From: a virus
Length of the DNA stretch: 33,202 bases
Strand: one strand, 5' to 3'
Virus record (IMG/VR): IMGVR_UViG_3300019132_000058
Location: 1 to 33,202 of that record
The notes below the pieces were generated by a model, which was given only the letters and a program-made list of their open reading frames with translations, made no database searches and had not been told where the DNA came from. A program made the position numbers and the translations under genes. This document shows positions 1 to 33,202 of the stretch, piece after piece. Numbering within the stretch: position 1 is the stretch's first letter; each line of letters opens with the position of its first letter.

Positions 1-267
1 GTGAAAAAAATTAAAGATATACCACAGCCTATTAAGGATTTAGCAGCAGAAGTATTAAATGGTCAAAATTATATTATTGAAGATTGGGATTTAGATAGAG
101 TGTACATTAAGGTTGATGATCAAGACTATATAATTAGAATGTGGAATATTACAGAAGATGATATTAGATGGACATTGTTTATAGATGTACCAGATGAAGA
201 CGGTGGAAGTCATGGTGAAGAAATTGATTTTGGGATATTTGAGTACAATTTAGGAGGTATCGCATAA
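1..267 (+). CDS. Unknown acidic small protein, possibly 5'-partial
   Basis: I do not recognise this 88-residue protein. The frame opens with GTG on the first base of the window, so the real start may lie upstream. It is acidic, with a D/E-rich stretch at residues ~65-76, and has no membrane segment, cysteine pairs or known motif. Its TAA stop overlaps the ATG of the next gene (TAATG), so it is the first visible member of a four-gene translationally coupled run. Small acidic proteins of this kind are common in phage early regions, but no function can be assigned. Confidence 0.6.
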   Translation: MKKIKDIPQPIKDLAAEVLNGQNYIIEDWDLDRVYIKVDDQDYIIRMWNITEDDIRWTLFIDVPDEDGGSHGEEIDFGIFEYNLGGIA

Positions 268-695
268 TGTACAAAGTATATAACGCTGACACAATCAATC
301 CTGAAGTAGATGCTTTAGAAAATAGCACTGATGTAGAAGTGATGGAAAACGCACTAAAAATGATGCGTGAAATGAAAGAATCCTATAAAGAGTTATCTGA
401 AAAATACAACCAACTTGCAGAGGATTCTGTGAGTATGAAAAAGTATTATGAAAATCAACTTGATACTTATAATGATTTAGTGTGGAGACATGTAAATAGT
501 AAAGAAGATTTAAAAACAGAGCTTAAAATTAAGGAAGAATTCATCTTACAAACAAAACAAAGAAGAAATGAGTATCCAGCATTCTTAGAAAAATTGAAGA
601 CTAGATCGAGATGGGAATATTTAGATGAAGATATTGAAGCAGAACAAATTAGAATTGCTGATAAAATCACTAAAAGAGAAAGAAGGAATGGTTAA
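267..695 (+). CDS. Unknown coiled-coil protein
   Basis: A 142-residue charged protein, unrecognised. Residues ~25-75 and ~80-140 are rich in E, K, Q and L with heptad-like spacing, so a largely helical coiled coil is expected. There is no membrane segment or enzymatic motif. The start is well supported by GGAGGT about 8 nt upstream of ATG, and it overlaps the previous stop by one base. It in turn overlaps the next start (TAATG). The tight coupling suggests co-expression with its neighbours in an early or replication-proximal operon. Confidence 0.65.
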   Translation: MYKVYNADTINPEVDALENSTDVEVMENALKMMREMKESYKELSEKYNQLAEDSVSMKKYYENQLDTYNDLVWRHVNSKEDLKTELKIKEEFILQTKQRRNEYPAFLEKLKTRSRWEYLDEDIEAEQIRIADKITKRERRNG

Positions 696-958
696 TGGCT
701 AATCAAAAACAAATCAATCAAGATAATAATGAAATCTTAGAAAGAGTAATGGAAACATTAGAGTATGCACTATCCAATAATCGTAAAGATGGGGAGTATG
801 AATTTATCGTACATGATGAAAATGGTTCACATGTTGTAAAGGGTACAAAAGAAGAATATACAAAGTTTATGATCGAGTATGCTATTGAAAAACTTGGTGA
901 ACATAGCTACTTTTATGAAAAAGAAGGCATTGATAAATATGAGGGGGAAACAAACTAA
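695..958 (+). CDS. Unknown small acidic protein
   Basis: An 87-residue soluble protein, unrecognised. It has a central segment around residues 30-60 that alternates charged and hydrophobic residues and a helical C-terminal half. A GAAGGAATGG ribosome binding site precedes ATG, and both ends overlap neighbouring genes by one base. No cysteines, membrane segments or catalytic motifs are seen. Position in the coupled four-gene run is the only contextual clue. Confidence 0.65.
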   Translation: MANQKQINQDNNEILERVMETLEYALSNNRKDGEYEFIVHDENGSHVVKGTKEEYTKFMIEYAIEKLGEHSYFYEKEGIDKYEGETN

Positions 959-1344
959 TGGATAAATTACAAATCAAACTTAAAAATGGTGAGTCGCTTT
1001 ATATATCAATCGAAGGAAATGGTCATGCACATATTGAAGACATTGCACGATGGATTGAGACTAGTGTAGAGGATAATTTAGGGTTTGTGACATTTGAGGA
1101 ATGCATAGTAGTTGCTGATCAAATTGTTTATGTAAAACCAATAGATGACGATGTAAAATCAGTTGATTTAGATAAGAAACTTAAAGAAGACAATCCAAAC
1201 CTTAAGGGAGCTGAATTAGAAAAACTGAGTAAGAAGATATTTTCTAATGGTGTACCTCCAATAAAAGATATGATCAATAAAGATATAACTCCGAATATTC
1301 AAATAAAACAAACAGATTTTACAAGTTTAATAAAGAAAAAGTGA
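958..1344 (+). CDS. Unknown protein, last gene of the first coupled run
   Basis: A 128-residue protein, unrecognised. The N-terminal ~70 residues look like a compact alpha/beta fold; the C-terminal third is lysine-rich and probably extended (residues ~77-128, ending KKK). The start has a GAGGGGG ribosome binding site. The stop is followed 15 bp later by a long imperfect hairpin (1359-1395) that separates this operon from the candidate replication initiator. The basic tail could contact nucleic acid, but that is only a guess from composition. Confidence 0.65.
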   Translation: MDKLQIKLKNGESLYISIEGNGHAHIEDIARWIETSVEDNLGFVTFEECIVVADQIVYVKPIDDDVKSVDLDKKLKEDNPNLKGAELEKLSKKIFSNGVPPIKDMINKDITPNIQIKQTDFTSLIKKK

Positions 1345-1358
1345 TCTATTGTTATATT

Positions 1359-1395
1359 TTATTAGGAACGTCATGTGGGGTGGCGTTTCTAATAA
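1359..1395 (+). other. Long stem-loop upstream of the replication initiator
   Basis: Arms 1359-1373 and 1381-1395 pair over 15 bp with two G-U wobbles around a 7-nt loop (TGTGGGG). No U-tract follows on either strand, so this is not a classical intrinsic terminator. It lies between the stop at 1344 and the GTG at 1493 and could be a processing site, a weak terminator, or part of a control RNA for the initiator gene. Confidence 0.5.
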
Positions 1396-1422
1396 CCTTA
1401 CTAAAAAAACTTATAACCAAAT

Positions 1423-1441
1423 TATACATACAAACTGTATA
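1423..1441. promoter_or_regulatory. Short inverted repeat in the leader of the initiator gene
   Basis: TATACA (1423-1428) and TGTATA (1436-1441) form a 6-bp inverted repeat with a 7-bp spacer, about 50 bp upstream of the GTG at 1493. It is the right size for a dimeric repressor or for autoregulation by the initiator. The region is AT-rich, so chance occurrence is not excluded. Confidence 0.3.
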
Positions 1442-1492
1442 TAAAGCAATATTCTATAGGCAATTAATTTTATATAGAGGAAAGGTGATTGA

Positions 1493-2140
1493 GTGACAGA
1501 AAAGAAATCAAAACTTCACGTTAAAATTCCTACTCCAATTGTAAGGAATGATGGAATATTTGTATCTAATAAAGATTTTGTACTATATGCTCGACTATGT
1601 TTTCAATATTTTAGAAATTATCATGAGAAAGAAATTGTAATAGATCATAAAAAACTAATGCGGAATTGTAAAATCGCAGATACTCGTACATTTAAGAAGA
1701 TGTTGAAACGGTTGTATGATAACAAATTAATCTTAAATGAAATTGAAAAATTGCCTACAAAAGGAACGTTGACGATTGTTTTTAATCCTGAGATATACAA
1801 AGATGATCATTTTACAATGTTGTCATCTGAAATTCTTACATACTTTAACAATGATCAAATTGACGAATACGCTTTTAGACTTATCTTCTATTATAAGAGC
1901 CATATAAACAAGAAGGATAAAAGAAGTGTTGATTATTGCTTTGTTGGTTACGATACGTTAATTGAACGCCTGAGGGTGTCTAAGACCAGTATCACCGAAG
2001 GAAATAAGCAATTAGATGCAGCTAAATTAGTTAAAATCGAAGCTCATAAACTCAAACACAACTACGAATATGACGAAAATGATGAGTTAGTTTTTGATCG
2101 TTTTAACAATCATTATTTCGTAGCAAATTCTCTGTTTTAG
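1493..2140 (+). CDS. Probable replication initiator (two winged-helix-like halves)
   Basis: A 215-residue basic protein. The start is GTG with GAGGAAAGGTGAT upstream. By eye it has two similar helical DNA-binding-like halves: residues ~25-90 (HTH-like KLMRNCKIADTRTFKKML) and ~115-185 (TLIERLRVSKTSITEGNKQL), each followed by a beta-rich wing. Tandem winged helices are the architecture of Rep_3/RepA-type plasmid initiators. Context supports the role: five TGCA boxes phased at ~21 bp begin 28 bp after its stop, and an AT-rich stretch follows. No relaxase or nickase motif is visible, so theta replication is the better guess. A phage transcription regulator with a replication-initiator-like N-terminus is the main alternative. 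Confidence 0.5.
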   Translation: MTEKKSKLHVKIPTPIVRNDGIFVSNKDFVLYARLCFQYFRNYHEKEIVIDHKKLMRNCKIADTRTFKKMLKRLYDNKLILNEIEKLPTKGTLTIVFNPEIYKDDHFTMLSSEILTYFNNDQIDEYAFRLIFYYKSHINKKDKRSVDYCFVGYDTLIERLRVSKTSITEGNKQLDAAKLVKIEAHKLKHNYEYDENDELVFDRFNNHYFVANSLF

Positions 2141-2155
2141 AGGTCAATTTCACCT

Positions 2156-2256
2156 AGGTACTGAAAATGCAGAGATAGAAAAATTTATGCATAGATAAGG
2201 TACTGAAAATGCATAACTAGTATTTCATTTTGCAGAGTCAAAGTACAACCAATGCA
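2156..2256 (+). repeat. Iteron-like array, candidate replication origin
   Basis: Two exact 16-bp copies of AGGTACTGAAAATGCA lie at 2156-2171 and 2198-2213, and a degenerate third (AAGTACAACCAATGCA, 11 of 16 matches) at 2241-2256. The pitch is 42-43 bp, four helical turns. Between them TGCA recurs at half pitch, so TGCA starts at 2168, 2188, 2210, 2231 and 2253 (steps 20, 22, 21, 22), all on one DNA face. Placement directly after the candidate initiator and next to AT-rich DNA is that of an iteron origin. Confidence 0.55.
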
Positions 2257-2459
2257 GGCACTAGATGTACAGTATATAGAAGATAATTAAATATATAACA
2301 TACAGTTAAATATACATAGAAGATACAAGTAAAGATACAGTATTTACAAAACGCAAAAACAAGTTTTTACGCTTTGGGACGGACACAATTTTTACAGTTT
2401 TATTTTCACATTTTCTGATCGGTTAGTTATAAACAAATTTTATGTAAAGGGATGGTTAA
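2257..2459. other. AT-rich repeat region before the RNA polymerase-like gene
   Basis: This completes the gene-free stretch 2141-2459. It holds two copies of ATAGAAGATA (2276-2285, 2316-2325) and three TACAGT boxes (2268, 2301, 2336; steps 33 and 35). There is a short hairpin CGCAAAAAC/GTTTTTACG (2352-2371) and the motif GTTAGTTATAAACAAA (2422-2437), which recurs near 30407. The first ~100 bp are very AT-rich and could be the origin melting region; the last ~60 bp probably hold the promoter of the next gene. No convincing DnaA box was found. Confidence 0.4.
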
Positions 2460-5159
2460 ATGGGAAATTTAGAAAATCAAATTAGTTTATATTCATTATC
2501 TACAGATTGCTTTCTTAATAGTAAAGAAGCTAAATTCAAAAAGGAAAAGGATAAATTTTCAGATCTGAAGAGGCTGAGAAGAGCTGAGGAAAAGGTTAAA
2601 GCTAATATTGAAAGATTAGAAATTGAACTTGCTGAAACGGTTGATCAGGAACATAAAGATAAAATTAACAGTATTATCACCAAGCAACAACGAAAATTAG
2701 ATTATCTTGATTGGCTAGAAGATTATTTTAAAGGTACCAAGCATACTAAGAAAAGTTATAAAGAGGGATTGAAGTCGTTAATTGAAAAAAATGCAGTAGT
2801 TAGAACATTAGATAATAGTCATCTGCATCCTAAAAAAATTATTACACTGTTTGAATCAACTCTTACTCGTAAAATGAATCTTGAAATTGGCGAGTTAACT
2901 GAGGATTTAATCATTGTTGAGGTTTATGATTATGGGGTGTTTAAGGATTTATTAGAACAAGGATTCAAGCACAATAACCAATTGTACATCTACCTAACGT
3001 CATCTAGTGGTCAGATCCGCAACAAAAAGGCTGTTTTTATCAATAAGGACAAGTGGGAAGAAGTAGAGAACACGTTAATGTGTGGTCTTACTATTGACGA
3101 TATAAATTCTAAAGGTGGAATGTCGGTTAATAAATTTCTTAGTTACAAAGCCCTTGCTTCTTCCGCCTCAGAGCCTTGGAGAGACTTCCCTATAGACAAG
3201 ACAATTGTTGTAGATGATGTAAAGGTAAAATTATATAGAACTGTTGATTTAGTAGATAGAGAGTCTTATGAGGTAAATAGAAAGGACAATCATCCAATCG
3301 AAATAGAGATAACGGATGGTGCTGGAATGATACTTCCTGAACTATGTGAAAAGGTAACTGGTTCAAGAAATAAAAATTTTCAGTTTAGAGCACCCTTTAT
3401 GAAAGGCCTTCTTTCTCCTGTTCAGTTCAATGGATTTAATAATGGTAAATCATTGTTTGTGAAGGATTGTTATAACCAGGTGCATGACATTATAAAAGAA
3501 GGCACACAAATAATACTCTTTAAATCACAATTTAAAATGAAGAAGTATTATGATACATGGGAACAGTATCAAACTAATTTCAAAAATTACAATTGTGAAG
3601 CTTCTTTTATGAACGTTGAAGAAGATGAAATATCGAATGCTAAAACTAATTATCAATATATTCAACCACTAATTGACCTAAGTGACGAAGAGTTAGAGGG
3701 ATTAGTGGAGAGTACTAATAAAGATATCGCTAAGCTTGGTTCTGATTTAGAAACCATGCTCAAAGTGTTAGGTGTAGATGAAGAAAGTGAGAATTATAAT
3801 TATTTTCAGCAAGCACTAAGACTGTATAATCCATTACTAAATGACCCACATTCTAAACAGGCTATCAAAAAACGTAAAGAAACATTAGTTAAAGAAGCTA
3901 AAGGTGGGAAGTTGAATATAGATGGAAAATACACCTATATCCTTCCAGATTGGTATGCTGTGATGGAAAGTATTTTCTTGGATAAGGAGCCTAAAGGCTT
4001 GCTGAAAGATGGTCAAGTATATTGTAATTTGTATTCTGAAGGTAAAGTAGATTGTTTGCGTAGCCCATCGTTGTCATTTGAGCATGTTGTTCGTCAGAAT
4101 ACTAAATCAGATGAAATGAAGGATTGGTTTATTACAAAGGGAGTACATGTAAGTTGTCAAGACATGATTTCTAAAATTCTTCAGGCAGATTGGGATGGCG
4201 ACAAAATTTTAATCACACCATCAAAAATCCTAATAAATGCAGCCGAAAGGAACATTGAAAAATTAGACGTTGTTCCACTTGAGTATGAAATGGGTGTTGC
4301 ACCTGAAAAACAAATTAATCCTAAAAGTATTTATGATAGCTTGGTTTTTGCATTTAAAGGAGATATCGGAACGATAAGTAATAATATAAGCAAAATATAT
4401 AATAGTAATAATTTTGACTACGAATCAATTAAAAAATTGACTTCTTATAATAATCATGTCATTGATATGGCTAAAACTTTAGATCTTCCTAAACCTCCAC
4501 AGGATGTAAAGAAAAAATGGAATGAGTATAAATCTGAAAAGTTACCTTACTTTTTCCAATATGCCAAAAATAAATCTGAAGATAAGGTTAAGGAGAAAGA
4601 TGACATGGTAATGAATCGGATAGAAGATATGATACAAAGTCCCAGAATAACTTTCAGGAGTGTTGCTGGGAAGTTTGACTATAAGAATTTAATGAAAAGA
4701 TCATACATACCAATTACAAAGTATATTGTTGATAAAGAAACGGATGAAGAGATTATTAAACGATATATAGAACTTGATCAGAATAAATCGAAATATATAA
4801 ATAAGAGTGAGGACGATGAAAAGAAGCGTTCAAATAAGAAGAAAGTGAAGCATGTCTATAGAATGATTCGCAAGCAATTACTTGAAGTACATAACAGTCC
4901 TAATAATGTTACAGATGTCTTAGTTAGATATTTATACAACAATGTAGATAGTTCATTTAAAACAACGTTATGGGAATCATTCGGTAAAGAGATCGTTGCA
5001 AATATTAAAAGAAACGTATATAACATAATTGAATGTGTGGATTGTAAAGAAGAAGTGGAGAAGCAGACACAAAGACAGTTAAGATGTTATGGGTGTCAGG
5101 AGAAGCGTAGAAAAACATTAGATAATGCACGTAAGACTAAAAAGAAAATTTCCGCATGA
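2460..5159 (+). CDS. Single-chain RNA polymerase-like protein (YonO / two-barrel RNAP superfamily)
   Basis: An 899-residue protein; ATG start with AAAGGGATGG upstream. The key signature is ADWDGDKILI with D577, D579 and D581, matching the DxDGD metal-binding loop of the beta'-type double-psi beta-barrel in multisubunit RNA polymerases, eukaryotic RdRps (QDE-1 type) and SPbeta YonO. About 45 residues upstream, CLRSPSLSFEH (532-542) corresponds to the conserved basic R-x-P-x-L strand that precedes the loop in those families. The N-terminal ~100 residues are a charged coiled coil, and residues 859-879 form a CxxC-x13-CxxC zinc ribbon. It probably makes RNA from phage DNA: late transcripts as proposed for YonO, or primers for the adjacent origin. 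Which of the two cannot be told from sequence. A terminator follows at 5179. Confidence 0.75.
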   Translation: MGNLENQISLYSLSTDCFLNSKEAKFKKEKDKFSDLKRLRRAEEKVKANIERLEIELAETVDQEHKDKINSIITKQQRKLDYLDWLEDYFKGTKHTKKSYKEGLKSLIEKNAVVRTLDNSHLHPKKIITLFESTLTRKMNLEIGELTEDLIIVEVYDYGVFKDLLEQGFKHNNQLYIYLTSSSGQIRNKKAVFINKDKWEEVENTLMCGLTIDDINSKGGMSVNKFLSYKALASSASEPWRDFPIDKTIVVDDVKVKLYRTVDLVDRESYEVNRKDNHPIEIEITDGAGMILPELCEKVTGSRNKNFQFRAPFMKGLLSPVQFNGFNNGKSLFVKDCYNQVHDIIKEGTQIILFKSQFKMKKYYDTWEQYQTNFKNYNCEASFMNVEEDEISNAKTNYQYIQPLIDLSDEELEGLVESTNKDIAKLGSDLETMLKVLGVDEESENYNYFQQALRLYNPLLNDPHSKQAIKKRKETLVKEAKGGKLNIDGKYTYILPDWYAVMESIFLDKEPKGLLKDGQVYCNLYSEGKVDCLRSPSLSFEHVVRQNTKSDEMKDWFITKGVHVSCQDMISKILQADWDGDKILITPSKILINAAERNIEKLDVVPLEYEMGVAPEKQINPKSIYDSLVFAFKGDIGTISNNISKIYNSNNFDYESIKKLTSYNNHVIDMAKTLDLPKPPQDVKKKWNEYKSEKLPYFFQYAKNKSEDKVKEKDDMVMNRIEDMIQSPRITFRSVAGKFDYKNLMKRSYIPITKYIVDKETDEEIIKRYIELDQNKSKYINKSEDDEKKRSNKKKVKHVYRMIRKQLLEVHNSPNNVTDVLVRYLYNNVDSSFKTTLWESFGKEIVANIKRNVYNIIECVDCKEEVEKQTQRQLRCYGCQEKRRKTLDNARKTKKKISA

Positions 5160-5178
5160 GTTTATTATAGACTATGAC

Positions 5179-5228
5179 AAATAGCCTTCAAAACCCTTTA
5201 ATACCAAGGGATGAGGGCTATTTTATAT
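5179..5228 (+). terminator. Terminator after the RNA polymerase-like gene
   Basis: AAATAGCC (5179-5186) pairs with GGCTATTT (5216-5223), enclosing a second small stem CCCTT/AAGGG, and runs into TTTATAT. It sits 20 bp after the stop of the 899-residue gene. Confidence 0.7.
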
Positions 5229-5422
5229 ATTAATAGATAATAGTCTTTAAGGGAGAACAACAATCTAATATACACGAACAATGGAAATTATTCTTCCCAC
5301 AATTTTATTTTTAATCTAAAAAAGTGTATAAAACTCCTGATTATTAATTTCCCTTATGAGCTTATCATACACTCGTTTAGATATTGTTGCAAGTATTTTT
5401 TCATTTAATCATTCTTTTTTTT

Positions 5423-5450
5423 GCATCGGCTCTTTAGTCGGTGCTTTTTT
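5423..5450 (+). terminator. Intrinsic terminator in the 5160-5626 gap
   Basis: GCATCGGC (5423-5430) pairs with GTCGGTGC (5437-5444) with two wobbles and a 6-nt loop, followed by TTTTTT. T-runs on both flanks mean it could work in both directions. The rest of 5229-5500 shows only an AGTGTAT/ATACACT inverted repeat near 5322-5371 and no convincing gene. Confidence 0.75.
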
Positions 5451-5500
5451 ATTTGCATTAATTGACTGATTCATTATGAGGGGGATGGATTGGTTAATTA

Positions 5501-5605
5501 ATGGAGATAAAAAACGTTTTTACATTAGTTGAGCTGATAAAAGAAGAAGACACCGCCATTACTCCGATGGTTGAAGGTGTCTTCTTGCTTTTACAAACAA
5601 ACTAA
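5501..5605 (+). CDS. Possible 34-residue leader peptide overlapping a strong hairpin
   Basis: An open frame of 34 codons starts at ATG 5501, with a GGGGGATGG stretch upstream but at a long spacing (~12 nt), and ends 21 bp before the HNH gene. It contains a perfect 11-bp inverted repeat (AAGAAGACACC 5544-5554 / GGTGTCTTCTT 5576-5586) with an inner CCAT/ATGG stem, followed by GCTTTT. It could be a real micro-protein, a leader whose translation controls the hairpin, or chance. No homologue is recognised. Confidence 0.3.
   Translation: MEIKNVFTLVELIKEEDTAITPMVEGVFLLLQTN
5544..5590 (+). terminator. Strong stem-loop before the HNH gene, attenuator-like
   Basis: Perfect 11-bp arms 5544-5554 and 5576-5586 are followed by a weak U-tract (GCTTTTAC), 40 bp before the HNH start. 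The poor U-tract makes it more like an attenuator or RNA-stability element than a full terminator. Confidence 0.5.
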
Positions 5606-5626
5606 TCATAAAGGTGGAAAATATAG

Positions 5627-6184
5627 ATGAATGAAGAAGTAATTCTAACTCCGATTCCTAGTTACAAAGGGTTATCAAATTATTTAGCAGATACGATAAA
5701 TGGTCGCATTTGGTCTAAATCAGAGGAACGTTTTCTTGTGGCAAATCCAAACTCAAATGGATATTGTTATTGTGGTGTTTTACATGATGATGGGACTAGA
5801 AATTGTTATGGCTTACATAGGTTAATAATGGCCTCATATTCAGGGATTGCATTGGAACATTTCAAACGTGGTGAAATAGAGGTTGATCATTATCCAAATG
5901 AGGAAGAAAGATGGAATAATCGAATTGACAATTTACAAATGTCTTCTCGTGAGTCTCAATACCGTGAAAGCACTCGTGCAAAAATGGGTAAAGGTAAACG
6001 TCTAAAAGAGGAAGAAGTTATTGAAATCCTTGAGCAATTAGAAGAATGGAAAGCTGACGAGAATAATAAATTAAGTGATTTTATCCATCAAACTGCTGGA
6101 GCATATGGACAGGGATATCGTAATATATGGAATATTGTTTACGGTAAGAGTTGGAAACATCTGCGTAAGGATAATAAAGAATGA
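5627..6184 (+). CDS. HNH homing endonuclease (NUMOD4-like N-terminus)
   Basis: A 185-residue protein; ATG start with AAGGTGG upstream. Residues 1-40 resemble a NUMOD4 module (PSYKGLSNY...INGRIWS). Residues ~55-110 carry an HNH/beta-beta-alpha-metal core: GLHRLIM with its His, then VDHYPNEEERWNNRIDNLQ, where D-H and N-x-x-x-N-L are the conserved catalytic and structural residues. The C-terminal ~60 residues look like a DNA-binding tail. Such genes are usually free-standing selfish homing endonucleases nicking a cognate phage locus. It has its own hairpin leader, and the open frame continues after its stop (see 6239-6418). No intron or intein is visible. Confidence 0.8.
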   Translation: MNEEVILTPIPSYKGLSNYLADTINGRIWSKSEERFLVANPNSNGYCYCGVLHDDGTRNCYGLHRLIMASYSGIALEHFKRGEIEVDHYPNEEERWNNRIDNLQMSSRESQYRESTRAKMGKGKRLKEEEVIEILEQLEEWKADENNKLSDFIHQTAGAYGQGYRNIWNIVYGKSWKHLRKDNKE

Positions 6185-6238
6185 TCAATCAAATACAATA
6201 TTTTAAATAGTGGTATCATTGAATTTATACATACTGAA

Positions 6239-6418
6239 ATGTCTGTTGAAGGTATAGTTGAAGCTTTACTAAAAGAGGATTATATAGAGGAATTATTCGA
6301 AGGAGATATTGAAGCTGCGAAAAGTGAAATTTTCCTTGTTGCTTCGGATACACAGCTCGGATTTGAGTACATAAATAGTTATTTTAAGACGTTACATAAT
6401 AGAAGTGTTAATACATAA
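6239..6418 (+). CDS. Unknown 59-residue protein with uncertain start
   Basis: An acidic helical protein (residues ~4-35 rich in E, A, L, I), unrecognised. The ATG at 6239 has no good ribosome binding site. Its frame is the same as that of the upstream HNH gene and stays open all the way back to that gene's TGA at 6182-6184, with no better start codon. An out-of-frame ATG overlapping the HNH stop (ATGA, 6181) gives only nine codons before a stop. This pattern suggests a start lost by a small indel, stop readthrough, or a translationally coupled gene damaged by a frameshift. Confidence 0.4.
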   Translation: MSVEGIVEALLKEDYIEELFEGDIEAAKSEIFLVASDTQLGFEYINSYFKTLHNRSVNT

Positions 6419-6478
6419 CTTTCCCTTTACGGGCTATTAAGAGAGGTCTTGGTTAATACCATGCACCAGTATTGATGT

Positions 6479-6622
6479 GACTACTTACTCACTAGGTAGG
6501 TAGTCTATAACAACCCTTGACAAAAACTTGTCAAGGGTAGATACCGGCAGAATAATCACCCACAACCCGGGATTACAATGGGATTATTCTGCCAACCTAA
6601 AATCATATACGTATATGATTTT
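6479..6622. repeat. Cluster of four strong inverted repeats
   Basis: Four inverted repeats stand almost end to end: 6479-6488/6496-6505 (10 bp, one wobble, 7-nt loop); 6513-6523/6528-6538 (perfect 11 bp, 4-nt loop); 6546-6557/6582-6593 (perfect 12 bp, 24-nt loop); and 6599-6622, a perfect 24-bp palindrome (half AAAATCATATAC). None has a U-tract. They fill most of the gene-free stretch 6419-6746. Options are a structured non-coding RNA or leader, a recombinase or dimer-resolution site, a single-strand origin, or a multi-site operator. Confidence 0.7.
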
Positions 6623-6746
6623 GAATCTCCATAAATTCTAAATTTTATTTGAATCAGATAGGACATTTTTCACCATTGTAAGTCATTCTTTATGCCTAAT
6701 CTTGTCAAATATGGTAGAATGATAGAGAAGGTTGGGAGGGATTATA

Positions 6747-7604
6747 GTGAGTGATAAAACAAGTTTAGAAACTTTTCATAATCAAGCACAAGAATTAACA
6801 GGAGAAAATGTAGGCATCTTTGTTGATTATGATAACATGTATCATTGTTTAAGAGACTTTGGGGCTGACATTGAAAGCGAAGAAGCAGACGTAATTGAAT
6901 TTCTTTGGAATTGTTATACCAGAGATAAAATTAGGACATTCAAAGCATATGCAGATTTTGATCAAGTTCAAGTCTCAATGCGTAATCTTCAACTAAATAG
7001 AGTTCAAATAAAGCAGGTTTACGGTAATGGTAAAGAAGAAAAATACCGAAAAAATGCTTCAGACATTGAATTATCTATTGATGCATTGGAATCTACATAT
7101 CACGATAGTTCAATTGACACTTATGTTTTCGTAACGGCAGATAGTGACATGATTCCTATTATGAGTAGAATGATTTATAAAGGGAAAAAAGTTCATCTAT
7201 ATTATATAGGTACAAATGTTTCGCAGTATCAAGACATAACTAAGTATTCTCATTACAATCAAGATTTTTTAACTGTTTTTAACATTGATAAAGACAGAGC
7301 TAATGCAAATTACTGGGTGGAAAAAGTTTGTCAACATATTAGAGAATGGTACGATGATTCTAAAAATAAGAACAACATGTACGGTGGAACATGGCTTAGA
7401 GACGGTTTGATCAAAACCTTTAGTATGTCTAAATCACTTGCCTCCTCAGTCATTGAACACCTTGAAACAGAAAAGAATATCATTAAGTATAAAAACCCAA
7501 AAAACAATAGAGACGGTTACATTGTTGCTGATGATTTATTTGTATTTGAAACTAAATTTGGAGAAAATGGAATAAAATCGGGAAAAACTCCAGTAACCAA
7601 TTGA
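6747..7604 (+). CDS. NYN-domain (LabA/DUF88-type) ribonuclease-like protein
   Basis: A 285-residue protein; the preferred start is GTG 6747 with GGGAGGG seven bases upstream, rather than TTG 6732, which lies just before that site. The N-terminal domain (~20-185) is a PIN-like NYN fold: VGIFVDYDN (D27, D29, N30), SDIELSID (D106, D112) and FVTADSDM (D132, D134) supply the acidic metal-binding cluster. Residues ~200-275 look like a small winged-helix/OST-HTH-type RNA-binding module. NYN proteins of this layout are RNases or RNA-binding proteins; a role in phage mRNA processing, or in abortive or superinfection defence, is possible. It has its own upstream region full of inverted repeats and a terminator at 7719, so it is probably a single-gene unit. 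Confidence 0.75.
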   Translation: MSDKTSLETFHNQAQELTGENVGIFVDYDNMYHCLRDFGADIESEEADVIEFLWNCYTRDKIRTFKAYADFDQVQVSMRNLQLNRVQIKQVYGNGKEEKYRKNASDIELSIDALESTYHDSSIDTYVFVTADSDMIPIMSRMIYKGKKVHLYYIGTNVSQYQDITKYSHYNQDFLTVFNIDKDRANANYWVEKVCQHIREWYDDSKNKNNMYGGTWLRDGLIKTFSMSKSLASSVIEHLETEKNIIKYKNPKNNRDGYIVADDLFVFETKFGENGIKSGKTPVTN

Positions 7605-7645
7605 CAATATGTCGCAGTTATTTTATTATTAAGTTAGAAATTTTC

Positions 7646-7713
7646 TTCGTTTAATTTTTAATTCGTTTGTTTTTTAATTCGCTAAATTTTATTTCGAATA
7701 GATTTTATTCGAC
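7646..7713 (+). repeat. Tandem array of five TTCG boxes every 15-16 bp
   Basis: TTCG begins at 7646, 7662, 7678, 7693 and 7708 (steps 16, 16, 15, 15), separated by A/T-only or nearly A/T-only spacers; a typical unit is TTCGTTTAATTTTTAA. The array fills the gap between the NYN gene stop and its terminator. Short tandem AT-rich repeats of this size are typical of partition-complex centromeres or multi-copy operators. No ParR/TubR-type gene is obvious beside it. Confidence 0.5.
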
Positions 7714-7718
7714 CCAAA

Positions 7719-7750
7719 GACTTCACATCATAGTGAGGTCTTTTTATTTT
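7719..7750 (+). terminator. Terminator after the NYN gene region
   Basis: GACTTCAC (7719-7726) pairs with GTGAGGTC (7733-7740) with one wobble and a 6-nt loop, then TTTTTATTTT. Confidence 0.8.
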
Positions 7751-7790
7751 ACCCTCTTCCTACCCTGTCCAACTAAATATTTGTGAATAG

Positions 7791-7822
7791 AAATAAACCA
7801 CTCCATGAAGGGTGGTTTATTT
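7791..7822 (+). terminator. Second strong hairpin, terminator or leader element
   Basis: Perfect 11-bp arms (7791-7801 AAATAAACCAC, 7812-7822) with a 10-nt loop and the arm itself ending in TTTATTT. It lies about 50 bp before the next ATG, so it may be a second terminator or a leader structure of the 70-residue membrane protein. Confidence 0.5.
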
Positions 7823-7872
7823 GTGTTAAAAGGATATAACTTCCATCCGATATAAAGGGTGGAGGTGTTTTT

Positions 7873-8085
7873 ATGGAAGAAATTGATTTTAGTCCATTGC
7901 AAGATACATTGAATGGAATAGCTATAAAGCTTGGGGTATTTGGACTTCTAGCATTATTTATAGGTATATTCTTGAAGTTTATATTAGTAAAGATGGGTAT
8001 ACCTAATAAAATTGCAGGTAGCATAGCTTCTGTTGTAATGGTAATCGTAGCATTTAATTATCTAACTAGAATATTTGAAATGTAA
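7873..8085 (+). CDS. Small two-helix membrane protein
   Basis: 70 residues; ATG with a strong GGTGGAGGTG site. It has a short acidic N-terminus and two hydrophobic segments (~17-37 and ~48-64) with a charged turn (LVKMGIPNK) between, so a hairpin in the membrane is expected. Size and topology resemble holin-like proteins and pilin-like components of small secretion systems, but no family is recognised. It is far from the lysis cassette at 27944-29092, so a second holin is unlikely though not excluded. It stands alone between two terminators. Confidence 0.65.
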   Translation: MEEIDFSPLQDTLNGIAIKLGVFGLLALFIGIFLKFILVKMGIPNKIAGSIASVVMVIVAFNYLTRIFEM

Positions 8086-8111
8086 GGCGCTCAGTGATGA
8101 GTGTCTTTTTT
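8086..8111. terminator. Terminator shared by two convergent genes
   Basis: GGCGCTCA (8086-8093) pairs with TGAGTGTC (8098-8105), two wobbles, 4-nt loop, followed by TTTTTTGTTTT. It begins right after the stop of the membrane protein and contains the stop codon of the convergent gene. Confidence 0.75.
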
Positions 8112-8273
8112 GTTTTGCTTAATATACATCTTATGATTTATCTGAACATCCAGTAAAATGAAGAATCGATTATAGGATACTTTAGCAACTTCTTCGCCGT
8201 AGAGTTTTTCTTTTTGGTAACATTTTTGTAGTGTCTTCTGCAGGAGTAAGTTTAACTGGTCTTTGTCATCCAT
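8091..8273 (-). CDS. Unknown small leftward protein
   Basis: 60 residues, unrecognised. A near-perfect AAGGAGGA site lies 8 nt before the ATG on the minus strand, which is the main reason to accept it. It has a helical, K/Q/L-rich N-terminal half and a short mixed C-terminal half with a basic tail. It is the only leftward gene in the left arm and converges on the 70-residue membrane protein gene. A separate promoter in 8274-8418 is likely, shared divergently with the next gene. Confidence 0.65.
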   Translation of the reverse strand: MDDKDQLNLLLQKTLQKCYQKEKLYGEEVAKVSYNRFFILLDVQINHKMYIKQNKKDTHH

Positions 8274-8418
8274 TAATTAAATCCTCCTTGAATAACGATA
8301 TAGGTATATTTTAACAGGAAAAGTTGAATTATTTGTAAATTGTTTGTGAAAATTGGAGGGTTTTTCCTTTATCTTGTCGAAGTTTAGTAGTGATGATAAG
8401 TAAAGGAGAGATTATATA

Positions 8419-8688
8419 GTGGATTATAAAAGAGTGAATTGGGACAGTGTAAAAGAACATGGAAGTCAGGTTTTACTGATTGATATTAATCATCCTGTAG
8501 GTGTTAAAGTACTAGATGATCCAGACATAAAATCTTTACTCAGTGCTAATAAATACATTGAGCATGAGCCTAATAACTATGGCACAACTGGAAAAGTATT
8601 TATTTACAATATTGTTGAAAAAGCCTTGGATAATAAAGATAATTTAATATTGTTTGTTGAATCAGAAATGGTTCATTACGATCGTTAA
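8419..8688 (+). CDS. Unknown protein
   Basis: 89 residues, GTG start with AAAGGAGAG. It seems a compact alpha/beta protein with no cysteines, membrane segments or known motif. Upstream, TATCTTGTCGAAG (from 8371) resembles TAATCTTGTCAAA (from 6696) before the NYN gene, hinting at common regulation. It is followed closely by the next small gene. Confidence 0.65.
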   Translation: MDYKRVNWDSVKEHGSQVLLIDINHPVGVKVLDDPDIKSLLSANKYIEHEPNNYGTTGKVFIYNIVEKALDNKDNLILFVESEMVHYDR

Positions 8689-8707
8689 TACCGTTATGGA
8701 GATAAAA

Positions 8708-8836
8708 GTGTCTTATCAATTCATAGGTGAGTATGAAGGAATATATACTTATTGGGTTACATGGGGTAAAGGCGAAGGAAAGATGATGCAGTTTACCGAG
8801 GAAGATTTAAAAGATATGGATATTGATGATGAATGA
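8708..8836 (+). CDS. Unknown micro-protein
   Basis: 42 residues if GTG 8708 is used, which has GGAGAT at good spacing. An in-frame ATG at 8696 (46 residues) lacks a site. The protein is aromatic-rich in the first half (YQF, YEGIYTYWVTW) and ends with a strongly acidic tail (EEDLKDMDIDDE). It is probably coexpressed with the preceding gene. A terminator begins 2 bp after its stop. Function unknown. Confidence 0.5.
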   Translation: MSYQFIGEYEGIYTYWVTWGKGEGKMMQFTEEDLKDMDIDDE

Positions 8837-8837
8837 G

Positions 8838-8866
8838 CAGTCCTTCAATTAGGACTGTATTTTATT
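8838..8866 (+). terminator. Terminator
   Basis: CAGTCCT (8838-8844) and AGGACTG (8851-8857) pair perfectly with a 6-nt loop, followed by TATTTTATT. Confidence 0.75.
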
Positions 8867-8934
8867 ATGTATAACTGCATAATACTTCCAAGGAACGTTT
8901 GTTTGTAGTATGATTGTCTTGGGAGAGTGATAAA

Positions 8935-9156
8935 ATGAGTGAAAATATAAGTGAAGAGAGTAGAAGTGCAATAAAAGCATCTCTTGGAATACATAAAACT
9001 AATTCTAAGAATAATTGTAGGTCATGTCACTATCATCCTGTAGACGATATTTGCAATAAACATTATATTAAAACAGACGTAAAAGAAACTTGTGAATATT
9101 TCAAAAAAGATATTAAGTTTAAATTTATAAGTGGTGGACGAATGTCACCGAGATAA
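8935..9156 (+). CDS. Small four-cysteine, probably metal-binding protein
   Basis: 73 residues from ATG 8935 (GGGAGAG site); the upstream TTG at 8914 is not needed. Residues ~24-50 carry CRSCHYHP...C...C, i.e. CxxC followed by two further cysteines and several histidines, consistent with a small zinc-binding fold. It stands alone with a terminator 10 bp after its stop. Its upstream region has GGAACGTTTGTTTG, a weak match to a LexA box. The role is unknown. Confidence 0.6.
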   Translation: MSENISEESRSAIKASLGIHKTNSKNNCRSCHYHPVDDICNKHYIKTDVKETCEYFKKDIKFKFISGGRMSPR

Positions 9157-9166
9157 TAATTACTTG

Positions 9167-9193
9167 AAGCCCTCATTGATTTGAGGGCTTTTT
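9167..9193 (+). terminator. Terminator separating early-type genes from the late operon
   Basis: AAGCCCTCA and TGAGGGCTT (9167-9175 / 9182-9190) pair perfectly and run into TTTTATTT, 28 bp before the next ATG. Confidence 0.85.
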
Positions 9194-9220
9194 ATTTATC
9201 TAAGAATGGGAGATGAGTAG

Positions 9221-9721
9221 ATGTTTGAATTCGATAAAACAAAAGAAATTGCTGAGAATCTAAATAATATTAATGACAGGTTAGAATATACAGAGTACTT
9301 ACAAGGGTTCTTAGATGAATTGATTGATGAGGTTAAACAAGAACGTGCAAAGATAAATGCTAAGAAACAGTTACCTTTCTTACGTATTGATCTAGATGAT
9401 ATCAATAGTGTTCCGGTTGTTTATTACAACGGTAAAGAGATTAAAAGTAAGATTAGAGTTAGCTTTGATTGGAAGACACGTGACCATACTGATTACAACT
9501 TACCACTTATTCGTGTTGAATATGCTGATGTAAATAAAGAATCAGGTTATTTCGGATCTAAGACTATTCAACATAATCAGCCTATTGAGAAGGGTAAGCA
9601 GTTAAGTGATTATACAACGAAGGAATTGATTGATGAGTTAGATAGTAGAGATGGTGTAGAAGTTGTAGATCTACTTGCAGATGGAAAGCTATACAAGAAG
9701 TTTGTGACTGTTGATGTGTGA
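9221..9721 (+). CDS. Unknown phage protein at the start of the packaging region
   Basis: 166 residues; ATG with GGGAGATG. Residues ~5-50 form a charged coiled-coil helix; the rest (50-166) looks like an alpha/beta domain with a repeated acidic character. No catalytic motif is recognised. Its TGA overlaps the start of the HNH gene (GTGTGATG), so the two are coupled, and it sits just before cos-terminase. It could be a late gene regulator or packaging accessory protein, but nothing in the sequence proves this. Confidence 0.6.
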   Translation: MFEFDKTKEIAENLNNINDRLEYTEYLQGFLDELIDEVKQERAKINAKKQLPFLRIDLDDINSVPVVYYNGKEIKSKIRVSFDWKTRDHTDYNLPLIRVEYADVNKESGYFGSKTIQHNQPIEKGKQLSDYTTKELIDELDSRDGVEVVDLLADGKLYKKFVTVDV

Positions 9722-10041
9722 TGAAGTACAAAGAGACAAACAGATTTTATTTAAATAAGAAATGGAAAAGTAAACGATCCAGCATCTTAAAGCGTGATGA
9801 GTACCAATGTAGAGAATGCAGAAGATATGGCAAGGTAACACCAGCTACAACAGTACATCATGTATATCCGTTTGAAAACTTTGAAGAACTTAAGTTACAT
9901 AGTGAGAACCTTATCAGTCTTTGCAATAAGTGTCACAATTCAATGCATGACAGAGTAACAAATGAATTGACTGAGAAGGGGAAACAATGGACAGAGAGAT
10001 TAAGAGAAAAAATATTTAATCCCCCCACCTTCAAAAGTTAA
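9721..10041 (+). CDS. HNH endonuclease of the cos/terminase module
   Basis: 106 residues from ATG 9721 (GTG 9718 also possible; neither has a strong site, coupling to the upstream gene is likely). The domain is a classical HNH: CRECRR (zinc CxxC), TTVHHVYP (catalytic His pair), NLISLCNKCHNSMH (Asn, second CxxC and final His). In many HK97-type Gram-positive siphophages a small HNH protein is encoded directly before the P27-type small terminase and assists cleavage of concatemers at cos. Here its 3' end merges with the cos-like C-run. Confidence 0.9.
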   Translation: MKYKETNRFYLNKKWKSKRSSILKRDEYQCRECRRYGKVTPATTVHHVYPFENFEELKLHSENLISLCNKCHNSMHDRVTNELTEKGKQWTERLREKIFNPPTFKS

Positions 10042-10100
10042 AAAATTTCAAATGGGATACCGGTGAGAGGAACTTTTTCCAATAGAGCGATTCGTCAAAA
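10018..10100 (+). other. Probable cos region
   Basis: Between the HNH gene and the small terminase lie a C-run (CCCCCCACC at 10021), an AT-rich bend, then GGGATACCGGTGAGAGGAAC (10054-10073) followed by TTTTTCC. A C-run, an ACCGGTGAG-type block and a TTTTTCC element in this location are familiar from cos phages with HNH + P27 terminases. The exact nick positions cannot be read from sequence. Confidence 0.45.
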
Positions 10101-10131
10101 ACTTTTTTTGGAGCAATTGGAGGTGAGAGCA

Positions 10132-10482
10132 TTGACGAAAATTACATCAAAAGAAACAATCAAGAGAAGAACAATTTCGGACATGAAAGAGCTAGGAATA
10201 CATAAAAAGCAATACAATCGGCTGATAGACATCTATTCAGAACTAGTTTATCAATACATTAAGATTTCATTAGAGTTTGAAGAAAATGGATATCAATATG
10301 AGGTAAGAACGGATCAGGGAGGTGCAAAAAAATCACCAATTGTTGCAACCCTAGAAACACTAAGAAAAGATATTTTAGCATACTCTGATCGTCTTTGCCT
10401 CAATCCGAAGTCCTTAGAAAGTGTTACTGCTGAAACGGAAAGTAAATCAAAATTGGCAAGTGTGCTAAGTGGTCTTAAATGA
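10132..10482 (+). CDS. terS: Terminase small subunit (P27 family)
   Basis: 116 residues from TTG 10132, chosen because GGAGGTGA (10119-10126) lies 5 nt upstream; an earlier in-frame GTG at 10063 has no site and would put cos inside the gene. The N-terminus (TKITSKETIKRRTISDMKELG) is basic, followed by a helical body and the typical P27 C-terminal segment (PIVATLETLRKDILAYSDRLCLNPKS). It binds DNA near cos and recruits the large subunit. The stop overlaps the next start (ATGA). Confidence 0.85.
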   Translation: MTKITSKETIKRRTISDMKELGIHKKQYNRLIDIYSELVYQYIKISLEFEENGYQYEVRTDQGGAKKSPIVATLETLRKDILAYSDRLCLNPKSLESVTAETESKSKLASVLSGLK

Positions 10483-12218
10483 CGAAGAAGTATGATAATT
10501 ATGATTTAGTAATAGAGTATGCTAAGAGTATTATCGAAGGACGAAAGCTCGCAAACAAAGAACAGATTCAAGGTTGCGAAAGGTTTTTTAAATACATTGA
10601 TAACCCTGATTATGATTTTAGACCTCAAGAAGCTGAATGGATAATCAAAATTATAGAGAATACCTTTGTTCATGTACAAGGGGAAATGATTGATGGCACA
10701 CCTTTAAGAGGTGAGCCTTTTTTATTAGAACCATTTCACAAGTACCAAATTTACAATATTATGGGTTTTTACCATAAAGGCACAAAAGAGCGAGTTATAA
10801 AAGAAACATTCATTTATATTCCAAGAAAAAATATTAAGACAAGTTTTGCAGCGGCATTATCTTGGGCGCTTAGTTTGTACTATAGAAATTCAGGGAGCAA
10901 GTGTTATATTGTTGCCTCTGCTTTAAAACAGTCTTTAGAAAGTTTTAATTTTATTAAATTCAATCTTGAGCAGATGGGCGAGAAACAGAATTTTAGAGTT
11001 ATTGATAACAACCAAGAGCATTCCATTTCTGGTGAAATAGGGGATGGCTCTCTATTCATTCAAGCATTGGCAGCTAATCCAGATCGACAAGATTCATTGA
11101 ACTGTAATATTGCTATTGCAGATGAACTACATGCTTATAAAACACCTAAACAATACAATATCATCAAGGAAGCTATGAAGGCTTATACCAATAAGCTAAT
11201 GATCGGAATTACAACAGCCGGAGATAACATGAATAGTTTTTGTTATCAGAGATTGCAATACTGTAAAAAGATTCTTGATGGAACAGTGAAAGATGATGCT
11301 TACTTTGTTTTCATTGCTAAAGCAGATGAAAATGAAAGTGGAGAAATTGACTACACAAACCCAATTGAACATCAAAAAGCTAATCCTGCTTATGGTGTTT
11401 CTATTCGACCAAAAGATATTATGAATGATGCTTTACAAGCCCAAAATGATCCTCAACAAAGAAAAGACTTTTTAGCTAAGTCACTAAACATCTATACATC
11501 TTCAATGAAGGCTTATTTTAACATTGACGAGTTTAAAGAATCCGATAGGGAGTATAATTGGACACTCGAAGAGTTAGCGAAGCTGCCTATTGATTGGTAT
11601 GGAGGATGCGATTTAGCGAAGTTACACGATATGTGTGCGACTGCCTTATATGGTACATACAATCACAAAGGAAAGGAAATTGATATAGCTATTACTCATG
11701 CGTTCTTTCCAATTACTGCTGCTTATAAGAAGTCAGATGAGGATAATATACCTTTATTTGGATGGCAAGATGATGGATGGCTTACTATGACTAACTCATC
11801 AATTACAGATCATCAAGAGGTTATCAAGTGGTTCAAAGACATGAGAACAAAAGGATTCAATATTAAACAAGTTGGATTTGACCGTAAGTTTGGTAGAGAA
11901 TTCTTCCTAGAGATGAAAAGAGAACGCTTCAGAATTGAAGATACTCCACAGTTGTACTACTTAAAATCAGAAGGTTTCAGAAGGATTGAAAGTAAAGTCA
12001 AAGATAAAAAGTATTACTATCTACATTCAGATGCTTATGAATATTGTGTGCAGAACGTTAAAGCAATAGAAAAAACAGATGATGCAATACAGTATGAAAA
12101 AGTTATGCCTACACAAAGAATTGACATTTTTGATGCAAGTGTATTTGCTTCTATGCAAATGTTAAAGAATTTAGCGAAAAGTGGAACTGCTTCTAAATGG
12201 TTACAAACTAATGGTTAG
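10479..12218 (+). CDS. terL: Terminase large subunit (Terminase_1 type ATPase-nuclease)
   Basis: 579 residues, the usual length. The ATPase domain shows a deviant Walker A (PRKNIKTS, 115-122) and Walker B IAIADE (211-216, with the acidic pair), then TTAGDN as coupling motif near 245-250. The C-terminal RNase H-like nuclease has GGCDLAKLHD (D378), QVGFDRKFG (D near 470) and DIFDASVF (D near 555) as metal-binding acids. It packages DNA into proheads and cuts at cos. It is coupled to the small subunit by a 4-bp overlap. Confidence 0.95.
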   Translation: MTKKYDNYDLVIEYAKSIIEGRKLANKEQIQGCERFFKYIDNPDYDFRPQEAEWIIKIIENTFVHVQGEMIDGTPLRGEPFLLEPFHKYQIYNIMGFYHKGTKERVIKETFIYIPRKNIKTSFAAALSWALSLYYRNSGSKCYIVASALKQSLESFNFIKFNLEQMGEKQNFRVIDNNQEHSISGEIGDGSLFIQALAANPDRQDSLNCNIAIADELHAYKTPKQYNIIKEAMKAYTNKLMIGITTAGDNMNSFCYQRLQYCKKILDGTVKDDAYFVFIAKADENESGEIDYTNPIEHQKANPAYGVSIRPKDIMNDALQAQNDPQQRKDFLAKSLNIYTSSMKAYFNIDEFKESDREYNWTLEELAKLPIDWYGGCDLAKLHDMCATALYGTYNHKGKEIDIAITHAFFPITAAYKKSDEDNIPLFGWQDDGWLTMTNSSITDHQEVIKWFKDMRTKGFNIKQVGFDRKFGREFFLEMKRERFRIEDTPQLYYLKSEGFRRIESKVKDKKYYYLHSDAYEYCVQNVKAIEKTDDAIQYEKVMPTQRIDIFDASVFASMQMLKNLAKSGTASKWLQTNG

Positions 12219-12232
12219 TCGGAGGTGAATAA

Positions 12233-12406
12233 ATGAAATTAATAAACTTAATAATTAATAATTTATCAGATTTATTTTTGCTTATTGGAGTCTTATTGAT
12301 TTCGATAGGCTTTTTTATTTGGTCTATAAAAATAGGTTTCATTGTATCAGGATTATTACTTGTTGGGTTAGCATTTATCACCCTTAAAGACGAGGGAGGT
12401 GATTAA
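12233..12406 (+). CDS. Small membrane protein between terminase and portal
   Basis: 57 residues; a GGAGGTG site precedes ATG 12233. Residues ~12-33 and ~36-50 form two hydrophobic segments, with a short acidic end (KDEGGD). A tiny membrane protein here is a frequent feature of HK97-type siphophages of low-GC Gram-positives (some are classed as DUF1056). Its 3' end supplies the ribosome binding site (GGGAGGTG) of the portal gene. Confidence 0.75.
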
Positions 12407-12408
12407 AA

Positions 12409-13605
12409 TTGGGCTTTCTAATTAAAAAGAGACAAACAAGAGAAGTGACTTCAAGTGCGATAGATTGGTTCCTCTCATCAACTAGTGACTCTTTAGCGAT
12501 TCAAGGATATATAAGGCTTTCAGATAATCCTGAAGTAAGAATTGCGGTAGATAAGATTGCAGATTTAGTTTCTAACATGACAATTCATTTAATGGAAAAT
12601 ACAGACAAAGGTGACAAGCGTGTAAAGAATGAGTTATCAAGGAAGATTGATGTTGAACCATTTAGATTTATGACTCGTAAGAATTGGCTTTATAAAATTG
12701 TCAGTGATCTTCTGTTGCATGGTAACGGTAACTCTGTTGTCCATATTGGCGTAGATGTAAAAACTGGACTAATTAGCGACTTAACACCTTTTCAAATGCC
12801 ACTTGTAAACTACGAAGATGTAAGTGGTGGATATCTTATTGACTACAATGGAAAAATCTATAGTCCTGAAGAAGTAATTCATTTTGTACTTAATCCTAAT
12901 CCTAACTATCCGTACAAAGGTTCTGGTTATACGGTTGTACTTAGAGATATCGTAAAGAACCTAGATCAAGCCAATAAGACTAAGAATAGTTTTATGAGTG
13001 GCAAGTATATGCCTAGTCTTATTGTGAAAGTTGATTCCAATACAGCAGAGTTATCTAGTGAGGAAGGTCGTAATGCGGTTTATAAGAAATATTTAGAATC
13101 GTCAAATGCTGGTCAACCTTGGATTATTCCTGCTGAAATGCTTGACGTACAACAGGTTAAACCATTGTCATTAACAGACATTGCTATCAATGAATCAGTT
13201 GAATTGGATAAGAAGACTGTAGCAGGGATATTAGGAATTCCTGCATTTTTTCTAGGTGTAGGTAAATTTGATAAGGCAGAGTATAACAACTTTATTAACA
13301 CTAGAATTTATTCCATCGGCCAAATCATCTCACAAACTTTAACTAGGGATTTGCTATATAGCCCTAACATGTACTTCAAATTAAATCCACGCAGTTTATA
13401 CTCGTATGATTTAAGTGAATTGGTTACAGCTGGAACTCAAATGGTTGACCGTAACTCAATGAGAAGAAATGAATTACGAAATTGGGTTGGATTAGATCCT
13501 GATGACGAGATGGAGGAACTAATAGTTTTAGAAAATTATATTCCATCTGATCAACTAGGAAACCAAAAAAAGCTGAAGGGTGGTGATGAAGACAATGACA
13601 ATTAG
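12409..13605 (+). CDS. Portal protein (HK97 family)
   Basis: 398 residues; TTG start with GGGAGGTG 10 nt upstream. The sequence follows HK97-type portals: an N-terminal segment with [12 protein letters not shown], then [12 protein letters not shown], a central [33 protein letters not shown], and the C-terminal [10 protein letters not shown] plus [12 protein letters not shown]. It forms the dodecameric ring for DNA entry and connector attachment. It overlaps the protease gene. Confidence 0.93.
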
Positions 13606-14173
13606 AGAAGATTCGCAAACAAGAAGTCTTGTATCTGATTTGAAAACTAGAGCAGAAGACAACGGAGAAAAAGTAATTGAAGGGTACTTTGCTGTTTTTA
13701 ATTCAGAAACTGAATTATGGCAAGGTGCTTATGAAGAGATTGATCCAGTTGCATTTAACAAAACTTTAGAGAATGACATTCGTGCATTAATTAATCATGA
13801 TACAGGATTGGTACTTGGCCGAAATAAATCAAATACGCTTGAATTAAAAGTTGATAGTCATGGACTTTGGGGGCGTATCATTATTAATCCTAATGATACA
13901 GATGCAGTCAATCTTTATGAACGTGTTAAGCGTGGTGATGTGGATCAGTGTAGCTTTGGATTCAATATCCTTAGTGAAGAAACAGATTTTCGTGAAGATG
14001 GCACGGTTAAATGGAGACTGAAAGAAATTGATTTACATGAAGTAAGTGTCGTAACATTTCCAGCCTATTCTGACACTGGTGTACAAGCTAGGAAGAGAGA
14101 TGTAGAGCAATATAAGAAAAGACAATTTGAACTTAGAAAGCAAAAATTAAAGGAGCGATTAGTGAATGGGTAA
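13586..14173 (+). CDS. Prohead protease (HK97/U35 family)
   Basis: 195 residues from ATG 13586 (GAAGGG upstream); GTG 13580/13583 and ATG 13595 are alternatives. The catalytic His is in ALINHDTG and the Ser in DQCSFGF, with the usual GYFAVFNS N-terminal strand and [12 protein letters not shown] near the C-terminus. It matures the capsid by removing the delta domain of the major capsid protein. It overlaps the portal (20 bp) and capsid (8 bp) genes. Confidence 0.93.
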
Positions 14174-15344
14174 TCCAGTTATTTTAGGCGCAAAGTTAAA
14201 CATGAAGCGTAGCACACTTTCAACAATTGAGGAACAATTACAAACTTTATTAGCAAAAAGAAGTGAGTTAACTGAGGCAGTTGAAGCTGTTGAAAACGAA
14301 GAGGATTTAACTGCTATTGAAGCTGATGTAGAGGCTAATGATAATGAAATTGAAACACAAGAATCAGAGAAAAGTAAACTCGAAGAAGAGATTGCTAGTC
14401 TTGAAGCACAAATTGAAGAATTGAATAATAAAAATCCAGAAAATAACAAAGGGGAAGAGAGAAAAATGAAAAAAGATAATGTAGAAATTCGTGAAGCAAT
14501 TAATGGTTATGTACGTTCAAAAGGACAAATTCGAGCTGGTTTTACTTCTGTAGATGGTGGAGCTTTAATTCCAGAAGAATTATTGAAACCACAGGAAGTA
14601 CCAGAAGATACAATTGACTTAAGTAAACTAGTGAATGTAGTAAAAGTAAATAGTGGCGGTGGTAAATATCCAGTAATTAAAAAATCCGGTAGTAAAATGG
14701 TTTCTGTAGAAGAGTTAGCAGCAAACCCAGAACTAGCAAAACCATCAATTACTGAAGTCGCTTATGATATCGAAACTTACCGTGGTTATATTCCAGTATC
14801 TCAAGAAGCAATTGAAGATGCTGATTATGATGTTACTGGTCTAATTGCTGATGAAATTTCAGATCAAGAATTAAATACTAAAAATGCAGCTATTGCAACT
14901 GTGTTAAAAACTGCGACTGCTAAAGCTGTAACTGGATTAGATGGTTTGAAAGCAGTATTCAATAAAGATATTAAGAAAGTTTATAATGCAAAAGCTATCA
15001 TTTCATCTTCTTTATACAATGTATTAGACACGATGAAAGATGCAGATGGTCGTTACTTATTACAAACAGATATTACAGTTGCTTCTGGAAAGAAACTATT
15101 TGGTAAAGAAGTAGTTGTTTTAGATGATGATATGATCGGTACTACTGCTGGTAATTTAGTTGGATTCATCGGTGATCCTAAAGCAGCAGTAACATTATTT
15201 GATCGTAAACGTGCTTCCGTAAAATGGGTTGACAATGAAGTGTATGGTCAATTACTAGCTGGATATGTTCGCTTCGATGTTGAGAAAACTGATGCAGAGG
15301 CAGGATTCTATATTACATTTACTGAAGAAACACCAGCAGCATAA
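14166..15344 (+). CDS. Major capsid protein (HK97 fold) with N-terminal delta domain
   Basis: 392 residues; ATG 14166 with AAGGAGCG. Residues ~15-90 are a glutamate-rich coiled coil, the delta or scaffold-like domain, and the HK97-fold core follows (AINGYVRSKGQIRAGFTS, then GGALIPEEL, TYRGYIPVSQEAIEDAD, GKKLFGKEVVVLDDD, and a C-terminal KRASVKWVDNEVYGQLL). The protease probably cuts around residues 90-115. An internal ATG (residue 101, base 14466) is preceded by GGGGAAGAG at good spacing, so a shorter 292-residue product without the delta domain may also be made. Confidence 0.93.
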   Translation: MGNPVILGAKLNMKRSTLSTIEEQLQTLLAKRSELTEAVEAVENEEDLTAIEADVEANDNEIETQESEKSKLEEEIASLEAQIEELNNKNPENNKGEERKMKKDNVEIREAINGYVRSKGQIRAGFTSVDGGALIPEELLKPQEVPEDTIDLSKLVNVVKVNSGGGKYPVIKKSGSKMVSVEELAANPELAKPSITEVAYDIETYRGYIPVSQEAIEDADYDVTGLIADEISDQELNTKNAAIATVLKTATAKAVTGLDGLKAVFNKDIKKVYNAKAIISSSLYNVLDTMKDADGRYLLQTDITVASGKKLFGKEVVVLDDDMIGTTAGNLVGFIGDPKAAVTLFDRKRASVKWVDNEVYGQLLAGYVRFDVEKTDAEAGFYITFTEETPAA

Positions 15345-15357
15345 GGGTTGATACATA

Positions 15358-15666
15358 ATGTATAAAGTCATTAAGTCATTTCGTGATTCAGAAGACAGTA
15401 TGCATACATACAGAATTGGTGAATCTTTCCCACGTGAAGGCTTTGAACCGTCTGATAAACGCTTAGAAGATTTATCAAGTAAAAATAATAAAGTTGGCAA
15501 GGCTCTGATTCTAAAGGTTTCAGAGCCTTTAGTTTCTTCTGAGGAAAATAAATACCCTTATCATATTGGTGGTGGATATTATAAATTGTCTAACGGTGAA
15601 AAGGTAAAGGGAAAAGCAAATGCCAATAAGGAAGAAATGAAACTTAAAGTAGGCGATAAACGATGA
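15358..15666 (+). CDS. Small phage protein after the capsid gene
   Basis: 102 residues; ATG 13 bp after the capsid stop. The first ~45 residues (VIKSFRDSEDSMHTYRIGESFP...RLEDLSSKNNKVG) match small proteins often found in this position; the second half is a lysine-rich extension that includes a Gly/Tyr-rich strand (YHIGGGYYKL). The codons for residues ~48-58 form a perfect terminator-like hairpin (15499-15529), so the extension may be a later readthrough into former intergenic DNA. Function unknown; perhaps a head or connector accessory. Confidence 0.7.
   Translation: MYKVIKSFRDSEDSMHTYRIGESFPREGFEPSDKRLEDLSSKNNKVGKALILKVSEPLVSSEENKYPYHIGGGYYKLSNGEKVKGKANANKEEMKLKVGDKR
15499..15540 (+). terminator. 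Terminator-like hairpin inside a coding region
   Basis: AAGGCTCTGA (15499-15508) and TCAGAGCCTT (15520-15529) pair perfectly over 10 bp with an 11-nt loop, followed by TAGTTTCTTCT. It lies about 155 bp downstream of the capsid gene and could dampen transcription of the head-tail genes relative to capsid. Confidence 0.55.
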
Positions 15667-15947
15667 ATGAATTTACTATTTTAGAACTTGTAAAGAGTAG
15701 ACTAGGTATTAGTACAACAATCAGAGATGAATATATAGTTCAAATTATCAAATCGGTTGTAAAAGAATTAGAAGATGAAAAAGGACTTATACTTGATAAT
15801 ACTAACTCTTATCATTTGATGTTTGTTGTTGATTATTCAACTTGGAGATATCAAAGCAGAGATAGTATGGAAGGTATGCCTAGACATCTTCAATTTCGAC
15901 TACATAATTTAATGATACATGTTGGTGGTGTTCAAAGTGACTTATGA
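15663..15947 (+). CDS. Head-tail connector protein (gp6-like)
   Basis: 94 residues, coupled to the previous gene by ATGA overlap. The opening ILELVKSRLGI...RDEYIVQIIKSVVKELEDEKGL and the closing RHLQFRLHNLMIHVGG have the helical pattern of HK97 gp6-type connectors, which form a ring beneath the portal. Position after capsid and before the joining protein fits. Confidence 0.8.
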   Translation: MNEFTILELVKSRLGISTTIRDEYIVQIIKSVVKELEDEKGLILDNTNSYHLMFVVDYSTWRYQSRDSMEGMPRHLQFRLHNLMIHVGGVQSDL

Positions 15948-16242
15948 CCATGAACTAATACTAATCAATGAATCTTATATTGAGGATAATGTTGGAAATC
16001 AAATACCTAATGAGACTAAAAGATCTGTTCTGTGCAAAGTAAAATCGATTGGAAGTAATGAGTTTTACAGTGCTGCTACTAGTGGATTAAAACCTGAAAT
16101 TGAATTTATTATTCATGGTTACGAATATAACGGTGAACCAAAAGTTGAATTTGAAGGTAAATTATACTCAGTCATACGCACCTATAAAGACAGTTTTGAA
16201 GAGATTGAATTAACGTGTCAGAGGGTGATAGGTAATGGCTAA
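15937..16242 (+). CDS. Head-tail joining protein (SPP1 gp16-like)
   Basis: 101 residues from GTG 15937, preferred because GGTGGTG lies just upstream; ATG 15919 would add six residues. It overlaps the connector gene by 11 bp. The beta-rich sequence (VLCKVKSIGSNEFYSAATSG, then EFIIHGYEYNGE, and a final SFEEIELTCQRV) has the typical look of Phage_H_T_join proteins, which close the portal channel as stopper. Confidence 0.82.
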   Translation: MTYDHELILINESYIEDNVGNQIPNETKRSVLCKVKSIGSNEFYSAATSGLKPEIEFIIHGYEYNGEPKVEFEGKLYSVIRTYKDSFEEIELTCQRVIGNG

Positions 16243-16588
16243 TATTGATATTTCCAAAGAGATTGCAAAAGCCTTATCAGAATATAAAACTGAAGTAACA
16301 GAAGGTTTAGAAGAAGCAAAAGTAACCATAGCTAAGAATACAGTTAATTATTTAAAGAAGAATAGTCCAGAAAATACAGGAGATTATGCTAAAGGTTGGG
16401 CTAAAAAGAAAGTTGGAACTGCTCAAGTAATACATAACCGTACAGACTATCAATTGACCCACCTTTTAGAAAAAGGACATGTCAATAGAGATGGCAGCCG
16501 TACAGAAGCTATTCCTCATATTAAACATGCTGAAGAGAAGGCAATTAATGAATATATTGAGGAAGTTGAGAAGGTGATTAAGGGATGA
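16235..16588 (+). CDS. Tail completion protein (HK97 gp10-like)
   Basis: 117 residues; GAGGGTGATAGG before ATG and an 8-bp overlap with the previous gene. The helical N-terminus, NSPENTGDYAKGW and YQLTHLLEKGHVNRDGSR...PHIKHAEEK are hallmark segments of HK97-gp10 family proteins that sit at the head-tail interface and are needed for tail attachment. Confidence 0.88.
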   Translation: MANIDISKEIAKALSEYKTEVTEGLEEAKVTIAKNTVNYLKKNSPENTGDYAKGWAKKKVGTAQVIHNRTDYQLTHLLEKGHVNRDGSRTEAIPHIKHAEEKAINEYIEEVEKVIKG

Positions 16589-16914
16589 CTTTAAGTGAAC
16601 TAAAAGTAATATTAAAAGCTACTGGTTATCCGGTGGCTTATTCGCATTTCAAAGTTACACCTAATAATCCTACACCAACTCCTCCTTTTATTGCTTACAT
16701 GGTTGATGGATCTTCAAATTTATTCGCTGATAATAAAGTACATAAAAAAATAAGTAATATTCGTGTTGAATTATACACGGACATTAAAAATGAAGAAGTT
16801 GAAGCCAAGCTTGAAAGTTTACTAGACGAGCATGGATTGGCTTATGAATCTGATGAAACATGGATTGAATCGCAACAGTTATTTCAGAAAATTTACGAAA
16901 TGGGGTTAATATAA
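16585..16914 (+). CDS. Tail terminator-like protein
   Basis: 109 residues, ATGA overlap upstream and directly abutting the tail tube gene. PVAYSHFKVTPNN.TPTPPFIAYM, a central NIRVELYTDIKNEEVEAKLESLLDEHG and final QKIYEMGLI are like DUF806/gp17-type tail terminators that cap the tail tube. Assigned by motif feel and gene order. Confidence 0.75.
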   Translation: MTLSELKVILKATGYPVAYSHFKVTPNNPTPTPPFIAYMVDGSSNLFADNKVHKKISNIRVELYTDIKNEEVEAKLESLLDEHGLAYESDETWIESQQLFQKIYEMGLI

Positions 16915-17481
16915 ATGGGAAACAAAGTTAATTTTGGTTTACAAGATGTGCACTATGCTACATACACAGTATTAAATGGAGTAATTACTTATGATACACC
17001 TGTTAGAATTCCAGGTGCAGTTGAAATTTCTTTAGAACCTCGTGGAGACATGGTTGAGTTCTATGCTGATAATATGCTTTATTATTCAGCACAAAATAAC
17101 CAGGGTTATGATGGTACTTTATCTATTGCTACTATTCCAGAACAATTTGCAATTGATGCACTCGGTGAAGAAAAAGATGAAACGGATATGGTTTTAACTG
17201 AAAAGACAACAGGAAGACAAAAACCATTTGCTTTACTTTTTCAATTCCAAGGCGATGTTATGAATACACGACATGTCTTATATAATTGTACTGCAAATCG
17301 TCCTACGGTTTCAGGATCAACTAAAACTGACTCTGTAGAACCGACTCCAAATGAGCTTACGTTTGTTTCTAGTCCTCGTGAAACTGATTATGCAGTTAAG
17401 ACTAAAACAACTGAAAACACACCAGCAGCGGTCTATGATGCATGGTATACAAGTGTTTATGAGAAAGCAACTACGGTATAA
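16915..17481 (+). CDS. Major tail protein (phi13-like family)
   Basis: 188 residues; the start abuts the previous stop. It has the phi13-type opening (NKVNFGLQDVHYATYT) with the tube-fold stretch PGAVEISLEPRGDMVEFYADNMLYY and the C-terminal AVYDAWYTSVYEKA. It polymerises into the non-contractile tail tube. A strong ribosome binding site is not obvious, so coupled translation is likely. Confidence 0.9.
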   Translation: MGNKVNFGLQDVHYATYTVLNGVITYDTPVRIPGAVEISLEPRGDMVEFYADNMLYYSAQNNQGYDGTLSIATIPEQFAIDALGEEKDETDMVLTEKTTGRQKPFALLFQFQGDVMNTRHVLYNCTANRPTVSGSTKTDSVEPTPNELTFVSSPRETDYAVKTKTTENTPAAVYDAWYTSVYEKATTV

Positions 17482-17493
17482 AGGGGATAAATA

Positions 17494-17859
17494 ATGGAAA
17501 AAACATTAATTATTGATGATAAAGAAGTAAGATTTAAATCTACGGCAGCTACTCCTTTAAGGTTCAAAGCTCAATTTAGAAAAGATTTCTTTGCTGAAAT
17601 TAGTAAACTCAATAAGTTGAAAAATGTTAAATTCACTGATGAAAGTGGAGAAACAGACTATGATGCATTTGCTTTAATTGATTTTGAATTATTTTATAAC
17701 GTTATTTGGTCTTTGGCTAAAACTGGTAATCCATCAATTCCAGAACCTATTACTTGGTTAGATGGTTTTGAAGAATTTCCAATTGGTGAAATTATGCCTG
17801 AACTACAAGACTTAATTGCTCATAGCATTCAAGGTAAAAAGGGAAAAAAGATAAAGTAG
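17494..17859 (+). CDS. Tail assembly chaperone, short form (gpG-like)
   Basis: 121 residues; GGGG site before ATG. An N-terminal beta segment is followed by a helical domain (RFKAQFRKDFFAEISKL; FELFYNVIWSLAKTGNP; WLDGFEEFPIGE), as in gpG-type chaperones that coat the tape measure. The lysine-rich end (GKKGKKIK) encodes the slippery heptamer A AAA AAG at 17844-17850, the site of a probable -1 frameshift into the long form. Confidence 0.88.
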   Translation: MEKTLIIDDKEVRFKSTAATPLRFKAQFRKDFFAEISKLNKLKNVKFTDESGETDYDAFALIDFELFYNVIWSLAKTGNPSIPEPITWLDGFEEFPIGEIMPELQDLIAHSIQGKKGKKIK

Positions 17860-18050
17860 AGAATTCAGGTGATCCAATCACTACGGATTCTCTACTTTTA
17901 TTATGTAAACAAACTGGTTTAAATAAGGAAGATATGGAAGATATGACAATAGGGGATTGTATTGACTATATCGAGGAGTACATTGAAATGAATAAACCAA
18001 GTAAAGAAAAAAGAAGGCAAGCAACACAAGCTGACTTCGATAAATTCTAA
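17494..18050 (+). CDS. Tail assembly chaperone, -1 frameshift long form (gpGT-like)
   Basis: The joined product is read in the first frame to the heptamer ending at 17850, then in the -1 frame from GAT at 17850 to TAA 18048-18050. This adds about 66 residues: a charged linker (DKVENSGDP), a helical LLLLCKQTGLNKEDMEDM, then DCIDYIEEYIEMN and a basic tail ending in DFDKF. The downstream frame lacks its own start with a site, as expected for gpT. Long and short forms in the right ratio are needed to assemble the tape-measure complex in lambda-like phages. Confidence 0.88.
17844..17895 (+). promoter_or_regulatory. Programmed -1 ribosomal frameshift signal
   Basis: The heptamer A AAA AAG (17844-17850), in the correct phase, is followed after a 5-nt spacer by an 11-bp stem (17856-17866 with 17885-17895, one G-U). 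Inside is a second 6-bp stem (17868-17873 with 17877-17882) with a tri-nucleotide loop. The zero-frame stop TAG is at 17857-17859. Confidence 0.9.
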
Positions 18051-18059
18051 TTTGCCATG

Positions 18060-18087
18060 CCTCAGTTCATTCTGAGGTTTTTTATTT
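18060..18087 (+). terminator. Terminator between chaperone and tape measure genes
   Basis: CCTCAG (18060-18065) and CTGAGG (18072-18077) pair perfectly with a 6-nt loop, followed by TTTTTTATTTT. It lies inside the late operon, so partial termination or antitermination is implied. Confidence 0.75.
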
Positions 18088-18108
18088 TGTGGAAAAGGTG
18101 GTGAGGGT

Positions 18109-20265
18109 GTGGCAAAGAGTAGTATCAAAGGGATCACTATCCAATTGGACGGTGAAACAAAAGGGTTAGATAAAGCACTATCCGGTGTTAATAAGCGTAG
18201 TAGGGATTTGCAAGGCGAATTACGTGACGTTGAAAGATTATTAAAATTTAATCCTGGAAACGTTGTGGCGCTTGAACAAAAACAAAAGTTACTTACTGAT
18301 CAAGTTGAAAACACCACAAATAAGTTAGAACAATTAAAGTCTGCTCAAGCTGAAGTTAAGAGACAGTATACTTCAGGTGAAATTGACGATGGTCAATACC
18401 GTGCTTTTAGACGTGAAATTGAATTTACTGAGGGTTCATTAAGAGATTTAAAGAAGTCTGTAGAAACTATAGATGATGGAAAAGGGATAACAAATCTTAA
18501 AAATGATCTTGGTAAAGTCAAAATAAAAGCAGATGAAGCAAAAGATGCTATCAAGAATATTGGTAGTGGATTAGGTACTGCTGGAGGTTTGGGTGCAGCG
18601 GCAGCTGGTGGACTTGTAACTGGAATGCAGGAATACAATCAAGACTTGGCTAGGCTTAAGACTAATGCTTCAACTGCTGGTCGTGATCTAGGTTTAGTTG
18701 AAGATGCGTTCATGAAAATTACTGAAGTTACAGGGGAAACTGATTCGGCAGTAGAAACCGTTTCAAACTTACTTGCAAGTGGATTTAATGATAATCAATT
18801 AGCTCAAGTTATTGATCAGGTTAACGGTGCGGCCATCAAATTTAGTGACACTTTAAAGACAGAAGGTATTGCCGATGGAATTCAGGAAACTTTTGCTACT
18901 GGAGCAGCTATCGGGCCATTTGCGGAGTTATTGGAGCGTAGTGGTATTGATTTAGATGACTTTAACGCAAAACTAGCTGATGCAAAGGAACAAGGTGATG
19001 GAGCTAATTTCATTCTGCAAACTTTGGCAGAACAGGGTTTTGGGGAAATTTCAAATAAGTACAAAGAAATGAATCCAGAAGTGCAAAAGAATGCTGAAGC
19101 AAATGCAGCTCTACAGAAAACTTTAGCTGATTTAGCAATTGTATTAACTCCTTTAATTGCTTCTGTAACTGAAATTCTAACAAAAGTAATTGAATGGGCA
19201 ACAAAGAATCCTGAGTTAACTGCAACAATAGCGGCTATCGTTTTAGGTATCGGTTCATTGGTTGGAATATTCATGGTTCTTGCTCCTATATTTACAACAC
19301 TAACTGCCTTATCAGCTGCTTTAGGAATTGGTATGTTACCACTAATTGGAATAATTGCGGGTATTGTAGTAGCCATAGGACTCCTAGTCGCAGCAGGAAT
19401 TTATCTCTATAAGAATTGGGACGAAGTAAAGGCAAAAGCTATAGAAATTTGGAATAGTTTAGGGGAATGGTTTTCAAACTTTTTCTCAACACTTTTAGAC
19501 CTGTTTAATTCAGCTTTAGACTGGATAGATGAGAAGACTAATGGAAAATTCTCAGCTGTAACCGATGCTATTCGGAAATACATGGACATGGCACTCAAGA
19601 ATATTCAGGATGTATGGACTTGGATACAAAATACCTTTCAAAATGCGATCGACTTCATTGTTGCACTAGTGACTGGTGATTTTGAGGGTATGAAAAATGC
19701 TATTCAAAATCAGATGGAAAATACAGAAGAGTTAATTAAGAATATTTGGAGTAACGTAGAAGAATTCTTTAGTGGAATTGATCTGAAGGAAGTCGGTAAG
19801 CAAATTTTACAAGGTCTCATTGACGGGATTGAAAGCCTTGCTGGTTCCCTATGGTCAAAAGCACAAGAAATTGCTGAAGGTGTAAGAGATGAATTTATTG
19901 GTTTATTTGATATCCATTCTCCTTCTAGGCTCATGAAGTGGATGGGTGAGATGGTAGGTGAAGGTTTTGTTATCGGTATCGACTCAATGGTTGATGATAT
20001 ACAAAGGGCATCTAATAATATGGCTGAAGTAGCAGTTCCATCTACACCTAAGATATCATCAAATAATAAAGATAATTCATTTACCAACAAAAAATCCGGT
20101 GGTTTAAATGAGATTCAAAGTGAACCTAATTATACCTTAATAATTGAACCTGCTCCAATTATTATTGGCGGGAAAGAAGTGGCAAAAGTTACGTTTAAGC
20201 ATACAGCAAAATTACAAAAAGAAAATGAAATAAGAATTGAAAGGTCAGAAGGTAGGTGGACTTAA
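18109..20265 (+). CDS. Tail tape measure protein
   Basis: 718 residues; GTG start with GGTGGTGAGG. The first ~150 residues are coiled coil (KGLDKALSGVNKRSRDLQGEL is a typical opening), then a Gly/Ala-rich segment ~155-175, helical repeats, and a long hydrophobic stretch ~368-434 that could insert in the host membrane. The C-terminal part has FDIHSPSRLMKWMG, the hallmark of these proteins. Using the usual ~0.15 nm per residue, tail length would be near 110 nm (inference). No peptidase or lysozyme motif was spotted. It overlaps the Dit gene by one base. Confidence 0.95.
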   Translation: MAKSSIKGITIQLDGETKGLDKALSGVNKRSRDLQGELRDVERLLKFNPGNVVALEQKQKLLTDQVENTTNKLEQLKSAQAEVKRQYTSGEIDDGQYRAFRREIEFTEGSLRDLKKSVETIDDGKGITNLKNDLGKVKIKADEAKDAIKNIGSGLGTAGGLGAAAAGGLVTGMQEYNQDLARLKTNASTAGRDLGLVEDAFMKITEVTGETDSAVETVSNLLASGFNDNQLAQVIDQVNGAAIKFSDTLKTEGIADGIQETFATGAAIGPFAELLERSGIDLDDFNAKLADAKEQGDGANFILQTLAEQGFGEISNKYKEMNPEVQKNAEANAALQKTLADLAIVLTPLIASVTEILTKVIEWATKNPELTATIAAIVLGIGSLVGIFMVLAPIFTTLTALSAALGIGMLPLIGIIAGIVVAIGLLVAAGIYLYKNWDEVKAKAIEIWNSLGEWFSNFFSTLLDLFNSALDWIDEKTNGKFSAVTDAIRKYMDMALKNIQDVWTWIQNTFQNAIDFIVALVTGDFEGMKNAIQNQMENTEELIKNIWSNVEEFFSGIDLKEVGKQILQGLIDGIESLAGSLWSKAQEIAEGVRDEFIGLFDIHSPSRLMKWMGEMVGEGFVIGIDSMVDDIQRASNNMAEVAVPSTPKISSNNKDNSFTNKKSGGLNEIQSEPNYTLIIEPAPIIIGGKEVAKVTFKHTAKLQKENEIRIERSEGRWT

Positions 20266-21776
20266 TGGGATTAACTTTTAACAATATTAGAAAAGACTAT
20301 CTCACTGTTCTTAGTAAGAAAAGACCAACGTTTGCCCCTGTTAGTCATAACCTAATAACAATCCCTAAACGTCCAGGGGCATACGTTCATGGTCATGAAA
20401 CAGACATTAGAACAATAGAAGTCAATGTGCTAATTAATGGTGAAAATATATCAGATCTTCAGAAGATCAAGGAAGATTTAGCTCAATGGTTAATTTCCGA
20501 TGGAACACCAAAGGAATTAACTTTTGATGATGAACCTGATCGTGTTTATTATGCTTTAATCTCTGATCAAGTGGACTTTGAGGAGATTGTAAGAATTGGT
20601 TCTGCAACATTGGTTTTTATATGCCCCGACCCATATAAGCATGGATTGGAATATACTCATCAATTTAACTCTTCAGGAGTTCTTGAATTCATTAACGATG
20701 GTTCAGTGGATGCATTTCCTACATACGAAATTGATGTATCGAAGGATACAACGTTTTTGTCCATATTAAATAACGATAGTCACATAACTATTGGTAAACC
20801 AGAAGAAACGAATAGTGTTGTAACTATGCCTAGAGATATGATTCTCTATGATAAATTTGAATCAATGTCTGGATGGAATCCTGGTGCAGCTATTCAAGAT
20901 GGTTTTATACAAATGGGTTCAATTTATGTTAAGAACGGTAATTTTGTTCCTCAAAGTTTTGGTGGGAATGTAGATGCTAACTCTTACAAATGGAGGGGGC
21001 CTGCTTATGTTAAGCAATTACCTAGAAGTTTACAAGACTTTGAACTTGAATGTTTTATGGAAATGAAATCTTATCGTTCAACTCCAGCAGAAAGAGCAAC
21101 TGAATTAGGTCGAATTGCTATATATCTCCTCGATATTAACAATCAAGTTATAGGGAAAATGTTCGTTGAAGATCCTACGGAGAAAACAATGATGGTTAAA
21201 GGTGTTGCAAAACTCGGCCCCGAAGCAGCAACCAAAACTATTATGGAATATTCAAATCAAGCTTATAACCAATTTGATGGGTTCATTAACATCAGACGTG
21301 AAGGTAAATGGTGGCACTTCCAAATTGGTATGTATGATACTAATGCATCTTTAGGATCAGGTGGTACATTTGGTGGTGGCGAAGAGATAACAGGTCGTAG
21401 ATATGGACGTTATAATGCTCAATTTTATGATACTGACGGGACTTATCAAACAAAGGTAGCTAAAATTCAAGTAGGGTTTATGCAGTATAAAAACTACAAC
21501 TGGGCATCAATGTTACTAGATACTATGCGTGTTTGGGAATTATCTGGCACAGGTGGAGTCCCTGCTCCTGAAGATGTACCTGTTATTGCTCAATCAGGGG
21601 ACAGAATTGAAATTGAAACATCTACTGGACAAATTTACCGCAATGGTGAACCTTGGTATAAACGATTAGATCCTACATCACATTTCTTTCCTCTAAAACC
21701 AGGCGTTCAAAGAGTTACATTTTACCCAAATGATATTGGAACAGTTAAGGCTAGAGTAAGAAAAAGGTGGTTGTAA
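20265..21776 (+). CDS. Distal tail protein (Dit) with central insertion
   Basis: 503 residues from ATG 20265 (AGGTAGGTGG 5 nt upstream; a GTG at 20256 is part of that site). The N-terminal ~130 residues follow the Sipho_tail/Dit pattern (PKRPGAYVHGHETDIRTIEV, LTFDDEPDRVYYA, VFICPDPYKHG). The C-terminal HFFPLKPGVQRVTFYP belongs to the same fold. Between ~195 and ~450 is a long beta-rich insertion with jelly-roll or carbohydrate-binding character (YDKFESMSGWN, GFINIRREGKWWHFQIG), making this an 'evolved' Dit that may help bind cell wall sugars. Confidence 0.9.
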   Translation: MGLTFNNIRKDYLTVLSKKRPTFAPVSHNLITIPKRPGAYVHGHETDIRTIEVNVLINGENISDLQKIKEDLAQWLISDGTPKELTFDDEPDRVYYALISDQVDFEEIVRIGSATLVFICPDPYKHGLEYTHQFNSSGVLEFINDGSVDAFPTYEIDVSKDTTFLSILNNDSHITIGKPEETNSVVTMPRDMILYDKFESMSGWNPGAAIQDGFIQMGSIYVKNGNFVPQSFGGNVDANSYKWRGPAYVKQLPRSLQDFELECFMEMKSYRSTPAERATELGRIAIYLLDINNQVIGKMFVEDPTEKTMMVKGVAKLGPEAATKTIMEYSNQAYNQFDGFINIRREGKWWHFQIGMYDTNASLGSGGTFGGGEEITGRRYGRYNAQFYDTDGTYQTKVAKIQVGFMQYKNYNWASMLLDTMRVWELSGTGGVPAPEDVPVIAQSGDRIEIETSTGQIYRNGEPWYKRLDPTSHFFPLKPGVQRVTFYPNDIGTVKARVRKRWL

Positions 21777-21779
21777 GGC

Positions 21780-24419
21780 ATGTCTGGTAATCAAGTTATT
21801 TATATACTCGATATATTTGATGAAGTTATAGGACAACTAAACAATGAAATATCAAACGGTTGTCCTTTTTGGGATGATAATCACATTGAAAAGTTAGAAA
21901 ATGGTTATGAAACATTTGAATTTTATACAGTGTTAAACCATCCGACTAACTTTCCTAATCTACTTGATAATGAAAATAAAGTAGGTTTTGTTAATAAAGA
22001 TGGAGATTTTAAGTTATTTAGAATTAAAACTGTAGAAGATGAAACTCAGAAGAATGAACGTTATGTTTGGGCTGAATTAGACAGTGTAGAACTTTATAAC
22101 ACTGTTGCCCGTCCTATGACTTTAACAGGTTCCCCTAGACAATATCTAGAAACTATTCTTAGTGGAACTAGGTGGGGAGTAGGTATTGTTGAGGATTTAG
22201 CTACTCAAAAAGTTTCTTTTGATGATTATATCTCTGTTATTCAAGCTATTCATGAAGGAAGAAGTAAATTTAGAGCCGAAGTTAATTTTCGCTTTGTATT
22301 AGACAATGGTCAAGTTGTTGGTCGTTATGTAGATATGGTTAGTAAACTTGGTGTTGAAACAGGAAAAAGAGTCGAATATTCAAAGGACTTAATCAGATTC
22401 AAACGTTCTCGTGATACCACAGAATTAGCTACAGGTCTTATTGGCTTAGGGAAGGCTGATGAAGAGGGAAATCGATTAACATTTAAAGATGTTATTTGGA
22501 GTACCTCTCAAGGAGATCCAGTTAATAAACCGTTAGGTCAAGATTGGATAGGTGATGATGAATTACTTTCAGCTTATTCACCTGATGGCAGACACATATA
22601 TCGTGTTTATGATGATGGGGAAACAGATGATGCAGAATCACTTATCTATAACACATGGGAAAAGTTACAACAAATTAAGAATGGTCTTTATACATACGAG
22701 ATTGATATTTTGTTACTTGAAGAAATTACAGGTTATGAAGGCGACAGACTTAGAAAAGGGGATAGGTTGATAGTTGTAGACAGAACCTATTCAAATCCTT
22801 TGTACATCTCTGCTCGTATTTTGGAAATTGAACGCTCAAAGGCAAACCCTTTAAATGATAAAGTTTTACTTGGTGAATTCCGTGAATTGAAATTAAGTAT
22901 TCCTGCTCATATACAAGAACTTCAAAATAAGATTATTAAAGATTCACCAAAGTGGGAAAAAATTCCGGATGCAAAGGAAGTTGGAGCTATTCCAGAAGGT
23001 GGCATTAAAGATACTGACTTTCCGGATGATAAACCATCTGTTCCAACAGGATTCAAAGCGACAGGTTTATTCAAAACAATTATGCTTAAATGGGATTTTG
23101 TCCCTGATAGTTATATCGCAGCTTATGAAGTTTATGGTTCACAAACATCTGGTTTTACTCCAGATGCGAGCAACCTTATCTGGAAAGGTAAAAGTGGAGG
23201 GTTTAATCACGATGCAGAAACAAAGCAAACATGGTATTACAAATTAAGAGCTGTAAATACACATGGAACACCAAGTGATTATACATCTCAAGTAACTGCT
23301 CAAACTGTACAAGTTGATGCCAAAGATATCATTCCACAAGTAATTACCAATGAGCTTATTGCTGAAAATGCCATGATTGACTTTGCTAAAATTGCAAATG
23401 TGGAAATAACAAATGCAATGATAGTTAATTTAAGTGTCGATAAACTAACAGGTAACTTATTGCAAGTTGGAAATGGTACAACCAGTACTAAATTGGAATT
23501 GTATACTTCCGACTCAGGAAGTCACTACATTTACTCTAACCAAGCTGCCGGTTTTAGAATAGAATCCTCTGGAACACTTAGCTTTAAAACAGGTGCTGGG
23601 TATAGTGCGAGATTTGAGAGTCCTGTAATTGTGAATGGAAACATGGCTGTTTCATCGTTATCGGTTGACTATACAGCAAGATTCGATAGTCAAATGGATA
23701 TCAATGCAGGGATGGACGTATACGGTACATCTTATTTTAATAACTATGCACTATTTTACGGTGGAATAAGTGTAAGTTCAGGTGGACTAAGTGTTTCAGG
23801 TTCTACAGACTTATATGGATCTTTAAATGTCTATTCATCTATTGGTGCAACTAGTGACATATTATCCAGTGGTGATGTATATGCAGGAGATGGAACTTAC
23901 GGTTATTTCAGGCATAGAGCAAACTCAAGCAACTATATGAGATTATCAAATGCAGGTGCTGGCTTTTGGGTGAATGGTACGAATAAAGTACATTGGGCCT
24001 CTCTACCAAGAGTGAGGGTTGAGCCAAGTGGTGATGGTGTTTTAGACGGAAATGAGTTTCAAGTTAATAATCCAGGTTCAATGCAACCTACCTTACAAGA
24101 CTTTATTAATATTAAGTTTGAAGAAGGCGAGACAAGAAAGACAGTCTATCTTGATAATAAATTTAGAGAATTTGTAAGTATATACAATGTTTTTCTAACT
24201 TCGGGAAAAGTAGTTGAACTTACAGACGATTATTTTATTGTTGAGGGAGAAGGTTTTGTATCATGTATGGTTATTGGTATTCAAAATGGAAAAGAGGATA
24301 TTGTTGGCTATGAATTTGTTGATGTTCAAATGGCGAGAAGAATGTTGGAAAATGATCAGTTAGAGCCATTAGAAAGAGATGTATTACCACGAAAATTAAG
24401 AAATGGTGGTTATGTATAA
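21780..24419 (+). CDS. Tail-associated endopeptidase-type protein (Tal) with FN3 domain
   Basis: 879 residues. Residues 1 to ~385 match the Prophage_tail/Tal baseplate hub family (IYILDIFDEVIGQL; YVWAELDSVELYN; GLIGLGKADEEGN; EEITGYEGDRLRKGD). Residues ~418-510 are a fibronectin type III-like domain (PSVPTGFKATGL...IMLKWDF, YYKLRAVNTHGTPSDY). After a linker, ~620-720 holds short Ser/Gly/Tyr-rich repeats that should form a trimeric beta-shaft, and a C-terminal domain follows. It probably forms the tail tip and may open the cell wall; peptidase activity cannot be confirmed by eye. Confidence 0.88.
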   Translation: MSGNQVIYILDIFDEVIGQLNNEISNGCPFWDDNHIEKLENGYETFEFYTVLNHPTNFPNLLDNENKVGFVNKDGDFKLFRIKTVEDETQKNERYVWAELDSVELYNTVARPMTLTGSPRQYLETILSGTRWGVGIVEDLATQKVSFDDYISVIQAIHEGRSKFRAEVNFRFVLDNGQVVGRYVDMVSKLGVETGKRVEYSKDLIRFKRSRDTTELATGLIGLGKADEEGNRLTFKDVIWSTSQGDPVNKPLGQDWIGDDELLSAYSPDGRHIYRVYDDGETDDAESLIYNTWEKLQQIKNGLYTYEIDILLLEEITGYEGDRLRKGDRLIVVDRTYSNPLYISARILEIERSKANPLNDKVLLGEFRELKLSIPAHIQELQNKIIKDSPKWEKIPDAKEVGAIPEGGIKDTDFPDDKPSVPTGFKATGLFKTIMLKWDFVPDSYIAAYEVYGSQTSGFTPDASNLIWKGKSGGFNHDAETKQTWYYKLRAVNTHGTPSDYTSQVTAQTVQVDAKDIIPQVITNELIAENAMIDFAKIANVEITNAMIVNLSVDKLTGNLLQVGNGTTSTKLELYTSDSGSHYIYSNQAAGFRIESSGTLSFKTGAGYSARFESPVIVNGNMAVSSLSVDYTARFDSQMDINAGMDVYGTSYFNNYALFYGGISVSSGGLSVSGSTDLYGSLNVYSSIGATSDILSSGDVYAGDGTYGYFRHRANSSNYMRLSNAGAGFWVNGTNKVHWASLPRVRVEPSGDGVLDGNEFQVNNPGSMQPTLQDFINIKFEEGETRKTVYLDNKFREFVSIYNVFLTSGKVVELTDDYFIVEGEGFVSCMVIGIQNGKEDIVGYEFVDVQMARRMLENDQLEPLERDVLPRKLRNGGYV

Positions 24420-24590
24420 ATGGAACAAGGTGTGTCAGTTAAAGATGCTAATAAAGTAATTGATTTTTTAACAAAGCAAAATGCAGAAATAACTAAGATT
24501 AATGCATTTCAAAATGTCATTATACAGGAACAAAATGAAGAAATAGTTGAGTTAAAGAAAGCGATTGAAGAAATTAATAAGAAAAAATAA
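24420..24590 (+). CDS. Small coiled-coil protein next to the tail fibre
   Basis: 56 residues; ATG 24420 directly follows the Tal stop. It is almost entirely helical with heptads (VIIQEQNEEIVELKKAIEEINKKK). Small proteins like this often stand between Tal and fibre genes in Bacillus phages and may be fibre or baseplate accessories. It is followed at once by a terminator. Confidence 0.65.
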   Translation: MEQGVSVKDANKVIDFLTKQNAEITKINAFQNVIIQEQNEEIVELKKAIEEINKKK

Positions 24591-24591
24591 C

Positions 24592-24611
24592 AGCCCATTA
24601 TGGGCTTTTTA
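24592..24611 (+). terminator. Terminator before the tail fibre gene
   Basis: AGCCCA (24592-24597) and TGGGCT (24601-24606) with a tri-nucleotide loop, then TTTTATATT. It is short but GC-rich, 23 bp before the fibre start. Confidence 0.7.
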
Positions 24612-24633
24612 TATTGGTGAAAGGAGGAAGAGT

Positions 24634-26520
24634 ATGCAATTACTTTCTAACTCAGTAGAGTTGAAATTTGGAGGCAATGTTGTAAAACAAGGATCTGAAA
24701 CACCATTTGGATTCTTATTTCGTGGTGAAGATGGAAATGCAGTTGATCTTCAAAATGCTACAGTTATTGTTAAGATCGCTAACGAAAAAGCCTTAATCTT
24801 AGAAAAAACAGCAACAGTTGATGTAGATAATATTGTAACTTTTTCCTTGTCAAAAGAAGACGTAACCGGATCTGGAAAAATGAGATTGGAGTTTCAAGTA
24901 ACAAGATCAGATGGTAGCGTTGAAAAGTTCCCAGCTGATAATTGGCAAGAAATAAGAATTACACCATCTCTAGATGATTTAACAGGTGGAAGTGTTGCAA
25001 TTGTTACTGTTCAGTCTATCCAAAAGCAAATAGATGAAATTGCAAAAGGGGCTACAAACGCAGAAACATCTCAAGCTAGACTTGGAGAAGATGGAACTGC
25101 CTATGATACATTAAAGCAAAGATTAGATACAGAAAACAAAAATGTTAATGAACAATTGGCGGATAATACGCATTTAATAGGTGTAAACCCTAAAAAGTAC
25201 GGAATTAAGGGTGATGGGATAAATGACGATACACAAGGGATAAGAGATATGTTTGCTGATAATGAAGGTAAACGACTTATGATACCCGATGGTGATTACC
25301 GTATTACTAGCCCAATTGATATTGATTCTGATGTTTGTTTGTACCTTTCACCTAATGCTAGGTTTTTTGCTGATGCTCCAATGGACTACTTGTTTAATTA
25401 TGCAACAAGTAGAACAATAACAACCATTTACACTCTGTCTAAAGATAGATTTATCATTGGTGGAAAACTTGATGGTAATGGATTGGCAAAACATGTACTA
25501 CGTTTAAATAAATTTTTCCACTTTACACTACACAATGTAGAAATTAAAAATGGCATTAATCGAGGCTTGGTTACTAATAATATTGGGGGTTCTTGTGCTG
25601 AATTGGTTGCTACAAACCTTCACTTTATCAACGAAACAAATACCAATATTCTTGATAATATAGCTATTGAAAATATAGGGAATGACAATCATTTTGCAGA
25701 TATTTTTATGGTTGATTGGACAGAAGGATTGCTAGACAAAGGCGGTGCAGTTGGAGACAGGTTGCATTATTGGATAAGCCACAAAGAAAGAATTGAACAC
25801 TCAAAGGCTTTTACGTTTGAAAGCAGTTCATTTTTTGGGAATTTATATGCTGATACTGCTAGATATGCAGTAGTTGTAAAAAATGGCTATCCTAAAATAA
25901 ACGACTTAAAAGTTTACTATAATAAAGGTGTTTACACATCTCAATATGCCTCTCAATTTAAGCCCGTTGTTTACAAAAAAGAAGGCGGAGCTTTAAGAAT
26001 GGGTTTTCTTGAGAATGTTGCTAATGTAGATGGGGGAAATAATGAAGTAGAAGGTACACTATCACCAGGGGATTTTTTAATTCATGTTAGTAGAGGAGTA
26101 AACGCAACAAACTTATTTCCGTTTTCCGTTCCAAAAGAAGAGGAAGGAACATTCACTCCTACCGTTGCAGGAACAACAACTGCTGGAGCACCAACTTATA
26201 CAAGTCAAAATGGTAAGTATATAAGGCAAGGTAAACTTGTTACTTGTACTTTAACTATTAAAGGCACATATGATAATACCATTGCAGGAGGATTGTTAGT
26301 AAAAGGACTTCCATTTACTATGGCTAGTGGGCATGTTGGTGCTGTATCATTTGGATATATTCAAGGGTTGAAGTCTCCAAATGGATATGTTAATACAGGG
26401 CAATATGATTTAACATTAAGAACAATAGATACGAACGGCAATTCAGTAGCGATAGATACAACCACACTTAGAGGAACAGCTTTTGAATATCATTTATCGG
26501 TTACTTATAGAGTATCTTAA
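24634..26520 (+). CDS. Tail fibre: BppU-like N-terminus, pectate-lyase fold, C-terminal receptor module
   Basis: 628 residues from ATG 24634 (AAAGGAGGAAG); a longer frame from 24565 would cross the terminator and is rejected. Residues 1 to ~130 look like a BppU/DUF2479 baseplate-anchoring domain (ELKFGGNVVKQGSETPFGFLF, MRLEFQVTRSDGS). A helical connector (QKQIDEIAKGATNAETSQAR) leads to a right-handed beta-helix from residue ~188 (YGIKGDGINDDTQGI, the Pectate_lyase_3 opening). Residues ~500-628 (EEGTFTPTVAGTTTAGAPTY) are a common C-terminal binding module in Bacillus phages. It is the probable host-range determinant. Confidence 0.88.
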   Translation: MQLLSNSVELKFGGNVVKQGSETPFGFLFRGEDGNAVDLQNATVIVKIANEKALILEKTATVDVDNIVTFSLSKEDVTGSGKMRLEFQVTRSDGSVEKFPADNWQEIRITPSLDDLTGGSVAIVTVQSIQKQIDEIAKGATNAETSQARLGEDGTAYDTLKQRLDTENKNVNEQLADNTHLIGVNPKKYGIKGDGINDDTQGIRDMFADNEGKRLMIPDGDYRITSPIDIDSDVCLYLSPNARFFADAPMDYLFNYATSRTITTIYTLSKDRFIIGGKLDGNGLAKHVLRLNKFFHFTLHNVEIKNGINRGLVTNNIGGSCAELVATNLHFINETNTNILDNIAIENIGNDNHFADIFMVDWTEGLLDKGGAVGDRLHYWISHKERIEHSKAFTFESSSFFGNLYADTARYAVVVKNGYPKINDLKVYYNKGVYTSQYASQFKPVVYKKEGGALRMGFLENVANVDGGNNEVEGTLSPGDFLIHVSRGVNATNLFPFSVPKEEEGTFTPTVAGTTTAGAPTYTSQNGKYIRQGKLVTCTLTIKGTYDNTIAGGLLVKGLPFTMASGHVGAVSFGYIQGLKSPNGYVNTGQYDLTLRTIDTNGNSVAIDTTTLRGTAFEYHLSVTYRVS

Positions 26521-26557
26521 AGAACTATAGGAGCAAATTGCGAATTAAAAACACACA

Positions 26558-26594
26558 AAAAAGAGCATTCAGAATTAATCTGTTTGCTCTTTTT
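26558..26594. terminator. Bidirectional terminator between tail fibre and XRE gene
   Basis: AAAAAGAGCA (26558-26567) and TGCTCTTTTT (26585-26594) pair perfectly, with an inner CAGA/TCTG stem. It serves the rightward late operon and the leftward repressor, whose stop lies inside the loop. Confidence 0.85.
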
Positions 26595-26793
26595 CTATTA
26601 CAAGTATTTCTCCAGGCGTTACACTAAGGTATCTACAAAGTTTGCTAAGTAATTCTCTAGGGAATGTCTTGCTTTCATCGTTATAGAGTTGTCTTACCGA
26701 TTCATACCTATAGCCGATATCCTTTGAAACTTTTAAAACTGACAGTCCTCTCTCATCGAGAATACTTTGTAAATTGGATTTCACTTTAATCAT
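26575..26793 (-). CDS. XRE-family repressor next to the recombinase
   Basis: 72 residues from the ATG ending at 26793, which has AGGAGGG upstream on the minus strand; a longer in-frame start at 26871 would run through the operators. It is essentially one HTH domain: SILDERGLSVLKVSKDIGYRYESVRQLYNDES with the recognition helix near 30-40, and a C-terminal CRYLSVTPGEILV typical of Cro/CI-like proteins. It reads away from the tyrosine recombinase. Three related 19-bp sites lie between them, so autoregulation and control of the recombinase are likely. Confidence 0.85.
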   Translation of the reverse strand: MIKVKSNLQSILDERGLSVLKVSKDIGYRYESVRQLYNDESKTFPRELLSKLCRYLSVTPGEILVIEKEQTD

Positions 26794-26811
26794 TTTATCC
26801 CTCCTAAGAAG

Positions 26812-26839
26812 ATTATACACGAAATTAGTGTAATTAGTC
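26812..26839 (-). promoter_or_regulatory. Leftward promoter of the XRE repressor
   Basis: On the minus strand a consensus TATAAT (+ strand 26812-26817) is preceded at 18 bp by AGGACT, a weak -35. The -10 is overlapped by the first 19-bp operator, which suits autorepression. Confidence 0.5.
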
Positions 26840-26894
26840 CTATTTACTCGAAAAAAGTGTAATGGTAACATGAAGTTACACTAAAAACGAGTAA
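26815..26894. promoter_or_regulatory. Three 19-bp operators between repressor and recombinase
   Basis: O1 26815-26833 ATACACGAAATTAGTGTAA; O2 26844-26862 TTACTCGAAAAAAGTGTAA; O3 26876-26894 TTACACTAAAAACGAGTAA (the inverse orientation of O2). Each is a dyad with half-sites close to TTACNC and GNGTAA around 7 AT-rich bases. Centres are 29 and 32 bp apart, about three turns. O1 covers the leftward -10; O2 and O3 cover the rightward promoter and start site. Confidence 0.75.
26843..26871 (+). promoter_or_regulatory. Rightward promoter of the recombinase
   Basis: TTTACT (26843-26848), 17-bp spacer, and extended -10 TGGTAACAT (-10 at 26866-26871). It is imperfect but correctly spaced and nested in operators O2/O3; the gene's TAAGGAGGG site follows at once. 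Confidence 0.45.
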
Positions 26895-26907
26895 TAAGGA
26901 GGGTAAC

Positions 26908-27900
26908 ATGATTAACGATACTGCTAGACTCATGAATGATTTAGAAGTTGTGGTTAGTACACTTGCTCCTGATACAGTACAAGACAAGCTTTCTATTCGA
27001 TTAGAAGAAGTATTGAGCAATTATGACATCCACAGAAAAACACTGAAGGATATCGAAAATGATTTAATGGATAAGATCGATATTTACCTATCATCGAGAA
27101 CAATTGAAGGATTATCACATAAAACACTTGACGGTTACAGAATCGAGTTGATTCAATTTGCAAAGTACATAAATAAGCCAGTAGTACAAATTACTACATC
27201 GGACATAAGAAAATATCTTGCCCATAATAGTCATTGGATGATCAGCACAATGGATAGAAAATTGTCGGTTTTAAAGACATTCTTTTGTTGGCTTGTTAGA
27301 GAGGAATTACTTTTACGTGATCCTTCAGCAAAAATTAAAGCACCTAAGAAACCAAAACGACTTATAAAGTCTTTGACAATCGAAGAATTAGAAATTGTTA
27401 GAGATTCTTGTGAGACATTAAGAGAAAGAGCGTTAATTGAAACAATGTATGCTACAGGTTGCCGTTTATCTGAAGTCCAAAACATGAAGAAATCTGACAT
27501 TAACATACAAGATATGTCTGTAAGAGTAATTGGAAAAGGCGATAAGGAAAGAATCTGTTATCTTTCAATAAAATGTCTACATCAACTAAGGAAATATTTA
27601 AGTAGTCGTAAAGACGAATGTGAATACCTCTTTGTTACTGAGCGTAGACCGATTAGAAAAATGTCTGATCGAAATATTGAAAGAATCATAGATGTAATTG
27701 CAGGAAGAGCTAAATTAAGTAAGAAGCTTACCCCACACGTATTTAGACATACATTTGCTCAACTAGCAATGGAGAACGGTGCAGAACTTTCAGATGTACA
27801 GCATTTAATGGGACATGAAGATCCAGGAACAACACTTATCTACAGTCATGTTTCTGAGGAACGAAAAAAATTAGCACATAAACGATATCACGTACAATAA
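26908..27900 (+). CDS. Tyrosine recombinase (Xer-like)
   Basis: 330 residues; ATG with AAGGAGGG. The full catalytic set is present: R186 (TGCRLSEV), K210 (IGKGDKER), H277 and R280 (HVFRHTF), H303 (MGHEDPGTT) and Y312 (LIYSHVS). A SAM-like core-binding domain lies at ~55-140, preceded by an extra ~55-residue helical N-terminus. It is closer in look to XerC/D-type enzymes than to large phage integrases. It may resolve multimers of a phage-plasmid or integrate the phage; no attP could be recognised. It interrupts the usual fibre-to-holin order and is controlled by the operators upstream. Confidence 0.92.
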   Translation: MINDTARLMNDLEVVVSTLAPDTVQDKLSIRLEEVLSNYDIHRKTLKDIENDLMDKIDIYLSSRTIEGLSHKTLDGYRIELIQFAKYINKPVVQITTSDIRKYLAHNSHWMISTMDRKLSVLKTFFCWLVREELLLRDPSAKIKAPKKPKRLIKSLTIEELEIVRDSCETLRERALIETMYATGCRLSEVQNMKKSDINIQDMSVRVIGKGDKERICYLSIKCLHQLRKYLSSRKDECEYLFVTERRPIRKMSDRNIERIIDVIAGRAKLSKKLTPHVFRHTFAQLAMENGAELSDVQHLMGHEDPGTTLIYSHVSEERKKLAHKRYHVQ

Positions 27901-27921
27901 GTCCCTTTGGGGCTTTTTATT
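27898..27921 (+). terminator. Terminator after the recombinase
   Basis: AGTCCC and GGGGCT (27900-27905 / 27909-27914) with a TTT loop, then TTTTATTTTG. It overlaps the recombinase stop and isolates the gene from the lysis cassette. Confidence 0.7.
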
Positions 27922-27943
27922 TTGCGTAGAAGGAGGTTGAGAA

Positions 27944-28240
27944 ATGAATGAACAAGTAGTAGACCGTTTAGATGAACACGAAAGACGAATAACAGATCTC
28001 GAAAAAAATCAATATGAGATGAGAAATGGCATGTTACGACTTGAAAATACTGTACTCCAACAAGGAAAAGAGCAAAAAGACCTTCTTAATAAGTTAATTG
28101 ACCATTTCTTTGATGACAGGAAGGATGCTCGAAATAGTAAGGTTAGACTGAGTGAAATTAAATGGACTACATTAGTTGGATTATTTGGTGGTGGAAGTGC
28201 CATTGTTCTAGTAATTCAATGGTTATTAAGTCTAATTTGA
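27944..28240 (+). CDS. XhlA-type holin partner (haemolysin XhlA family)
   Basis: 98 residues; GAAGGAGG site. Residues ~5-65 form a coiled coil (VVDRLDEHERRITDLEKNQ...), then a basic stretch and a single C-terminal transmembrane helix (~74-97, WTTLVGLFGGGSAIVLVIQW). This is the XhlA layout; in Bacillus PBSX-type systems it works with a holin to let the endolysin out. It is first of the lysis trio, 16 bp before the holin. Confidence 0.85.
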   Translation: MNEQVVDRLDEHERRITDLEKNQYEMRNGMLRLENTVLQQGKEQKDLLNKLIDHFFDDRKDARNSKVRLSEIKWTTLVGLFGGGSAIVLVIQWLLSLI

Positions 28241-28256
28241 AAGGGATGAATACATA

Positions 28257-28439
28257 ATGAGATTTAAAAATTATGGATTGTGGGTTGCATTTGCGGCTTT
28301 GGTTGGCCTATTTGTAAATGACTTAGGATTATTAGCACCTGAACAGTATGATCAATATGTCAATGCTGTTTTGGCTGTATTGATTGCAGCAGGTATAATC
28401 AATAATCCTTCAAATGGGAAAGGGTACGGTGATAAGTAA
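28257..28439 (+). CDS. Holin (phi LC3-like)
   Basis: 60 residues; AAAGGGATG site. It has two hydrophobic segments (~7-25 and ~35-48) and a short basic C-terminus (NPSNGKGYGDK). NYGLWVAFAALVGLFVNDLGL and AGIINNPS fit small class II holins. Its stop overlaps the amidase start (TAATG), coupling holin and endolysin. Confidence 0.82.
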   Translation: MRFKNYGLWVAFAALVGLFVNDLGLLAPEQYDQYVNAVLAVLIAAGIINNPSNGKGYGDK

Positions 28440-29092
28440 TGAAAATTGAAGATGTTGGTCTAAAATTTAAATATGCTCTTACACCATTAAAACGAATAGA
28501 TAAGATTATAATTCATCATCCAGCACATCCAACATGGGATATCCATGACATACATAAATCACATCAAGCTAAAGGATGGAATGGGATTGGGTATAACTAC
28601 TTTGTAACTAAAGATGGTAAGGTTCAAAAAGGTAGAGGTAGAGCTGAAGGTGCTCATTGTAAAAATGGGTACAATAGCAAGTCTTTAGGTGTTAGTTTCC
28701 AAGGTAACTTTGAGATACAAGTACCAACAGAGGAACAATATCGTGCTGGTGCTAAATTAATTGCTCAGTTGTTGAAACAGGAAGGGTTGAGTGTTAATGA
28801 TGTAGATGGCCATAGTGCGTTTGATAGCACCCTGTGTCCTGGTAAAAACTTTGCTCTTGGTAAGTTAAAAAAATATATTTCTGAAGAATTAAATCCAACT
28901 AAAAAGGAAGTGACTAGCGTGTCAAATCAAAAATATGTTCATTCTCATAATGACAAAGTTATGATTGATTTATTATCTAAGCATGGTTATATGGCAAAAT
29001 CATTTGAAATCCCAAGTAAAGAATTCGCTCAAATGCTTTCTATCCCATATTTAATTGTTAAGGATTTAGAGGATAAGGGTGTATTGAAGTAA
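28439..29092 (+). CDS. Endolysin, N-acetylmuramoyl-L-alanine amidase (Amidase_2)
   Basis: 217 residues. The catalytic domain (~15-150) is of the T7-lysozyme/PGRP fold: zinc ligands H26 (IIIHHPAH), H125 (DGHSAFD) and C133 (TLCPGKNF), with W47-N48-G49-I50-G51-Y52 (the WNGIGY block). The C-terminal ~60 residues (from ~160) are a small wall-binding domain that I do not recognise. No signal peptide, so export relies on the holin. Confidence 0.93.
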   Translation: MKIEDVGLKFKYALTPLKRIDKIIIHHPAHPTWDIHDIHKSHQAKGWNGIGYNYFVTKDGKVQKGRGRAEGAHCKNGYNSKSLGVSFQGNFEIQVPTEEQYRAGAKLIAQLLKQEGLSVNDVDGHSAFDSTLCPGKNFALGKLKKYISEELNPTKKEVTSVSNQKYVHSHNDKVMIDLLSKHGYMAKSFEIPSKEFAQMLSIPYLIVKDLEDKGVLK

Positions 29093-29124
29093 TTTCTCTT
29101 TAATGGTATACTGAACGTATGTTC
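29084..29124 (+). promoter_or_regulatory. SOS (LexA/DinR) promoter after the amidase gene
   Basis: TTGAAG (29084-29089), 17-bp spacer, extended -10 TGGTATACT (-10 29107-29112), and directly after it GAACGTATGTTC (29113-29124), a perfect GAAC-N4-GTTC Bacillus SOS box covering the start site. It points rightward, yet no rightward gene follows for 1.5 kb and a terminator begins 26 bp after the box. Confidence 0.75.
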
Positions 29125-29180
29125 GTAATTTGATATAAAAAGCAAGAAGCCCTCACCTTGGAAAAGTGAGGGTTATTTTT
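29119..29180 (+). ncRNA. Possible short SOS-induced RNA
   Basis: If the SOS promoter is active, transcription from ~29119 would end at the hairpin with T-run at 29150-29180, giving a ~60-nt RNA with a 3' terminator stem. It has no open frame. Readthrough would be antisense to the leftward gene 29173-29442. This is a prediction from the promoter and terminator only. Confidence 0.3.
29150..29180. terminator. Bidirectional terminator
   Basis: CCCTCAC (29150-29156) and GTGAGGG (29166-29172) pair perfectly, followed by TTATTTTTT; on the other strand CTTTTT follows. It ends both the amidase/SOS transcript and the leftward operon. Confidence 0.85.
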
Positions 29181-29442
29181 TATTCAATACTTCCCAAAGA
29201 GCTGATTCAATTTTAACTTTTAATTTAGTCTGTTTTTCTTCATCTAATTCTTCGAATAATTTCTTCATTAATGATCTTTGGTGTAAAATAATTTCCACTA
29301 GTTCTTTTTTATTATACTTATTTAAACCAGCTTCAGTAGTTAACCATTCATTATCATAACCGATTAATTCTAAGAGTAGGGTATATAATTTTTGATACTC
29401 TTTTTGTTGTTTCTGAAGTATCTTTCCAGTAATTTCATTCAT
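29173..29442 (-). CDS. Unknown helical protein, last gene of the leftward operon
   Basis: 89 residues, AAGGATA site. It is almost entirely helical and highly charged: KILQKQQKEYQKLYTLLLEL, a short non-helical GYDNEWLTTEAG, then two further helices ending in KK. Three-helix bundles like this are often small regulators or antitoxins, but nothing is recognised. Its ATG overlaps the end of the 43-residue gene upstream. Confidence 0.65.
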   Translation of the reverse strand: MNEITGKILQKQQKEYQKLYTLLLELIGYDNEWLTTEAGLNKYNKKELVEIILHQRSLMKKLFEELDEEKQTKLKVKIESALWEVLNKK

Positions 29443-29566
29443 AATTATTATCCTTAGATTTGAATTCGTCCCTTAACACTTCTTTCTTATACAATTCAAC
29501 GAGATATTGATACGCTTTTTGAATATTTTCGTCCTTATGCTTTCCCTCAATTATTGTTACTTTCAT
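29435..29566 (-). CDS. Unknown 43-residue protein
   Basis: It starts at the ATG ending at 29566 with AAGAGG upstream. It has a short beta start (MKVTIIEGKH) and a K/E-rich helix. It overlaps the next leftward gene by 8 bp, a sign of coupling, and follows the DUF4177-like gene by 13 bp. The gene is too short for motif recognition; overlap and site are the evidence. Confidence 0.55.
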   Translation of the reverse strand: MKVTIIEGKHKDENIQKAYQYLVELYKKEVLRDEFKSKDNNYE

Positions 29567-29579
29567 CTATAAACCTCTT

Positions 29580-29765
29580 CTATTCAATTTCCCTTTTAAA
29601 CAAATAGCTTATCTCTGTAGAAGTTCCTGCTGATACAGGAGCATATACACTTACACATTCCCATCCTTCTTGGCCTAGTTTATTTAATTCCTCGTCAGGA
29701 CTTTTCTTTTGTTTTAGTAATCCCTTTTTTTCAACTGAAAATGTTTTATATTCAAATTTCTTCAT
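29580..29765 (-). CDS. DUF4177-like small protein
   Basis: 61 residues; GAGGAGGAA site. The pattern KKFEYKTFSV...DEELNKLGQEGWECVSVYAP...ISYLFKRE is that of DUF4177 proteins, small alpha/beta proteins of unknown function that are widespread in Bacillus and phages. It is a member of the leftward operon, with a 97-bp gap upstream that may hold an internal promoter. Confidence 0.8.
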   Translation of the reverse strand: MKKFEYKTFSVEKKGLLKQKKSPDEELNKLGQEGWECVSVYAPVSAGTSTEISYLFKREIE

Positions 29766-29862
29766 TTTAGTTCCTCCTCAATGTGATCTTAATGATTATA
29801 CGATTAGTACATGGTGAAAGTTCATTAACTTGATAACTTATCCCGATAACTTAATACTTCAT

Positions 29863-30114
29863 TTAAAAGTGTTCGAATCTTTTCTTCTGAGATTTTTTAA
29901 AATTAATCCAACCTCTAGGATCAATATCGTATTTGTTTGTGTATTCCTTTATATCTTTTCCCCATATATAACCATTACCAGTATGACTAAATTCACGAAT
30001 AATTTGTTTCCCTTTGTAGTAGTAGCTAAGACGACCATCCTCAAAAGAGCGTTCCTCTATGGGGTATGAATTAAAAATTTCCTTTATGTGTTCGAATGAA
30101 AGCAATTTAATCAT
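29863..30114 (-). CDS. Unknown protein coupled to an XRE regulator
   Basis: 83 residues from the ATG ending at 30114, overlapping the XRE stop by 8 bp; TTG at 30105 with AAAGGA at better spacing is an alternative. A helical start is followed by a beta-rich middle (GRLSYYYKGKQIIREF, GNGYIWGK) and a basic tail. No family recognised. Its coupling to the regulator suggests a partner or modulator of it. Confidence 0.6.
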   Translation of the reverse strand: MIKLLSFEHIKEIFNSYPIEERSFEDGRLSYYYKGKQIIREFSHTGNGYIWGKDIKEYTNKYDIDPRGWINFKKSQKKRFEHF

Positions 30115-30325
30115 TCCTTTCTTCTTTGTATTCGTATAGATCATCGACTTTACATCCGAAAAGCCTCGCTAACTTATATAGATCCTCAACTTTAGGTTGA
30201 GTTTTAGTTGTTGCCCAGTTGCTTAGGGTGTTCGATGAAACTCCCATATACTTCTGAATATATTCCCTTTTATATGGAGATTCCTTCATAAGTTTTCCTA
30301 TCCTGCTTTTGATCATTATTATCAC
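30107..30325 (-). CDS. XRE-family transcription regulator, leftward operon head
   Basis: 72 residues (ATG 30325; ATG 30316 possible), AGGTGATA site. HTH: YKREYIQKYMGVSSNTLSNWATTKTQPKVEDLYKLARLFGCKVDDLYEY is the classic Cro/CI type with a strong C-terminal 'D-L-Y' end, as in phage and ICE immunity regulators. It probably binds repeats in the region upstream (CACAAATTTCTTTTAAA and CACAAATTCCTTTAAA). It is the first gene of the leftward cluster. Confidence 0.88.
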   Translation of the reverse strand: MIIMIKSRIGKLMKESPYKREYIQKYMGVSSNTLSNWATTKTQPKVEDLYKLARLFGCKVDDLYEYKEERND

Positions 30326-30670
30326 CTGTTAAAGAATATTCCACAAATTTCTTTTAAACCCTTTCACAAATTCCTTTAAATAAAAAATCCAAAGTATCTT
30401 GTGATAGTTAGTTATAAGACAAACACTTGGCTTAATATCATTTACTACGTAACAAAATTCGTAGAGTTTTCGTAAAAGAATTCGTGAAACTAGCTATTAA
30501 ACTGTAAATCAATTTGAGGTTCCTTTTCGTTTAATAATTCGGGTGTAATTGCTTGTAGCGATATGTGAAACGAACAAATAAAACCTATCATATCAAACTA
30601 TAATCCATATTCTCACTTTCGTTTTTAGAGAGACTATCCTATTGGATATAAAGGGAAAGGGGTGGTGCTA
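30326..30670. promoter_or_regulatory. Intergenic control region between XRE and FtsK-like genes
   Basis: This 345-bp gene-free region holds: direct repeats 30342-30358 and 30365-30380 (one base different in length); the motif GTTAGTTATAAGACAAA (30407-30423), similar to 2422-2437; and four boxes TACGTA/TTCGTA/TTCGTA/TTCGTG at 30446, 30458, 30469 and 30481 (steps 12, 11, 12). Further TTCGT copies lie at 30526 and 30618, and a TATAAT at 30599. It seems to be a divergent control region and perhaps a partition site. Confidence 0.5.
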
Positions 30671-31987
30671 ATGTTTATTGAAATTGCATCAAGTGCAGCT
30701 ATGGGAACTTTCCTACTTTATTTAAAATTTAAAAATGAAAATGTAACTAATGATGCAGACAAAATACAAAAAATAGCTGCTAATTGTGGTCTAAGTGTTA
30801 AGGAGGGAGGACAGGTAAAAACAATTCAATTATTAAGAAGATCAAAAAGAAAATGGGGAGTTGAGTATGCTTATCGTATTCCATTGGGATTGTCCTTTAA
30901 GGATTTTGAAAAAGAAAAGGAGAGGCTACAAGATGGATTAAACAATAAGAAAAGTATTTTTGACCTTTCTATTCAGGATTTTAAGCAACTTAAATTAAAT
31001 AATTCTATTGTTCAACAAATCAAGGAACTATTAGAAAAAAAGAAAAAACTTAGAAAGGAAGTTGAATTATCTTATGATGGACTATTAAAAATTCGAGTTT
31101 ATCATGAGCCTTTACCAAGTAAAGTTGAGTACGAATTTCCAGAAATAAAAGGTTGGAAAGTACCTATTGGTCAAACTAGAGAATTAAATAATTTTCTATA
31201 TCACAACTTCGAAGAAATTCCTCACATGGTAGTAGGTGGAGGTACAAGAAACGGCAAATCAAATTTTCTTAACTTGCTTATCTCTTCATTGATTAGCAAT
31301 CAATGTGACAATGTTTTGTTTACCCTCATTGATTTAAAAGGTGGAATTGAGTTTTGTGATTACGAAGGTGTAAAACAAGTAAAGAAAATAGCCTATGAAC
31401 CAGAACAGGCTTTAGAAGCTCTAGAAAGTGCTTATAATGACATGCGTGATATGCAATCTAAATTAAGGAGAATGAGAAAGAAAAAAGTTCAGGATGCCAA
31501 TATTCCTCAAAGACATTTTGTAATTATTGATGAAGTCGGTGAACTGAATCCTCAAGAAGCAGTTACTAAAGAAGAGCGATATTTAAAAGAACAATGTCAA
31601 ACATACATGAGCCAAATTGCCAGGTTAGGAGCTGGCTTAGGATTCAGACAGGTACTTGCCACTCAATATCCTACGGGTGATGTCATACCAAGACAATGTA
31701 AACAGAATAGTGATGCTAAGTTATGTTTTAGGGTTAGGAATGCTACGGCATCTAGAGTTGTCTTAGATGAAGAAGGAGCAGAGAAACTACCCTTAATCAA
31801 AGGAAGAGCTATTTATCAAACTGTTGAAAAGAAGATCGTTCAAGTTCCATTAATAAAGGATGAGAAAATTAGAGAAATAATTGAACCTCATATTAATATC
31901 AGACCTAGAAAGGATGTTGATCATGAAAAGGGTAATCGAGAAGGAACAAAGGCAAATGAATATTCTTTCAAAATTGAGCCTGCTTGA
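30671..31987 (+). CDS. FtsK/SpoIIIE-type DNA translocase-like ATPase
   Basis: 438 residues from ATG 30671 (AAAGGGG region upstream; GTG 30662 adds three). The N-terminus has a single hydrophobic helix (FIEIASSAAMGTFLLYLKF), then a helical region, and the RecA-like domain: Walker A GGGTRNGKS (189-197), VLFTLIDLKGG, Walker B FVIIDE (283-288), and GFRQVLATQYPTGDVIP, all diagnostic of FtsK_SpoIIIE. No gamma domain. In Bacillus phages and mobile elements such genes move or gate DNA, for example as coupling proteins. It overlaps the next gene by 65 bp. Confidence 0.9.
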   Translation: MFIEIASSAAMGTFLLYLKFKNENVTNDADKIQKIAANCGLSVKEGGQVKTIQLLRRSKRKWGVEYAYRIPLGLSFKDFEKEKERLQDGLNNKKSIFDLSIQDFKQLKLNNSIVQQIKELLEKKKKLRKEVELSYDGLLKIRVYHEPLPSKVEYEFPEIKGWKVPIGQTRELNNFLYHNFEEIPHMVVGGGTRNGKSNFLNLLISSLISNQCDNVLFTLIDLKGGIEFCDYEGVKQVKKIAYEPEQALEALESAYNDMRDMQSKLRRMRKKKVQDANIPQRHFVIIDEVGELNPQEAVTKEERYLKEQCQTYMSQIARLGAGLGFRQVLATQYPTGDVIPRQCKQNSDAKLCFRVRNATASRVVLDEEGAEKLPLIKGRAIYQTVEKKIVQVPLIKDEKIREIIEPHINIRPRKDVDHEKGNREGTKANEYSFKIEPA

Positions 31988-32525
31988 TTATTTGACTAGA
32001 TCACAAATCCAATTTATTAATGACCTTGGTGGAGATAGAAACGCACAGAGAATTTTAAAGGATATGTCGGACTATATTAGTCATTTTAGAGATGGAGAGA
32101 ACATTTACTACTTAAATGCAAAAGGACGTTCTATTGTAGGCGGTAAGCCACGTAGTAAGACTTTACAAGCTCAGCATTACATTATGAGAAACTACATTTA
32201 CATTGCATTTGGTCAACCTGAAACATGGCAGTCAGAACAGAGAATGGAATTGGAAATGAAGAATAATAAGAAAATTACAGTTGTAGCAGATGCATTATTT
32301 TACGATGATGAAATGACACTTTATGTTGTTGAAGCAGATCATACACAAAAGATGATTAAGAATGAAAAAAAGGTTGAAAAGTATAGACAACTAATCGATC
32401 TTGGTGCGATTAGTAAGAAAACAAAATTTATATGGATTACAACTACTGAATACAGACGAGAAAAACTGAAGAGTTTATGTGAGGGTTTGAATACAACTAT
32501 TTTTACTGCTGCTGAATTTAGTTAA
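31923..32525 (+). CDS. Replic_Relax-like protein
   Basis: 200 residues from ATG 31923 (AAAGGATG upstream, inside the FtsK-like gene). An N-terminal winged-helix-like part (LSLLDYLTRSQIQFINDLGGDRNAQRILKDM) is followed by an alpha/beta domain with VVADALFYDD...LYVVEADHTQKMIKNEKKVEKYRQL, the PD-(D/E)xK-like pattern of replication-relaxation family proteins. This family is found in plasmids, ICEs and phages beside FtsK-like ATPases, and may nick or bind DNA. The call rests on pattern and neighbour. Confidence 0.7.
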   Translation: MKRVIEKEQRQMNILSKLSLLDYLTRSQIQFINDLGGDRNAQRILKDMSDYISHFRDGENIYYLNAKGRSIVGGKPRSKTLQAQHYIMRNYIYIAFGQPETWQSEQRMELEMKNNKKITVVADALFYDDEMTLYVVEADHTQKMIKNEKKVEKYRQLIDLGAISKKTKFIWITTTEYRREKLKSLCEGLNTTIFTAAEFS

Positions 32526-32545
32526 TTACGAGAGGATTGATTAAA

Positions 32546-32926
32546 ATGGCAAAAGTGCAGTCAATTAAATTCAATGAGTTTATGTCTGGTGAATACAAGA
32601 TGAAGAAAAAAGAAAAAGTTGCTATTGCTTCAATGGCGAGTATGTCATTATATCCGATGTTTATGGTTAAAAGTGCTTCAGCAGGAGCAATTACTGGTGT
32701 AATAACTGAGAAAACTGTAAATGCTTTTGATCCTATTGTTGATTTGCTTCAGGGGTTATCTTATCCAATTTCTTTAATAGTCATGATGTGCGGAGGAATA
32801 GTTTGGATGTTAGGTTCTAAGGAGAAGGGTTTGGGATTAATTACGAATGCAGGAATGGGTTATATAATAGTACAAATGGTTCCTTTGGGTATGAAATTAC
32901 TTGTAGAAGTAGCTAAAACGTTTTAA
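32546..32926 (+). CDS. Small exported membrane protein, VirB2/pilin-like layout
   Basis: 126 residues from ATG 32546 (AGAGGAT upstream; TTG 32537 possible). Residues ~18-47 look like a signal peptide: KMKKKEKVAIASMASMSLYP then MVKSASA-GA, an AxA cleavage site. The mature part has two hydrophobic segments (~70-90 and ~98-118) with a charged turn (GSKEKG). This is the layout of VirB2/TrbC pilins and of some phage membrane proteins. It is third in the FtsK-Replic_Relax cluster; family assignment is uncertain. Confidence 0.65.
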   Translation: MAKVQSIKFNEFMSGEYKMKKKEKVAIASMASMSLYPMFMVKSASAGAITGVITEKTVNAFDPIVDLLQGLSYPISLIVMMCGGIVWMLGSKEKGLGLITNAGMGYIIVQMVPLGMKLLVEVAKTF

Positions 32927-32959
32927 AACCAGTGATTGATTTCACTGGTTTCTTTTTTT
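32926..32959 (+). terminator. Terminator after the FtsK-like cluster
   Basis: AAACCAGTGA (32926-32935) and TCACTGGTTT (32942-32951) pair perfectly, followed by CTTTTTTTATT. Confidence 0.85.
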
Positions 32960-32986
32960 ATTAATAGTTAAATTTATTTATCTTCA

Positions 32987-33202
32987 TTATTCTTCAGTAG
33001 GTACTAACTCTACAACTTCCTCAATACGACAATTAAGGTATTCGCAAATTTGAACGATGACTTGTAAAGAAACAATTTCACCCTTTGACATCTTAGCTAA
33101 AGTAGCTGACGAAATTTTTAAATCACGTTTTAAATCTGCTTTTATTTTATCCTTCTTAATAAGTGTAATTTCCATCGGTTTATAACTAGGTTTTAAATTC
33201 AT
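32987..33202 (-). CDS. XRE-type regulator (HTH_26-like), possibly 5'-partial
   Basis: At least 71 residues; the frame reaches the end of the window, so the true start may be the ATG at 33202, an earlier one, or ATG at ~33175 (MEITLIKKDK). The pattern DKIKADLKRDLKISSATLAKMSKGEIVSLQVIVQICEYLNCRIEEVVEL is typical of small HTH_26 regulators with one DNA-binding domain. It is convergent with the FtsK-like cluster. Role unknown; such genes often serve in phage immunity or anti-immunity. Confidence 0.8.
   Translation of the reverse strand: MNLKPSYKPMEITLIKKDKIKADLKRDLKISSATLAKMSKGEIVSLQVIVQICEYLNCRIEEVVELVPTEE

What the first reader, a model, noticed from the sequence alone, without database searches (positions are those of the whole stretch)
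2460..5159. Single-chain RNA polymerase-like gene beside a candidate replicon
The protein carries D577-x-D579-G-D581 and an upstream RSPSL block in the arrangement of two-barrel RNA polymerases (YonO, QDE-1, beta'), plus a C-terminal zinc ribbon. It lies next to an initiator-like gene and iteron-like repeats. Phage single-chain polymerases of this type are few and poorly understood. A copy near an origin raises the question whether it transcribes late genes or primes replication. The motif is seen in the sequence, the superfamily is known, and the role is inference.
Basis: partly seen in the sequence, partly recalled or inferred. Interest (0 to 1): 0.8.

Follow-up and report, generated by a model that had tools for sequence, protein, structure and literature searches.

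The report
Compact phage with YonO-type RNA polymerase
A small (about 33 kb) Bacillus-type phage carries its own one-piece RNA polymerase of the rare YonO kind next to a replication origin, and just behind the gene lies a previously unnoticed DNA/RNA element, shared by dozens of otherwise unrelated phages, that is a good candidate for the still unknown start site this polymerase reads.

Summary
ORF 2460-5159 (899 aa) is a true YonO-type polymerase: phrog_8308 E=9e-223, 42% identity to SPbeta YonO, 52% to its nearest relative. The model (pLDDT 91.7) matches only RDR2/QDE-1 two-barrel polymerases among confident PDB hits. K315, K359, R534, P536, D577/D579/D581 and four zinc cysteines are invariant in 53 relatives. 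The neighbour is a candidate iteron replicon: five cores 20-22 nt apart, shared with three phages carrying a homologous initiator-like gene.

(1) YonO was characterised in 134-kb SPbeta. Here it serves a ~33-kb phage with GBSV1-like head genes (terminase 72%) and no activator of GBSV1's type found. Compact YonO phages use at least three further head modules. (2) A conserved cis element (5179-5298; core GATAATcGTCtTTAAGGGA) follows yonO. With leave-one-cluster-out training it is the top hit of the whole locus in 35/60 loci (chance ~0.65% each). In SPbeta GATAATNGTC occurs twice: behind yonO, and directly at the only mapped YonO start. It is a candidate YonO promoter/leader.

Polymerase identity is near certain; late-gene transcription probable; the promoter reading is a testable inference. 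Priming of replication could not be tested.

The parts
1493..2140 (+). Rep-like winged-helix initiator candidate (215 aa)
   Evidence: 54-61% identical homologues directly upstream of yonO in L097, L100, L050; weak hits Phage_rep_O E=0.007, phrog_270 replication initiation E=0.001; HTH_36 E=2e-4 for the L097 homologue
2156..2265 (+). iteron array: five cores ATGCAGAGRTAG-like, spacing 20, 22, 21, 22 nt
   Evidence: direct repeat D3; same spacing in L097 (33, 54, 76, 98) and L050, partly in L100
2266..2345 (.). AT-rich stretch with GTATATAGAAG...ATACAGTATTTA blocks conserved in four phages (candidate unwinding element)
   Evidence: alignment; unwinding role is inference
2460..5159 (+). yonO homologue, single-chain two-barrel RNA polymerase, 899 aa; basic residues K315, K359; RSP 534-536; DxDGD 577-581; zinc ribbon C859/862/876/879
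5179..5223 (+). hairpin AAATAGCCTTCA...TGAGGGCTATTT enclosing the conserved palindrome (5191-5212, AAACCCTTTAATACCAAGGGAT); may end the yonO mRNA and/or be part of the promoter
   Evidence: motif LL 243 vs 61-68 in shuffles; inverted repeats with differing but complementary arms in relatives
5236..5257 (+). core block GATAATAGTCTTTAAGGGAGAA: candidate YonO start-site element
   Evidence: 27.3 bits, next best in the 33-kb window 15.8, window not in training; LL 315 vs 73-92 in shuffles
5264..5274 (+). second block TCTAATATACA (consensus GCTAATRTACA)
   Evidence: 19 of 36 loci match at >=9/11 vs 0.4 expected from shuffles; held-out test in SPbeta 22.3 bits vs 7.7 next
5291..5298 (+). 3' arm TTCTTCCC pairing with GGGAGAA 5251-5257
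   Evidence: arm distance 42-50 nt in most loci; stem extension beyond the anchor exceeds arm swapping (2 of 2000 swaps), second measure weaker (47 of 2000)
5423..5444 (+). intrinsic-terminator-like hairpin downstream of the element; further ones at 7716, 7839, 8084, 8837, 9166, 12280
   Evidence: 8 found vs 4.1 expected in shuffles
9718..17859 (+). HNH, terminase, portal, protease, capsid and connector genes, GBSV1-like; presumed target of the polymerase
   Evidence: 39-73% identity to GBSV1/EauS-123 for most genes, capsid only 28%; transcription by YonO is inference
18109..29092 (+). tape measure, tail, lysis genes (with a short minus-strand HTH gene 26575-26871 and an integrase inside)

Best explanation
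The gene encodes a YonO-family DNA-dependent RNA polymerase that is made early by the host polymerase and then transcribes this phage's late genes as a long unit from a phage-specific start just behind its own gene. The start is marked by the conserved element at 5179-5298: a palindromic hairpin, then GATAATnGTC...AAGGGA, with RNA beginning at or next to the GATAAT block. Shown here: family, fold, active site, element conservation, and coincidence of the core with the published SPbeta start. Inferred: catalytic activity of this protein, which genes it transcribes, that the element is its promoter, and the exact start base. The rep-iteron-yonO-element block appears to be a portable unit placed ahead of unrelated head modules.
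For: Orthology, fold and invariant catalytic residues. SPbeta YonO is a proven DNA-dependent RNAP whose loss silences 37 late genes; its promoter was unknown (PMC5467207). The element is found behind yonO in phages whose polymerases are 37-52% identical to the window's. It follows the late side rather than the stop codon: L069 and L017 have it ~780 nt further on. GBSV1 and EauS-123, which lack yonO, score only 11.6 and 11.2 bits. GATAATNGTC occurs twice in 134-kb SPbeta; one copy is at 60445-60454, and the published start converts to record base 60455, the adjacent base. TerL lies roughly 4-9 kb downstream on the same strand in compact phages of several head types. GBSV1's activator (phrog_248) has no counterpart among the window ORFs scanned.
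Against: The second SPbeta site matches only the first half of the core and scores 9.4 bits in the full matrix, 8th in a 20-kb locus; its match to the start was noticed after the coordinate was known (by composition about 6e-6 per position, so ~7e-5 for a window of 11). If the start is at GATAAT, most of the conserved block is transcribed, unusual for a promoter. BUCT082, with a very divergent polymerase, keeps the SPbeta second site almost unchanged, so that site may be kept as part of a non-coding RNA. 25 of 60 loci do not have the element as the top hit. Not all small ORFs were scanned for activators.
Confidence: 0.58

Rival explanations
1. The protein is the late polymerase, but the conserved element is a structured RNA (leader, stability or antitermination-like element of late or yonO transcripts), and the true promoter lies elsewhere.
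For: GGGA...TCCC stem with extended complementary arms and near-fixed spacing; conserved loop block GCTAATRTACA; upstream hairpin resembles the terminator of yonO in several phages; the SPbeta second copy starts a 1.6-kb non-coding region.
Against: The strongest conservation includes the unpaired GATAATnGTC block, which in SPbeta abuts a mapped 5' end enriched as triphosphate and confirmed by primer extension (PMC5467207). No Rfam family matches the element. Stem evidence is modest.
Confidence: 0.3
2. The polymerase makes primers for phage replication at the adjacent iteron origin instead of, or besides, late mRNA.
For: Conserved adjacency of rep, iterons and yonO in at least four compact phages; no primase or helicase hit among the window ORFs searched.
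Against: SPbeta YonO loss silences late genes specifically (PMC5467207); the rep homologue is not adjacent to yonO in the SPbeta-like loci; the host primosome can serve iteron replicons (general knowledge).
Confidence: 0.06
3. An accessory gene without a role in this phage's late transcription (degenerate, or serving host takeover or defence).
For: No expression data for this phage.
Against: Intact 899-aa frame and all catalytic residues invariant; conserved position between origin and late genes in unrelated phages.
Confidence: 0.06

Closest known systems
YonO of Bacillus phage SPbeta (PMC5467207; NC_001884 61356-63875)
   Same: Same family over nearly full length, catalytic triad, zinc ribbon, place ahead of late genes, shared downstream element
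   Different: 42% identity; the window phage is ~33 kb with a GBSV1-like head instead of 134 kb; adjacent rep-iteron origin; no HU gene between yonO and the late genes
L012 (IMGVR_UViG_2814123076_000002, 37,030 bases)
   Same: Nearest polymerase (52%), same compact architecture, same element
   Different: Head genes only 22-31% identical; no detectable homologue of the window Rep
QDE-1 / plant RDR2 (PDB 7w82, 7rqs, 7y7t)
   Same: Two-barrel single-chain fold
   Different: 11-14% identity; eukaryotic RNA-silencing polymerases
Geobacillus phage GBSV1 (NC_008376)
   Same: Terminase 72%, portal 58%, protease 71%; gene order of the head module; FtsK-like and replication-initiation genes behind lysis
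   Different: No yonO; has a phrog_248 transcriptional activator and RecE/RecT/DnaD/DnaC replication genes
Phage N4 virion RNA polymerase promoters (general knowledge; literature located, not read)
   Same: Hairpin followed by a start site is a formal parallel
   Different: Unrelated T7-type polymerase; no evidence that YonO reads a DNA hairpin

Membership tests
YonO-type single-chain two-barrel RNA polymerase | full-length sequence homology to YonO | tested here: met
YonO-type single-chain two-barrel RNA polymerase | two-barrel RdRP/RNAP fold | tested here: met
   model pLDDT 91.7, pTM 0.84; top 20 PDB hits all RDR2/QDE-1, best E=5e-19; 26/53 relatives hit PF05183. Barrels were inferred from the fold match, not measured separately
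YonO-type single-chain two-barrel RNA polymerase | DxDGD triad and basic residues of the first barrel | tested here: met
   D577/579/581, K315, K359 invariant in 53; distances in the model not measured
YonO-type single-chain two-barrel RNA polymerase | DNA-dependent RNA synthesis | not testable with these tools
   shown only for SPbeta YonO (PMC5467207)
YonO-type single-chain two-barrel RNA polymerase | transcribes the phage late operon | not testable with these tools
   position and element consistent
T7-type single-subunit RNA polymerase | T7 RNAP domain or fold | tested here: not met
   no Pfam/PHROG/PDB match of that type
Iteron replicon | three or more direct repeats about two helical turns apart near a rep gene | tested here: met
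Iteron replicon | Rep of a known initiator family | tested here: inconclusive
   weak hits only
Iteron replicon | autonomous replication | not testable with these tools
   needs a plasmid test

The most novel reading that the evidence does not exclude
YonO polymerases start at a dedicated, sigma-independent promoter made of a hairpin plus GATAATnGTC...AAGGGA, and polymerase plus promoter travel between phages as a late-transcription cassette that can stand in for sigma-like late activators; this would be the first promoter described for a single-chain two-barrel RNA polymerase.
Probability: 0.42. Interest if true: 0.82.

Novelty: new variant of a known kind. Interest (0 to 1): 0.66.

Why it matters
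YonO is a minimal single-chain relative of cellular RNA polymerases that transcribes DNA, and the 2017 paper left open what promoter it reads and whether it needs a factor. The conserved element gives a defined sequence, a predicted start in SPbeta (about 2,225,208 on the 168 map) and dozens of natural variants to test. The compact phage also suggests that a one-protein late-transcription system can sit in front of unrelated head modules, which makes it a small, tractable model.

Tried and rejected
SPBRE repeats as YonO promoter: rejected, they are MrpR operators (PMC10516654). CATTATGAGGG at window 5470 resembling the SPbeta second site: beyond the window the near-TSS pattern recurred only in SPbeta-like loci, so treated as chance. 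Window repeat pair 6638/7682 as promoter: two copies only. Sigma-A promoter reading of GATAAT: no conserved upstream -35 sequence. Element as yonO 3' end signal only: weakened by L069 and L017. Element as ribosome-binding site: no conserved start codon follows. Held-out block-2 matrix does not find the SPbeta second site, so only the first half-block links that site to the element. Attempt to confirm the 168/SP1 map offset in a B. subtilis genome failed, no genome searched carried the region. Sequence search of PDB gave no YonO structure.

Full report
What is there. The window is one 33,202-base IMG/VR virus record. ORF 2460-5159 encodes 899 aa and matches phrog_8308 end to end (E=9e-223). tblastn against phage records gives YonO of SPbeta and its relatives at ~42% identity over 91-93% of the protein, then Psychrobacillus phage Perkons at 38%. 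YonO of SPbeta is an experimentally characterised DNA-dependent RNA polymerase, essential for plaques, whose deletion silences 37 late genes (PMC5467207). So the family is known, and this is a new, fairly distant member.

Fold and active site. A 53-row alignment built only from the window and fetched loci gave an AlphaFold model with mean pLDDT 91.7 and pTM 0.84. Foldseek against the PDB returned 20 confident hits, all RDR2 or QDE-1, best 7w82 at E=5e-19. Twenty-six of 53 relatives match Pfam RdRP PF05183 on their own at E<=0.1, best 5.5e-17. D577, D579, G580, D581, R534, P536, E541, H542, K315, G316, K359 and C859/C862/C876/C879 are invariant.

The phage. It is not SPbeta-like. The head module is that of Geobacillus phage GBSV1 (terminase 72%, portal 58%, protease 71%) and Exiguobacterium phage EauS-123. 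The early half differs from GBSV1: no RecE/RecT/DnaD/DnaC homologue was detected by blastp, and the activator of GBSV1 (gp11, phrog_248, E=3e-41) has no counterpart among the window ORFs scanned. YonO standing in for that activator is inference.

The replicon. The gene upstream (1493-2140) has 54-61% identical homologues directly upstream of yonO in L097, L100 and L050. The gap between the two genes holds five ATGCAGAG-like cores spaced 20, 22, 21 and 22 nt, with the same spacing in L097 and L050 and partly in L100, followed by conserved AT-rich blocks. This is the anatomy of an iteron origin. The initiator's family hits are weak, so 'candidate' is the right word.

The element behind yonO. Motif discovery on the stretch downstream of yonO in 60 cluster representatives gave one strong motif, usually 40-150 nt past the stop codon. 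Restricted to 300 nt it has log-likelihood 315 against 73-92 for six dinucleotide-preserving shuffles. With matrices trained after excluding every phage with at least 60% polymerase identity, the best hit of the entire locus, both strands, lies 20-260 nt behind yonO in 35 of 60 loci, against about 0.65% expected per locus; the placement of the training sites behind yonO was itself part of the discovery step, so the test is of recurrence in held-out phages. In the window it is 5236-5257 at 27.3 bits; the next best in 33 kb is 15.8. In L069 and L017 it stands about 780 nt from yonO, so it is not tied to the stop codon. Two phages without yonO show only background. A second block, GCTAATRTACA, follows after a few nucleotides (19 of 36 loci at 9/11 or better, 0.4 expected), and a matrix trained without SPbeta relatives finds it in SPbeta at 22.3 bits with the next hit at 7.7. 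Upstream lies a conserved palindrome AAACCCTTGATATACAAGGGTTT (log-likelihood 243 against 61-68). GGGA pairs with a TCCC at near-constant distance; covariation beyond the anchor is modest: 2 of 2000 arm swaps reach the contiguous-run value, 47 of 2000 the pair count.

Link to a mapped start. Forrest et al. mapped the YonO start at 168 position 2,225,998. Two mutations listed for SPbeta c2 (yopR G407A at 2,204,767, yokI G145A at 2,277,281; PMC10516654) fall on NC_001884 bases 81,686 and 9,172 and both give the same conversion (sum 2,286,453). The start is then record base 60,455. GATAATNGTC occurs exactly twice in the 134-kb genome, at 61235-61244 (behind yonO) and 60445-60454 (adjacent to the start), both on the late strand. 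From composition I would expect about 1.7 matches in the genome, so the count is unremarkable; the position is not. The caveats: the map numbers come from strain SP1, assumed equal to 168 here; the match was noticed with the coordinate in hand; and the second site departs from the full motif. Its upstream hairpin shows a compensatory change between SPbeta and SPbetaL1.

Spread. One IMG/VR scan gave 209 relatives. In the tree the window groups with L012, L052, L099, L100 and L106 (SH-aLRT 97), and L007, L096, L097 form a second compact group. Compact YonO phages carry at least four head types: GBSV1-like (window), that of L012, that of L096/G065, and the B. velezensis prophage type (L007, G043, G071, G095, G106), with terminase roughly 4-9 kb downstream on the same strand. 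In the papers held I found no description of a YonO promoter.

Verdict. Polymerase identity about 0.97; late transcription in this phage about 0.8; element as promoter or start region about 0.58, as an RNA element about 0.3.

Noticed in passing
window 5318-5347; L097 about 1269-1298 (minus strand): AAAAAAGTGTATAAAACTCCTGATTATTAA is almost identical (28/30) in the window and L097 behind the element, although the polymerases are under 50% identical; not looked for elsewhere.
   Followed up: no
window 8892-8905 and 29112-29125: LexA-box-like sites GGAACGTTTGTTTG and TGAACGTATGTTCG; the first, with CTTCCAAGGAACGTTTGTTT, recurs ahead of the late genes in the G095 prophage.
   Followed up: no
L003 11970-13652: About 1.6 kb of apparently non-coding sequence between yonN and yonK of SPbeta, 95% identical in BUCT082 whose polymerase is very divergent; holds a DUF3800-VIII RNA match.
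   Followed up: partly
L009 3260-6034, L011 5827-8598: BUCT082 and a B. velezensis plasmid carry a very divergent YonO-like protein (about 24%) flanked by two unknown genes, in an otherwise SPbeta-like setting; in BUCT082 the palindrome AAACCCTTGATACATAAGGGTTT is still present before the HU gene.
   Followed up: partly
G489, G500, G320 and others (loci L120-L128): The C-terminal ~50 residues of YonO (profile 796-848, zinc ribbon) match short frames in genomes without a YonO hit.
   Followed up: no
window 30662-32926: FtsK-like, replication-relaxation and TrbC/VirB2-pilin-like genes in a row behind the lysis genes; a similar FtsK/replication-initiation pair in GBSV1.
   Followed up: no
window 6732-7604: NYN-domain (PIN-like ribonuclease) gene between yonO and the head genes.
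   Followed up: no
window 12280-12310: Terminator-like hairpin between terminase and portal, where GBSV1 has a gap of only a few bases; a polymerase insensitive to such signals would be needed for a single late transcript.
   Followed up: no

Follow-up and report, generated by a model that had tools for sequence, protein, structure and literature searches.

A predicted LexA-controlled promoter without a gene beside the endolysin gene of a temperate phage, possibly a relic of an SOS cassette

The window, by which we mean the whole 33,202-base stretch of viral DNA that was analysed, carries a putative sigma-70-like promoter overlapped by a LexA-type (SOS) box at the 3' end of its endolysin gene, and an intrinsic terminator separates this site from a run of convergent leftward genes (Table 1). 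The final two sense codons of the endolysin gene double as the -35 hexamer (TTG AAG TAA, 29084-29092). The -35 sequence TTGAAG (29084-29089) is followed by a spacer of 17 bp and by the extended (TGn) -10 sequence TATACT (29107-29112), so the well-formed promoter of the original prediction can be seen in the sequence. The box, TGAACGTATGTTCG, agrees with the consensus CGAACNNNNGTTCG at 13 of 14 positions, the mismatch being the first base; this consensus is that of LexA (DinR) of Bacillales, and the host group of the phage is itself only probably Bacillales. The box had been described as perfect, which holds for its 12-base GAAC....GTTC core, where no mismatch is found, and fails by one base for the 14-mer. 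The sequence GAACNNNNGTTC occurs exactly once in the whole 33 kb record, namely in this box. As looked for in a LexA-controlled promoter of Bacillales, the box (29112-29125) overlaps a SigA-type promoter, whose -10 ends at 29112. Moreover, the box starts 20 nt past the endolysin stop and thus lies beside the lysis genes, the position looked for in an SOS cassette. Going by these elements, LexA would be expected to bind here and the promoter to be active. A leftward promoter was also sought at the LexA box, and none was found.

Table 1. Coordinates of the features around the putative SOS promoter, as positions of the window.
Feature	Position	Strand	Basis and remarks
N-acetylmuramoyl-L-alanine amidase endolysin	28439..29092	+	Pfam Amidase_2, E=3.6e-20; final codons serve as -35 hexamer
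Putative sigma-70-like promoter	29084..29112	+	TTGAAG, 17 bp, TG-n-TATACT; consensus scan 9/12 with TGn
Putative LexA-type SOS box, TGAACGTATGTTCG	29112..29125	.	overlaps the -10 and extends past it; motif match and geometry comparison
Predicted RNA, ~60 nt	29119..29180	+	start placed 7 nt past the -10; no ribosome-binding site, no ORF
Intrinsic terminator	29150..29172	.	between endolysin and convergent leftward ORF; equivalent in 8/8 endolysin relatives
89-aa ORF, PHROG 33865, function unassigned	29173..29442	-	convergent; relatives in SPbeta-like phages near aimR
Rest of leftward run: 43-aa ORF, DUF4177, 84-93-aa ORF, Cro/CI-type HTH	29435..30325	-	
Cro/CI-type HTH gene	30107-30316	-	convergent to the promoter

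A transcript from this promoter would, as predicted earlier, run into a terminator after about 60 nt, the hairpin at 29150-29172 being followed by the T-run TTATTTTTTATT. The claim that no rightward gene lies behind the promoter was also borne out, as all genes from 29173 to 30325 are leftward and the next rightward one starts only at 30662. The predicted RNA folds with -14.4 kcal/mol (z -2.06), a value due to the terminator hairpin, and what remains of it outside the hairpin is short and A/U-rich. From 30662 to 32926, FtsK/SpoIIIE, replication-relaxation and TrbC-like genes stand in a row on the plus strand, as they also do in the loci L002 and L134; the FtsK-like protein shares 55-58% identity with its counterparts in Bacillus phages, Andromeda-type ones among them.

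The terminator was compared with those of eight loci carrying related endolysins (L002, L134 and L175-L180). An intrinsic terminator follows the endolysin stop in all of them, with the stem starting, as measured by script, 12 nt past the stop in L002, 6 nt in L134, 8 nt in L176, 33 nt in L177, 6 nt in L179 and 8 nt in L180. For L175 and L178 the script gave no stem, and hairpins were read from the sequence, at about 90 nt past the stop in L175 and within a few nt of it in L178. The window's own stem starts 56 nt past the stop. As the relatives all have such a terminator, the hairpin at 29150-29172 is most simply taken as that of the endolysin, i.e. of the late operon, and the putative promoter as lying in an enlarged gap ahead of it. 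No LexA box was found between endolysin stop and terminator in any of the eight relatives. Upstream of the lysis genes, a tyrosine recombinase gene (26908-27900, plus strand) lies between the tail genes and the holin and endolysin genes, and its relatives in L002 and L177 are likewise located just ahead of the endolysin.

The geometry of the site was compared with that of SOS promoters with a gene behind them. In Paenibacillus phage Fern and Aeribacillus phage AP45, the box of a gene for a 74-aa protein starts one base past the -10, directly after it as in the window, and its 3' end lies at +15 relative to the -10, compared to +13 in the window. In both phages a ribosome-binding site and an ATG stand directly behind the box, whereas in the window this place is taken by the terminator, with neither a ribosome-binding site nor an ORF. 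In AP45, amidase and holin genes are found no more than about 2 kb from the 74-aa gene; the stretch of Fern that was read contains no lysis genes. For SPbeta, the box of yolD is placed at +14 from the -10 (PMC8270828), and binding of LexA in vitro to the divergent yolC/yolD SOS promoters is credited to Au et al. 2005 in the same review (PMC8270828). The core of the yolC/yolD LexA box is identical to that of the window. The SPbeta arrangement differs in having two boxes between divergent genes, followed by yolD and a DNA polymerase gene, while the window has a single box and no such genes; the stretch of SPbeta that was read does not contain an endolysin gene. Unlike in the window, the boxes of L177, L179 and L180 lie in or next to the spacer.

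In several phages that are related or comparable, genes for YolD, a LexA-type protein, a Y-family polymerase and the 74-aa protein recur as cassette members close to the lysis genes. At the stringency used here, a box next to SOS genes was detected in 4 of the 29 surveyed loci (L177, L179, L180 and L233), a set that was not dereplicated and consists of loci that carry either the neighbouring FtsK/replication-relaxation module or a related endolysin. In L177 the box and a 74-aa gene are found just past the endolysin terminator, in L179 SOS boxes accompany a LexA DNA-binding gene, and in L180 a YolD gene (Pfam E=1.9e-22) stands under a box. L233, which comes from a bacterial genome of the same family as Peribacillus acanthi, contains two boxes, around which genes for YolD, the 74-aa protein and a LexA-type protein are grouped. 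The nearest relative of the window, L002, has no box but retains, at 6029-6394, a homologue of the gene located behind yolD in L180. Among the comparable phages, Psychrobacillus phage PVJ1 has a run of 74-aa, LexA-type, Y-family polymerase and YolD genes behind its lysozyme and a ligase gene, in Bacillus phage phi18-2 YolD is flanked on one side by the lysis genes and on the other by an ATPase/replication-relaxation pair, and Fern has YolD and 74-aa genes ahead of its integrase gene. The cassettes of PVJ1, phi18-2, L177 and L180 share with the window their neighbourhood beside lysis genes. They carry cassette genes, however, whereas in the window no YolD, LexA-type, polymerase or 74-aa gene was found, either under the box or elsewhere. 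A low-stringency search for remnants of these genes around the site gave none, the best local match having E=0.016. L177 (5900-7300) and L178 (5900-7100) encode near-identical endolysins, of which only that of L177 is followed by a box and a 74-aa gene, and they thus form a natural pair for SOS gene gain or loss.

The site itself was searched for in other genomes. The exact 19-mer had no match in the viral contigs searched and none in a sampled collection of 397 genomes of the order Bacillales, where one match with a single mismatch was obtained. A 108-base query of the site gave only matches of E=4 against phages, and a nucleotide search with 27900-30700 gave none against phages and plasmids. 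Scans with single protein sequences (endolysin, FtsK, integrase and 89-aa ORF) returned few or no close relatives, and alignment queries returned more. Neither this promoter nor the short transcript predicted from it was therefore found to be conserved in any relative, among the eight endolysin loci, the viral contigs and the 397 genomes. The original prediction had suggested that relatives be checked for an SOS gene at this place. Such a gene was encountered in L177, as the 74-aa gene past the endolysin terminator, and no relative with a gene directly behind this same promoter was found.

One explanation is that a promoter-like sequence and a LexA-box-like sequence arose by chance in AT-rich noncoding DNA, with no history as an SOS promoter. 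The window-wide expectations for this were estimated by simulation, and all of them are post hoc, as the combination was picked after being seen. The box core alone would be expected 0.29-0.45 times per window, and promoter-like sites of equal score are no denser than background (12 found vs 13.9 expected in 3 kb). Chance is further favoured by the site's not being found in relatives and by its -35 being coding sequence of the endolysin. In addition, 85 of 119 sites of the -10/box motif TATACTGAACNNNNGTTC among the matches listed from viral contigs, which number at least 119 in total, lie inside long ORFs and are probably chance occurrences, so that this motif is by itself weak evidence. Against this explanation, the core with an overlapping promoter is expected only 0.018 times per window, before restriction to the 9.9% of the window that is noncoding, and the combination thus stands above background. 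With TGn added, it appeared in none of 600 simulated windows; a looser definition gave 0.073 for core and overlapping promoter and 0.013 with TGn. Since the geometry also resembles that of phage SOS promoters that do stand before genes, a chance origin appears rather unlikely to us.

The transcript could also have a role of its own, and a small RNA induced by DNA damage had been proposed. Promoter, operator and terminator are indeed correctly ordered and spaced, and SymE/SymR of another bacterium provides a precedent, in which a LexA-repressed gene has a cis-encoded regulatory RNA (PMC1891008). However, no relative was found to have the site, Rfam has no family for the predicted RNA (one sub-threshold match fell elsewhere in the stretch), and the RNA is little beyond the endolysin terminator hairpin that accounts for its above-chance folding. 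That prophage induction yields a functional small RNA of about 60 nt acting in trans is on this evidence improbable. Beyond the order of the elements nothing was found in favour of such a function, which is not supported, and it is decidedly doubtful that the phage encodes a LexA-repressed, damage-induced RNA within the 3' end of its late operon to control host or phage genes in trans. If functional, such a LexA-controlled small RNA would be unusual for a Gram-positive phage, but the evidence does not lead to it; in the literature searched on SOS boxes of P. larvae phages and on Gram-positive SOS small RNAs, nothing was found on this arrangement. An effect in cis might also be imagined, in which SOS-induced transcription or a LexA roadblock would disturb the leftward genes, including the Cro/CI-type regulator, that face the promoter convergently. 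The terminator stands between them, though, and in L002 and L134 the same convergent layout and terminator occur without a box. An antisense brake on the leftward operon, another part of the original prediction, fared poorly, as the terminated RNA overlaps the ORF ending at 29173 by just a few terminal bases and a brake would therefore require read-through of the terminator. We regard an effect in cis as very improbable. In the SPbeta-like phages Goe12 and BUCT082, relatives of the leftward 89-aa ORF are located one or two genes ahead of the arbitrium receptor gene aimR; a match to this ORF from the genome search turned out to be an unrelated locus.

The best reading, to which we give about an even chance, is that the site is a gene-less relic of an SOS-cassette promoter. 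On this view, a temperate phage, probably one of Bacillales, would have retained a LexA-type promoter after losing the gene that stood behind it, and this promoter most likely derives from a cassette of 74-aa, LexA-type, Y-family polymerase and YolD genes such as those kept near lysis genes elsewhere. After DNA damage, cleavage of the host LexA could allow this promoter to fire, and RNA polymerase, about 60 nt on, would run into the terminator of the late operon, leaving an untranslated stub. Both the descent from an SOS cassette and the absence of function are deductions from the comparisons above. A remnant of a lost SOS gene was one of three options in the original prediction, and it is the best of them, as SOS genes recur near lysis genes; the part of it that found no match is a gene remnant in the window or a gene behind the same promoter. 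For the same reasons, a simple deletion is something that we infer rather than observe. A single deletion could not directly interconvert L177 and the window, as the SOS promoter lies after the terminator in L177 and before it in the window, and no intermediate between the two orders was found among the relatives compared. The absence of this promoter from all relatives also speaks against a relic, as does the low number of surveyed loci (4/29) with a box beside SOS genes. Moreover, a core kept perfect without selection would require that the loss was recent. A relic would add one more case to the gain and loss of LexA-controlled repair cassettes beside the lysis genes in phages of Bacillales and their kin, and would indicate that a promoter can outlive its gene.

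Two further genes of the window lie far from this site. An 899-aa protein with a DWDGD motif (2460-5159, plus strand) belongs to PHROG 8308, of unknown function (E=9.1e-223), and matched neither a Pfam family nor a PDB sequence; by eye, we suspect a single-subunit RNA polymerase of the YonO type. The gene at 6732-7604 on the same strand encodes a NYN-domain protein (Pfam E=4.3e-18).
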